A stretch of DNA of 46,939 nucleotides from contig JAFUKH010000097.1 of assembly GCA_017467845.1 (NCBI GenBank), positions 1-46,939 on the forward strand, read 5' to 3'. Made by a program: the position numbers and the translations under genes. The notes below the pieces were generated by a model, which was not told where the DNA came from, did not search any database, and saw only the letters and a list, made by a program, of their open reading frames with translations. This DNA comes from Lachnospiraceae bacterium. GTDB lineage: Bacteria; Bacillota; Clostridia; Lachnospirales; Lachnospiraceae. Below, in pieces: positions 1-46,939 of this stretch (within the stretch, counting starts at the first letter, position 1; every line of letters begins with the position of its first letter).

Positions 1-3
1 GAA

Positions 4-204
4 TTATAACTTTGTTACGTTAACAGCCTGAGGTCCCTTTTCTCCGTTAACTACTTCGAATTCAACAGCCTGGCCTTCTTCTAAAGACTTGAAGCCTTCC
101 ATGTTTAATCCTGAGTAGTGTACGAATACATCGTTGCCAGCTTCATCAGAAATGAAACCGTAACCCTTCTGGTTGTTAAACCACTTTACTGTACCTTTGT
201 TCAT
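4..204 (-). CDS. csp: Cold-shock protein, CspA family
   Basis: A 66-residue single cold-shock domain protein that should bind single-stranded RNA or DNA and act as an RNA chaperone. Both nucleic-acid motifs are visible: RNP1 as KGYGFI and RNP2 as DVFVHY. The length is normal for the family. I place the start at the internal ATG because GGAGGT lies seven bases upstream; a longer frame adding five residues starts beyond that ribosome site. The gene is monocistronic as far as visible and diverges from the LysR gene. Family assignment is very secure; whether it is cold-inducible cannot be read from sequence. Confidence 0.97.
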
Positions 205-232
205 CACAGATACCTCCAAAAAATATATACGC

Positions 233-247
233 TGTAAGATTCTTACA
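233..247 (-). other. Short hairpin at the 5' end of the csp mRNA
   Basis: A perfect inverted repeat, TGTAAG-ATT-CTTACA, lies about 30 bases upstream of the csp start codon and would sit at the extreme 5' end of the transcript from the promoter next to it. It could stabilise the mRNA end or act as a temperature-sensitive structure. The function is inferred. Confidence 0.5.
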
Positions 248-255
248 ACAAGACC

Positions 256-284
256 ATAGTACCATAATACTTTAAAAAAGTAAA
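256..284 (-). promoter_or_regulatory. Candidate sigma-A promoter of csp
   Basis: Reading the minus strand, TTTACT-N17-TACTAT gives a plausible -35/-10 pair with ideal spacing. It would yield a leader of roughly 45 bases before the csp ATG. Confidence 0.5.
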
Positions 285-328
285 GCGATTAAGTGAAAAA
301 TAAGTATAAATGGGGAGTATAATGTGCA

Positions 329-356
329 TTGACAAAAGGGTACAGGGTGATATAAT
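329..356 (+). promoter_or_regulatory. Sigma-A promoter of the LysR-Rrf2 operon
   Basis: TTGACA-N16-TATAAT, both hexamers perfect. The transcription start falls on or just before the Rrf2-type operator beginning at 366. Confidence 0.85.
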
Positions 357-365
357 TTTATATAA

Positions 366-382
366 CCTATCAAATTAGTAGG
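366..382 (+). promoter_or_regulatory. Putative Rrf2/IscR-type operator, site 1
   Basis: CCTATCAAATTAGTAGG is a 17-nt pseudo-palindrome that begins nine bases after the -10 box of the LysR-Rrf2 promoter. Near-identical sites occur at 1856, 6241, 14429 and 17114, always just downstream of a -10. A protein bound here would block initiation. The product of the gene at 1338 may control its own operon through it. Confidence 0.65.
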
Positions 383-415
383 ATAAAAGAAATTAAGCTA
401 CGCTTGAGGTAGAAT

Positions 416-1327
416 ATGACACTGACACAGTTAAAATATGCAATCACCGTTGCAGAAGCAAAATCCATGAATGAGGCAGCAAAGCAGCTATTTATATCGC
501 AGCCCAGCCTATCTTCTGCAATGAAAGAATTGGAAGAGGAAATTGGGGTAGAGGTATTTCGAAGGAGTAATAAAGGCGTTTTTGTTACTCCTGAGGGAGA
601 AGAGTTTGTGGGCTATGCCAGACAGGTTGTAGAACAGTATAAGCTGATTGAGACAAAGTATATTGACAAAGAGAATATCAAAAAGAAGTTTGGCGTATCT
701 ACCCAGCATTATACCTTTGCAGTAAACGCTTTTGTGGAAATGGTAAAGCAGTTTGGCATGGATGAGTATGAGTTTGCCATTCATGAGACAAAAACCCATG
801 AAGTTATTGAAGATGTAAAAAACTTTAGAAGTGAAATAGGTATTTTATATATAAATGAGTTTAATCAGAAGGTGCTGAACAAATTGTTTACAGAATACGG
901 CCTTGAGTTCCATCCGATATTAGACTGCCACATCTATGTATATATGTGGAAAGGGCATCCTTTGGCGGAATGTAAAAAGGTTACGTTGGAGGATTTGGAA
1001 GATTATCCGTGTTTATCTTTTGAGCAGGGAAACAATAACTCTTTTTATTTTGCAGAGGAAGTGTTAAGCACGTATAATTATAAGCAGTTAATTAAAGCAA
1101 ATGACAGAGCGACACTTCTGAACCTGATGGTTGGCTTAAATGGCTATACATTGTGTTCCGGTATTATATGTGAAGAATTAAATGGCGCTGATTATTGTGC
1201 TGTACGTCTGGACTGCGATGAAATAATGACAATAGGATATCTTTCTCGAAAGGGTGTAGCCATAAGTTCTTTGGGACAGAAATATATTGAGGAATTATCA
1301 AAATATAAAGATAAGGCATTGCAATAG
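416..1327 (+). CDS. LysR-family transcriptional regulator, probable sulfur/cysteine regulator
   Basis: A 303-residue regulator with the normal LysR layout: an N-terminal winged helix-turn-helix (about residues 1-60, with the AAKQLFISQPSLSSAMKELE recognition region) and a C-terminal effector-binding domain (about 90-300). It starts at an ATG behind GAGGT and is followed after ten bases by an Rrf2 regulator, so the two are co-transcribed. The location at the head of the sulfur island, and four ATAG-N7-CTAT boxes at LysR-like positions upstream of its promoters, make it the best candidate activator. The effector is unknown; O-acetylserine-type molecules are usual for cysteine regulators of this family, but that is inference. 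Confidence 0.9.
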   Translation: MTLTQLKYAITVAEAKSMNEAAKQLFISQPSLSSAMKELEEEIGVEVFRRSNKGVFVTPEGEEFVGYARQVVEQYKLIETKYIDKENIKKKFGVSTQHYTFAVNAFVEMVKQFGMDEYEFAIHETKTHEVIEDVKNFRSEIGILYINEFNQKVLNKLFTEYGLEFHPILDCHIYVYMWKGHPLAECKKVTLEDLEDYPCLSFEQGNNNSFYFAEEVLSTYNYKQLIKANDRATLLNLMVGLNGYTLCSGIICEELNGADYCAVRLDCDEIMTIGYLSRKGVAISSLGQKYIEELSKYKDKALQ

Positions 1328-1337
1328 GAGGTGCGGA

Positions 1338-1754
1338 ATGAAAATATCGACCAAGGGAAGATATACTTTAAGATTAATGATTGATCTTGCCATGAATGAT
1401 GAGGGGAATCCTATTCGTGTGAAGGATGTAGCTGAGCGGCAGGGAATATCGGATAAATATCTGGAGCAGATTATAGCAATACTTAATAAAGCGGGTTATG
1501 TGAAAAGTGTACGTGGGTCACAGGGAGGATATCTTCTTAAGAAGAAGCCGGAAGAGTATACGGTGGGAATGATTTTACGATTAACAGAGGGAAGTCTTGC
1601 GCCTGTATCCTGCGTGGAAGATGTGGAAGAGTGTGACAGACAAAAGGGGTGCATTACATTTCCTTTGTGGAAAAAGATAAGTGATGCGATAAATGGTGTT
1701 GTTGATACCGTAACGTTAAAGGATTTGGTAGACTGGCAACGCAATAATGAATAA
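1338..1754 (+). CDS. Rrf2-family transcriptional regulator, IscR-like, with three cysteines
   Basis: A 138-residue Rrf2 protein with winged helix-turn-helix at about residues 1-70 (MKISTKGRYTLRLM, KYLEQI, VRGSQGGY). The cluster loop carries Cys92, Cys99 and Cys105 (C-x6-C-x5-C), close to Cys92/98/104 of E. coli IscR, so Fe-S ligation is plausible. B. subtilis CymR lacks such a triplet. I start at the ATG eight bases after GGAGGT; a longer in-frame start lies inside the LysR gene. It forms an operon with LysR. It resembles the second Rrf2 protein at 16642 closely, so the pair may share operators. Whether it reads cysteine status or Fe-S status cannot be decided here. Confidence 0.92.
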   Translation: MKISTKGRYTLRLMIDLAMNDEGNPIRVKDVAERQGISDKYLEQIIAILNKAGYVKSVRGSQGGYLLKKKPEEYTVGMILRLTEGSLAPVSCVEDVEECDRQKGCITFPLWKKISDAINGVVDTVTLKDLVDWQRNNE

Positions 1755-1762
1755 ATAGTAAG

Positions 1763-1804
1763 ATGACTGATTATAGATAAAAACTATAACCAGTCATTTT
1801 TTTT
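1763..1804 (+). terminator. Rho-independent terminator after the LysR-Rrf2 operon
   Basis: Fourteen-base arms (1763-1776 and 1784-1797) with one mismatch and a seven-base loop are followed by a run of T. The inner part of the stem is also a LysR-type box, so this DNA may serve two purposes. Confidence 0.8.
1770..1790 (+). promoter_or_regulatory. Putative LysR box, site 1 (ATAG-N7-CTAT)
   Basis: ATTATAG-N7-CTATAAC contains the T-N11-A core typical of LysR sites. Exactly 20 bases separate it from the -35 at 1811, which puts its centre near -65. The same spacing is seen at 6157 and 11850. Confidence 0.6.
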
Positions 1805-1810
1805 ATGTAT

Positions 1811-1839
1811 TAGACAATATCCGTCAGTGGTAGTATGAT
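1811..1839 (+). promoter_or_regulatory. Promoter of the first amino-acid ABC transporter operon
   Basis: TAGACA-N17-TATGAT. The hexamers are imperfect, consistent with a need for an activator bound at 1770-1790. Confidence 0.65.
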
Positions 1840-1855
1840 TGCGTCATGAGGAAAA

Positions 1856-1872
1856 CCTACTAAATAAATAGG
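1856..1872 (+). promoter_or_regulatory. Putative Rrf2/IscR-type operator, site 2
   Basis: CCTACTAAATAAATAGG starts 16 bases after the -10 box, in the initial transcribed region and just before the ribosome site of the gene at 1898. Confidence 0.65.
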
Positions 1873-1897
1873 AAAACTCAGAAAGGAGTTAAAGATT

Positions 1898-2863
1898 ATG
1901 AAAAGAAAAACAATTAGTATTATAAGCGCAACATTGGTTACATTGGCACTCACAGCTTGCGGAAATAGTGCAGCACCTACAGATGCTTCCGTAGCAAAGC
2001 AGGAAGAAGTGCAGTATGGTAACACACAATATGAGGGATTACAATCTTACACAGAATATGCGGGAGTAGAAGCAGCTGCGGACAGCGAAAACGTTAAGAC
2101 GATTACTATTGCCTATGGTTATTCAGCATATCCCATTGCCTACACCACCAAGGATGGAGGTGTATCCGGTTATGATATCGAAATGCTGAAAGCAGTGGAT
2201 GCATTACTTCCGGATTATAAGTTTGAATTTGTACCTTCTGCAGGTGGTGATGATTTATTACTTGGTGTACAGAGTGGCAAGACAAATGGAGCTGTCCGAA
2301 ACTGGTTCCAGACAGAGGAAAGAAGACAGATATTCACTTTCCCGGAGAAGAATCTGGGTCTCAGTGTTACCGGACTTACTGTAAAGAAGGAGAATATTGA
2401 TACAATCTATGATTTTGCAACGGTTTCCGAAGCCGGCGGACATTTGGTTCCGGTAGATCCGGGCGATGGACATTACACCGTACTTAAGAAATGGTGCGAG
2501 GCAAATCCGGATAAAGCGTGGGATTTTGAAACAGGTCAGTTAACCAATAGTGCAGATGCATATGCATGGGTAGCCGAGGGAAGATACGATGCTTACTTTA
2601 GTTTGGAAGTTGGCTTCAATGCCTTGGTTGTAGCAGAAGATGGTTCCGCACATCAATATGCGGATCAGTTAACCTGGACGCCTTGTGCAGCAATTCCTAC
2701 ATACGTTATTTTTAGTGCCAATGATAAAGATGTTGCAGATGCTTTTGACAGTGTCATTGATCAGGTATGGGACAGCGGCTATGCAAGTTATATTCAGGAA
2801 AATCTGTACGGCGTAGATTACATTTCATTATACGGAAGAGATGGACTTGGATTTTCACAGTAA
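1898..2863 (+). CDS. ABC transporter substrate-binding lipoprotein, SBP family 3
   Basis: A 321-residue exported lipoprotein. The N terminus is a lipoprotein signal peptide ending in a LTAC lipobox with Cys21; a low-complexity linker follows, and a family 3 (polar amino acid) binding fold occupies about residues 65-300 (ITIAYGYSAYPIAYTT, GYDIEMLKAVDALLPDY). It should capture an amino acid or small sulfur compound outside the membrane and deliver it to the two permeases that follow. GGAG lies before the ATG. Its promoter carries both recurring operator types of the sulfur island, which supports a sulfur substrate such as cystine, but the ligand cannot be read from sequence. Confidence 0.9.
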   Translation: MKRKTISIISATLVTLALTACGNSAAPTDASVAKQEEVQYGNTQYEGLQSYTEYAGVEAAADSENVKTITIAYGYSAYPIAYTTKDGGVSGYDIEMLKAVDALLPDYKFEFVPSAGGDDLLLGVQSGKTNGAVRNWFQTEERRQIFTFPEKNLGLSVTGLTVKKENIDTIYDFATVSEAGGHLVPVDPGDGHYTVLKKWCEANPDKAWDFETGQLTNSADAYAWVAEGRYDAYFSLEVGFNALVVAEDGSAHQYADQLTWTPCAAIPTYVIFSANDKDVADAFDSVIDQVWDSGYASYIQENLYGVDYISLYGRDGLGFSQ

Positions 2864-2881
2864 AGAATAGGTGGGATGGAT

Positions 2882-3565
2882 ATGAGCTTTAATGGAGCAG
2901 TTTTTCTTTCGAACTTAATAGAGATTTTATCCTGTCTGGGAACCACATTTCTGGTGATGGTAGCATCCTTGTTCTTCTCGCTTTTACTTGCCACCGTTAC
3001 CGTAATGGGGAATCTGGGGAAAAACAAAATTTTTCGCAGCATTGCAAGGGGATATATCACACTGATGCGTTGTGTGCCTCCAATCGTTCTGTTGTTCGTG
3101 GTATATTACGGAGCACCCCATCTGGTGAAAGGCGCATTTGGAGTAGATATCAATCAGCTGGATGCCATCTATTTTGCCATATTCGCCTTAAGTTTGCTCC
3201 ATGGAGCCAGTATCTCAGAACTGATGAGGGGGGCTTATGAATCCGTTGAGAAGGGACAGAGAGAAGCTGCAGTCAGTATCGGATTATCATCCTTTCAGGC
3301 ATTTTACAGAATCATTTTTCCGCAGGCACTGGTAACCGCTTTGCCAACTCTGGGAAATACCATAGTAGGCCTCTTGAAGGACGGAGCCCTTGCCTATTCC
3401 ATCGGTGTTGTAGATATCACCGGGCAGGCCAGTTACTTGATATCCATGAATCTGGGAGGATATGTGCTGGAGACATATCTGGCACTTGCACTGATTTACT
3501 GGATATTATCCCTGGTTGTTCAGAAGAGCTTTGGATTTTTAGAAACAAGATTAAAGAAAGGATAG
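2882..3565 (+). CDS. Amino-acid ABC transporter permease (HisM/GlnP family)
   Basis: A membrane protein of about 227 residues with several hydrophobic segments and the cytoplasmic EAA loop that docks the ATPase (ESVEKGQREAAVSIGL). It pairs with the next gene as the second half of the membrane channel. I prefer the ATG at 2882, six bases after AGGTGGG; an ATG at 2876 abuts that ribosome site and would add two residues. Substrate class is inferred from the neighbouring family 3 binding protein. Confidence 0.92.
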   Translation: MSFNGAVFLSNLIEILSCLGTTFLVMVASLFFSLLLATVTVMGNLGKNKIFRSIARGYITLMRCVPPIVLLFVVYYGAPHLVKGAFGVDINQLDAIYFAIFALSLLHGASISELMRGAYESVEKGQREAAVSIGLSSFQAFYRIIFPQALVTALPTLGNTIVGLLKDGALAYSIGVVDITGQASYLISMNLGGYVLETYLALALIYWILSLVVQKSFGFLETRLKKG

Positions 3566-3575
3566 GTGAGAGGTT

Positions 3576-4280
3576 ATGACATGGAATGTGCCTTTTATGT
3601 ATGAGACATTTTTGAATACATGGAAAGCGGTACCCACTACGCTAAAGCTTACATTTATCCCATTTCTGATCAGTGTACCATTTGCTTTTCTTTTGGCAAT
3701 GGCCCAGATAAAGAAAGTAAGATTCTGGAGCAGATTCGCTCAAGGATATGTATCCTTTGTCAGAGGAATACCGGTAGTAGTATTAGTACTCTTATTTTAC
3801 AATACCCTGCCGGGACAGCTTGCAGCGATTTTCAAGTTCTTTGGTAGCAGCTTTAATGTATACAGGCAGGTGCCGGGAATCACCTATGCGTACTTTATTT
3901 TTTCCCTTACTGCCATAGCAGCCTTGACGGAAATCTTTCGAGCTGCGTTATCAGCAGTGGATAAGGGGCAGCTGGAAGCGGCATATGCAATCGGATTAAA
4001 TGCGCCGCAGGCTTACGTAAGAATTATTTTTCCACAGGCAATCGCAGTGGCGTGGCCGAATCTGTGTAATCTACTGATTATGCTGGTAAAGAATACATCT
4101 CTGGCTTTTATGATGACGGTAAAGGATATTACACAGACCGCCAAGCTGGGAGCAGCACTTAACTACTGTTATGCAGAGGCTTACACCGTGATTTTAATAA
4201 TTTATGTTATTATTTGTCTTATTCTGGAACAGATATTCAGAAGGACAGAGCGTTATTTAAACAGACATTTAGTGAAATAA
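3576..4280 (+). CDS. Amino-acid ABC transporter permease (HisM/GlnP family)
   Basis: A 234-residue polytopic protein with the EAA loop (SAVDKGQLEAAYAIGL) and the characteristic RIIFPQAI motif. It follows the previous permease after ten bases and makes the heterodimeric channel of the first transporter. The start is an ATG behind AGGTGAGAGG. The next gene is not the ATPase, as would be usual, but a methyltransferase-like protein. Confidence 0.92.
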   Translation: MTWNVPFMYETFLNTWKAVPTTLKLTFIPFLISVPFAFLLAMAQIKKVRFWSRFAQGYVSFVRGIPVVVLVLLFYNTLPGQLAAIFKFFGSSFNVYRQVPGITYAYFIFSLTAIAALTEIFRAALSAVDKGQLEAAYAIGLNAPQAYVRIIFPQAIAVAWPNLCNLLIMLVKNTSLAFMMTVKDITQTAKLGAALNYCYAEAYTVILIIYVIICLILEQIFRRTERYLNRHLVK

Positions 4281-4311
4281 AAAGATTGAATTTAAAAGGA
4301 GATTAGAGATT

Positions 4312-5304
4312 ATGAGCACAAGAAGAGAATTAGTATTAAAGGCATTTCACAATGAGAAAACAGAGAGAGTACCGGTTGGATTTTGGTTCCACTTCCTTGA
4401 AGGAGACGAGTTTAATGTAGGTCTTAAGAATCCGGAGCTTCTGCAGAAGAATCTTGCAGGACATAAAAAATTTGCAGAGGACTTTGATCCTGATTTTGTA
4501 AAGATTATGACAGATGGTTTCTTTTTCCTTCCATTTGATTTCTCTGCTATCAATACTGTAGAGGATTTGAAAAATTTAAAACCGATCACGGGGGACCATC
4601 CGTTCTTTGCAAAAAATGTGGAGCTGGTACAGGGTGTGCGCAAGATTTTCGGAGATGACAGATTATTATTTTTCAATGTATTTTCACCATTTAATCATCT
4701 TCTGTTTGGACTTGGAAATGGTTTTACCGGTTTACCGAAGCTTGTTTCCTTCCTGGAGCAGGATGCGTCCGCAGTTGCAGCAGCACTTAATACTATTGCA
4801 GAGAGTATCACAGAGCTAATCGGAGAGGTTGTAAAACCGGGGCTGGCAGATGGTATTTATCTCAGCGTCAATAATCCGAACCGTAAGATTCCTGCTCAGA
4901 TTTACAGTACATATATTGCACCAAGTGAAAGAAAGATTTTAGAGGCTGCAAATAAGCTGGCACAGGATAATATTCTTCACATCTGCGGATATGCGGGCAA
5001 TAAGAATATCCTTTCCGTATACAGAGACTATCCGGTAAGCGTAGTGAACTGGGCTGTTCATGCAGAGGATTTGGGCTTTAAGGACGGTAAAGAGTACTTC
5101 GGCGGCAAGGCTGTTATCGGTGGTTTTGACAATGTAAAAGAAGGACTCTTATATTCCGGAACCAAGGAAGAAATTGAGAAGTATGTGGAAGAGCTGCTTG
5201 CAGATGCAGGAAAAGAGGGCGTTATCATCGGCGCAGATTGCACGGTTCCAAGTGATATCGCTATCGAGAGACTGAAATGGGTAAGAGATAAAGCAGCTAA
5301 GTAG
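4312..5304 (+). CDS. Uroporphyrinogen-decarboxylase superfamily protein, MtaA-like zinc methyltransferase candidate
   Basis: A 330-residue TIM-barrel protein of the UroD superfamily (opening [27 protein letters not shown]). It has the zinc-ligand pattern of corrinoid-dependent methyl:thiol methyltransferases: His223-x-Cys225 in HICGYAG and Cys310 in GADCTVPSD. In MtaA/MtbA-type enzymes this H-x-C...C set holds the zinc that activates a thiol. True HemE decarboxylases lack it and no other heme genes are nearby. It sits between the permease and ATPase genes of one transporter, which suggests it acts on the imported compound, perhaps moving a methyl group to or from a thiol or thioether. No corrinoid protein is encoded in the window. 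The reaction is inference. Confidence 0.8.
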
Positions 5305-5327
5305 AGATTAAGAAGCGAGGTGGAAAT

Positions 5328-6080
5328 ATGCTGACAATCAGGGATGTAAGAAAGTCTTTTCAGGAAAATGAAGTATTAAAGGGAGTTTCCATAGAAGTTG
5401 AAAAAGGAGATGTAGTGGTTATTTTGGGACCCAGTGGCTCAGGTAAAACAACATTGCTCCGCAGTATTAATTTCCTGGAAAGAGCAGACAGTGGAACTTT
5501 GGATTGGGAAGATATCCATCTGGATTTAAAGCATGCGTCCAGAAAGGATGTTGCGCTGATTCGCAAAAAGACAGCTTTTGTATTTCAAAATTATAATCTA
5601 TTCAAGAATAAGACCGCCCTTGAGAACGTAATGGAAGGACTTACCGTTGCAAGAAAGGTTCCGAAAAAGGAAGCGGAAAAGATTGCAAAAGAAGCTCTTG
5701 ATAAAGTTGGACTGTCTGAGCGGTATGATTACTATCCCAGTCAGCTTTCCGGTGGACAGCAGCAGCGAGTGGGAATTGCCCGGGCGGTAGCTGTAAATCC
5801 GGACATCATCCTCTTTGATGAACCAACCTCCGCATTAGACCCGGAACTAGTGGGAGAGGTTCTTAATGTAATTAAGACTCTTGCAAAGGAAGGCACTACA
5901 ATGATTGTGGTGACCCATGAGATAAAATTTGCACAGGAAGTAGCAAATAAAGTGGTTTTCATGGATGGAGGATTTGTGGTTGAGGAAGGTTCGGCAAATG
6001 AGATTTTCAACCATCCCAAGGAAGAACGTACGCAGCAGTTTTTACGCCGCATTTTGCCGGATTATGATTATGCAATATAA
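5328..6080 (+). CDS. Amino-acid ABC transporter ATP-binding protein (GlnQ family)
   Basis: A 250-residue ATPase with a Walker A motif [10 protein letters not shown]-loop FQNYNLF, signature [14 protein letters not shown], Walker [13 protein letters not shown] and the switch histidine in VVTHE. It powers the transporter encoded from 1898. It is last in the operon, following the methyltransferase-like gene by 23 bases and preceding a strong terminator. Confidence 0.95.
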
Positions 6081-6091
6081 CATTTGATTTT

Positions 6092-6142
6092 TATCCCCTT
6101 ATTTCCAGTAATTACAATATTCTGGAGATAAGGGGATATTTT
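6092..6142 (+). terminator. Rho-independent terminator of the first transporter operon
   Basis: Sixteen-base arms (6093-6108 and 6122-6137), interrupted by one mismatch and rich in C/G at the base, close a 13-base loop and are followed by ATTTTATT. Confidence 0.85.
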
Positions 6143-6156
6143 ATTCTTTCCTTTTG

Positions 6157-6177
6157 AATATAGTTAAAAGCTATAAC
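6157..6177 (+). promoter_or_regulatory. Putative LysR box, site 2 (ATAG-N7-CTAT)
   Basis: AATATAG-N7-CTATAAC, again exactly 20 bases upstream of a -35 element (6198). The right half is identical to sites 1 and 3. Confidence 0.62.
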
Positions 6178-6197
6178 AGGCTATAGGGTTTATGTAA

Positions 6198-6226
6198 TTG
6201 ACTTTTAGATACTGCGGGCATAAAAT
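6198..6226 (+). promoter_or_regulatory. Promoter of the second amino-acid ABC transporter operon
   Basis: TTGACT-N17-TAAAAT, good hexamers with ideal spacing, flanked by the LysR-type box upstream and the Rrf2-type operator downstream. Confidence 0.8.
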
Positions 6227-6240
6227 ACAGTAGAAATAAT

Positions 6241-6257
6241 CCTACTAAGTTGATAGG
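6241..6257 (+). promoter_or_regulatory. Putative Rrf2/IscR-type operator, site 3
   Basis: CCTACTAAGTTGATAGG, 14 bases after the -10 box; one of the closest matches to the shared consensus. Confidence 0.68.
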
Positions 6258-6286
6258 AAAAGTATAAACCGAAAGGATGAGTGGGA

Positions 6287-6946
6287 ATGGATATAGGGTT
6301 TATAGTCGAATATATTCCGCTTTATGTGGAAGCTGCCAAGCTGACACTGGGCATCGGACTTATCGGTATTGCACTTTCCCTGATTGTTGGACTACTGATT
6401 GCTTTTATTCAATATTTTAAAATACCGATTTTGAGGCAGATGGCGACAGGATATATTGAATTGTCGCGAAATACGCCACTTTTGGTTCAGCTGTTTTTTC
6501 TTTATTTTGGATTACCGAAAGTCGGCATCCGCATCAGTTCTGAAGGATGTGCAATTATTGGACTTTGCTTTCTGGGAGGCAGTTACATGGCGGAGGCCTT
6601 TCGCAGTGGTATGGAATCCGTTGAGAAGGGGCAGGAAGAATCGGCTTTTGCTTTGGGATTTAGGAAAAGTCAGGTAGTAAGATATGTAATCTTACCACAG
6701 GCATTATCCGTTTCTATTCCTGCGTTATGTGCCAATATGATTTTCCTGATTAAAGAGACCTCTGTTTTTAGTGTAGTTGCATTAGCAGATCTGATGTATG
6801 TTGCGAAGGATCTGATTGGGCTCTATTACAAAACAGATGAAGCACTACTAATGTTGGTCATCGCCTATTTGATTATACTTCTGCCGATTTCGATTGTGGC
6901 AGCAATCTTGGAAAGGAGGATTCGTTATGCAGGATTTGGGAATTAG
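6287..6946 (+). CDS. Amino-acid ABC transporter permease
   Basis: A polytopic membrane protein of about 219 residues with the EAA loop (SGMESVEKGQEESAFALGF) and VILPQALS. It is the first gene of the second transporter operon and overlaps the next permease by 20 bases, typical of translationally coupled halves of one channel. The ATG at 6287 is preferred, with GAAAGGATGAG upstream; a GTG at 6281 would add two residues. Confidence 0.92.
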   Translation: MDIGFIVEYIPLYVEAAKLTLGIGLIGIALSLIVGLLIAFIQYFKIPILRQMATGYIELSRNTPLLVQLFFLYFGLPKVGIRISSEGCAIIGLCFLGGSYMAEAFRSGMESVEKGQEESAFALGFRKSQVVRYVILPQALSVSIPALCANMIFLIKETSVFSVVALADLMYVAKDLIGLYYKTDEALLMLVIAYLIILLPISIVAAILERRIRYAGFGN

Positions 6947-7607
6947 GGTTTTGTTTTTGGGAAATAATTTCGCCAGACTTCTGCAGGGACTTTGGATAAC
7001 GATTCGCATCTCATTGATAGCGGTTGCTCTTTCCATTGTATTTGGTGTTTTGTTAGGAATACTGATGACAGTAAAGAATCCTGTTATAAAGGCTATGACC
7101 AAGATATATTTGGAATTTATACGAATTATGCCACAGCTTGTACTTCTGTTTCTGGTATTCTTTGGACTGACAAAGTCCTATGGAATTAATCTTTCCGGAG
7201 AAACCAGTGCAATCATTGTATTTACGCTCTGGGGAACAGCAGAGATGGGAGATCTTGTGAGAGGTGCTTTAATATCCATACCCAAGCATCAATATGAAAG
7301 CGGTGCAGCAATCGGACTTACCAAATGGCAGGTTTACCGCTATGTTATTATTCCGCAGATATTGACAAGACTTGTACCATTGGCAATCAACCTGACAACG
7401 CGAATGATTAAGACAACTTCGCTGGTGGCATTAATCGGCGTTGTTGAAGTGCTTAAGGTTGCACAGCAGATTATTGAGGCGAACAGATACACGGTTCCGG
7501 ATTCCGCGCTGTGGATATATGGAACCATCTTCTTCTTATACTTCTTTGCATGCTGGCCTATTTCACTGGTAGCAAAAAGATTAGAGAAGAAATGGAAAAC
7601 AACGTAA
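6927..7607 (+). CDS. Amino-acid ABC transporter permease
   Basis: A polytopic protein of about 226 residues, the second channel subunit, with the EAA-type loop (LISIPKHQYESGAAIGL) and YVIIPQIL. The start is the ATG after GGAAAGGAGG, which lies inside the end of the preceding permease; a longer in-frame start further upstream lacks a ribosome site. Confidence 0.92.
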   Translation: MQDLGIRVLFLGNNFARLLQGLWITIRISLIAVALSIVFGVLLGILMTVKNPVIKAMTKIYLEFIRIMPQLVLLFLVFFGLTKSYGINLSGETSAIIVFTLWGTAEMGDLVRGALISIPKHQYESGAAIGLTKWQVYRYVIIPQILTRLVPLAINLTTRMIKTTSLVALIGVVEVLKVAQQIIEANRYTVPDSALWIYGTIFFLYFFACWPISLVAKRLEKKWKTT

Positions 7608-7641
7608 ATAAAGAAGTTCTGATAAAAATGAGGTGAGTCAT

Positions 7642-8406
7642 ATGGCGGAGCAACAAGTCATATTGGAAGCAAGAAATATTACGAAAGATTACGGCGGGGG
7701 ACGAGTATTAGATGGTGTTTCCCTGCAGGTTCATAAGGGCGAGGTTATCGTCCTGATTGGTCCTTCCGGTTGTGGAAAGAGTACATTTCTTAGATGTATG
7801 AATGGATTGGAACAAATTCAGTCCGGACAAATTTTATTAGATGGAGAGGTCATAACGGAAGGAAAGACCGATTGGACGAAGGTAAGACAGAAAATCGGTA
7901 TGGTGTTCCAAAGCTATGAATTATTTCCACATATGAGTGTAATAGACAATCTCGTTTTAGGACCCGTCAAGGTACAGGGGCGAGATAAGAAGGAAGTTAC
8001 GAAGGAAGCAGAAAAGCTTCTGGAGAGAGTGGGGCTTCTGGATAAAAAGGATGCTTTTCCGAGACAATTGTCCGGAGGACAAAAGCAGCGTGTTGCCATT
8101 GTCAGAGCACTGATTCTAAAACCGGAGATACTGCTCTTTGATGAAGTAACTGCAGCGCTTGATCCCGAGATGGTGAGAGAGGTTTTAGATGTAATTCTGG
8201 AGCTTGCGGCTGATGGATATACAATGTTAATCGTAACACATGAGATGCAATTTGCAAAAGCAGTTGCAGATAAAATCGTATTTATCGATGGTGGGAAAGT
8301 CGTGGAAAGCGGCATACCGGAGAAATTTTTTACCCAGCCAGAAACCGATCGTGCAAGACGGTTTTTGAATACATTTATTTATGCTAAAGGAGGAGAAAAA
8401 GCATGA
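7642..8406 (+). CDS. Amino-acid ABC transporter ATP-binding protein (GlnQ family)
   Basis: A 254-residue ATPase with Walker A GPSGCGKST, Q-loop FQSYELF, signature LSGGQKQRVAIVRA, and Walker B ILLFDEVTAALD, where the usual DEPTSALD proline is valine. The switch histidine is present (VTHEM). The ATG at 7642 follows GAGGTG with six bases between; a GTG nine bases earlier is less likely. The stop overlaps the start of the fused binding protein at 8403 by four bases, so translation of the two is coupled. Confidence 0.94.
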   Translation: MAEQQVILEARNITKDYGGGRVLDGVSLQVHKGEVIVLIGPSGCGKSTFLRCMNGLEQIQSGQILLDGEVITEGKTDWTKVRQKIGMVFQSYELFPHMSVIDNLVLGPVKVQGRDKKEVTKEAEKLLERVGLLDKKDAFPRQLSGGQKQRVAIVRALILKPEILLFDEVTAALDPEMVREVLDVILELAADGYTMLIVTHEMQFAKAVADKIVFIDGGKVVESGIPEKFFTQPETDRARRFLNTFIYAKGGEKA

Positions 8407-10070
8407 AAAAATTATTATCGTTTCTGTTAACATTTGTTTTAACGTTTGGAGTGCTTACGGGCTGTGGCGGCACAGATGACGCTTCCAATACACAGGCAGT
8501 AACAGAAGGAACTACAGAAGTAGCAGGAGAGGATGTTGTATATCGTACTCTGGATGAAATCAAGGAGAGCGGAACCGTTAAGATTGGTGTCTTCAGTGAC
8601 AAGAATCCGTTTGGTTACGTAGATGAAAACGGTGAGTATCAGGGATATGATGTATACTTTGGTAATCGTATCGCTCAGGATCTTGGTGTAGCAGTAGAGT
8701 ATGTTTCTACAGATGCCGCAAACCGTGTGGAATATCTTAAGAGTGGTAAGGTAGATATTATCCTTGCAAACTTCACAGTGACCGCAGAGAGAGCAGAGTC
8801 CGTTGATTTTGCACTTCCATATATGAAGGTGGCACTTGGTGTTGTTTCTCCGGATGCAGCACTTATCACATCACCGGAGCAGTTAAACGGCAAGAAACTC
8901 ATTGTTACCAAGGGTACCACTGCCGAAACATTTTTCACAGAGAACTATCCGGAAGTTGAGCTTGTAAAGTTTGACCAGTATACAGAAGCATACAATGCTT
9001 TATTAGATGGTCGTGGAGATGCATTCTCTACAGATAATACCGAAGTATTAGCCTGGGCTTTATTAAATGAAGGCTTCAGCGTTGGTATTGAGTCCATCGG
9101 AAACTTAGATACCATTGCACCGGCAGTATCTAAGGGAAATGAGACCTTGTTAAATTGGATTAATGATGAAATCGTTGCGTTAGCAGAGGAACAGTTCTTC
9201 CATGCTGATTACAAGGCAACCTTGGAGCCGGTATATGGCTCAGCAGTTGATATTGACAGCTTAGTAGTAGAGGGCGGCGTTATCGAAGAGGCAGCTTCTG
9301 ATGAAGCAGTAGCTAATGATGCAGCACCGGCAGAGGTCAAGGGAACCATCACTGTAGCAGCAAGTGCAACCCCTCATGCAGAGATTTTAGAGCAGGCAAA
9401 GGCTCTTCTTGCACTGGAAGGTTGGGAGCTTGAAGTAACCGTATTTGATGATTATGTTCAGCCTAACTTAGTAGTAGAAGGCGGCGACCTTGATGCCAAT
9501 TATTTCCAGCATATTCCTTACCTTAATAACTTCAATGCAGAGCAGGGTACTCATCTTGTAAATGCAGGTGGTATCCACTATGAGCCATTTGGAATTTATC
9601 CGGGTACCAAGAGCTCCCTGGATGAGCTGGCTGAGGGCGATACCATTGCAGTTCCTAATGATACTACAAATGAGGCAAGAGCTTTACTTTTATTACAGGC
9701 CAATGGTGTAATCACCTTAAAGGAAGGTGCAGGTCTTGAAGCAACTATTAATGATATTGCAGAAAATCCTAAGAACATTGAGATTTTGGAGCTTGAGGCT
9801 GCGCAGGTAGCCAGAGTAAAGGATGAGGTTGCTTTTGTTGTATTAAATGGTAATTATGCACTTCAGGCAGGCTTCTCTGTAGCACAGGATTCTATCGCGT
9901 ATGAGACAGCAGATTCTGAAGCAGCTCAGACATATGTAAATGTAATCGCAGTTAAGGAAGGAAATGAGAACAGCGAAGCAATTCAGGCGTTAGTAAATGT
10001 ATTAAAGTCTGATGAGATTACACAGTACATCAACGACACCTATGATGGAGCAGTAATTCCATTCAAATAA
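8403..10070 (+). CDS. Fused double substrate-binding lipoprotein: SBP family 3 plus NlpA/MetQ
   Basis: A 555-residue lipoprotein holding two complete binding proteins of unrelated families. A signal peptide ends in lipobox LTGC (Cys21). Residues about 45-290 are a polar-amino-acid family 3 domain (TVKIGVFSDKNPFGYV, SGKVDIILANFTVTAERAESVDFALPY). An acidic, Ala-rich linker spans about 290-313. Residues 314-555 are an NlpA/MetQ methionine-binding domain (GTITVAASATPHAEIL, DDYVQPNLVVEGGDLDANYFQH, YVNVIAVKEGNE). The NlpA part has no lipobox of its own, so one lipid anchor serves both. It lies between a GlnQ-type transporter and MetNI, and neither has another binding protein nearby, so one polypeptide may feed two transporters. 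The frame is open throughout with uniform codon use. Confidence 0.93.
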   Translation: MKKLLSFLLTFVLTFGVLTGCGGTDDASNTQAVTEGTTEVAGEDVVYRTLDEIKESGTVKIGVFSDKNPFGYVDENGEYQGYDVYFGNRIAQDLGVAVEYVSTDAANRVEYLKSGKVDIILANFTVTAERAESVDFALPYMKVALGVVSPDAALITSPEQLNGKKLIVTKGTTAETFFTENYPEVELVKFDQYTEAYNALLDGRGDAFSTDNTEVLAWALLNEGFSVGIESIGNLDTIAPAVSKGNETLLNWINDEIVALAEEQFFHADYKATLEPVYGSAVDIDSLVVEGGVIEEAASDEAVANDAAPAEVKGTITVAASATPHAEILEQAKALLALEGWELEVTVFDDYVQPNLVVEGGDLDANYFQHIPYLNNFNAEQGTHLVNAGGIHYEPFGIYPGTKSSLDELAEGDTIAVPNDTTNEARALLLLQANGVITLKEGAGLEATINDIAENPKNIEILELEAAQVARVKDEVAFVVLNGNYALQAGFSVAQDSIAYETADSEAAQTYVNVIAVKEGNENSEAIQALVNVLKSDEITQYINDTYDGAVIPFK

Positions 10071-10095
10071 ATACAGGTTGTAAAAGAAAGATATC

Positions 10096-10141
10096 AGAGA
10101 TTGTCATATGGGAGAACACTTATGTGACAATCTCTTTTTTT
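10096..10141 (+). terminator. Rho-independent terminator between the fused binding protein and metN
   Basis: Eleven-base arms (10096-10106 and 10125-10135) are followed by seven T. No promoter is evident between it and metN, so metNI probably depends on read-through or a promoter I cannot see. Confidence 0.88.
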
Positions 10142-10178
10142 GAAGAAGTGTTCAGTATCAGCTAAGGAGGAGAGAAGC

Positions 10179-11189
10179 ATGGAACCAATTATTCGCGTGG
10201 AGAATATCAGTAAGACTTTTCAGGCAAATAATGGACAGGTGGAGGCCGTTAAAAATATCAGCTTTTCTATTGAAAAAGGCGATATTTTTGGAATCATCGG
10301 ACTATCCGGCGCCGGAAAAAGTACGCTGGTGCGATGTTTAAATTTACTTGAGAAACCAAATGAAGGAAATATCTATATTGACGGAAAGAATCTGATGGAG
10401 CTTTCGAATAGGGAGCTGCGCAGGGAACGTCAGGATATTGGTATGATTTTTCAGCATTTTAATCTATTAATGCAGAGAAATGTGCTTGACAATATCTGTT
10501 TCCCATTAGAGATAGCGGGAGTTAGCAGAAGAGAAGCAAGGAAGCGTGCACTGGAGCTTCTGGAGATTGTTGGTCTCAGTGAAAAGGCAAAGGCTTATCC
10601 GGCACAGCTCTCGGGAGGACAGAAGCAGCGTGTGGCAATTGCCAGGGTCCTGGCGAATAATCCGAAAATCCTGCTTTGCGATGAGGCAACCAGTGCTTTG
10701 GATCCGCAGACCACCAAGTCCATACTGAAGCTTCTGAAGGAAATCAATCAAAAATATGACATCACCATCGTTGTTATTACACATGAGATGGCGGTGATTC
10801 AGGAAATCTGTTCCAAGGTGGCAGTGCTGGATCATGGAAGTCTGGTGGAGACAGGGACCGTGGAAGAGCTTTTCAGGGCACCAAAGACGGAAGAAGCAAA
10901 GAAGCTGATTCTCAACGAGTTTGCCCATATCAAGGAGATGAAAAGCGAGCGCATGATCCGTGTAACATTCAGCGGAAAGTCAGCATTTGAGCCGCTGATT
11001 GGGAACGTGATACTGGAATATAAGACCCCTTTGAATATCCTTTATGCAAATACGAAGACAATTAATGGAAATGCAGAAGGGGAGATGATTCTCCAGCTTC
11101 CGGAAACGAAGGAAATCGCGGAGAGCATGATTGCATATTTTAAGGAGAAGGAACTTGGTGTTGAGGAGGTGGATGATTATGTTCGATGA
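10179..11189 (+). CDS. metN: Methionine ABC transporter ATP-binding protein MetN
   Basis: A 336-residue ATPase with Walker A GLSGAGKST, Q-loop FQHFNLL, signature LSGGQKQRVAIARV, Walker B ILLCDEATSALD and VITHEM. The extra C-terminal region (about 260-336, starting RMIRVTFSGKSAFEP) is the NIL regulatory domain that binds methionine and inhibits transport in characterised MetN proteins. The ATG at 10179 is chosen because AAGGAGGAG lies just upstream; a TTG start 39 bases earlier lies inside the terminator. It overlaps metI by 11 bases. Its binding protein is presumably the NlpA half of the preceding fusion. Confidence 0.95.
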   Translation: MEPIIRVENISKTFQANNGQVEAVKNISFSIEKGDIFGIIGLSGAGKSTLVRCLNLLEKPNEGNIYIDGKNLMELSNRELRRERQDIGMIFQHFNLLMQRNVLDNICFPLEIAGVSRREARKRALELLEIVGLSEKAKAYPAQLSGGQKQRVAIARVLANNPKILLCDEATSALDPQTTKSILKLLKEINQKYDITIVVITHEMAVIQEICSKVAVLDHGSLVETGTVEELFRAPKTEEAKKLILNEFAHIKEMKSERMIRVTFSGKSAFEPLIGNVILEYKTPLNILYANTKTINGNAEGEMILQLPETKEIAESMIAYFKEKELGVEEVDDYVR

Positions 11190-11841
11190 AACAATAATAA
11201 ATATGCTGATTGAAGGAACCTGGGCGACCCTCTATATGACATTGGTATCTACCTTGTTTGGTTATATTGTAGGTCTTCCATTGGGAATCGTCCTTACGAT
11301 TACGGATAAGGAAGGCATAAAACCTAATGCTGTTGTTTACAAGATACTTGATTTTATTGTTAATCTGACAAGAAGCATCCCTTTCTTAATCTTACTTATC
11401 TTAGTGATGCCTCTGACGAAGCTTATTGTGGGAAAAAGCTATGGCTCTACAGCAACTATTGTGCCTTTGACCATAGCAGCAGCGCCATTTATCGGACGTA
11501 TGGTGGAGTCATCCTTAAAGGAAGTGGACAAGGGTGTCATTGAAGCTGCCCAAAGTATGGGAGCAGGTACCTTTTCTGTTATCCGGAAAGTGCTCCTGGC
11601 AGAGGCACGGACTTCCCTTCTGGTTGGCGTGACGATTGCAGTGGGAACCATTCTGGGTTATTCTGCAATGGCAGGTGCCGTCGGCGGTGGCGGACTTGGT
11701 GATATCGCCATTCGTTACGGATATCATCGCTATGAAACCGACATAATGATTGTTACAATTGTTATTTTAGTAGTATTGGTCCAGATTCTGCAGGGACTTG
11801 GTATGATGCTGTCTAAGAAGCTGGACCGCAGACATACATAA
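11179..11841 (+). CDS. metI: Methionine ABC transporter permease MetI
   Basis: A 220-residue permease that forms the homodimeric methionine channel. It has the family hallmark segments (TLYMTLVSTLFGYIVGLPLG, SIPFLILLILVMPLT) and the EAA loop (SSLKEVDKGVIEAAQSMG). The ATG at 11179 follows TTGAGGAGG and lies inside the end of metN, implying translational coupling. The length is normal. Confidence 0.95.
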   Translation: MFDETIINMLIEGTWATLYMTLVSTLFGYIVGLPLGIVLTITDKEGIKPNAVVYKILDFIVNLTRSIPFLILLILVMPLTKLIVGKSYGSTATIVPLTIAAAPFIGRMVESSLKEVDKGVIEAAQSMGAGTFSVIRKVLLAEARTSLLVGVTIAVGTILGYSAMAGAVGGGGLGDIAIRYGYHRYETDIMIVTIVILVVLVQILQGLGMMLSKKLDRRHT

Positions 11842-11849
11842 TCATAAGC

Positions 11850-11870
11850 GTTATAGCTTATTCCTATAAC
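11850..11870 (+). promoter_or_regulatory. Putative LysR box, site 3 (perfect palindrome)
   Basis: GTTATAG-N7-CTATAAC has perfect seven-base arms, the best example of this motif in the window. It ends 20 bases before the -35 candidate at 11891. Confidence 0.68.
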
Positions 11871-11890
11871 ACTCTAAAGGATATAGATAT

Positions 11891-11919
11891 TATACAAAAG
11901 GAATGAATCATGTTATCTT
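11891..11919 (+). promoter_or_regulatory. Candidate promoter of the trans-sulfuration operon
   Basis: TATACA-N17-TATCTT with an extended TG before the -10. The hexamers are weak, consistent with activation from the upstream box. I see no Rrf2-type operator here, unlike the other promoters of the island. Confidence 0.5.
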
Positions 11920-11985
11920 TATATCATAGTTTTCCGATATGGTTTATTTGAAAAATGACTGTGGATTGCGAAGGAGGAATATAAC

Positions 11986-13137
11986 ATGGAGTTAAGCATA
12001 GAAACACGATGTCAGCATCTGGCTGATGATAATAGTAAAAAGAACCATTATGGTTCCATCAGTTTTCCCATTTACCAGACTGCAACATTTGCTCATCCGG
12101 CAGTAGGAGAAAGCACCGGTTATGATTACAGTCGCTTGCAGAATCCTACAAGAGAGCATCTGGAAAAGGTAGTGGCATCTTTGGAAAAAGGAATTGACGC
12201 ACTTGGATTTTCCAGTGGAATGGCGGCTATAGCATCGCTTATGGAGATTTTCCGCCCGGGCGACCATTTGATTGTAGATGCGGATCTCTATGGCGGAAGT
12301 ATTCGTCTTTTCAACAATATCAGTGAAAAGAATGGGGTTGAATTTACCAGTGTAGATTGCCATAAGGAGGATGTGGAGGCGTTCATTACGGATAAGACCA
12401 AAGCAGTATTTATCGAAACACCTACTAATCCGATGATGAATGTAACAGATATTGCTGAGTTGGCAAAGGTTACCAAAAAGCACAATATTCTGTTGATTGT
12501 GGATAATACCTTCTTATCACCTTATTTTCAGAATCCTCTGGAGCTTGGAGCAGATGTTGTAGTACATAGCGGAACAAAGTTCCTGGGTGGACACAACGAT
12601 ACTATTGCGGGCTTCCTTGTGACGAATGACGAGGCAATAAGTGAGAAGCTTCGCTTTATTATAAAGACTACGGGAGCTGGGCTTGCACCCTTTGACAGTT
12701 GGTTGATTTTAAGAGGAATTAAGACCCTTGCGGTACGTATGGAGAGGGCACAGGAAAATGCAATCAAGCTGGCACATTGGCTGGAAGAACAGGAGCTTGT
12801 GAAAAAAGTAATTTATCCGGGCCTTCCTTCCCATCCCGGCCACGAGATTATGAAAAAACAGAGCCGAGGCTTTGGAGCAATGCTTACATTTGAGGTGACT
12901 TCAAAAGAAGTCGCGTTAAGCATCCTTAAAAACGTAAAAGTGGTTTCGTTTGCGGAGAGTCTTGGCGGAACGGAAACATTGATTACCTATCCGACCACTC
13001 AGACTCATGCGGATGTTCCAAAGGATATTCAGCTCAAAAACGGCATAACGGATTGTGTCCTGCGTATGTCTGTAGGAATTGAACATATTGATGACATTAT
13101 TGCAGATTTAGAGAACGCATTTTCAAACGCAAAGTAA
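11986..13137 (+). CDS. Trans-sulfuration PLP enzyme (cystathionine gamma-synthase/lyase family)
   Basis: A 383-residue Cys/Met-metabolism PLP enzyme. The PLP lysine is Lys198 in HSGTKFLGGHND; other family segments are YDYSRLQNPTREHLE, FSSGMAA and the VDNTFLSPYFQNPLELGAD block. Family members make or break cystathionine or condense sulfide with acylated homoserine, and sequence alone does not settle which. GGAGG precedes the ATG, and patB follows after 13 bases. Together the pair could convert homocysteine and cysteine through cystathionine, or release sulfide from cysteine. It has its own LysR-boxed promoter. Confidence 0.93.
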   Translation: MELSIETRCQHLADDNSKKNHYGSISFPIYQTATFAHPAVGESTGYDYSRLQNPTREHLEKVVASLEKGIDALGFSSGMAAIASLMEIFRPGDHLIVDADLYGGSIRLFNNISEKNGVEFTSVDCHKEDVEAFITDKTKAVFIETPTNPMMNVTDIAELAKVTKKHNILLIVDNTFLSPYFQNPLELGADVVVHSGTKFLGGHNDTIAGFLVTNDEAISEKLRFIIKTTGAGLAPFDSWLILRGIKTLAVRMERAQENAIKLAHWLEEQELVKKVIYPGLPSHPGHEIMKKQSRGFGAMLTFEVTSKEVALSILKNVKVVSFAESLGGTETLITYPTTQTHADVPKDIQLKNGITDCVLRMSVGIEHIDDIIADLENAFSNAK

Positions 13138-13150
13138 GGAGGAAATCAAC

Positions 13151-14332
13151 ATGCCGGAAAGAAATCTTGATTTTGATACAGTGATAGATCGGAAAAATAC
13201 AAACTGCTTAAAATATGATTTTGCCGTCAGACGGGGAAAGCCGGCAGATGTTCTTCCGCTTTGGGTTGCAGATATGGATTTTCGTATTTCGTCCTATATT
13301 CAGGAAGCTCTGGTGAAGCAGGCTACACATGGTATCTATGGGTACAGCGATGCCAAAGAAGAGTATTTTGAAGCAATTAGCAGCTGGATGAAAAAGCATC
13401 ATGACTGGGAAGTAGAAGAAAAATGGCTGGTGAAGACACCGGGAATCGTTTTTGCACTGGCTATGGCGGTTAAGGCCTATACAGAAAAAGGGGATGCGGT
13501 TTTGATTTCCCAGCCGGTTTATTATCCGTTTACCGAAGTGATTAAGGATAATGAAAGAAGGGTAGTGGACAGTACGCTGGTTTTAGGTGAAGATGGGAAG
13601 TATCGTATTGACTTTGAGGATTTTGAAGAGAAAATCATTCGAGAAAATGTGAAATTATTCTTCCTGTGTAATCCTCACAATCCTGTGGGAAGGGTGTGGA
13701 CCAGAGAAGAACTGATTGCGCTGGGAGATATCTGTAAAAAGCATCAGGTGATTGTGGTAAGTGATGAAATTCATGGGGATCTAATCTTTAATGGAGAGCA
13801 TCAGGTATTCCCTAATGTTAAGGAGGAATTCAAGGAGTTCTCCATTGTTTGTACGGCGCCTAGTAAGACATTTAATATTGCGGGACTGCAGGTTTCGAAT
13901 ATTTTTATCCCTAATAAAGAGCTTCGCGGGAAGTTCAAAAAACAGATTGACGCTGCAGGGTACAGTCAGTTAAATGCAGCCGGTCTTGCAGCATGTGAGG
14001 CAGCATACAAGTATGGCGAAGAATGGTATACAGCAATGATTTCTTATGTGAAGAAGAATATTGCGTATGCGAAAGCTTATTTTGAGCAGAACATTCCACA
14101 AGTGAAGATGTATGAGCCGGAAGGAACTTATCTTGTGTGGGTTGATTTCAGAGGTCTTTCCTTGTCCGGTGCAGAGCTGGAGAATTTGATTATTAATAAA
14201 GCGGGGCTCTGGCTGGACAGCGGAGCTATCTTTGGACCTGCCGGGGAAGGCTTCCAGCGCATTAATGTGGCTTGTCCACGGGCAACGCTTGCAGAAGCTC
14301 TGGAAAGGTTGAAAGCAGCCATACTGCAATAG
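13151..14332 (+). CDS. patB: PatB/MalY-type PLP C-S lyase (cystathionine beta-lyase family)
   Basis: A 393-residue fold-type I aminotransferase-like enzyme of the MalY/PatB group. The PLP lysine is Lys239 in APSKTFNIAGLQ; LPLWVADMDF near the N terminus and the VVSDEIHGDL block are typical. Characterised members cleave cystathionine or cysteine conjugates to a thiol, pyruvate and ammonia. It follows the trans-sulfuration enzyme after 13 bases behind AAGGAGG. Its last codons and stop form part of the LysR-type box for cysK. The symbol is given by family; aminotransferase activity is not excluded. Confidence 0.88.
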   Translation: MPERNLDFDTVIDRKNTNCLKYDFAVRRGKPADVLPLWVADMDFRISSYIQEALVKQATHGIYGYSDAKEEYFEAISSWMKKHHDWEVEEKWLVKTPGIVFALAMAVKAYTEKGDAVLISQPVYYPFTEVIKDNERRVVDSTLVLGEDGKYRIDFEDFEEKIIRENVKLFFLCNPHNPVGRVWTREELIALGDICKKHQVIVVSDEIHGDLIFNGEHQVFPNVKEEFKEFSIVCTAPSKTFNIAGLQVSNIFIPNKELRGKFKKQIDAAGYSQLNAAGLAACEAAYKYGEEWYTAMISYVKKNIAYAKAYFEQNIPQVKMYEPEGTYLVWVDFRGLSLSGAELENLIINKAGLWLDSGAIFGPAGEGFQRINVACPRATLAEALERLKAAILQ

Positions 14333-14346
14333 GAATTACCTATAGC
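14326..14346 (+). promoter_or_regulatory. Putative LysR box, site 4, overlapping the patB stop codon
   Basis: GCAATAG-N7-CTATAGC matches the island's LysR-type box and includes the TAG stop of patB. The gap to the cysK -35 is 31 bases, 11 more than at the other three sites, which keeps nearly the same face of the helix. Confidence 0.5.
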
Positions 14347-14361
14347 AAGTGAAAGTAATAA

Positions 14362-14381
14362 TCAATAGCGTAAGCTATTGA
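14362..14381 (+). promoter_or_regulatory. Palindrome overlapping the cysK -35
   Basis: TCAATAG-N6-CTATTGA is a perfect seven-base inverted repeat that ends inside the -35 hexamer. With a six-base spacer it differs from the N7 boxes; it could be a second, activation-type contact site for the same LysR protein. Confidence 0.45.
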
Positions 14382-14406
14382 CATTGGTCGGAATGACATG
14401 TAAAAT
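14378..14406 (+). promoter_or_regulatory. Sigma-A promoter of cysK
   Basis: TTGACA-N17-TAAAAT: a perfect -35, one mismatch in the -10 and ideal spacing. Palindromes lie upstream and an Rrf2-type operator lies downstream. Confidence 0.85.
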
Positions 14407-14428
14407 CAATAACATAAAACATATTAAT

Positions 14429-14445
14429 CCTATCGAGTTAGTGGG
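14429..14445 (+). promoter_or_regulatory. Putative Rrf2/IscR-type operator, site 4
   Basis: CCTATCGAGTTAGTGGG, 22 bases after the cysK -10 box and upstream of the cysK ribosome site. Confidence 0.6.
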
Positions 14446-14474
14446 GAATTAAAAAGAGTGCGTGGAGGTAGAAT

Positions 14475-15413
14475 ATGAGCCAGATCACAGAAAGTGCATT
14501 AGAATTGATTGGTGGAACACCATTATTGAAACTGAACAGATATGCAAAGAAGGCAGGAGCACAGGATGTGACCATTCTTGCCAAGTTGGAGTATCTGAAT
14601 CCGGCAGGTTCCGTAAAGGACAGAATTGCAAAGGCAATGATTGAAGATGCAGAACAGAAAGGTATCCTTAAAGAAGGTGCAACCATCATTGAGCCCACAT
14701 CAGGCAATACAGGTATTGGTCTTGCAGCAGTTGCTGCGGCAAAGGGATACAGAGCGATTCTCACATTGCCGGAGACAATGAGTGTGGAAAGAAGAAATCT
14801 TTTAAAGGCATATGGTGCTGAATTAGTCCTTACAGAAGGTGCAAAGGGTATGAAGGGTGCCATCGCCAAGGCAGAGGAATTGAAAGAATCCATTCAGGGT
14901 GCTGTTATTCTTGGTCAGTTCGTTAATCCTGCCAATCCTGCAGTACATAAAGTAACTACAGGTCCTGAAATTTGGGAACAGACGGATGGAAAGGTTGATA
15001 TCTTTGTGGCAGGTGTAGGCACCGGCGGAACCATTACCGGTGTAGGAGAATATTTGAAGGAGAAAAATCCTAATGTAAAGGTTGTAGCAGTTGAGCCGGC
15101 AGGAAGTCCTGTCTTATCAACCGGAACACCCGGAGCGCATAAGATTCAGGGTATTGGAGCAGGCTTTGTACCTGACGTATTAAATACAGGTATTTATGAT
15201 GAAATCATCACCATCGAGAATGAAGATGCATTTGCTGAGGGTAGAGCTTTTGCTGTAAGCGAAGGAATCCTTGTAGGAATCTCTTCCGGAGCAGCATTAA
15301 AGGCCGCAGCTATTTTGGCAAGCAGACCTGAGAATAAGGGGAAAACCATCGTGGCTTTACTTCCTGATTCCGGTGACAGATATTTATCTACACCTTTATT
15401 TGGCAATAATTAA
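14475..15413 (+). CDS. cysK: Cysteine synthase A (O-acetylserine sulfhydrylase)
   Basis: A 312-residue PLP enzyme that makes cysteine from O-acetylserine and sulfide. Lys48 in [11 protein letters not shown] is the PLP lysine; [12 protein letters not shown] and the [10 protein letters not shown] phosphate-binding loop are intact. The length matches CysK rather than the longer cystathionine beta-synthases. The ATG follows TGGAGGTAGAAT. It is monocistronic, with its own promoter and a terminator directly after it. Both recurring operator types are present, making it the clearest anchor for a cysteine regulon. Confidence 0.96.
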
Positions 15414-15424
15414 TATGTGAGGAT

Positions 15425-15467
15425 ACCAGAGGTTTTGTTAAAAAAAGTGGCAAAATCTCTGGTTTTT
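15425..15467 (+). terminator. Rho-independent terminator of cysK
   Basis: A 13-bp stem (15425-15437 with 15451-15463, one G-U pair) runs into a five-T tract. Confidence 0.88.
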
Positions 15468-15498
15468 GTAAGTTAGCTGTATCTGGATGGAGTGAATA

Positions 15499-16626
15499 AT
15501 GGAGATTACAGTACAAGAATTGAAATTACTGGAAAAAGACAGTTATCAGATTATTGATATCCGAAGTGAAAACGAAGTCTCCCATGGTGTCATTCCGGGT
15601 GCTGTTCATTTGTCTGTGGATCATATAGAAAATAATCCGATGATTGATTTTGGAAAGAAGCTGGTTATATGCTGCACCAGAGGGAAATTTAGCGTGGAAG
15701 TAGCAGAGTTTCTTTCGGACAAGGGGTACGATGCAGTCAGCCTAGCCGGTGGATATGTGGCATGGCTGCTGGAGCAGTTTCAGGATAAGAAGGAAGAGGA
15801 AGTCAGCAAGAAGGTTGAAGAGAGCATCCGGAAGAAATTCCGAAAAAATATCTGGTGCCAGTTTACCAAAGCAATCAATCAGTATGAACTGGTGAAGGAA
15901 GGCGACTGCATAGCAGTATGCATATCCGGTGGAAAAGATTCCATGTTGATGGCCAAGTTGTTCCAGGAACTGAAGCTGCATAATAAGTTTCCATTTGATG
16001 TTAAATTTCTGGTGATGGATCCGGGATACAGTCCCGCAAATCGGAAGATTATTGAAGAAAACGCGGAGAAACTGAATATTCCGATTACCATCTATGAATC
16101 AGATATTTTTGATTCTGTTTATCATGTGGAGAAATCTCCCTGTTATTTGTGTGCGAGAATGAGGAGAGGGCATTTGTACAGTTATGCGAAGGAGATGGGC
16201 TGCAATAAAATTGCATTGGGACATCACTATGATGATGTGATTGAGACCATACTTATGGGAATGCTATATGGTGCACAAATTCAGACAATGATGCCAAAGC
16301 TTCACAGTACAAATTTTGAAGGCATGGAGCTGATTCGCCCGTTGTATTTGATTCGTGAAGATGATATTAAAGAATGGCGCGATTACAATGGGCTTCATTT
16401 TATACAGTGCGCCTGTAAATTTACCGATACCTGCACTACATGTAATAATGAGGAAACGCGTTCTAAGCGTGTGGAAATCAAAGAATTGATCAGTCACTTA
16501 AAAGAAACCAATCCTTTTGTGGAAGGGAATATTTTTAAGAGTGTGGAAAATGTCAATTTGGATACGGTGGTTGCGTATAAGCAAAATGGGGAAAAGCACC
16601 ATTTTCTGGATACGTATGATGTATAA
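15499..16626 (+). CDS. Rhodanese-TtcA fusion: sulfurtransferase domain plus PP-loop tRNA thiolase-like domain
   Basis: A 375-residue fusion. Residues 1-95 are a rhodanese-like domain with the active-site loop CCTRGKFS (Cys58/Cys59), able in principle to carry a persulfide. Residues about 110-375 belong to the TtcA/TilS PP-loop ATPases: SGGKDS at 143-148, Cys215-x2-Cys218 (CYLC) and a late cluster Cys304, Cys306, Cys312, Cys315. TtcA proper makes 2-thiocytidine in tRNA using an Fe-S cluster held by three cysteines. Fusion of donor and thiolase would allow direct sulfur handover. It lies between cysK and the IscR-IscS-IscU-MnmA genes, 15 bases before the Rrf2 gene. The exact tRNA or other acceptor is not known. 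Confidence 0.85.
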   Translation: MEITVQELKLLEKDSYQIIDIRSENEVSHGVIPGAVHLSVDHIENNPMIDFGKKLVICCTRGKFSVEVAEFLSDKGYDAVSLAGGYVAWLLEQFQDKKEEEVSKKVEESIRKKFRKNIWCQFTKAINQYELVKEGDCIAVCISGGKDSMLMAKLFQELKLHNKFPFDVKFLVMDPGYSPANRKIIEENAEKLNIPITIYESDIFDSVYHVEKSPCYLCARMRRGHLYSYAKEMGCNKIALGHHYDDVIETILMGMLYGAQIQTMMPKLHSTNFEGMELIRPLYLIREDDIKEWRDYNGLHFIQCACKFTDTCTTCNNEETRSKRVEIKELISHLKETNPFVEGNIFKSVENVNLDTVVAYKQNGEKHHFLDTYDV

Positions 16627-16641
16627 CGAAAGGGGGAGCGT

Positions 16642-17055
16642 ATGAAGATTTCAACAAGAGGAAGATATGCAATTGATCTGATGGTGCATTTGGCTCTGTA
16701 TGATAATGGTGAACCGATCAGTGTGAAAGATATTGCGGAGAGCGAGCAGATTTCCCTCAAGTATCTGGAACAGATAGTTTCCATGCTGCAAAAGGCCGGA
16801 TTTGTAAAAAGTATCCGTGGAGCACAAGGCGGTTATCGGTTAAAGAGAAATCCGGAAGAGTACTCTGTGGGAGAGATTCTTAGAGTGACGGAAGGGGACC
16901 TGGCACCGGTCAGCTGCATCGAAGAAGGAGATGTGGGGTGTGCACATAAGGCGACATGTTCCACAGTAAAAATCTGGAAAGAGCTGAATGCGGCAATCAA
17001 TGGTGTGGTAGATAACATATCACTGGCAGATTTGGTGGAATGGAACAGAAAATAA
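16642..17055 (+). CDS. iscR: IscR-like Rrf2 transcriptional regulator
   Basis: A 137-residue Rrf2 protein with the helix-turn-helix at 1-70 (KYLEQIVSMLQKAGF, IRGAQGGYRL) and Cys92, Cys100, Cys106 (C-x7-C-x5-C). In IscR the matching triplet binds [2Fe-2S] and gates DNA recognition; the first gap here is two residues longer. It lies 15 bases after the rhodanese-TtcA gene and about 100 bases before iscS, the usual IscR neighbourhood. The recognition segment is nearly the same as in the Rrf2 protein at 1338, so both may read the CCTAY-N7-RTAGG sites. The symbol is given by context. Confidence 0.9.
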   Translation: MKISTRGRYAIDLMVHLALYDNGEPISVKDIAESEQISLKYLEQIVSMLQKAGFVKSIRGAQGGYRLKRNPEEYSVGEILRVTEGDLAPVSCIEEGDVGCAHKATCSTVKIWKELNAAINGVVDNISLADLVEWNRK

Positions 17056-17105
17056 AGGGAAGATGCAGTTCTGATAAGTGTGAAATCAGAGCTGTTAATT
17101 AATAA

Positions 17106-17111
17106 TATAAT
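17106..17111 (+). promoter_or_regulatory. -10 element of the iscS operon promoter
   Basis: A perfect TATAAT lies upstream of iscS. No good -35 is visible at 16-18 bases, so an activator or an upstream AT-rich tract may be needed. Confidence 0.55.
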
Positions 17112-17113
17112 AT

Positions 17114-17130
17114 CATACTAAACGAGTAGG
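17114..17130 (+). promoter_or_regulatory. Putative Rrf2/IscR-type operator, site 5
   Basis: CATACTAAACGAGTAGG starts only two bases after the -10 box of the iscS operon. The left half deviates at one base from the other four sites. Confidence 0.6.
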
Positions 17131-17157
17131 ATAAGTATGAAAAGGAGGTTAGATGAT

Positions 17158-18342
17158 ATGAATAAAGTAATTTATTTAGATAATGCAGCAACAACGAAAG
17201 TGTATCCTGAGGTAGTGGAAGCTATGAATCCATATTTTACTCAAATTTATGGGAATCCATCTTCCATTTATTCCTTTGCGGGAGAGGCTACAAAGGCAGT
17301 GGCAAAAGCGAGAGAAACATTGGCAGATCTGATTCATGCCAATCCGGAAGAAGTGTACTTCACCGGTGGAGGATCTGAATCTGATAACTGGGCATTAAAA
17401 GCAACTGCGGAGGCTTATGCTAATAAAGGAAAGCATATCATTACCACAAAGATTGAGCACCATGCTATTCTTCATACCTGTGATTATCTTGAGAAGAGAG
17501 GCTATGAAGTAACTTATCTGGATGTGGATGAATATGGAACCATAAAGCTGGACGAGCTGGAAAAGGCCATTCGCCCGGATACGATTCTCATCTCTGTAAT
17601 GACTGCAAATAATGAGATTGGAACCATCCAACCGATTGCGGAAATCGGACAAATTGCGAAGGCACATGGAGTATTGTTCCATACCGATGCGGTGCAGGCA
17701 TTCGGACATATTGAAATCGATGTGGACAAGATGAATATTGATATGCTTAGTGCCAGTGGTCATAAAATAAACGGTCCGAAAGGAATCGGGCTGATGTATA
17801 TCCGAAAGGGTGTTAAAATTCGTTCCTTCATTCATGGTGGTGCTCAGGAGCGTTCGAGGAGAGCAGGTACCCACAATGTACCGGGTATCGTGGGATTTGC
17901 CAAGGCAGCTGAGCTTGCCAAGGCTTCCTTAGGTGACAGAATCGCCTATGAAACAGAGCTGAGAGATTATCTGATTGACAGAGTTCTTAAGGAGATTCCA
18001 TACAGCAGACTGAATGGCGCGAGAGAAAGCAGACTCCCCAATAATGCGAATTTCTGTTTTCAGTATATTGAAGGAGAGTCCTTATTGATTCTTCTGGACC
18101 AGAAGGGAATCTGTGGTTCCAGTGGTTCTGCTTGTACATCCGGTTCTTTGGATCCGTCCCATGTACTTCTGGCTATCGGACTTCCTCATGAAATTGCTCA
18201 TGGATCCCTTCGTCTCACGCTGTCGGAGGAAACAACAAAGGAAGAAATCGATTTTACAGTGGATGAGCTCAAGAAAATTGTGGAGAGGCTGAGAAGTATG
18301 TCTCCGTTATATGAAGATTTTTTGAAAAAAGGAGGAAAGTAA
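17158..18342 (+). CDS. iscS: Cysteine desulfurase IscS/NifS
   Basis: A 394-residue PLP enzyme that takes sulfur from cysteine for Fe-S clusters and tRNA thiolation. It has MNKVIYLDNAATTK at the start, the PLP lysine Lys203 in SGHKINGPKG, and the persulfide cysteine Cys326 in SGSACTSGS, a long-loop class I arrangement. The ATG at 17158 follows AAGGAGG; an ATG 21 bases earlier lies before that site. iscU starts after one base and mnmA follows, forming a sulfur-delivery operon with the operator at 17114. Confidence 0.95.
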   Translation: MNKVIYLDNAATTKVYPEVVEAMNPYFTQIYGNPSSIYSFAGEATKAVAKARETLADLIHANPEEVYFTGGGSESDNWALKATAEAYANKGKHIITTKIEHHAILHTCDYLEKRGYEVTYLDVDEYGTIKLDELEKAIRPDTILISVMTANNEIGTIQPIAEIGQIAKAHGVLFHTDAVQAFGHIEIDVDKMNIDMLSASGHKINGPKGIGLMYIRKGVKIRSFIHGGAQERSRRAGTHNVPGIVGFAKAAELAKASLGDRIAYETELRDYLIDRVLKEIPYSRLNGARESRLPNNANFCFQYIEGESLLILLDQKGICGSSGSACTSGSLDPSHVLLAIGLPHEIAHGSLRLTLSEETTKEEIDFTVDELKKIVERLRSMSPLYEDFLKKGGK

Positions 18343-18343
18343 T

Positions 18344-18787
18344 ATGTACAGTGAAAAAGTAATGGTTCACTTTAATAATCCCAGAAATGTGGGAGAAATA
18401 GAAAATGCCAGTGGTGTAGGTACCGTAGGAAATGCCAAGTGTGGCGATATTATGAGAATGTATCTGGATATTAACGAAGAGGGAATCATCCGGGATGTGA
18501 AGTTTAAAACCTTCGGCTGCGGCGCCGCAGTGGCGACCAGTAGCATGGCTACAGAGCTGGTAAAGGGAAAGACGGTGCAGGAAGCTTTGCAGGTGACAAA
18601 TAAAGCTGTATGTGAGGCTTTGGATGGTCTTCCGCCGGTAAAGGTACATTGCTCCCTTCTGGCAGAAGAGGCGATACATGCTGCACTATGGGATTATGCG
18701 GAGAAAAATCACATTGTTATTGAAGGTCTTGAAAAGCCTGTAAATGATATTTCAGAAAAAGAAGATGATGTCAGTGAGACTTATTAG
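18344..18787 (+). CDS. iscU: Fe-S cluster scaffold IscU (NifU N-terminal type)
   Basis: A 147-residue scaffold with the three cluster cysteines Cys33 (in KCGD, with Asp35), Cys59 (FGCGAA) and Cys103 (LPPVKVHC). The LPPVK stretch is the HscA-recognition motif of IscU proteins, although no hscA or hscB gene is in this window. It lacks the insertion that marks SufU. The last 25 residues are acidic and probably flexible. It is coupled to iscS and mnmA, with three or fewer bases between genes. Confidence 0.94.
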   Translation: MYSEKVMVHFNNPRNVGEIENASGVGTVGNAKCGDIMRMYLDINEEGIIRDVKFKTFGCGAAVATSSMATELVKGKTVQEALQVTNKAVCEALDGLPPVKVHCSLLAEEAIHAALWDYAEKNHIVIEGLEKPVNDISEKEDDVSETY

Positions 18788-18789
18788 TT

Positions 18790-19878
18790 ATGAAGAAGAG
18801 TGGTAAAGTTGTAGTTGGTATGTCCGGTGGAGTGGATTCCTCTGTGGCAGCCTATCTTTTGAAAGAACAAGGGTATGATGTCATCGGGGTAACCATGCAG
18901 ATATGGCAGGATGAAGCATATGATATGCAGTCTCATAATGGGGGCTGCTGTGGACTAAGTGCTGTGGATGATGCAAGGAGAGTTGCAGAGCAGATTGGGA
19001 TTCCCTATTATGTGATGAATTTTAAAGCCCCTTTTAAAGAGAAAGTAATTGACTATTTCATCTCTGAATACGAAGCGGGAAGGACGCCGAACCCCTGTAT
19101 CGCGTGCAACAGATATGTAAAATGGGAGTCACTGCTGCAACGCTCTCTGGAAATTGGGGCGGATTATATAGCTACAGGACACTATGCCAGAATAGAAAAG
19201 CTGGACAATGGGCGATATACGATTAGAAAATCTGTAACCGAGGAAAAGGACCAGACCTATGCACTGTACAGTCTGACACAGGAGCAGCTTGCCAGAACCC
19301 TGATGCCCATCGGGGAGTATTCGAAAAATGAAGTCAGGGCTATTGCAGAAAAGATTGGATTATCCATTGCATCCAAGCCGGACAGTCAGGATATATGTTT
19401 TGTTCCGGATGGAAAGTACGGAGATTTTATTGTCACCAATTCTTCAAAAGCGGTATTGCCGGGGAATTTTGTGGATACCAAAGGGAATATTCTGGGGCGA
19501 CACAAGGGGATTGTGAATTACACTGTTGGACAGCGCAAGGGACTTGGAATTGCCGCAGGAGAAAGAGTATATGTTGTGGAAATCCGCAGCGAGACAAATG
19601 AGGTAGTGCTGGGTGAGGATAGCGAACTCTGGACCCAAAGGGTTATCGCCAAAGATTTTAACTACGTATCCTTGGACAATCTTAGAGACGAAATAAGTGT
19701 TACCGCAAAAATACGATACAATCATAGAGGGGCGAAAGCCATCTTAAGAAAAATAGACGATACATGCGTAGAATGTATCTTCGAAGAGCCACAACGTGCT
19801 CCGACACCGGGACAGGCTTTGGTCTGCTACCGGAATAATTATGTCGTTGGCGGAGGTACCATTATAAAATCTTCTTGA
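18790..19878 (+). CDS. mnmA: tRNA-specific 2-thiouridylase MnmA
   Basis: A 362-residue enzyme that thiolates U34 of Lys, Glu and Gln tRNAs. It has a PP-loop GMSGGVDSSVAAYLL and the catalytic pair Cys103 (NPCIACN) and Cys203 (SQDICFVPDG); TPNPC and YTVGQRKGLGI are family hallmarks. The length is normal. As the last gene of the iscS-iscU-mnmA operon, it is placed to receive the IscS persulfide. Confidence 0.96.
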   Translation: MKKSGKVVVGMSGGVDSSVAAYLLKEQGYDVIGVTMQIWQDEAYDMQSHNGGCCGLSAVDDARRVAEQIGIPYYVMNFKAPFKEKVIDYFISEYEAGRTPNPCIACNRYVKWESLLQRSLEIGADYIATGHYARIEKLDNGRYTIRKSVTEEKDQTYALYSLTQEQLARTLMPIGEYSKNEVRAIAEKIGLSIASKPDSQDICFVPDGKYGDFIVTNSSKAVLPGNFVDTKGNILGRHKGIVNYTVGQRKGLGIAAGERVYVVEIRSETNEVVLGEDSELWTQRVIAKDFNYVSLDNLRDEISVTAKIRYNHRGAKAILRKIDDTCVECIFEEPQRAPTPGQALVCYRNNYVVGGGTIIKSS

Positions 19879-19906
19879 TTTCCATTACATTACGTGGTAT
19901 TGTTTT

Positions 19907-19926
19907 GACAGCTGACAAGACAGCTG
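19907..19926 (+). repeat. Direct repeat GACAGCTG x2 upstream of the PfoR-like gene
   Basis: Two copies of GACAGCTG (19907-19914 and 19919-19926), each containing the palindrome CAGCTG, are 12 bases apart. The first overlaps a TTGACA at 19905. No good -10 follows at normal spacing. It may be an operator. Confidence 0.4.
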
Positions 19927-19962
19927 TTAATGCTGTAATTATTTTGATACGAGGGCGATATT

Positions 19963-21012
19963 ATGGAAAAATTTAAGAAAGTAATGAATGAAATTTTTAT
20001 TGATGGTCTTAGCGGAATGGCACTTGGTCTGTTCTCTACATTGATTATCGGTACGATTATTTGTCAGATTGGTACGCTAATTGGTGGTACTATCGGTGCA
20101 TATCTGCTGACGATGGGAAATGTGGCAAAGACCCTGACCGGTGCGGGAATCGGCGTAGGTGCGGCATGTAAGCTTAAAAGTGCACCTCTTACTATGATTG
20201 CGGCAGCAGTTTGTGGCATGATTGGGGCATTCCCGTCTGCAATGACCATGGACAGTTTTGGTATCGGTAAGGGTGGCGAACCTTTAGGGGCATTTGTGGC
20301 AGCCTTGGCTTGTATTTACATGGGACGTCTGGTGGCAGGCAAGACCAAAGTGGATATTCTGGTTACGCCACTCCTATGCATCACTGTAGGTAGTGTGGTA
20401 GGCTTTGTAGTAGGACCTCCGATTACCCGGTTAATGACCTTCCTTGGAGAGATTGTGAACTTTAACGTGGAGCAGCATCCGGTTATCGGCGGTGTCATCG
20501 TATCCGTGCTGATGGGTATGATTTTGACCCTTCCTATTAGTTCTGCCGCAATCGGTATTTCTATGGGAATTACCGGGCTGGCAGCAGGTGCTGCTACGGT
20601 AGGCTGCTGCTGTAATATGGTGGGCTTTGCAGTGGCAAGCTATCGAGAGAATAAAGTGGGCGGTCTGATTGCTCAGGGTGTAGGAACCTCCATGCTGCAG
20701 GTGCCCAATATTGTTAAAAAGCCCATAATCTGGATTCCTGCCATTGTGTCTAGTGCAGTTCTTGGTCCTATTGCGTCCGCAGTGCTTGGTATGGTGAGTA
20801 CACCTCTCGGCTCCGGAATGGGTTCGGCAGGTTTTGTGGGGCAGATTGCAGCCTATGGAGCAATGGTAGAGAATGGTATGAATGGTGTGGCAGCCTTGGG
20901 ATTAATCCTTTTGATGCACTTTATTTTACCGGCAGTAATCACACTTGCTGTGTCGGAATTTATGCGAAAAAGGGGATTAATTGCACAAGGAGATATGGCT
21001 TTGGATGTGTAA
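19963..21012 (+). CDS. PTS EIIC-like membrane protein (PfoR-type, PTS_EIIC_2 family)
   Basis: A 349-residue, strongly hydrophobic protein with about ten membrane segments rich in Gly, Ala and Ile and a conserved GCCCNMVGFA stretch near residue 218. It resembles the PTS_EIIC_2 group, which includes the C. perfringens PfoR protein. These proteins lack the EIIA/EIIB partners of sugar permeases, and none is encoded nearby, so sugar phosphotransfer is doubtful. Its place after mnmA hints at a link to sulfur or thiol transport, which is inference only. Confidence 0.75.
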   Translation: MEKFKKVMNEIFIDGLSGMALGLFSTLIIGTIICQIGTLIGGTIGAYLLTMGNVAKTLTGAGIGVGAACKLKSAPLTMIAAAVCGMIGAFPSAMTMDSFGIGKGGEPLGAFVAALACIYMGRLVAGKTKVDILVTPLLCITVGSVVGFVVGPPITRLMTFLGEIVNFNVEQHPVIGGVIVSVLMGMILTLPISSAAIGISMGITGLAAGAATVGCCCNMVGFAVASYRENKVGGLIAQGVGTSMLQVPNIVKKPIIWIPAIVSSAVLGPIASAVLGMVSTPLGSGMGSAGFVGQIAAYGAMVENGMNGVAALGLILLMHFILPAVITLAVSEFMRKRGLIAQGDMALDV

Positions 21013-21057
21013 AACAAGGACTTTTTGGTAAAATGTTACAAAAATGTTAAAAATAGA

Positions 21058-21086
21058 TTGAGTAAAAAAGTTGCCTGTGGTAAAAT
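21058..21086 (+). promoter_or_regulatory. Promoter of the LytM-like/bactofilin operon
   Basis: TTGAGT-N17-TAAAAT, about 30 bases upstream of the ATG at 21118. Confidence 0.7.
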
Positions 21087-21117
21087 GATTTGGATTTTAT
21101 CGGAGGTAACTTTTTTT

Positions 21118-21864
21118 ATGGAACCTAAGAAACATAAACGTAAACTGAATCATGTTGTAATTGTAACTTCGGACGCAGTGGATGCCGGTGTGAAGCAGTT
21201 CAGATTCAGTCCGTGGGTAGTTCGTATTATTATCGGCGTACTTTGTGTAATTATCGGTGTTCTTCTCGGATATGTATCCTATGAGAAGAAAATCTGGGAA
21301 AGCGCAACGCTGAAGATCAGCGAATACCACGATGAGATTGAGGCCTTGGAAGCGGCACTTGTGCAGAAGGAAGAAGATACTACTGCAGAGAAGAATGCAC
21401 TGCAGGCAGAGATTGATGAATTAAACAACAAAATGGAAATTATGAGTGAGACCATCAACCAGAAGGTAGCGGCGGAGGCTGAGATGGTGGCAAGAATTGA
21501 AGCACTTACCATGCCAACCTTATTGCCCTTGTCAGGCTCTGCATCCATCGAGGAGCAGGCAGGAGATGCACCTATGTGTGTATTTACAGCTTCGGAGGGA
21601 GCACTGGTAGTTTCTGCTGCGGAGGGTACCGTATTTACATTGGTAGAGGATGCAGATTATGGTTATAATCTGACCATCGACCATGGTAACGGATATCAGA
21701 CCGTATATCGTAATAAGGGTGAGGCTCTTGTGAAGGTAGGCGATACGGTAAAACAGAATCAGACACTGTTCATTATTGGGGAAGAGAATACCGCACTGGG
21801 ATATCAGATGCTTAAGGATGGAGTATATGTGAATCCAACAGATATTATGGAAATCAGCGGTTAA
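21118..21864 (+). CDS. Membrane-anchored LytM/M23-like protein, predicted catalytically inactive
   Basis: A 248-residue protein with a basic N terminus, one membrane helix (about residues 36-57), a coiled coil (about 60-125) and a C-terminal M23/LytM-like fold (about 145-245: DYGYNLTIDHGNGYQTVYRNKGEALVKVGDTVKQNQTLFIIG). The zinc ligands are missing: the HLHFE motif is replaced by GYQMLKD and no HxxxD is present. It is therefore more likely a binding or scaffolding factor for other hydrolases, like EnvC/NlpD-type proteins. The start follows GGAGG; a longer frame begins upstream of the promoter. A bactofilin gene follows after 15 bases. Confidence 0.85.
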   Translation: MEPKKHKRKLNHVVIVTSDAVDAGVKQFRFSPWVVRIIIGVLCVIIGVLLGYVSYEKKIWESATLKISEYHDEIEALEAALVQKEEDTTAEKNALQAEIDELNNKMEIMSETINQKVAAEAEMVARIEALTMPTLLPLSGSASIEEQAGDAPMCVFTASEGALVVSAAEGTVFTLVEDADYGYNLTIDHGNGYQTVYRNKGEALVKVGDTVKQNQTLFIIGEENTALGYQMLKDGVYVNPTDIMEISG

Positions 21865-21879
21865 GAAAAGAGGTTACAA

Positions 21880-22374
21880 ATGTTTAAAAAGGAAGAGACT
21901 TCAGTAATCAAGACAATTCTGGGAAAGGGTTGCGTGGTTGGCGGGGATTTTACCTGTGAGACGGCAGCCAGAATCGATGGAACTGTTGAAGGCAACGTAA
22001 AGGTTTCCGGTCAGCTTATTGTAGGTGCCGGAGGGGTGATTCATGGTGATGTGGAAGCTACATCTATCGTAATCGGCGGCGAGATTATCGGTAATGTTAT
22101 TGCACCGGAGAGAGCAGAGCTGATTACTACGGCAAAGTTAATCGGAGATTTAAAGACCGGTGCTATTGTGATTGATGAGAATGCGATTTTCCAGGGAAAG
22201 TGCGATATGAATCAGGAAGAGGCAGACCCGGCCATGAAAGCAAAGAAACGTAAGGGAGCTGCGAAAACTGCAAAGAGATCTGCAAAGGCGGCTTTGGTAG
22301 AGGCACTTGCAGAAGTAAAAGAGAGTACGGAAGAAACCGTAGAAAATAGTGAAGAACAAAAAGAGCAGCCATAA
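21880..22374 (+). CDS. Bactofilin (polymer-forming cytoskeletal protein)
   Basis: A 164-residue bactofilin. The beta-helix domain spans about residues 12-110 and shows repeating short strands with Gly turns (GTVEGNVKVSGQLIVGAGGVIHGDV). A Lys/Ala-rich basic stretch (about 120-145) and an acidic end follow. Bactofilins form filaments that place cell-wall enzymes, and pairing with a LytM protein recalls CcmA-Csd1 of Helicobacter. The stop codon lies in the loop of a terminator hairpin. Confidence 0.92.
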   Translation: MFKKEETSVIKTILGKGCVVGGDFTCETAARIDGTVEGNVKVSGQLIVGAGGVIHGDVEATSIVIGGEIIGNVIAPERAELITTAKLIGDLKTGAIVIDENAIFQGKCDMNQEEADPAMKAKKRKGAAKTAKRSAKAALVEALAEVKESTEETVENSEEQKEQP

Positions 22375-22384
22375 GCTGCTCTTT
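22360..22384. terminator. Bidirectional terminator between convergent bactofilin and yerC genes
   Basis: A perfect ten-base stem AAAGAGCAGC/GCTGCTCTTT with a five-base loop that includes the bactofilin TAA. T-rich tracts follow on both strands, the better one on the minus strand. Confidence 0.85.
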
Positions 22385-22388
22385 CAAT

Positions 22389-22679
22389 TTACTTATTATT
22401 TAATCTTTCTAAAACTAATTCGTAGCCATCGTTACCGTAATTGAGAGAACGATTTACACGGCTGATTGTTGCGGTAGAAGCACCGGTCTTCTCTGCGATA
22501 TCAAGGTAGGTCTTTCCTTCCTTTAACATGGAGGCTACTTCAAATCGCTGGGATAAAGATAATAGTTCATTCACCGTACATAAATCTTCGAAGAAGTTAT
22601 AACACTCCTCTTTGTTTTCTAAGCTAAGAATAGCGTCAAATAGGCGATCAACAGCCTCAGTCTTAATTTTTTTATTCAT
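22389..22679 (-). CDS. yerC: YerC/YecD-type TrpR-like transcriptional regulator
   Basis: A 96-residue DNA-binding protein of the YerC/TrpR-like group: an N-terminal helical region (RLFDAILSLENKEECYNFFEDLC) then a helix-turn-helix with KTYLDIAEKTGASTATISRVNRSL. These are small regulators of unknown effector in Firmicutes. The start is the ATG after AAGGGAAG; an upstream start would lack a ribosome site. It is convergent with the bactofilin gene. Confidence 0.9.
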   Translation of the reverse strand: MNKKIKTEAVDRLFDAILSLENKEECYNFFEDLCTVNELLSLSQRFEVASMLKEGKTYLDIAEKTGASTATISRVNRSLNYGNDGYELVLERLNNK

Positions 22680-22735
22680 GTTATTTCTTCCCTTTCTTAG
22701 ATTCTTTTCTCTGGTTACCACTTAAACTCGTTGCA

Positions 22736-22764
22736 ATTTTATCATATTAAAGCAATGAAGTAAA
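22736..22764 (-). promoter_or_regulatory. Promoter of yerC
   Basis: On the minus strand, TTTACT-N17-TAAAAT with a TG one base before the -10 (extended -10). Confidence 0.65.
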
Positions 22765-22790
22765 GAGAAAATTTTAAAAACAAAAAAATC

Positions 22791-22819
22791 TTGTCATGTA
22801 GTATTGGATACTATATAAT
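22791..22819 (+). promoter_or_regulatory. Promoter of the DUF1836-PHP-HIT genes
   Basis: TTGTCA-N17-TATAAT, strong hexamers, 28 bases before the ATG at 22848. Confidence 0.82.
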
Positions 22820-22847
22820 AAATTTAAGTTTTTGGGGGAGGTGCGCT

Positions 22848-23468
22848 ATGACAATAGATGCGGAAAATTTGCTGGATAGTATCATGGAAAGCTTTTCTAG
22901 GATTAAGCATATAAAGCCTACAGATATTCCGGACATAGATTTATATATGGATCAGGTAACAACGTTCATGGATGAGAAGCTAAAGCCTTCCACCAGATAC
23001 CCGGGAGAGGATAAAATCCTGACAAAAACCATGATTAACAACTACACTAAGAATGATTTGATGCCACCGCCGGTGAAGAAGAAATATTCCAAGGAGCATG
23101 TGCTTCTTTTGATTTTTATTTATTATTTCAAAGGGGTGCTGTCCATCAATGATATCCATGCGGTACTAAAGCCACTGACAGATAAATACTTCCATAGTGA
23201 GGGAGATTTTAATCTGGAGGATGTGTATAATGAAGTATTTGATATGGAACGTTCGGAAGTGGATTCCTTAATGGAGGATGTGAAGAAGAAGTATGCAGAG
23301 GCTTGCGGTACCTTTCAGGAGGCACCGGAAGAGGACAGAGACTTTTTGCAGAAGTTTTCGTTTATCTGCATCTTGGGCTATGACGTATATATTAAGAGAC
23401 TTCTTATTGAAAAGATGATTGATGAGTTCGGTCTGCATGATAAGGATAAGGGGAATAAAGAGAAATGA
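22848..23468 (+). CDS. DUF1836 domain protein
   Basis: A 206-residue protein of the DUF1836 family, known mainly from Clostridia and Bacilli and thought to carry a MerR-like helix-turn-helix. The conserved region runs from about residue 20 (DIPDIDLYMDQVTTFMDEKL) through KTMINNYTKNDLMPPPVKKKYSKEHV, followed by helices. The ATG follows GGGGGAGGTG. The stop overlaps the start of the PHP gene by four bases. Its role is unknown; a regulator is plausible. Confidence 0.82.
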   Translation: MTIDAENLLDSIMESFSRIKHIKPTDIPDIDLYMDQVTTFMDEKLKPSTRYPGEDKILTKTMINNYTKNDLMPPPVKKKYSKEHVLLLIFIYYFKGVLSINDIHAVLKPLTDKYFHSEGDFNLEDVYNEVFDMERSEVDSLMEDVKKKYAEACGTFQEAPEEDRDFLQKFSFICILGYDVYIKRLLIEKMIDEFGLHDKDKGNKEK

Positions 23469-24187
23469 TACTGATGGATCTTCATACCCATACCATTGCC
23501 AGTGGTCACGGATATAGTACCTTAAAGGAAAATATCGAAATGGCCCAGGAAAGAGGCCTAAAGGTATTGGGTTTAAGTGAGCACGCACCGGGGATGCCGG
23601 GCGGTCCCAATATAATGTTTTTCTGGAATTATAAGTGTATTCCAAGACGGTACGGCGACCTTCGATTGATGTGCGGCGTAGAAGCTAATATTTGCGATTT
23701 GGAAGGCGGTCTGGATGTGGATGATTTCACTTTAAGCCGTATGGATTATGTGATTGCCAGTATGCACACACCCTGTCTGAAAAGTGGAAGTGCAGCGGAG
23801 AATACCAGAGCTGCAATTGGAGCTATGAACAATTCCTATGTGACTATTCTGGGGCATCCTGATGATTCCCGTTTCCCGCTGGATTATGACCTTCTGGTAA
23901 GAGAGGCAGTAAAGGCGAAGGTGGTATTGGAAGTAAATAATTCTTCCCTGCACCCTCTTGCGGCAAGACAGGGAGCCAGAGAGAATATTATTCTTATGCT
24001 TCAGAAATGCAAGGAATATGGGGGTCCGATTATTCTTGGTTCTGATGCCCATACCTGTTACGCGATTGGTGATTTTACGGAGGCAGAGGAAGTTCTTGTA
24101 GAGTTGAATTTCCCGCGAGAGCTGATTGTGAATGAGTCGTTAGAGAATTTGAGTTTAATTGAAAATAAGAATAATGTCCTGAAATAG
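23465..24187 (+). CDS. PHP-domain phosphoesterase (YcdX-like)
   Basis: A 240-residue metal-dependent hydrolase of the PHP superfamily. Metal-binding motifs are intact: MDLHTHT near the N terminus, SEHAPG, GVEAN, ASMHTP, GHPDD and the terminal SDAHTCYAIGD. YcdX-type enzymes hold a trinuclear metal site and act on phosphoesters; the substrate here is unknown. Translation is coupled to the DUF1836 gene by an ATGA overlap, and a HIT gene follows. Confidence 0.92.
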   Translation: MILMDLHTHTIASGHGYSTLKENIEMAQERGLKVLGLSEHAPGMPGGPNIMFFWNYKCIPRRYGDLRLMCGVEANICDLEGGLDVDDFTLSRMDYVIASMHTPCLKSGSAAENTRAAIGAMNNSYVTILGHPDDSRFPLDYDLLVREAVKAKVVLEVNNSSLHPLAARQGARENIILMLQKCKEYGGPIILGSDAHTCYAIGDFTEAEEVLVELNFPRELIVNESLENLSLIENKNNVLK

Positions 24188-24207
24188 TTCAGGAGAAAGA
24201 GGATAAA

Positions 24208-24627
24208 ATGAAGGATTGTAATTGCGGTTATTGCATGAGAGGCGAGCTTTTAGAGAAGTTCGGTATTTTTATTTGTGAGTTGGATGTAAGCAGCCTGATT
24301 TTATTTAAGGAGCAGAGCAAGCCGGGCAGATGTATCGTAGCTTATAAGGATCATGTCAGCGAAATCGTGGATATCTCTGATGAAGAGAGAAATGCATTTA
24401 TGGCAGATGTGGCAAGAGCTTCCAGAGCCATTCATGCAGCATTTAAGCCCAATAAAGTAAACTATGGTGCATATGGTGATACCGGTTGTCATCTTCACAT
24501 GCATCTTTGCCCTAAGTATGAAGGCGGAGATGAGTGGGGCGGAATCTTCCAGATGAATCCCGGCAAGGTGTATTTATCTGACGAAGAATACGCAGAAATG
24601 ATTGAAAAGATTAAAGCTAATTTATAA
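24208..24627 (+). CDS. HIT-family nucleotide hydrolase or transferase
   Basis: A 139-residue histidine-triad protein with the catalytic motif HLHMHLCP near residues 91-98. HIT proteins split nucleotide phosphoramidates or dinucleoside polyphosphates. The N terminus has four close cysteines (CNCGYC and a later one) that could bind metal, an unusual addition. It is third in the DUF1836-PHP-HIT run and is followed by the large palindromic element. Confidence 0.9.
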   Translation: MKDCNCGYCMRGELLEKFGIFICELDVSSLILFKEQSKPGRCIVAYKDHVSEIVDISDEERNAFMADVARASRAIHAAFKPNKVNYGAYGDTGCHLHMHLCPKYEGGDEWGGIFQMNPGKVYLSDEEYAEMIEKIKANL

Positions 24628-24635
24628 AGATAAGT

Positions 24636-24793
24636 CAAGAAAGGGTTCTGTGACGGTATACCATGTCTTTGGATGACCCTTGAAAAACGTCAGCACTTGG
24701 CGAGGTTTTTTCGAGCCTAGTACTGCTACGTTTTTCACGGAGTGAGAACGTGTCTTCCAAGGACATGGTATACCGTCACAGGACCCTTTCTTG
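24636..24793. repeat. 158-nt palindromic element with a 38-bp outer stem
   Basis: Arms 24636-24673 and 24756-24793 pair over 38 bases with only two positions not Watson-Crick (both G-U in the plus-strand RNA). Inside, GAAAAACGT (24682-24690) pairs with ACGTTTTTC (24728-24736) and continues into an imperfect stem; a small CACG/CGTG hairpin lies at 24736-24752. The element fills the space between the convergent HIT and lipoprotein genes. It has no open frame of note and resembles a MITE- or REP-like repeat or a structured RNA. Confidence 0.85.
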
Positions 24794-24797
24794 CCGT

Positions 24798-24834
24798 AAA
24801 AGGCAGTGACTCTATTTCAGAGTCGCTGCCTTTT
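24798..24834 (-). terminator. Terminator of the orphan lipoprotein gene, containing its stop codon
   Basis: Sixteen-base arms (24798-24813 and 24819-24834) with one G-T pair close a five-base loop and end in a T tract on the minus strand. The last codons and TAG of the gene form part of the stem and loop. Confidence 0.85.
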
Positions 24835-25831
24835 CTGCAAAGGTGGTATTCACAAGATCTTCGTACGGAACCTTTTCGGGAAGCTCACCGGCTTCCGCTA
24901 AGATGTTTTGTAATAAATCAAAGGCATCCGCAGAGAAGATAAGGTCTGCCTTCCAAGAATCCTGTTCATAGTAACGGCTTACAATTGTGGTAATGGTGGA
25001 CAGGTCAGTTTCCGCAAACTGAGGTGCAATCACTTCTGCAATTTCTTCCGGAGTATGATTCTGTACATAAGTCATACCCTTCTGGAGAGCATTGGTAAAG
25101 GACTGAATTAATGCAGGGTTAGCCTCAATAAAGCTCTTTTTTGCAGAAAATGCAGTATAAGGGACATAACCGGAATCCTTACCCAGGGAGGCAACTACAT
25201 AGCCGTCTCCTTTTGCTTCTAAAGCAGTAGCGTGAGGCTCAAATTCTACCGTAAAGTCTGCGTCGCCGCCACTGAAGGCAGCTGCAGTGGAACCGAAATC
25301 AATACTCTGGTCAATGTTTACATCAGTTTTGGGATCAATTCCCTGCTTTTTCAAAATGTACTCAAAAACCATTTGGGGCATGCCACCGGCTCTGCCACCA
25401 AGTACGTTGCTGCCCTTAAGCATATCCCAGGAAAAGCTTTCGATAGGCTCTCTGGAAACTAAGAAGTTGCCTGCACGCTGGGTAAGCTGAGCAAAGTTTA
25501 CCACATAATCCTCAGCACCTCCGGCATAGGTGTAGATAGTGCTTTCGCTTCCCATAAAGCCGATTTCAGCTTCACCGGTAAGTACGGCAGTCATGGTTTT
25601 GTCTGCGCCAAAGCCTGTTACCAATTCTAAGTCAATGCCCTCCTCGGCAAAATATCCTTCCTCAATGGCTACATACATCGGTGCATAAAAGATGCTGTGG
25701 GCAACCTCGTTTAAGGTAACCTTGGTCAGATTTTCCGCTGGAGCAGGCTCTTTGCCGCAAGCAAAAAGAAATCCCACGCATATTAGAAGCGCCATGGAAA
25801 GAGTAAGTAGTTTTCGTGAAAATCGTTTCAT
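24812..25831 (-). CDS. Orphan ABC substrate-binding lipoprotein (SsuA/THI5/NMT1-like)
   Basis: A 339-residue lipoprotein with a signal peptide ending in LFAC (Cys25) and an NMT1/THI5-like binding fold (VTLNEVAHSIFYAPMYVAIEEGYFAEEGIDLELVTG, GSESTIYTYAGG). Relatives bind sulfonates, taurine, thiamine precursors or nitrate. No permease or ATPase gene is next to it, so it must borrow a transporter or signal in another way. The ATG at 25831 follows TTGGAGG; a longer frame adding five residues starts beyond that site. The XRE regulator lies upstream on the same strand, 60 bases away. Confidence 0.9.
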   Translation of the reverse strand: MKRFSRKLLTLSMALLICVGFLFACGKEPAPAENLTKVTLNEVAHSIFYAPMYVAIEEGYFAEEGIDLELVTGFGADKTMTAVLTGEAEIGFMGSESTIYTYAGGAEDYVVNFAQLTQRAGNFLVSREPIESFSWDMLKGSNVLGGRAGGMPQMVFEYILKKQGIDPKTDVNIDQSIDFGSTAAAFSGGDADFTVEFEPHATALEAKGDGYVVASLGKDSGYVPYTAFSAKKSFIEANPALIQSFTNALQKGMTYVQNHTPEEIAEVIAPQFAETDLSTITTIVSRYYEQDSWKADLIFSADAFDLLQNILAEAGELPEKVPYEDLVNTTFAEKAATLK

Positions 25832-25891
25832 TTCGAAAACCTCCAATTTTTCATGATGCTATATCATATGGGGGATTTCCTCTAAAGGTGT

Positions 25892-26377
25892 TTATCTCAA
25901 TTGAATATTTTTTATTGCCCAAAGCTGTAATGCTTTGGCATTGGTGCTAATCTTTTCTAAGGAATCCAAAATACTCTCGAAAGTTGCCTGCTCAGATTTG
26001 TCAATGTAACCATCCTCGGAAATGGAAATCAGGGAGGCTCTGAGAGTATCAATGTCTTTCAGAGAACCTAATACCTTAAGTGCCAGACGGTCAAAATCGT
26101 CGATGGTTACCTCGTGAACACTGTTTTGTCCGATGGGACATTCTCTTGCGCAATAAGAGTTACAGAGCTCCGGCGTGTTATATGCTTCCGACATTGCTTT
26201 TACCTCTTCCGGATAAGGAGCAATGGTGTCTAATTCAATTCTTGCAAGTCTGGTACGATCAATACCAATCAGTTCTGCAGCCTTTTCACGGCTTGAAAAG
26301 TCGGGATTGGACTCTCCGGCCTCGCATCGTGCTAAATAATACATGTTATTGGCTGCTTTTGTAGCTTTTTTACTCAT
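25892..26377 (-). CDS. XRE-type helix-turn-helix protein with a C-x3-C-x3-C cluster
   Basis: A 161-residue protein. Residues about 10-65 look like an XRE helix-turn-helix (SREKAAELIGIDRTRLARIE). A cysteine cluster follows at Cys72, Cys76 and Cys80 (LCNSYCARECPIG), and the C-terminal half is helical. Three evenly spaced cysteines beside a DNA-binding domain suggest a metal, Fe-S or redox input; that is inference. GGGGAGAAAG precedes the ATG. A 16-bp palindrome overlies its own promoter. The lipoprotein gene downstream is the likely target. Confidence 0.78.
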   Translation of the reverse strand: MSKKATKAANNMYYLARCEAGESNPDFSSREKAAELIGIDRTRLARIELDTIAPYPEEVKAMSEAYNTPELCNSYCARECPIGQNSVHEVTIDDFDRLALKVLGSLKDIDTLRASLISISEDGYIDKSEQATFESILDSLEKISTNAKALQLWAIKNIQLR

Positions 26378-26399
26378 GACATCTTTCTCCCCTGCTTGT

Positions 26400-26427
26400 A
26401 TAATACAATCAACGCTACTAGTTTAAA
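26400..26427 (-). promoter_or_regulatory. Candidate promoter of the XRE gene
   Basis: On the minus strand, TTTAAA-N16-TATTAT. Its -35 lies in the centre of the 26417-26432 palindrome. Confidence 0.5.
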
Positions 26428-26432
26428 CCAGT
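26417..26432. promoter_or_regulatory. 16-bp palindrome, candidate XRE operator
   Basis: ACTAGTTTAAACCAGT is symmetric except at one base pair. It sits over the -35 of the XRE gene in the divergent space shared with the SPFH gene, consistent with autoregulation. Confidence 0.55.
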
Positions 26433-26488
26433 GAAGTGATTTTGTAAAGCCAATCGTTATTGTTAGCTAAGGATTTTTTATAAATCGG

Positions 26489-26517
26489 TTGAGTAGTAGC
26501 TGAAAATTTGTTAGAAT
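26489..26517 (+). promoter_or_regulatory. Promoter of the SPFH gene
   Basis: TTGAGT-N17-TAGAAT, 45 bases before the ATG at 26563. Confidence 0.65.
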
Positions 26518-26562
26518 GTATTTAATGGTTTTTGTTTAAAAACAAGAGTGGAGGAAAAAGAT

Positions 26563-27918
26563 ATGGGTTTAATTGAAGCTGCAAAGGAAACAGTCAGTTC
26601 GTTACTTGGAGATCAGTGGCGCGAGTATTTTTATTGTGATTCATTATCAGATGATGTGTTGGTAATCAAGGGGCAGAAGCGTGTTAAGAAGGGTAGTAAT
26701 ACAAAGGGATCTGACAACGTTATTTCCAATGGTTCCATCATTGCTGTAAATGAAGGACAGTGTATGATTATTGTGGATCAGGGAGAGATTATCGAGTTCT
26801 GTGCCAATCCCGGTCAGTATATTTATGATACTTCCAGCGAGGCAACCATTTTCTATGGTGAATTAGAAGGTAATATCAAGAGTACTGTGGAAGGTGCAAT
26901 CAAGAGATTTTCTTTCGGTGGTGATACTGCTAAGGATCAGAGAGTTTACTATTTCAATATCAAAGAGATTAACGGCAACTTATTCGGAACAACCAATCCG
27001 GTACCTTTCCGTGTGGTAGATACCAACATTGGTTTGGATGTGGATATTGCCATTCGTTGTAACGGTGAATATACTTTCAAGATTATTGACCCCATTATTT
27101 TTTATCGTAATGTGTGTGCAAACGTATCTGACAGATATGAGAAAAGTGACATCACCAGAACGATGAAGGCGGAGCTTTTAACCGCTCTTCAGCCAGCATT
27201 TGCAAAGATTTCAGCAGCAGGTGTTCGTTACAGTGCAGTTGCGGCTCATACGACAGAGCTTACCGAAGCTTTAAAGGCTGAGTTATCTGAGAAGTGGAGT
27301 AAGCAGCGTGGTATCGAGATGGTATCCTTCGCTATTAACAGTATGAAGGCTTCCGAAGAAGATGAACAGATGATTAAGGATTTACAGAAGACAGCAGTTC
27401 TTCGTAATTCCAATATGGCGGCAGCTACTTTGGTAGGTGCACAGGCAGATGCGATGAAGGCAGCGGCATCCAATACCGCTACCGGTCCTATGATGGCATT
27501 TGCGAATATGAATATGGCAACTCAGGCAGGCGGTATGAATGCTCAGCAGTTATATGCTATGGGTGGTCAGCAACAGAACGCACAGCCAGCAGATAATAAT
27601 ACAATGGGCTTTGGCGGTGGAATCTTCCAGAAGCCGGCAGCACCTGTTCTTGGTTGGACCTGCATCTGCGGTAAGGGGGATAACCGCGGTAAGTTCTGCG
27701 AAGAATGTGGAGCGAAGAAGCCGGAGATGGCAGGCTGGACCTGTACCTGCGGTAAAGAGAATACCGGTAAGTTCTGTCCGGAGTGCGGAGCAAAGAAGCC
27801 GGAGGGAGCACCGCTTTACAAATGTGACAAGTGCGGATGGGAGCCGGAAGATCCTAAGAATCCTCCAAAGTTCTGTCCGGAATGTGGCGATGTGTTCGAT
27901 GAATCAGATGTAAAATAA
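26563..27918 (+). CDS. SPFH-domain protein with three C-terminal zinc ribbons (YdjI-like)
   Basis: A 451-residue protein. The N-terminal two thirds is an SPFH/band-7-like domain of the YdjI (virion core protein-like) type, with YFYCDSLSDDVLVIKGQKRV near the start. A Gln/Ala/Gly/Met-rich linker (about 300-360) leads to three zinc ribbons, each ending in an FCxECG knuckle (GKFCEECG, GKFCPECG, PKFCPECG). In B. subtilis YdjI helps anchor PspA to the membrane under envelope stress. No PspA homologue is next to it here. The ATG follows GGAGGAAAAAG; a GTG 15 bases upstream precedes that site. Confidence 0.9.
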   Translation: MGLIEAAKETVSSLLGDQWREYFYCDSLSDDVLVIKGQKRVKKGSNTKGSDNVISNGSIIAVNEGQCMIIVDQGEIIEFCANPGQYIYDTSSEATIFYGELEGNIKSTVEGAIKRFSFGGDTAKDQRVYYFNIKEINGNLFGTTNPVPFRVVDTNIGLDVDIAIRCNGEYTFKIIDPIIFYRNVCANVSDRYEKSDITRTMKAELLTALQPAFAKISAAGVRYSAVAAHTTELTEALKAELSEKWSKQRGIEMVSFAINSMKASEEDEQMIKDLQKTAVLRNSNMAAATLVGAQADAMKAAASNTATGPMMAFANMNMATQAGGMNAQQLYAMGGQQQNAQPADNNTMGFGGGIFQKPAAPVLGWTCICGKGDNRGKFCEECGAKKPEMAGWTCTCGKENTGKFCPECGAKKPEGAPLYKCDKCGWEPEDPKNPPKFCPECGDVFDESDVK

Positions 27919-27932
27919 ATTAAGATAAGCAG

Positions 27933-27956
27933 ATGGCGGGGCGTATACTCCGCCAT
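27933..27956 (+). other. Hairpin covering the first start codon of the c-di-GMP gene
   Basis: ATGGCGG (27933-27939) and CCGCCAT (27950-27956) form a perfect seven-base stem that buries the ATG at 27955. No T tract follows, so it is not a good terminator. It could restrain translation or indicate that a later start is used. Confidence 0.5.
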
Positions 27957-30753
27957 GCTGTGCATAAAAGGTATGAAAAATCTTATGGGCGACGGTAAAC
28001 AGAAGATTATTGATGAGCTGGCGAGACAGCAGCAGAGATTACAGGCATTTGTGGAATTGTCGGATGATATTTTTTTTGATTATTACTTTGAAGATGATCG
28101 GATTGAATTTCTGCGGAAAGAGAATTCTGTCACAGAATATGTGCAGGAGATTCATAACTATTCTCAGGTGATTGGGGAAAAGCATGGGATAAGTAACCTG
28201 ATGAAGGATGGCCATATTCAGAAGCTGATACGTGAGCCGGAGGCAGAGTTTGAACTTAGGGTATGTGGTTCGGATATGCAGTATCATTGGCTTAGTATTT
28301 TGACGAAGGCAATTTACGATGAAGCCGGTAATCCGATTAGTGTAGTTGGGCGGGCTCAGTACATTGATGAGCAGAAGAAGCGAGAGGAGAAGCTGGCTCG
28401 GAAATCCAGAGAGGATGCAATGACTGGCTTGTATAATCAGGCCGTTGTTAAGGAGATTATCCATGACAGGATTCGCCTGAATATGACGGTCGCGGAGTCA
28501 TATCTGGTTATCTGCGATGTTGATAATTTTAAAAATATTAATGATGAGCATGGTCATATGTTTGGCGATGCTGTTTTGGTTTTTTTTGCAGAAGAGTTAA
28601 AACGTCTTTTTCCGGAGGAGGTCATCGGGCGAATCGGCGGAGATGAGTTTTTACTCTTAGTAGAGAACCATACCAGAGAAGAGATGGATGATAAGCTTCA
28701 GGAGCTGAATAAGAGCCTGAATTCAAGATATAAGGATGCTGACGGAAAGATACAGATTTCTGCAAGTATTGGTGTGGCAGCATTTGATAAAGATGTGAAG
28801 GATTATCAGACGCTGTTTAAGTGGGCGGATTATTCCCTGTATCAGGTAAAGAATATGGGAAAAGCCAACTATTACATCAGCAGAGTATTTTCCTACAGTG
28901 ACCTGCCGGATTCCAGTTATTTATCCAATAAGAAAGATTCGGATGAACGCCATAGGAGTAATGAGCCGCTGGTGCGTAATGAAGAGGCACTGTGTCTGTT
29001 CTGCGTAGAGCTTTTGGAGAATGTGAAGGATGTTTCCAGCGCGCTTAAAATGATTTGTGACGGTATCTGCAATTTCTATGATTTGGATGATGTATTCTGC
29101 GTAGAGCATTACGGAGAACATAAGAATATTACTTACCAGTGGAATAGTAAGGGTAAGCATGACATTATGGATAAACTGCACAGAACAGGTGTCTATGAGT
29201 GGAATGTGCTTTGTGATGTGACGGATGAGGAGGGTGTGAAGATATTTGAAGACATCCAAATGACCGGTGTTGATACCGGGGAAGCCCGGTCCGTTATGAT
29301 TGTTTTGACAAAGGCGTGGAGTAATTGTCGTTACAGTATTGTTTTTGCCAGCAATCAGAAGCGGGATTTCGCTAAGGAAAGAGCCGCTCTTTTCCGCATC
29401 TCCCAGCTGATTTTTACAAGACTTCGTCATTATCATATTGAGCAGATGGAGAAGAATTTACAGGAATACCGTATGAATTTTGACGCTACCACCGGTCTTC
29501 CCGCGTATAGCCATTTTGTAAAGCTGGCAGAAGAATACTTTGCAACCTATGGTTTTAAGGATGCTTACTTTACTTATATGGATTTCTCTAATTTCCAATA
29601 TATCAATGAAATGTACGGATATGAGGCCGGAGATGATATATTGAAATCTTTTGCGGAGTGGCTTAAGAAAGAGCTGCCGGGAGTGATTGATTTCTCGCGC
29701 GTGACGTCGGATCATTTTGTAGGCATCTGCCTTGGTGGAGAAGGTAAGGAAATGGTGGATATCATTTATGATGTTACCAATCAGTTCTGTGAGGAAACAA
29801 ATGCCAAGTATGGACTTGCCAATCTGGTGATTTCCACCGGACTATACAAAATAACCGGGCAGGAGTCAGGCTTGTCGATTATTATGGATTTTGCCAATGA
29901 AGCAAGAAAACATGCGAAGGTGCAGAAGGCTTTCAGTCAGGTAGCATTGTATGATAGAAACATTCATGAGCAGAATGAGCAGAAAAAGGCAGTGCTGGCA
30001 AGTATGGTCAGTGCGCTGAATAATGAAGAGTTCTATGCGTATCTGCAGCCCAAAATCAGTATTGCCACCGGTAAGATAGTTGGTGCAGAGGCATTGGTAC
30101 GTTGGATCAGAAAGGATGGAACTATCATTCCACCACTTCATTTTGTAGATATTTTTGAAGGGAACGGATTTATTACCAAGGTGGATTTCTGCGTGCTTGA
30201 CAGAGTGCTTGTGTATCTTAAGGAAGCGCTACAGACCGGCGAGGAGATTGTTCCGATTTCAGTGAATTTCTCCCGCAGGCATAATGAGTACGAGGAATTT
30301 GTACCAAGTATTTTCAGGCATCTGAACAGACATGGAGTGCCGGGAGAGCTTTTGGAGGTAGAGATTACCGAGTCCGTATTTATGTCCAATTTAGAGAAGC
30401 TGAATCAGAATATCGAAAAGCTTCATGAGGGCGGAGTTGTGGTGTCGATTGATGACTTCGGCAGCGGATACTCATCCCTGAATGTACTTTCGTCGGTAAC
30501 GGCAGATGTCATTAAATTGGATAAGGAGTTTTTACATTACATTGACAAGCAGCAGTCTTATGATTTTGTAAAGCATTTAATTGGTCTTATGAAACATATG
30601 GGTGCGTCTGTACTTGCCGAGGGTGTGGAAACACAAGTGCAGCTTGATATGCTTAGAGATGCAGGCTGCGATATGGCACAGGGCTACTATTTTGCGAAGC
30701 CTATGCCGATTGAAGAATTCCGCAAGTTCCTAAAGGAATTTAACGGAAAATAG
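27955..30753 (+). CDS. Multidomain c-di-GMP enzyme: PAS-GGDEF-GAF-like-GGDEF(degenerate)-EAL
   Basis: A protein of up to 932 residues with no membrane segment. Domains in order: a PAS-like sensor (about 25-140); a GGDEF diguanylate cyclase with an intact GGDEF at 228-232; a GAF-like region (about 325-480); a second GGDEF fold whose signature is TSDHF at 584-588 and so is probably inactive; and an EAL phosphodiesterase (about 675-930) with EAL at 712-714, DDFGSG from 833 and AEGVET. Synthesis and breakdown of c-di-GMP may both be possible. The start is uncertain: the ATG at 27955 lies in a hairpin without a clear ribosome site, and ATGs at 27973 and 27985 are no better. Confidence 0.92.
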   Translation: MLCIKGMKNLMGDGKQKIIDELARQQQRLQAFVELSDDIFFDYYFEDDRIEFLRKENSVTEYVQEIHNYSQVIGEKHGISNLMKDGHIQKLIREPEAEFELRVCGSDMQYHWLSILTKAIYDEAGNPISVVGRAQYIDEQKKREEKLARKSREDAMTGLYNQAVVKEIIHDRIRLNMTVAESYLVICDVDNFKNINDEHGHMFGDAVLVFFAEELKRLFPEEVIGRIGGDEFLLLVENHTREEMDDKLQELNKSLNSRYKDADGKIQISASIGVAAFDKDVKDYQTLFKWADYSLYQVKNMGKANYYISRVFSYSDLPDSSYLSNKKDSDERHRSNEPLVRNEEALCLFCVELLENVKDVSSALKMICDGICNFYDLDDVFCVEHYGEHKNITYQWNSKGKHDIMDKLHRTGVYEWNVLCDVTDEEGVKIFEDIQMTGVDTGEARSVMIVLTKAWSNCRYSIVFASNQKRDFAKERAALFRISQLIFTRLRHYHIEQMEKNLQEYRMNFDATTGLPAYSHFVKLAEEYFATYGFKDAYFTYMDFSNFQYINEMYGYEAGDDILKSFAEWLKKELPGVIDFSRVTSDHFVGICLGGEGKEMVDIIYDVTNQFCEETNAKYGLANLVISTGLYKITGQESGLSIIMDFANEARKHAKVQKAFSQVALYDRNIHEQNEQKKAVLASMVSALNNEEFYAYLQPKISIATGKIVGAEALVRWIRKDGTIIPPLHFVDIFEGNGFITKVDFCVLDRVLVYLKEALQTGEEIVPISVNFSRRHNEYEEFVPSIFRHLNRHGVPGELLEVEITESVFMSNLEKLNQNIEKLHEGGVVVSIDDFGSGYSSLNVLSSVTADVIKLDKEFLHYIDKQQSYDFVKHLIGLMKHMGASVLAEGVETQVQLDMLRDAGCDMAQGYYFAKPMPIEEFRKFLKEFNGK

Positions 30754-30763
30754 TGGAGGCTTA

Positions 30764-33040
30764 ATGAGTATTTACGATACCTTAAATAAAGAACAAAAGG
30801 AGGCAGTGGTCCATACAGAAGGACCACTTCTTCTGTTAGCGGGGGCAGGTTCGGGAAAAACCAGGGTTTTAACACACCGAATTGCCTATTTGATTGAAGA
30901 GATGGGTGTAAACCCGTGGAATATCATGGCGATTACCTTTACCAATAAGGCGGCTCAGGAGATGAGAGAACGTGTAGATAACATTGTAGGCTTTGGAGCT
31001 GATCAGGTATGGGTTTCTACCTTTCACTCCAGCTGTGTGAGAATTTTGCGCCGTCATATTGACAAACTTGGCTATGATACCAATTTCACTATTTATGATA
31101 CGGACGACCAGAAGACCATTATGAAGGATATCTGTAAGCGTCTGATGATTGATACCAAGCAGTTGAAGGAACGCAGTATCTTAACTGCTATATCTGGTGC
31201 CAAGAATGAGTTGGTTTCCCCTCTGGACTACGAGCTTTCCAGTATGGGGGATTTTCAGAAGCGTAAGATCGCAGGAGTTTATAAGGAGTATCAGGCAACA
31301 CTGAAGAAGAACAACGCCCTGGATTTTGATGATTTGATTATGCTGACGGTGGAGCTTTTAAAAAGTAATCCGGAGATTCGTGGCAGTTATCAGGAAAGAT
31401 TCCGGTATATCATGGTGGATGAGTATCAGGATACCAATACTGCACAGTTTGAACTTATCCGTCTGTTGGCAGATAAGTATCGTAACTTGTGCGTAGTAGG
31501 TGATGATGACCAGTCCATCTATAAGTTCCGCGGTGCAAATATCCGCAATATTCTGGATTTTGAAAAGGTGTATCCTGAGGCGAAGGTGATTAAGCTGGAG
31601 CAGAATTACCGCTCTACAGGTAATATTCTGGATGCTGCCAATCGGGTGATTGCCCACAATGTAGGCCGTAAAGAGAAGGCGCTTTGGACCCAGAAGGAAA
31701 AGGGCAGCAGAGTACATCTCAGGCAATTTGAGAATGCATTTGAGGAGGCGGATTACATTTCCGCAGATATAAGGAGCAAGGTACGGGAAGGAAAGTGTGA
31801 GTATGGTGACTGTGCCATCCTTTATCGTACCAATGCCCAGTCCCGTATGCTGGAAGAGCGTTTTGTTATTGATGGTATTCCCTATCAGGTAATCGGGGGC
31901 ACCAACTTCTATGCCAGGCAGGAAATTAAAGATATTCTGGCCTACTTAAAGACCATCGATAATGGTAGGGATGATGTGGCGGTAAAACGTATTTTAAATG
32001 TTCCTAAGCGTGGTATTGGTGCAGCTACCATTGATAAAGTGCAGGAGTATGCAAGAGAAAGGGATATCAGCTTTTTTGATGCGCTGAAGGAAGCTGATCG
32101 GATTACCAGTCTTGGAAGAACGGCAGCAAAGCTAGAGCCCTTTGTGACCATGATTCTGGCGTTTAGAGCTAAGGCTGAATTCTACGGCATTGAGGATATG
32201 ATTAAAGATGTTGTGGAAATAATCGGTTATGAGGAGTACTTGAAGGGTCTGAATGAGGAGGAGGATAAGACGGAGGACCGTCTTGCCAACATCGGGGAAC
32301 TTTACAGTAAAGCCTCCGCATATGAGCAGACTCATGACGAGATTTCATTGAGTGAATTCTTAGAGGAAATTGCACTTGTGGCGGATGTAGACAATATGGA
32401 AAACAGCGATAATAGGATTCGTCTGATGACCTTCCACAGTGCTAAGGGCTTGGAATTCCCACATGTATATATGTCCGGCATGGAGGATGGTCTTTTCCCG
32501 GGATATATGTCCATTACCTGCGGAGACCCTACCGAGATGGAGGAGGAACGCAGACTTGCGTATGTGGGCATTACCAGAGCTATGGAGGATTTGACCCTGA
32601 CCTATGCTAAGGCGCGCATGCTTCGGGGAGAGACCCAGTACAATCCGGTAAGCCGATTTGTACGCGAGATACCGGCAGAACTGATGGATAATACCCTTCC
32701 TAAGAGCAGAAGTTTTGAGCCGGAAAGTATGGGACTTCCTTTTGATTTTAGACCGAAAGCGACGCTGAAGCCAAAGGTGACTGCCCAGCCTGTAAAGCCC
32801 TTTATTGCCCAGGGAATCAGCAGCTTAAATCGCGTTGCCGGAATCAGTAAGGGCTTTGATATGGAAAGTGATACCATTCTCGAATACGGAGAAGGCGACA
32901 GAGTACGCCATATAAAGTATGGAGAGGGAACAGTACTTGCCATTTCCAGAGAACCCAAGGATTACAAGGTGACGGTAATGTTTGATAATGCGGGTCAGAA
33001 AATTATGTATGCTTCTTTTGCAAAATTGAAAAGAGTGTAG
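30764..33040 (+). CDS. pcrA: ATP-dependent DNA helicase PcrA (UvrD/Rep family)
   Basis: A 758-residue superfamily 1 helicase for repair and replication restart. Visible motifs: Walker A AGAGSGKT, TFTNKAAQEMRER, VDEYQDTN, GDDDQSIYKFRGA, QNYRST, TFHSAKGLEFPHV and YVGITRA. The C terminus ends in a small domain (DRVRHIKYGEGTVLAISRE) like the RNA polymerase-binding Tudor-like domain of PcrA. The gene starts at an ATG 11 bases after the c-di-GMP gene, behind GTGGAGG. Confidence 0.97.
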   Translation: MSIYDTLNKEQKEAVVHTEGPLLLLAGAGSGKTRVLTHRIAYLIEEMGVNPWNIMAITFTNKAAQEMRERVDNIVGFGADQVWVSTFHSSCVRILRRHIDKLGYDTNFTIYDTDDQKTIMKDICKRLMIDTKQLKERSILTAISGAKNELVSPLDYELSSMGDFQKRKIAGVYKEYQATLKKNNALDFDDLIMLTVELLKSNPEIRGSYQERFRYIMVDEYQDTNTAQFELIRLLADKYRNLCVVGDDDQSIYKFRGANIRNILDFEKVYPEAKVIKLEQNYRSTGNILDAANRVIAHNVGRKEKALWTQKEKGSRVHLRQFENAFEEADYISADIRSKVREGKCEYGDCAILYRTNAQSRMLEERFVIDGIPYQVIGGTNFYARQEIKDILAYLKTIDNGRDDVAVKRILNVPKRGIGAATIDKVQEYARERDISFFDALKEADRITSLGRTAAKLEPFVTMILAFRAKAEFYGIEDMIKDVVEIIGYEEYLKGLNEEEDKTEDRLANIGELYSKASAYEQTHDEISLSEFLEEIALVADVDNMENSDNRIRLMTFHSAKGLEFPHVYMSGMEDGLFPGYMSITCGDPTEMEEERRLAYVGITRAMEDLTLTYAKARMLRGETQYNPVSRFVREIPAELMDNTLPKSRSFEPESMGLPFDFRPKATLKPKVTAQPVKPFIAQGISSLNRVAGISKGFDMESDTILEYGEGDRVRHIKYGEGTVLAISREPKDYKVTVMFDNAGQKIMYASFAKLKRV

Positions 33041-33098
33041 TAAAATTCAGACAATTGTGGTATTCTATAGATAAATAAAAACATTGGAGGTAGTCGAT

Positions 33099-33305
33099 AT
33101 GAAGAAGAAAGAGTGTAATGTACTGTTATGGGTACTTGCTATTATTGGAGCGATTGCAGCAGTAGCAGGAATTGCATATGCAGTGTATCGTTATTTTACT
33201 CCTGATTATTTAGAAGACTTTGAGGACGATTTTGAAGTAGATGAGGAAGATTCCTTAGAAGATGATGACGATGATATCTTCGAAGACGAGGGAGATTTCT
33301 ACTAG
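33099..33305 (+). CDS. Small single-pass membrane protein with an acidic tail
   Basis: A 68-residue protein. Residues 1-6 are basic, about 7-30 form one hydrophobic helix (LLWVLAIIGAIAAVAGIAYAVY), and the last 30 residues are almost all Asp and Glu with some Phe and Leu. A GGAGG lies before the ATG, and the rRNA methyltransferase gene starts one base after the stop, so it is a real, co-expressed gene. I do not recognise the family. The acidic tail would face the cytoplasm if the basic end is inside, or the exterior in the reverse topology. Confidence 0.8.
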   Translation: MKKKECNVLLWVLAIIGAIAAVAGIAYAVYRYFTPDYLEDFEDDFEVDEEDSLEDDDDDIFEDEGDFY

Positions 33306-33306
33306 A

Positions 33307-34719
33307 ATGAAAAAAGGACAGGTATATGAGGGCGTTGTAGAGCGTGTGGATTTTCCAAACAAGGGTATTGTGAAGGTTGAAGATGAGACATGCGTTGTAA
33401 AAAATAGCCTGCCCGGCCAGAAAATTCGTTTTTGTGTTAATAAGGTTAGAAAAGGGAAGGCGGAAGCTCGTCTTTTAGAGGTGATGGAGAAGTCACCTTT
33501 AGAGACGGGGACTCCGTGTTCCCATTTTGGAGTGTGTGGAGGATGTACATATTTATCTCTCCCCTATGACACTCAATTGGAAATTAAAGAAAAACAGGTG
33601 AAAAAGCTGTTGGACAGTGTGCTTAAAGACGGCACCTATGTATGGGAAGGAATCAAGGGAAGTCCAAAGGAGTATGAGTATCGCAATAAGATGGAGTTCT
33701 CCTTCGGGGATGAAGTGAAGGATGGTCCCCTTTCTCTTGGCATGCATAAAAGGGGCAGCTTTTACGATGTGGTACATGTATCTGAATGTAAAATCGTAGA
33801 TGCGGACTATCGTATAATACTGAATTCTACATTAGAGTATTTTAAGGAGCATGAGACCAGCTTTTATCACAGACTTCGTCATACCGGATTTTTAAGACAT
33901 CTCCTGGTGCGTAAAGCATCTAAGACCGGAGAAATCTTAGTGGCACTTGTAACCACCAGCCAGCATCCGGATGGTGCGAGTGCGGCAGATGAGCTGGCTT
34001 CGAAGAAACTGGTACAGGGATATCTGGATATGCTTCTTTCCCTAGAGAAGGAAGGAAAGTTAAATGGTAAATTCGCAGGAGTCTTACATATTTTGAATGA
34101 TTCCCTTGCAGATGTGGTGAAGAGTGATTCCACAGAAGTTTTGTATGGACATGATTATTTCTATGAGGAGCTTTTAGGGCTGACCTTTAAGGTGTCAACC
34201 TTTTCCTTCTTCCAGACCAATTCCTACAGTGCAGAGGTACTCTATGAGACTGCAAGAGAATATGTGGGAGACCTTGGCGGCAGTGATAAGACCGTATTTG
34301 ATTTATACAGCGGAACTGGAACCATTGCCCAGCTGATGGCACCGGTAGCAGGTAAGGTTATCGGCGTGGAAATCGTGGAAGAAGCGGTAGAAGCAGCTAA
34401 GAAGAATGCTGCACAGAACGGTCTAACCAACTGCGAATTTATTGCAGGTGATGTACTGAAGGTATTGGACGAGGTGGAAGACAAGCCGGATATGATTATC
34501 CTTGACCCACCCCGAGATGGTATTCATCCCAAGGCACTTCCAAAGATTATCAGCTACGGAGTAGAGCGTATCGTATATATTTCCTGCAAGCCCACCAGTC
34601 TGGTGCGAGATTTGGAGGTATTTTTAGGAAGCGGCTACAAGGTGGAGAAGGCGGTATGCGTGGATCAGTTCCCTTGGACAGCCAATGTAGAAACGGTTTG
34701 TTTATTATCGAAAGTGTAG
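33307..34719 (+). CDS. rlmD: 23S rRNA (uracil-5-)-methyltransferase, RlmD/RumA family
   Basis: A 470-residue SAM-dependent RNA methyltransferase. An N-terminal TRAM domain (about 1-60) is followed by a four-cysteine Fe-S motif (CSHFGVCGGC plus a later Cys), then the methyltransferase domain with FDLYSGTGTIAQ, ILDPPRDG and the catalytic cysteine in VYISCKPTSLVRDL. Family members methylate U1939 or U747 of 23S rRNA; Firmicutes often have several copies. The ATG is two bases after the small membrane protein gene with no own ribosome site, so translation is probably coupled. A longer in-frame extension overlaps that gene. Confidence 0.93.
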   Translation: MKKGQVYEGVVERVDFPNKGIVKVEDETCVVKNSLPGQKIRFCVNKVRKGKAEARLLEVMEKSPLETGTPCSHFGVCGGCTYLSLPYDTQLEIKEKQVKKLLDSVLKDGTYVWEGIKGSPKEYEYRNKMEFSFGDEVKDGPLSLGMHKRGSFYDVVHVSECKIVDADYRIILNSTLEYFKEHETSFYHRLRHTGFLRHLLVRKASKTGEILVALVTTSQHPDGASAADELASKKLVQGYLDMLLSLEKEGKLNGKFAGVLHILNDSLADVVKSDSTEVLYGHDYFYEELLGLTFKVSTFSFFQTNSYSAEVLYETAREYVGDLGGSDKTVFDLYSGTGTIAQLMAPVAGKVIGVEIVEEAVEAAKKNAAQNGLTNCEFIAGDVLKVLDEVEDKPDMIILDPPRDGIHPKALPKIISYGVERIVYISCKPTSLVRDLEVFLGSGYKVEKAVCVDQFPWTANVETVCLLSKV

Positions 34720-34757
34720 TTTACGCTCGGAAAATACTTTTATAAGATTCGCCCTTG

Positions 34758-34766
34758 TGATATAAT
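34758..34766 (+). promoter_or_regulatory. Extended -10 promoter directly abutting a start codon
   Basis: TGATATAAT is a perfect extended -10 that ends six bases before the ATG at 34773, so the transcript would begin at or within one or two bases of the start codon. The -35 (TTTTAT at 34738) is weak, as extended -10 promoters allow. Confidence 0.6.
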
Positions 34767-34772
34767 AACCTC

Positions 34773-35735
34773 ATGTATTACGAGGGAAAATATCGGAAAA
34801 AAAGAGAAAAAAGGCAGCAACGGGCCCGAAGCAGAAGGATATTCTTTCTGGCATTGATTCTGGTGGTAATCTTTATTGCACTGGGGATGAAGATTCTGGA
34901 ACTGGAGAAGGAGCTTTTGGCGGTAAATGCTTCCCTTGCCAAGATTCAGTATACATTGAAGGAGTATGAGGAATCAGCAGAAGAAGCACCGGCGGTGGAA
35001 ACACCTGCTACGATGACGCCGCTTCCTACCCAGACTCCTGCAGCAGAGGTACAAGAGACGGAGTTGCCGGTGGTAACGCAGTCTCCGCAGGAGGCTTCTA
35101 CGTCACGGAAGGTGTATCTTACATTTGATGACGGACCGTCGGTATATACGGCAGAGATTCTGGATATTTTGGATGAGTATGATGTTAAAGCAACCTTTTT
35201 TGTACTTGGAAAGGATGATTCTGCATCTATAGAATTGATTCAGGATATTTATGAGAGGGGACATACAGTGGGTATGCATTCCTACTCCCACAAATATAAT
35301 GAAATCTATGCTTCCAAGGAAGCTTTTATCGAGGATTACCAGAAGATTTATACCTTCTTAAGGGATAAGGTTGGTGTGGAAAGCTTTTGCTACCGCTTCC
35401 CGGGAGGCAGTTCTAACACCATCAGCAGTATTGATATGATGGAGTTTGCCGATTACCTGGAGGAGCAGCGTGTGACCTATTATGATTGGAACATTTCCTC
35501 AGGAGATGGTTCTTCTACAGCACTTACAGTGGAGCAGCTGAAAGAGAATGTGCTGAAGGATATGGCTGGCTATAGAACCGCGGTAGTGCTTTTACATGAT
35601 TCCGGGGATAAGCGTAGCACGGTAGATGCGCTTCCGGAGATTATTGAAGCTATTTTGGCAATGGAGGATACAGAGATTCTTCCGATTGTGGAGGATACTG
35701 TTCCGGTGCAACATGTACAGAGATTAAATGAATAA
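34773..35735 (+). CDS. Membrane-anchored polysaccharide deacetylase (NodB homology)
   Basis: A 320-residue protein with a very basic N terminus (KYRKKREKRQQRARSRR), one membrane helix (about 24-43), a Pro/Thr/Glu-rich spacer (about 70-110) and a NodB deacetylase domain (about 112-300). The metal and catalytic motifs are TFDDGPSVYT, HTVGMHSYSH and RFPGGSSN. Such enzymes deacetylate peptidoglycan or other exported sugars. The start is fixed by the need for the basic-membrane anchor; no ribosome site precedes it and the promoter abuts it (see the entry at 34758). Confidence 0.92.
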   Translation: MYYEGKYRKKREKRQQRARSRRIFFLALILVVIFIALGMKILELEKELLAVNASLAKIQYTLKEYEESAEEAPAVETPATMTPLPTQTPAAEVQETELPVVTQSPQEASTSRKVYLTFDDGPSVYTAEILDILDEYDVKATFFVLGKDDSASIELIQDIYERGHTVGMHSYSHKYNEIYASKEAFIEDYQKIYTFLRDKVGVESFCYRFPGGSSNTISSIDMMEFADYLEEQRVTYYDWNISSGDGSSTALTVEQLKENVLKDMAGYRTAVVLLHDSGDKRSTVDALPEIIEAILAMEDTEILPIVEDTVPVQHVQRLNE

Positions 35736-35757
35736 CGAATGGAGGATGCAGAGCGCA

Positions 35758-36453
35758 ATGAAGAGAATAATGCTTAAACTGAGCGGTGAAGCTTTAGCCG
35801 GTGATAAGAAGACCGGTTTTGATGAAGAGACCGTAAGAGGTGTGGCGCTTCAAGTAAAAAAGATTGTAGATGACGGTATGCAGGTAGGTATCGTGATCGG
35901 TGGCGGTAACTTCTGGAGAGGTCGCTCCAGTGAGAATATCGACAGAACAAAGGCAGATCAGATTGGAATGTTGGCAACGATTATGAACTGTATCTATGTT
36001 TCTGAGATTTTCCGCAGCGTAGGCATGCAGACCAATATTCTGACTCCTTTTGAGTGCGGTAGCTTTACGAAGCTGTTCTCCAAGGACAGAGCCAATAAGT
36101 ATTTTGCAAAGGGAATGGTAGTGTTCTTTGCAGGTGGTACAGGACATCCTTATTTCTCTACCGATACCGGAGTGGTGCTTCGTGCCATTGAAGTGGACGC
36201 AGAGGCAATTTTACTGGCTAAGTCCATCGATGGTGTATATGATGCAGACCCGAACAAGGATCCCAATGCTAAGAAATACGAAGAGGTATCCATTGATGAA
36301 GTGATTGAGAAGAATCTTCAGGTAGTGGATATGACCGCTTCCATTTTGGCCAGAGATAACAAGATGCCTATGTGGGTATTCGATTTAAATGAAGAAAACA
36401 GTATTGTAAATACTATGAGTGGTAAGTTTAACGGAACCAAGGTTACCGTATAA
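35758..36453 (+). CDS. pyrH: UMP kinase PyrH
   Basis: A 231-residue bacterial UMP kinase that phosphorylates UMP for pyrimidine nucleotide supply. The KRIMLKLSGEALAG opening, GGGNFWRG and TGHPYFSTDTGVVLRA motifs are typical. I start at the ATG in front of KRIMLKLSGEAL, as in relatives, with GGAGG upstream; two earlier in-frame ATGs would add unrelated residues. It heads the conserved pyrH-frr-uppS-cdsA-dxr-rseP block. Confidence 0.97.
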   Translation: MKRIMLKLSGEALAGDKKTGFDEETVRGVALQVKKIVDDGMQVGIVIGGGNFWRGRSSENIDRTKADQIGMLATIMNCIYVSEIFRSVGMQTNILTPFECGSFTKLFSKDRANKYFAKGMVVFFAGGTGHPYFSTDTGVVLRAIEVDAEAILLAKSIDGVYDADPNKDPNAKKYEEVSIDEVIEKNLQVVDMTASILARDNKMPMWVFDLNEENSIVNTMSGKFNGTKVTV

Positions 36454-36469
36454 CAAGGAGGAAATAATA

Positions 36470-37024
36470 ATGGATGCAAGATTACAGGTTTATGATGATA
36501 AAATGAAGAAGGCAATTGAATTCTTAGAGTCTGAGTACGCAGGAATTCGTGCAGGACGTGCGAACCCTCATGTACTTGATAAGTTACGTGTAGATTACTA
36601 CGGAACTCCTACCCCTATTCAGCAGGTTGGTAATGTAACCATTCCGGAAGCAAGAATTATCCAGATTGCGCCTTGGGAGAAATCACTGCTTCGTGAAATC
36701 GAGAAGGCAATTCTTACCTCTGATTTAGGAATTAATCCTAATAACGATGGTAGTGTAATCAGACTTATCTTCCCTGAGCTTACTGAGGAACGCAGAAAAG
36801 ATTTAGCAAAGGACGTTAAGAAGAAAGCAGAGGAGCAGAAGGTTGCAATCCGTAACATCAGACGTGATGCAAACGATGCATTCAAGAAGCTTGGCAAGAC
36901 AGAGGATGTTTCTGAAGATGAAATCAAGTCATTGGAAGAGCAGGTTCAGAAGATGACCGATAAGTACATCAAGGAAGTTGATGTAGTTATGGAAGAGAAG
37001 ACAAAGGAAATCATGACTGTTTAA
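36470..37024 (+). CDS. frr: Ribosome recycling factor
   Basis: A 184-residue factor that splits ribosomes after termination. The length is exactly typical and motifs such as GRANPHVLDKLRVDYYGTPTPIQQVGN and the final RRDANDAFKKL region are intact. AAGGAGG precedes the ATG. It follows pyrH after 16 bases and is followed by a hairpin. Confidence 0.98.
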   Translation: MDARLQVYDDKMKKAIEFLESEYAGIRAGRANPHVLDKLRVDYYGTPTPIQQVGNVTIPEARIIQIAPWEKSLLREIEKAILTSDLGINPNNDGSVIRLIFPELTEERRKDLAKDVKKKAEEQKVAIRNIRRDANDAFKKLGKTEDVSEDEIKSLEEQVQKMTDKYIKEVDVVMEEKTKEIMTV

Positions 37025-37033
37025 TTAGATTTT

Positions 37034-37058
37034 GAAAGGGGTGTTATGCACCCCTTTT
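37034..37058 (+). terminator. Hairpin with short T tract between frr and uppS
   Basis: A ten-base stem (37034-37043 with 37049-37058, closed by a G-T pair) has a five-base loop and ends in TTTT. It could be a partial terminator or attenuator that lowers expression of the downstream lipid genes relative to pyrH-frr. Confidence 0.65.
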
Positions 37059-37078
37059 CGGCATATAGGAGCGTTATT

Positions 37079-37795
37079 ATGAATGATTTAAAGATACCTA
37101 ATCACGTGGCGATTATTCTGGATGGTAACGGCAGATGGGCAAGAGCAAAAGGTCTGCCCAGAAATATGGGGCATGTGGAAGGTGCCAAGACGGTGGAGGT
37201 AATCTGCGAGGAAGCATACAAGATGGGGATTCAGTATCTGACTGTTTATGCTTTTTCCACAGAGAATTGGAATCGTCCTAAGGAAGAAGTGGATGCGCTG
37301 ATGAAGCTTCTTCGTAACTATATGAAGACCTGCTTGAAAACGGCAGAGAAGAATCGGATGTGTGTACGTGTTATTGGTGAGAAATCACGTTTGGATGAGG
37401 ATATCCGCAACCGTATCGAGGAGCTGGAAGAGGCTACCAAGAATAATGATGGTCTTCATTTTCAGATTGCAATCAACTATGGTGGAAGAGATGAGATTGT
37501 CCGCGCGGTCAGAAGGCTGTCCAGGGATGTAAAGGAAGGCAAAGTCTCCGAGGGTGAGATTACAGAACAGCTTTTTGATGATTATCTGGATACTCATGGT
37601 ATCCCTGCTCCGGATTTACTTATTCGAACCTGTAACGAACAGCGTATATCCAATTTCCTTTTGTGGCAGCTGGCATATACGGAGTTCTATTTTACAGAAG
37701 TAGCTTGGCCGGATTTTACTAAGGAAGAGTTAGGAAAGGCTGTAGAAGCATATAATCATAGAAACAGAAAGTTTGGCCTTGTTAAGGAGGAGTAA
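37079..37795 (+). CDS. uppS: Isoprenyl transferase (undecaprenyl diphosphate synthase)
   Basis: A 238-residue cis-prenyltransferase that makes the lipid carrier for wall synthesis. Motifs HVAIILDGNGRWARAKG, VYAFSTENWNRPKEE and DLLIRTCNEQRISNFLLWQLAYTEFYF are intact. The ATG at 37079 follows TAGGAG; an upstream in-frame ATG falls in the hairpin. cdsA starts three bases after its stop. Confidence 0.97.
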   Translation: MNDLKIPNHVAIILDGNGRWARAKGLPRNMGHVEGAKTVEVICEEAYKMGIQYLTVYAFSTENWNRPKEEVDALMKLLRNYMKTCLKTAEKNRMCVRVIGEKSRLDEDIRNRIEELEEATKNNDGLHFQIAINYGGRDEIVRAVRRLSRDVKEGKVSEGEITEQLFDDYLDTHGIPAPDLLIRTCNEQRISNFLLWQLAYTEFYFTEVAWPDFTKEELGKAVEAYNHRNRKFGLVKEE

Positions 37796-37798
37796 GGA

Positions 37799-38623
37799 AT
37801 GTTTTGGACGAGACTTCTTAGTGGCATTATTTTACTTGTAATAGCGATTGCTTCCATGGCAGTGGGCGGACCTCTTCTTGTGGGAATTCTGCTGGTGATT
37901 TCATTGGTAGCCTATCGCGAGCTGACAAAGGCACTACAGGTGAATGTGCAGGAGAAGGGCTTTAATGTACTTGAGATAATCGGTTTTGTGGGAGTCCTGT
38001 GCTATTATCTATCTGTGTATTTCGGAGACGGGGACACTGTGCGTCTGATGTGTTTGGTGGGTGTATTCATGGCGGAAATGTTTGCCTATGTGATTCTATT
38101 CCCTAAGTATGATTCTAAGCAGGTGGTTCCTGCAGTATTTGCATTTTTATATGCACCGGTGATGCTGTCCTTCGTATATCTTACCAGAGAGCTTTCCTAT
38201 GGTATTTACATGGTATGGCTGATTCTAATCAGCTCATGGGGATGTGATACCTGTGCCTATGCAGTGGGAATGTTAATTGGTAAAAAGAAGATTTTCCCGG
38301 TGCTTAGTCCCAAGAAATCGTTGGAAGGCTGTATCGGCGGTGCTTTAGGAGCGGCACTTATCGGAGGTATTTATGCTTATCTGGTAGTGGATAAGGCGAT
38401 TGCCACCCAGAACGTAGTGTGGATTATTGCTTTTATCTGTGGCGCGGGTGCCATTATGTCCATGGTGGGAGACTTGGCAGCGTCAGCAATCAAGAGAAAC
38501 GTGGGAATTAAGGATTATGGGAAGCTGATTCCGGGACATGGCGGTATTATGGACCGCTTTGACAGTATGATTGTGACTGCTCCCATGATATACTTTTTAA
38601 CAACTCTGATGATTCAACTTTAA
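37799..38623 (+). CDS. cdsA: Phosphatidate cytidylyltransferase CdsA
   Basis: A 274-residue polytopic membrane enzyme that makes CDP-diacylglycerol. The family signature is seen near the C terminus (DLAASAIKRNVGIKDYGKLIPGHGGIMDRFDS). Seven or eight membrane segments precede it. The ATG follows AAGGAGG at the end of uppS. Confidence 0.96.
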   Translation: MFWTRLLSGIILLVIAIASMAVGGPLLVGILLVISLVAYRELTKALQVNVQEKGFNVLEIIGFVGVLCYYLSVYFGDGDTVRLMCLVGVFMAEMFAYVILFPKYDSKQVVPAVFAFLYAPVMLSFVYLTRELSYGIYMVWLILISSWGCDTCAYAVGMLIGKKKIFPVLSPKKSLEGCIGGALGAALIGGIYAYLVVDKAIATQNVVWIIAFICGAGAIMSMVGDLAASAIKRNVGIKDYGKLIPGHGGIMDRFDSMIVTAPMIYFLTTLMIQL

Positions 38624-38642
38624 TTAATATGAGGAAATAGTA

Positions 38643-39788
38643 ATGAAGAAGATTGCAATATTAGGCTCTACCGGTTCCATCGGAACCCAGACTTTGGAGA
38701 TAGTCAGAGAACAGGCAGGGGAACTGGAGGTTCTTGGTCTGGCAGCCGGAGGTAATGTAGAGCTTATGGAAAGCCAAGTGCGTGAATTTAAGCCGCGCCT
38801 TGTATGTATGTGGACAGAGGAAGCCGCAGCAGATTTAAGAACCAGAGTTGCGGATATGGATGTGAAGGTAGTCTGCGGAATGGAAGGCTTACTTGAAATC
38901 GCGGTGATGGAAGAGATTTCCGTATTAGTTACTGCCATTGTGGGTATGATTGGTATTAGACCTACCATTGCAGCCATCAAGGCAGGTAAGGATATCGCTC
39001 TTGCCAACAAGGAGACTCTTGTATGTGCGGGTCATATCATTATGCCTCTTGCAAAGCAGTATGGTGTGTCTATTTTGCCTGTGGATAGTGAACATAGTGC
39101 GATTTTCCAGTCCTTGAACGGAGAACCGGCCGGCAGAATCAGTAAGATTCTACTCACCGCTTCCGGTGGACCTTTCCGTGGCAAGACCACAGAAGAGTTA
39201 AAGAACATGAAGGTGGAGGATGCCTTAAAGCATCCTAATTGGTCCATGGGCAGGAAGATTACCATTGATTCTTCCACTCTTGTAAATAAGGGCTTGGAAG
39301 TTATGGAAGCCAAGTGGCTCTTTGGTGTGGAGGCATCTCAGATACAGGTGGTGGTTCACCCTCAGAGTATTATTCATTCCATGGTAGAATACGTGGACGG
39401 TGCCATCATGGCGCAGCTTGGTGTACCGGATATGAAGCTACCCATTCAGTATGCGCTTTTTTATCCGGACCGCAGACCAATGCAGGATAATCGTGTAGAC
39501 TTCTTTAAATTAGGTAGTATTACCTTTGAAGAACCTGATATGGATACCTTCTATGGTCTGAAGATGGCATATGAGGCACTTGAAATCGGTGGAAGTATGC
39601 CTACCGTATATAATGCGGCCAATGAAAAGGCAGTTGCACTTTTCTTAGACCGTAAGATTTCTTATCTCCAGATTCCGGAGATGATTGAGAAGTCTATGAG
39701 CAGTCATGTACTGATTCAAAATCCGGATGTAGATCAGATTCTACAAACGGAGAAAACTGTATACGAATATATACAGGGAATGATTTAA
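38643..39788 (+). CDS. dxr: 1-deoxy-D-xylulose 5-phosphate reductoisomerase
   Basis: A 381-residue enzyme of the non-mevalonate isoprenoid pathway. It has the NADPH-binding ILGSTGSIGTQTLEI at the N terminus, ANKETLVCAG, PVDSEHSAIFQ and the metal-binding and SSTLVNKGLEVMEA regions. Length and motifs are normal. It is co-transcribed with cdsA and rseP. Confidence 0.97.
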   Translation: MKKIAILGSTGSIGTQTLEIVREQAGELEVLGLAAGGNVELMESQVREFKPRLVCMWTEEAAADLRTRVADMDVKVVCGMEGLLEIAVMEEISVLVTAIVGMIGIRPTIAAIKAGKDIALANKETLVCAGHIIMPLAKQYGVSILPVDSEHSAIFQSLNGEPAGRISKILLTASGGPFRGKTTEELKNMKVEDALKHPNWSMGRKITIDSSTLVNKGLEVMEAKWLFGVEASQIQVVVHPQSIIHSMVEYVDGAIMAQLGVPDMKLPIQYALFYPDRRPMQDNRVDFFKLGSITFEEPDMDTFYGLKMAYEALEIGGSMPTVYNAANEKAVALFLDRKISYLQIPEMIEKSMSSHVLIQNPDVDQILQTEKTVYEYIQGMI

Positions 39789-39812
39789 TCGCGTTAGAAA
39801 GAGAGTAATATA

Positions 39813-40862
39813 GTGACATTTATTTTATTTGTTTTAATCTTTGGAATTGTGGTGATATCCCATGAATTCGGTCACTTTATTGTGGCGAAGGTCAACGGAA
39901 TCCACGTGGTGGAGTTTGCCATCGGAATGGGACCGAACCTTTTTTCGTTCCAAAAGGGTGATACAAAATATTCTTTAAAGCTTCTTCCCATTGGCGGAGC
40001 CTGTATGTTTGAGGGAGAAGATGGTTTAAATACAGCAGAGGGTGAGGAGACGGAAGGCTCCTTTAATAAGGCCAATGTCTGGGCACGTATCGGTACGGTT
40101 GTAGCAGGCCCCTTCTTTAACTTTATCTTAGGTGGTATCATTGCACTTATCATGGTGGGGATGATGAATATTGCCCTTCCGGTGGTAAATGTGCAAGAAA
40201 ACAGTGCTGCATACGATGCAGGTCTTCAGGACGGAGATATTATTACAGAGTTAAACGGTGACAGAATCTACCTGTTCGAAGAAATCTCTCTGTTCAATCA
40301 GGTGAATGCGGGACGTGAGGTAACGATTACTTATGAGCGTGACGGGCAGGAGTATGAGACCACGTTGACGCCCAGATATGATGAAGAGTATGGGTCACAT
40401 TTGATTGGTATCTATTGTGCGGAATATGCTCAGCCTCATGGGCTGGACCGTATTAAGCATGCATGGTATCAGGTGCGTTTCAGTGCTATTCAGACCTATA
40501 AGAGTCTTCAGATGCTGATACAGGGTCAGGTCAGCAGGGAGGATGTATCCGGACCTGTGGGCATTGCAGTAAATGTCATCGGGAAAAACTATGATGCGGC
40601 TAAGGAATATGGTGTGACGGCAGTAGTTGGAACCATGCTGAATATTACATTGCTTTTGACGATTAACCTTGGTATTTTGAATTTACTTCCTGTTCCGGCC
40701 TTAGATGGAGGTCGACTAGTATTTCTTCTTTTGGAGGTGCTTCGAGGAAAGCCCCTTCCACCGGAAAAGGAAGGCATGGTTCATTTTGCCGGCTTTGTGC
40801 TTTTGATGGGACTTATGGTCTTTGTTTTCTTTAATGACTTAATGAATATTTTTAGTTTCTAA
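39813..40862 (+). CDS. rseP: Site-2 intramembrane zinc protease RseP
   Basis: A 349-residue membrane protease. HEFGH at residues 17-21 is the zinc motif and NLLPVPALDGGR near 285 supplies the third ligand; one PDZ domain lies between (about 125-200). It probably cleaves anti-sigma factors or signal-peptide remnants. The start is GTG behind AAAGAGAG. In related Clostridia ispG and polC usually follow; here a terminator and unrelated genes follow. Confidence 0.95.
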   Translation: MTFILFVLIFGIVVISHEFGHFIVAKVNGIHVVEFAIGMGPNLFSFQKGDTKYSLKLLPIGGACMFEGEDGLNTAEGEETEGSFNKANVWARIGTVVAGPFFNFILGGIIALIMVGMMNIALPVVNVQENSAAYDAGLQDGDIITELNGDRIYLFEEISLFNQVNAGREVTITYERDGQEYETTLTPRYDEEYGSHLIGIYCAEYAQPHGLDRIKHAWYQVRFSAIQTYKSLQMLIQGQVSREDVSGPVGIAVNVIGKNYDAAKEYGVTAVVGTMLNITLLLTINLGILNLLPVPALDGGRLVFLLLEVLRGKPLPPEKEGMVHFAGFVLLMGLMVFVFFNDLMNIFSF

Positions 40863-40869
40863 ATCTATC

Positions 40870-40899
40870 CGGGCAGGCTTATCTGCCTGCCCGATTCTT
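40870..40899 (+). terminator. Terminator after rseP
   Basis: Nine-base, GC-rich arms (40870-40878 and 40885-40893) with a six-base loop, followed by ATTCTT. It marks the end of the conserved block. Confidence 0.75.
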
Positions 40900-40961
40900 A
40901 AAGCTACGTTCGTAGCAGGTGTTTCATACAAACAATTTAATAAATATAAAGGAGGATTTCT

Positions 40962-41642
40962 ATGAGTGAAGTTCGAAGTGCCCTTGTGTGGGAAAAAGGG
41001 AGCGTGGGAGAAAGTCCCCTTACGGTAACCTTGCAGGAGGTAGAGGTGCAGAAAAAACATCTGGTCTTAGCAATTGTGTGCCAGGGGAAGGATGATGGCA
41101 GTTGTCCACAGCTTCCGGCGGGATACCTTTGCGAGAGCATGGTGGGATGGTTTTATAATGAGGTACTGCCGTTATGTAAGAGAAAACCGGAATTGCCAGC
41201 TCAGGAATTGGAGCAGATGTTAAAGAAACAGTGGGAAAGAGCAGTAAGAGAGTTGCAGGAATATGGAAAAAAGCGAAATTGTAAAGTTGAGGTTACTATC
41301 AGCGGCATACTGCTTTGGGGAAGCTGCTTTGTAGCATTTGGGAACAGGGCTGTTTATGTGTTAAATCGGAGATTTAACAGACCCCGGAAGAAAAATATAC
41401 TTCCGAAAGGAGAGTCGGTAACCTTTCAGACGGGAGAAGTGAACAGCTTTCTTAGCTTTTATCTGGAGAGTGAGGCTATGACTGAGATTATGAAGGAAGA
41501 GGAAATATTGGAGAGTCTCTATACAGAAACTTTTATGGAGGAGAGAAAATTGGAGAAGCGGCTGGGAGAGCTTGGAAAAGCAACACTTAGCAGAATGCAG
41601 GAGAGAAGCGCAGGAGCAATCATTTTGGAGGTGGAGCCATGA
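40962..41642 (+). CDS. Degenerate PP2C-like protein paired with a Ser/Thr kinase
   Basis: A 226-residue cytosolic protein. LVLAIVCQGKDDGSCPQLPAGYLCESMV and the later CKVEVTISGILLWGSCFVAFGNRAVYVLNRR follow the strand pattern of PP2C phosphatases, where DGMGG and GDSRxY would stand; the metal-binding aspartates of those motifs are not conserved. It may be an inactive PP2C-like regulator, or a related fold. The last bases overlap the kinase start (ATGA), so the two are made together. AAAGGAGG precedes the ATG. The assignment rests on pattern and partner and is tentative. Confidence 0.6.
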   Translation: MSEVRSALVWEKGSVGESPLTVTLQEVEVQKKHLVLAIVCQGKDDGSCPQLPAGYLCESMVGWFYNEVLPLCKRKPELPAQELEQMLKKQWERAVRELQEYGKKRNCKVEVTISGILLWGSCFVAFGNRAVYVLNRRFNRPRKKNILPKGESVTFQTGEVNSFLSFYLESEAMTEIMKEEEILESLYTETFMEERKLEKRLGELGKATLSRMQERSAGAIILEVEP

Positions 41643-42490
41643 TAAAGAGGGGAACTGTAATCGGGGATACATATATCGTAAAGGAGCCTCTGGGAGAAGG
41701 GGGAAGCGGAGCGGTTTTTCTTGTAGGGAAGAAGGGCGGAGCAGAGCTTTATACGATGAAGGCTAGTGAAAATAAGGAACTTTTAAAAAGAGAGGCATTT
41801 ATCTGCGGAGAGATACAGAGTGAGTATTTTCCGGGATTTGTGGATTATGAGGAGGATGAAAAGTACGGATATCTGGTACTGGAATATGTGGAAGGGACTT
41901 CCTTGCAAAGCTTACTGGATGGGGGAAGAATATTCTCGGGAAAGGAAGTGCTGATTTTGATGGAGAATATTACGGCGGCACTGTCGCAGCTTCATTATCA
42001 TAAGATTCCCATTGTTCATCTGGATGTAAAGCCTGCCAATGTGATTGTTATGCCCCGGGGAGAGGTACGCATTATTGATATGGGAGCAGGAAGTAGGGTA
42101 GGAGTAAGACAGGGGAAGAAGGGCGGAACCTATGGCTATGGTGCACCGGAGCAGTTCTGGCAAGGGGCAATGCCCGGACCGGAGGCAGATGTGTACGCTT
42201 GCGGTAAGCTGATGGCCTATCTTCTTACCGGTAAGAATCCTTGTCAGCCACCCTATGATGTGGAGAGGAAGCTACTTAAGAGTAAGGGGGTGAAGAAATC
42301 CTGGCAACAGGTGATTTTGAAGTGTCTGGAGCAGGAGCCACAGAAGCGTTATCCGGATGGGAAGGCCTTACATAGAGAAATCATGAATTTGCAGAGGGCG
42401 CAGCTAGAGAAGGGGATAATTCGAAATAAAGAAGGCGTGGATACCATATATTTGAAGAGTATATGGAAGAGCGATTATGAAAGAGAGTAG
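41639..42490 (+). CDS. Hanks-type serine/threonine protein kinase, soluble
   Basis: A 283-residue kinase domain with no membrane anchor or PASTA repeats. Catalytic features: glycine loop GEGGSGAVF, Lys41 (YTMKAS), HLDVKPANV with Asp129/Lys131/Asn134, DMG at 147-149 in place of DFG, and GAPEQF. All key residues are present, so it should be active. It is coupled to the PP2C-like gene, a usual kinase-phosphatase layout, but the substrate is unknown and no FHA or secretion genes are next to it. Confidence 0.9.
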   Translation: MIKRGTVIGDTYIVKEPLGEGGSGAVFLVGKKGGAELYTMKASENKELLKREAFICGEIQSEYFPGFVDYEEDEKYGYLVLEYVEGTSLQSLLDGGRIFSGKEVLILMENITAALSQLHYHKIPIVHLDVKPANVIVMPRGEVRIIDMGAGSRVGVRQGKKGGTYGYGAPEQFWQGAMPGPEADVYACGKLMAYLLTGKNPCQPPYDVERKLLKSKGVKKSWQQVILKCLEQEPQKRYPDGKALHREIMNLQRAQLEKGIIRNKEGVDTIYLKSIWKSDYERE

Positions 42491-42571
42491 ATTTTGTTTT
42501 TAATATCCCAAGAACTATCAAAAAAATTTCTTCAAAATTGTGTATCATCATTATTGGAAGGAGCGTATGAG

Positions 42572-43459
42572 ATGCGTAATATTGAAGTGGTACAGCAGAT
42601 GATTGATTGGATTGAAGAAAATATGGAAGAGGGACCGACTTTGCAGAAGGTTTCCAGAGCGGTTGGTTACTCACCATGGTACTGTTCCTGTATGTTCCAT
42701 GATATTGCCGGGATGACTATGAAGTCATATGTAACGGGAAGAAGGCTCGCAATGGCTACGGAGAAAATCAGAGACACAGAGGAACGGATTCTGGATATTG
42801 CTATCAAATATGGTTTTTCTTCACAAGAAGCTCTGACGAGAGTTTTCAAAGAACAGTACGGGTGCACACCGGCTGCTTACCGAAGAGACAACAGACCTGT
42901 ACCAATGATGGTACACAAGCATGTGCTGTTTCCTGAATATGATGAAAAGAGGGTAAAAACAATGGAAGAAACCAGATTAGCGGTCCGCGTAGAGCATATT
43001 CCTGCACACAAGTATTTAGGAATTTGGGAAGAAAAGGCTGAAAATTATGGCGATTTTTGGAATTATCATGACTGTGATGAAGTGTGTGGATTTGTAACAA
43101 GTATGGACAAGATGGCACATCCGATTGTGACTGCACATACTGCTGGATGGAAAATGCAAGGTGATAAAAAAGTTTATTTTTATGGAACAGGGGTCCCTTT
43201 GGACTATGCAGGAGAAATACCAACTGGATTTGAAATCAGAGAAGTCCCTGCGAGTGATTACCTTGTGTTTTCCTATCCTGTTTTTGATTTTATGTCAGAA
43301 AATGCTGATGTTATGGGCGCGGTGGAACGACTGGCATTTTCTTATGACCCGGCGGGGATAGGATATGAGTGGAACGATGAAGATTGCCAAATATATCAGA
43401 GGCATTATCCTGAAAAGTTGGGATATCAGGTAGTAAGACCTGTGAGAAAAATGAAATAA
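42572..43459 (+). CDS. AraC-family regulator with GyrI-like effector-binding domain
   Basis: A 295-residue protein: an AraC/Rob-type double helix-turn-helix (about 1-105; PTLQKVSRAVGYSPWYCSCMFHDIAG, ILDIAIKYGFSSQEALTRVFKEQYGCTPAAYRR) and a C-terminal GyrI-like small-molecule-binding domain (about 130-295). Relatives respond to drugs or other hydrophobic compounds. GGAAGGAG precedes the ATG. No efflux gene is adjacent. A terminator follows. Confidence 0.9.
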   Translation: MRNIEVVQQMIDWIEENMEEGPTLQKVSRAVGYSPWYCSCMFHDIAGMTMKSYVTGRRLAMATEKIRDTEERILDIAIKYGFSSQEALTRVFKEQYGCTPAAYRRDNRPVPMMVHKHVLFPEYDEKRVKTMEETRLAVRVEHIPAHKYLGIWEEKAENYGDFWNYHDCDEVCGFVTSMDKMAHPIVTAHTAGWKMQGDKKVYFYGTGVPLDYAGEIPTGFEIREVPASDYLVFSYPVFDFMSENADVMGAVERLAFSYDPAGIGYEWNDEDCQIYQRHYPEKLGYQVVRPVRKMK

Positions 43460-43486
43460 GATATAATTGAATAGGAACAAAATAGG

Positions 43487-43519
43487 AGCACTCCCAGGTG
43501 GAAACTTGGGAGTGCTTTT
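43487..43519 (+). terminator. Terminator after the AraC-GyrI gene
   Basis: A perfect ten-base stem (43487-43496 and 43507-43516) with a ten-base loop and a short T tract. Confidence 0.85.
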
Positions 43520-43583
43520 GGTATAATGAAGAGCGTAGTTTTAAGATGAGATATGAGAATATATTCAAATTTTGGGGAAGAAA

Positions 43584-44444
43584 ATGGAAAAGTACATTCA
43601 TCCGGGAGATGACAGGATAAAGAATTTTATAAGAGCGTTGTACCTGCAAGAAAAATCATTAGAAGAAGTGGTTTATACAGTGTTTGATTGGTTCGATGCG
43701 CACATAGATTACAGCAGGTTAAACAATCCGTTTTATCCATTGCAAAGAAGTGATATAGATGTATTAGAGATGTTGTCCGGTACTTGTGGAGATTACTCCA
43801 ATTTGTTGGTGTCTGTATTAACTGCCCTAAATTATGATGTGCAGTATGCTTATGTTAGGGTTGATTGCTATGGTAATCCTCAGGATCATATATGTGCAGC
43901 TGTATGGGATGAAGAAGAATGGAAATTAATTGACGCAACATTACCATATAGGAAGTGGTGTGGTTTTGCTTGTCCGCATAAAGAGTATGAGCTTTTGACA
44001 GTGGAAGGCTTTTGGGAAAGAATGAAAGGTGAGGAAAAGTACTGGATAGAAAAAGCTATTGAATATGGGAATGAAAAATATGCTGGATTATTATATGCAC
44101 CATGGATTCATGAAGAGATTTGTACAAATACACAAAATGAGTTGGAATGTGTATTCTATTTACTGGCATTTGAAAATAAAGAAGAATATCAGCTATATGT
44201 AAATTATTTGGTATATACGCAGGAAAAAGCTTTATCGCCAATTATGTGTAGAATTTCCGGAGGCCAGATGTATTTTAGTTTTTCGGAGAGAGAGGCAAAG
44301 CATATATGGGACGGCGAACAGTGGAGCCAAGAGTATTTAGAAGAATGTGTGCCTGAAACATATAAAACAATGTATTATGAAAATTTGCTGACAAGCATTC
44401 AAAACAATTTGTCAAAGATAAAAACAATAATAAAAGATATTTGA
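43584..44444 (+). CDS. Transglutaminase-like cysteine protease/transferase domain protein
   Basis: A 286-residue soluble protein. Its core has a transglutaminase-type triad: Cys68 in SGTCGDYSN, His102 in QDHICAAV and Asp117 in LIDATLPY. Most bacterial members are peptidases or amidases rather than cross-linkers. There is no signal peptide, so it acts in the cytoplasm unless exported in another way. The C-terminal half (about 165-286) is not recognised. The start is the ATG after TTGGGGAAG. Codon use is more AT-rich than in the block before rseP, consistent with an accessory gene. Confidence 0.82.
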   Translation: MEKYIHPGDDRIKNFIRALYLQEKSLEEVVYTVFDWFDAHIDYSRLNNPFYPLQRSDIDVLEMLSGTCGDYSNLLVSVLTALNYDVQYAYVRVDCYGNPQDHICAAVWDEEEWKLIDATLPYRKWCGFACPHKEYELLTVEGFWERMKGEEKYWIEKAIEYGNEKYAGLLYAPWIHEEICTNTQNELECVFYLLAFENKEEYQLYVNYLVYTQEKALSPIMCRISGGQMYFSFSEREAKHIWDGEQWSQEYLEECVPETYKTMYYENLLTSIQNNLSKIKTIIKDI

Positions 44445-44476
44445 GTGCGTGTAGGTAAATTGAAAGGCTAGGGAGT

Positions 44477-44944
44477 ATGGTCAATTTTAGAAGAATAACA
44501 GAAGAAAACTTTGATGCGATTATTAAAATGAAGCGTCCCGATGGAGAAGGATATGTAGCCTCAAACGCATATTCTCTTGCACAGGCATGGTTATATAGAG
44601 ATGCAAATGATGTGTACCCATTTGCAATATATGATGATGAAGAACCGGTTGGGTTTATGCTGCTGGATGAAGACTTGGAAGAAAGAAGTTTAGTAATATG
44701 GCGAATTATGTTTCCGGTAGAACATCAAAACAAAGGATTCGGAACAAAGGCTATCGAAAAGATTGTGCAGATGGCAAAAGAATCCGGAAAATACGACTTT
44801 GTGATTATTGATTATGTTCCGGAGAATAAGATTGCAGGGCATGTATACGAGAAGGTTGGATTTAAGCCTACAGGAGAGATTAACAATGGAGAAATTGTGA
44901 TGAGGCTTGATTTTAAAGGAGCTACGCCCTTGGATAATAACTGA
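44477..44944 (+). CDS. GNAT-family N-acetyltransferase
   Basis: A 155-residue acetyltransferase with the acetyl-CoA loop (MFPVEHQNKGFGTKAIEKI, where Q-x3-G-x-G is the signature) and the terminal VYEKVGFKPTGE segment. It resembles spermidine/diamine N-acetyltransferases such as BltD, but the substrate is not fixed by sequence. The ATG follows AGGGAG. A terminator lies 16 bases downstream. Confidence 0.9.
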   Translation: MVNFRRITEENFDAIIKMKRPDGEGYVASNAYSLAQAWLYRDANDVYPFAIYDDEEPVGFMLLDEDLEERSLVIWRIMFPVEHQNKGFGTKAIEKIVQMAKESGKYDFVIIDYVPENKIAGHVYEKVGFKPTGEINNGEIVMRLDFKGATPLDNN

Positions 44945-44959
44945 ATAGAATAATTTTGC

Positions 44960-44994
44960 GGCAGATTCACGATTTGGAGAATCTGCCCTTTTTT
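44960..44994 (+). terminator. Terminator after the GNAT gene
   Basis: A perfect nine-base stem (44960-44968 and 44979-44987) followed by CTTTTTTT. Confidence 0.88.
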
Positions 44995-45280
44995 ATAGCT
45001 CTCATATCATGAGGGCGTAGCTGTACAACGCAGTTGAACATCCTAAGGGATAGGGATACTCCACAACAAGCCAAAATGCAATAGGTATATACTTGCTGCT
45101 CTGCGAGCAGGGGAGAGATGTCTTGCTTTGGTAGTTCATGAATATTTTTTGATTCATGAAATATTATTGCTTGATTAATGTTTAAGAACAACATAAAATT
45201 AGTCATAGATAGTCATGGAATAGTCATCGTATTTAGTGATAGATATTACAATACAAGAAATGTAGAAAGGGGCTGCTGGT
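44995..45280. other. Gene-free region with several small palindromes
   Basis: No gene is supported here. It holds a CTGCTC-TGC-GAGCAG hairpin (45096-45110), a perfect nine-base inverted repeat TTCATGAAT/ATTCATGAA (45135-45143 and 45152-45160) and a triple TAGTCAT repeat (45200-45227). A minus-strand open frame of 79 codons spans the region but lacks a ribosome site and family features; it may be a relic of an element. Confidence 0.6.
45200..45227 (+). repeat. Three phased TAGTCAT repeats upstream of the AlbA_2 gene
   Basis: TAGTCAT occurs at 45200, 45210 and 45221, periods of 10 and 11 bases, so all copies face the same side of the helix. The third copy overlaps a candidate -35 (TAGTCA, then 17 bases, then TATTAC at 45244). 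This looks like an operator for the downstream gene. Confidence 0.6.
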
Positions 45281-46660
45281 TTGAATTTAGGTATTGAGAC
45301 AGAAACATTAGAGTTTAAGAAATCTACTGGGGAACTGAAAGAAGCAGTGCAGTCAATCTGTGCTATTTTGAATAAGCACCAGCACGGAGAATTATATTTT
45401 GGTGTAAAACCGGATGGTACGGTAATTGGACAAGTTGTAACAGAGGAGTCTTTGCGAGAGGTTAGTCAGAAGATTAAAAATTTTATTGAGCCTAAAATCT
45501 ATCCGGAAATTAATAAAGTGGTTATTGATGGTAGGGATTGTATTCATGTGAAGTTTGAGGGAAACCAAGCCCCTTATTTTGCATATGGTGTGGCGAAAAT
45601 CCGTGTTGCTGATGAGGATTTAACTATGTCTCCGGAGCAGATAACGGAATTGTTATTGCGTAGTGGCAGAGAAGGTAATCGTTGGGAAAACCTGATATCC
45701 AATAAGACGATTAATGATATTGATGAGGAACTTTTAAAGCAATATACAACACAGGCTCATGAAGTCGGAAGAATAGCAATTTCTTATACTGACAAGAAGA
45801 CAGTTTTGAACCAGCTGGAATTAACAGAGGGTGATTCGCTACTGAATGCAGGAAAAGCATTATTCAGTGACGATATTGTGCAAGATGTGCAGATGGCAAT
45901 TTTTGCTACCAATGAAAGATTGACATTTAATGATATTCAGCGCCACCACGGACCGGTATTGAAACTTGTGGATATAGCGGAAAATTATATTAAGAGCAAT
46001 ATCCATTGGAGAGTAGAATTTACCGGAGCATTACAGCGTACCGAGATACCGGAGATTCCGGTGGATGCAATTCGAGAAGCATTGTTAAATTCTTTCTGTC
46101 ATAAGGATTATGCATCCGGGCAGAGTAATGAGGTTGCAATTTATAAAGATAGGGTAGAAATCTATAATCCGGGAGCGTTTCCGGAAGGGTATGAACCGCA
46201 GGACTTTATTGATAAGGCAGAAAGGCCAATCCGCAGAAATCCTAAAATAGCAAGAATTCTGTATTATTCCAAAGACATAGAGAGTTTTGGAACCGGTTTG
46301 AAGCGCATTGCGGATGCATGTGATGCAGCCGGAGTCAGATATGAATTTAAGAAAATGAAGTCAGGATTTGTGGTATGTTTTTATCGAACTGATGAAAATA
46401 CTATGCGTGGTGAGTCTTTTGTGAAGAGTGAAAAGATAACCGACTTGTTAAGTAAGAAAATTAGCGAGATTAAAAATGATGCCATAGTTAAGATTATCGA
46501 GTACTTGGATGTGAACGGGCAGATTACAACGGATATAGGTGTTGAGATTACCGGAAAGTCAACTGCCCAGGTACGTAGATACTTAAAAACGTTGTGTGAT
46601 ATGAAAGTAATAAAAAAGACAAAAAGTACAAAAGGCAATGTTTATGTGCGTAATAATTAG
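45281..46660 (+). CDS. AlbA_2 (Schlafen-like) plus ATPase domain putative regulator
   Basis: A 459-residue protein with an N-terminal AlbA_2/Schlafen-like domain (about 8-125: ETLEFKKSTGELKEAVQSICAILNKHQHGELYFGVKPDG), a middle region, a GHKL-type HATPase_c_4 domain (about 245-365: IREALLNSFCHKDY, VEIYNPGAFPEGY, GTGLKRI) and a C-terminal winged helix (about 410-459). Such proteins are widespread predicted regulators, often in accessory DNA. The start is TTG, supported by GAAAGGGG seven bases upstream. Short phased repeats flank it on both sides. Function is not established. Confidence 0.85.
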   Translation: MNLGIETETLEFKKSTGELKEAVQSICAILNKHQHGELYFGVKPDGTVIGQVVTEESLREVSQKIKNFIEPKIYPEINKVVIDGRDCIHVKFEGNQAPYFAYGVAKIRVADEDLTMSPEQITELLLRSGREGNRWENLISNKTINDIDEELLKQYTTQAHEVGRIAISYTDKKTVLNQLELTEGDSLLNAGKALFSDDIVQDVQMAIFATNERLTFNDIQRHHGPVLKLVDIAENYIKSNIHWRVEFTGALQRTEIPEIPVDAIREALLNSFCHKDYASGQSNEVAIYKDRVEIYNPGAFPEGYEPQDFIDKAERPIRRNPKIARILYYSKDIESFGTGLKRIADACDAAGVRYEFKKMKSGFVVCFYRTDENTMRGESFVKSEKITDLLSKKISEIKNDAIVKIIEYLDVNGQITTDIGVEITGKSTAQVRRYLKTLCDMKVIKKTKSTKGNVYVRNN

Positions 46661-46667
46661 TTCAATC

Positions 46668-46715
46668 ATAATTCGCTCATTTTCATGAGCGGAATATGAG
46701 CGAATTATGAGCGGA
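46668..46715. repeat. Inverted repeat with three ATGAGCGRA direct repeats
   Basis: Perfect 13-base arms (46668-46680 and 46696-46708) enclose a 15-base loop. In the same stretch ATGAGCGGA, ATGAGCGAA and ATGAGCGGA start at 46685, 46696 and 46707, an exact 11-base period. No T tract follows, so a protein-binding site is as likely as a terminator. Confidence 0.65.
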
Positions 46716-46799
46716 TAAATTGATTCATCAACTGTAGACATAATCGTTTCAAAGCGTTACAAACGTACATGCGGTCATGACTAAGCTGCCATAAATATT

Positions 46800-46828
46800 T
46801 TGACTTTAATACAAAATAATACTATAAT
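46800..46828 (+). promoter_or_regulatory. Promoter of apt
   Basis: TTGACT-N17-TATAAT, near-perfect, 64 bases before the apt start codon. Confidence 0.82.
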
Positions 46829-46892
46829 ATAGGCTATATTTGGGTGTTTATACTCAATTTTAGTAATTTGGGATGCGTAGGAGGAATAATCC

Positions 46893-46939
46893 ATGAAAAA
46901 ATTGGAAGAATATGTGAGAAGTATACCTGATTTTCCGGA
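46893..46939 (+). CDS. apt: Adenine phosphoribosyltransferase, 5' end only
   Basis: Only 15 complete codons are present before the window ends: MKKLEEYVRSIPDFP. This N terminus is characteristic of bacterial Apt, the adenine salvage enzyme. TAGGAGG precedes the ATG and a strong promoter lies upstream. The call depends on a short match, so it is probable rather than certain. Confidence 0.75.
   Translation, partial: MKKLEEYVRSIPDFP

Follow-up and report, generated by a model that had tools for sequence, protein, structure and literature searches.

We found that a single gene of a Lachnospiraceae bacterium, at 8403..10070 on the forward strand of the window (the whole 46,939-nucleotide stretch of DNA analysed), encodes a 555-residue lipoprotein in which a cysteine-receptor domain of the CjaA/NGO2014 type is fused to a MetQ/NlpA-type domain, and that this one lipid-anchored, two-headed receptor probably serves two ABC importers. 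In the mechanism we propose, the N half would bind L-cysteine or a close relative and dock on the importer encoded by P2a, P2b and A2, the C half would bind methionine and dock on MetNI, the linker would allow each half to open, close and dock independently, and the fusion would keep the two halves in a 1:1 ratio. Each domain comes from a well-known family; what appears to be new is their joining on one anchor beside two importers. Shared use by a cystine-type and a methionine-type transporter had been proposed in the first-pass annotation. Comparison among relatives supports shared use, because each half co-diverges with a different transporter, the fusion is commonly the sole receptor, some genomes carry permease sets without a receptor of their own, and a second MetQ occurs where metNI lies elsewhere; the word "cystine" has to be replaced by cysteine. 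For the question of whether sharing a receptor couples nutrient uptake, the fusion provides a natural test.

Two receptor domains on one lipid anchor

The frame at 8403..10070 contains no internal stop. Its lipoprotein signal peptide (8403..8465; this and all features below on the forward strand unless stated) ends in the lipobox LTGC at residues 18-21, whose cysteine was present in 54 of 61 aligned fusions and fell in an alignment gap in the remaining 7; the 61 rows comprise the window, L170, and 59 of the 80 loci from a contig search in which the best 80 of 548 relatives were kept. The N half (residues 48-291; 8544..9275) has a cysteine-receptor fold, and the C half (residues 313-555; 9339..10067) has a MetQ fold. 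Between them lies an acidic, A/E-rich linker with a disordered core at residues 296-307 (9288..9323), where the pLDDT of an AlphaFold2 model (mean 81.7) dropped below 50. The earlier reading of one continuous frame, with a family 3 domain and an NlpA/MetQ domain behind one lipobox, was thus confirmed by the ORF, by Pfam and by the sequence.

The N half matched SBP_bac_3 at residues 59-264 with 99.1 bits against a cut-off of 26.4, which places it in family 3. Its nearest solved chains were the L-cysteine receptors 1xt8 (E 1.8e-81), which we take to be CjaA (Cj0982) of Campylobacter jejuni, and 2yjp (E 1.4e-79), with both of which it shares 54-56% identity and the same fold at 1.2-1.3 A, whereas the cystine receptor 2yln of N. 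gonorrhoeae was far away (E 1.1e-12). The annotated polar-amino-acid family 3 domain was therefore retained, and its cystine label was changed to cysteine-type. Nine chosen pocket positions were invariant in the 61 aligned fusions, except for Y72 (60/61). T125, R130, T172, T173 and D211, which form a Thr and an Arg five residues apart, an Asp and a Gly-Thr-Thr motif, were kept in all 61; these ligand positions were mapped from docked FliY, as given in an excerpt of PMC7170509, by motif and rough spacing rather than by structure.

The C half matched the NlpA family (Lipoprotein_9) at residues 316-553 with 280.5 bits against a cut-off of 27, and its nearest solved chain was 4ib2 at 77% identity. 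The methionine contact set given in an excerpt of PMC6739813, mapped onto the C half by motif spacing, corresponds to Y351, F368, H370, Y373, R426, N484 and N513. Six of these seven were present in all 61 aligned fusions, and F368 was kept in 54 and replaced by V or M in the other 7. Since the NCBIfam MetQ models fell below their cut-offs (NF008285, 182.5 of 374; TIGR00363, 173.2 of 228.85), the C half is filed solely as an NlpA-family (Pfam) domain, one that probably works like MetQ. Median dN/dS, from pairs with dS within 0.05-1.3, was 0.019-0.037 for the N half across three locus sets (13, 2 and 17 usable pairs) and 0.036-0.059 for the fused C half, loci without adjacent metNI included. Because its dN/dS exceeded that of stand-alone MetQ (median 0.028, 9 pairs) and, in each of the three sets, that of the N half, the fused C half may be somewhat relaxed. 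The protein consists of two complete substrate-binding domains behind one lipobox, joined by a flexible linker, and in each domain the ligand pocket is conserved and dN/dS is low.

The MetQ half has no lipobox or anchor of its own. The window's linker is free of cysteine, and among the 80 loci (best 80 of 548) the gap between the halves measured 0-46 residues (median 19) and held a cysteine in none. It is quite unlikely that cleavage in the linker turns the fusion, as a precursor, into a pair of ordinary receptors of which one stays anchored and the other is released. An acidic, variable and predicted disordered linker would suit such a cut, and a GNGE stretch near the linker end recurs in 33 of the 80 fusions (loci L040-L119; best 80 of 548), but this stretch is absent from the window and most loci and is perhaps just the beginning of the MetQ domain, and a freed MetQ half without an anchor would be expected to diffuse away from a Gram-positive cell.

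The same two-domain architecture was sought in relatives, and all 80 kept loci (best 80 of 548) proved to be in-frame fusions. The window's assembly is 85.8% complete in 105 contigs and most relatives are also metagenome-assembled, which would be compatible with an assembly or frameshift artefact; this explanation is effectively refuted by the open frame in 80/80 loci, including L083 (Lachnospiraceae bacterium G41), which carries no MAG label. A stop or frameshift concealed in the stretch from residue 290 to residue 313, which the first-pass annotation had named as one refuting result, is accordingly very unlikely.

Genes flanking the fusion

Upstream of the fusion lie the genes of a polar/cysteine-type amino acid ABC importer: permease 1 (P2a, 6281..6946), with BPD_transp_1 and HEQRo_perm_3TM over cut-off, permease 2 (P2b, 6894..7607, ATG start likely at 6927) and a GlnQ-like ATPase (A2, 7633..8406). 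Both P2a and P2b are separate ORFs, and neither forms an SBD-permease fusion of the GlnPQ type. Since the stop of A2 overlaps the start of the fusion (ATGA), the two genes are probably translationally coupled. Downstream lie a MetN-type ATPase with an NIL domain (10179..11189; the ORF is listed from 10140, with an ATG and a Shine-Dalgarno sequence at 10179) and the permease MetI (11131..11841, ATG likely at 11173). MetN scored 365.2 bits with TIGR02314, below the cut-off of 499.7, and 73.7 with NIL over a cut-off of 24, and MetI scored 227 bits with NF008049 over a cut-off of 212; the NIL-bearing ATPase together with MetI identifies a MetNI importer. As had been annotated, no other binding protein stands beside P2a-P2b-A2 and no other MetQ beside MetN and MetI. 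The SBP at 1898-2863 belongs with a separate ABC set (2876-6080).

A promoter-like TTGACT-17-TAAAAT site precedes P2a (6198..6226), identified as a consensus match only; 42 such sites were found in the region against 32.3 expected. Between the fusion and metN, a strong 17-bp hairpin followed by T6 (10096..10135) forms a possible terminator or processing site. The region contains 13 terminator-like sites (10.5 expected), and this one has the longest stem among those listed; the near relatives L041 and L043 have a similar hairpin after the fusion. Of 77 loci in which another gene follows, a strict hairpin-plus-T test was positive in just 15, among them the window, with gaps of about 20 bases or less being untestable and counted as misses; a general terminator after the fusion was on this basis rejected. 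In the window, partial termination at 10096-10135 may hold the receptor transcript above the metNI transcript. Riboswitch control was likewise discarded as a candidate, since the sole hit of an Rfam search over 1-18000 was to the cspA leader, below threshold and at the left edge, where a cold-shock protein gene (1-294, reverse strand) is clipped by the window end.

Several other genes were observed nearby. An Rrf2-family regulator (1287-1754) lies upstream of the transporter cluster, its best NCBIfam model being CymR at 140.8 bits, below the cut-off of 195. In the adjacent ABC operon, a URO-D family gene (4312-5304) separates permease from ATPase genes. Downstream, a run of sulfur-type genes (11986-16626) encodes a Cys/Met PLP enzyme, a PatB C-S lyase, a PALP enzyme that we read as cysteine-synthase-like, and a rhodanese and PP-loop protein.

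Correspondence between receptor halves and importers

All three modules, namely the fusion, MetNI and the P2a-P2b-A2 set (P2), were found together in 59 of the 80 loci (best 80 of 548), in the orders FUS-MetNI-P2 (40 loci), P2-FUS-MetNI as in the window (18) and MetNI-FUS-P2 (1). The order FUS-P2 without MetNI occurred in 12/80, FUS-MetNI with P2 not seen in 2/80 and with the contig ending in 3/80, and the other 4/80 were of other order or cut. To compare divergence, 82 loci were examined (window included), of which 55 had all seven genes and 51 remained after dereplication, MetN being represented by its first 255 residues. In these 51 loci, distances of the N half correlated with those of P2a (0.81), P2b (0.83) and A2 (0.61), and distances of the C half with those of MetN (0.60) and MetI (0.88), against 0.11 between the two halves and 0.19-0.38 for the cross terms. 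The pattern persisted in the 46 loci left without group B2 (L033/L170 and L114-L119), with 0.45 between the halves and cross terms of 0.42-0.62. Within group B1 alone (34 loci), all correlations were at least 0.54, and contrasts over random two-thirds subsets ranged from 0.14 to 0.63 on the C side and from -0.006 to 0.49 on the N side. Co-divergence of this kind can also arise, in part, from block replacement or exchange of the MetQ half together with metNI.

These data bear on the alternative that both heads feed one importer, the N half delivering cysteine and the C half methionine to P2a-P2b-A2, with MetNI incidental. Such an arrangement has a precedent in GlnPQ, in which two SBDs serve one translocator according to an excerpt of PMC8025302, and it would accommodate the 12/80 loci (best 80 of 548) that have only P2a-P2b-A2 beside the fusion and a MetQ half at low dN/dS. 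We nevertheless consider it unlikely, as the C half tracks MetN and MetI more than P2a, P2b and A2, the three modules stand together in 59 of the 80 loci, and MetN, MetI and the MetQ half are jointly divergent in group B2.

Service of both importers by the one receptor is further suggested by receptor counts. Stand-alone N-type receptors adjoined P2a-P2b-A2 in 20/20 hand-chosen loci (L149-L168), following the set in 18 and preceding it in 2. The N half was the sole match at E <= 1e-40 in 46/48 and 31/31 fusion genomes (overlapping sets), the former count resting on 48 of the 80 loci (best 80 of 548). The exceptions were G549, which has a second N-type receptor, and G551, whose second is itself in a 599-aa frame. 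The genome of the window has one N-half match at E <= 1e-40, which is this fusion, and one MetI at E <= 1e-20, which lies in this cluster. A separate metQ elsewhere in the genome that alone supports MetNI, the other refuting result named beforehand, did not appear: the one Lipoprotein_9 match at E <= 0.001 in that genome (85.8% complete) is again the fusion. As a separate observation, G551, the genome of L062, has MetQ-bearing frames of 599 and 576 aa, the length of a fusion, and one of 352 aa.

Among 70 fusion genomes, the fusion was the sole MetQ in 49. A second MetQ was present in 14/14 genomes in which metNI is not beside the fusion, against 7/56 in which it is (Fisher p 6e-10, kinship ignored). 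The 70 combine 48 genomes from the 80 loci (best 80 of 548) with 22 more, five seen under two handles being counted once; the genome of the window was excluded, as were G304 and G486, whose frames are truncated at contig ends, and a second MetQ match in G361 that fell short of the family cut-off was scored as absent. In 11 of 12 genomes without metNI beside the fusion, the sole MetI is close to the separate MetQ on one contig, and five of the seven genomes with a second MetQ although metNI adjoins the fusion have a second MetI. These counts and positions suggest that MetQ receptors broadly match MetNI in number and location. Against dual service, control for kinship removes the second-MetQ association, with 3 independent pairs on starred branches, 2.8 of them on average in the same direction (p 0.25), and in those 11 of 12 genomes the fusion retains its MetQ half, which is unneeded there as sole receptor.

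At loci without metNI beside the fusion, the median C-half dN/dS was 0.036 (13 usable pairs among 14 loci) even though MetNI has its own receptor there. The C half may accordingly act in trans as an additional receptor for MetNI, deliver to P2a-P2b-A2 or have some other role. That the MetQ half is instead a passenger kept by chance and no longer delivering methionine is very improbable. A separate MetQ wherever metNI is not adjacent, the unfused N-type receptors L139, L140 and L168, which the N tree places within or between groups of fusions, and the dN/dS of fused C halves above that of stand-alone MetQ all agree with such a passenger, but its pocket is conserved, its dN/dS is far below 1, it belongs to the sole MetQ of most of the 70 genomes, and in the window's genome the only MetQ stands beside the only MetI.

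In G331, G539, G541 and G542, P2a-P2b-A2 (L209-L212) lies on another contig than the fusion, which adjoins metNI, and tblastn with the window's receptors (E <= 1e-4) over 11-14 kb found no receptor beside these orphan sets. The fusion would have to serve P2a-P2b-A2 in trans in these four genomes.

Comparison with known receptors

The L-cysteine ABC receptors nearest to the N half, the C. jejuni cysteine-binding protein (1xt8) and NGO2014 (2yjp), are single receptors, whereas the chain described here continues into a MetQ-type domain. The C half shares the methionine contact set of MetQ in MetNIQ (4ib2, 4got, 6dzx) but differs in having no lipobox of its own, being anchored solely through another receptor domain. 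GlnPQ (6h30; Foldseek rank 31) likewise has two tandem receptor domains with a flexible linker, which work largely independently according to an excerpt of PMC8025302; its SBDs, as described there, are fused to the permease of one translocator, whereas the present fusion places two families on a lipid anchor beside two importers. AdcA, as described in an excerpt of PMC7858048, is also a Gram-positive lipoprotein with two ligand-binding domains and a short linker, but it serves one importer, AdcCB, needs its N domain alone for import, and has a ZinT-like second domain. No description of a receptor joining two unrelated families and serving two importers was found in the open-licence literature searched.

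Dual service of the two importers by the fusion might couple the two supplies, as the first-pass annotation suggested: fusion imposes 1:1 expression of the halves, but the independence of the tandem domains in GlnPQ speaks for caution. It is doubtful, though conceivable, that the receptor goes further and physically links the two importers, P2a-P2b-A2 and MetNI, in a single uptake site, where docking on either would shift the odds of docking on the other and cysteine and methionine intake would be balanced through a shared receptor pool. In genomes with the fusion, annotation that expects a separate receptor for every importer could wrongly report metQ or the cysteine receptor as absent.

Distribution and origin of the fusion

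The fusion is scattered through the Lachnospiraceae. NCBI assigns 67 of the 80 loci (best 80 of 548) to this family, 10 to no family and 3 to other clostridial family names. Full-length matches were present in at least 10 of 138 genus genomes, G103 additionally having both halves in one frame as two pieces, in at least 20 of 397 sampled family genomes, 2 of these matches being truncated near residue 505 where the contig ends, and in 3 of 391 class genomes; at most 10 candidates per genome were scored in the genus scan and 3 in the family scan, which makes the fusion counts lower bounds. One of the three class genomes, G717, is assigned to another family, and its coordinates agree with those of G567, the genome of L119. 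In the family scan, 165 more genomes matched at E <= 1e-60, with one half each among the matches listed, and 212 had no match at that threshold. A tblastn search of plasmids gave 0 records covering 80% of the fusion.

Unfused arrangements suggest how the gene could have arisen. In G087 (L169), P2a-P2b-A2-cjaA is followed by metQ-metN-metI as separate genes, with one gene between them that we read as hydrolase-like from its GDS motif, and in G339 (L161), P2a-P2b-A2-cjaA is followed by metN-metI-metQ, again unfused. If, in the order of G087, the gene that closes the first operon were joined to the one that opens the second, the order of the window would result. A triple fusion in G087, suggested by a printed frame length, proved wrong: cjaA, the short hydrolase-like gene and metQ are separate.

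A single origin without later change was rejected. One fused clade failed for the N half (p-AU 4e-86; 45 hand-picked rows, 29 of 98 fused and 16 of 25 unfused) and also for the C half (p 0.0023; 49 rows, 29 of 100 fused and 20 of 30 unfused), for which it failed again without group B2 (p 0.0006; 46 rows). One row labelled unfused on the N tree, L027, probably represents a fusion truncated where its contig ends. The joined state was apparently reached, or re-cut, more than once, the fusion having formed, been re-cut or been lost several times; non-monophyly could equally be produced by loss, domain swap, transfer or repeated fusion. In group B2, the N half falls inside the B group, whereas the MetQ half is very different (100* branch) and MetN and MetI have 50-54% identity to those of the window, so these sequences indicate that the MetQ-MetNI module was swapped or fused anew. 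A stand-alone N half, L139/L149 of G479 (68% complete), falls inside the window's fused clade, and neither MetQ nor MetI was found in this assembly. Further stand-alone N halves among the fused ones were L140 (G417) and L168 (G404), whose genomes have MetQ and MetNI elsewhere.

A recent event on the MetQ side was also noticed. A stand-alone MetQ at 4361-5089 of L173 (G114:C16:24000-33000), a locus with metNI absent from the 9 kb fetched, lies very close on the C tree to the fused C half of the same genome, which we read as a recent duplication or conversion.
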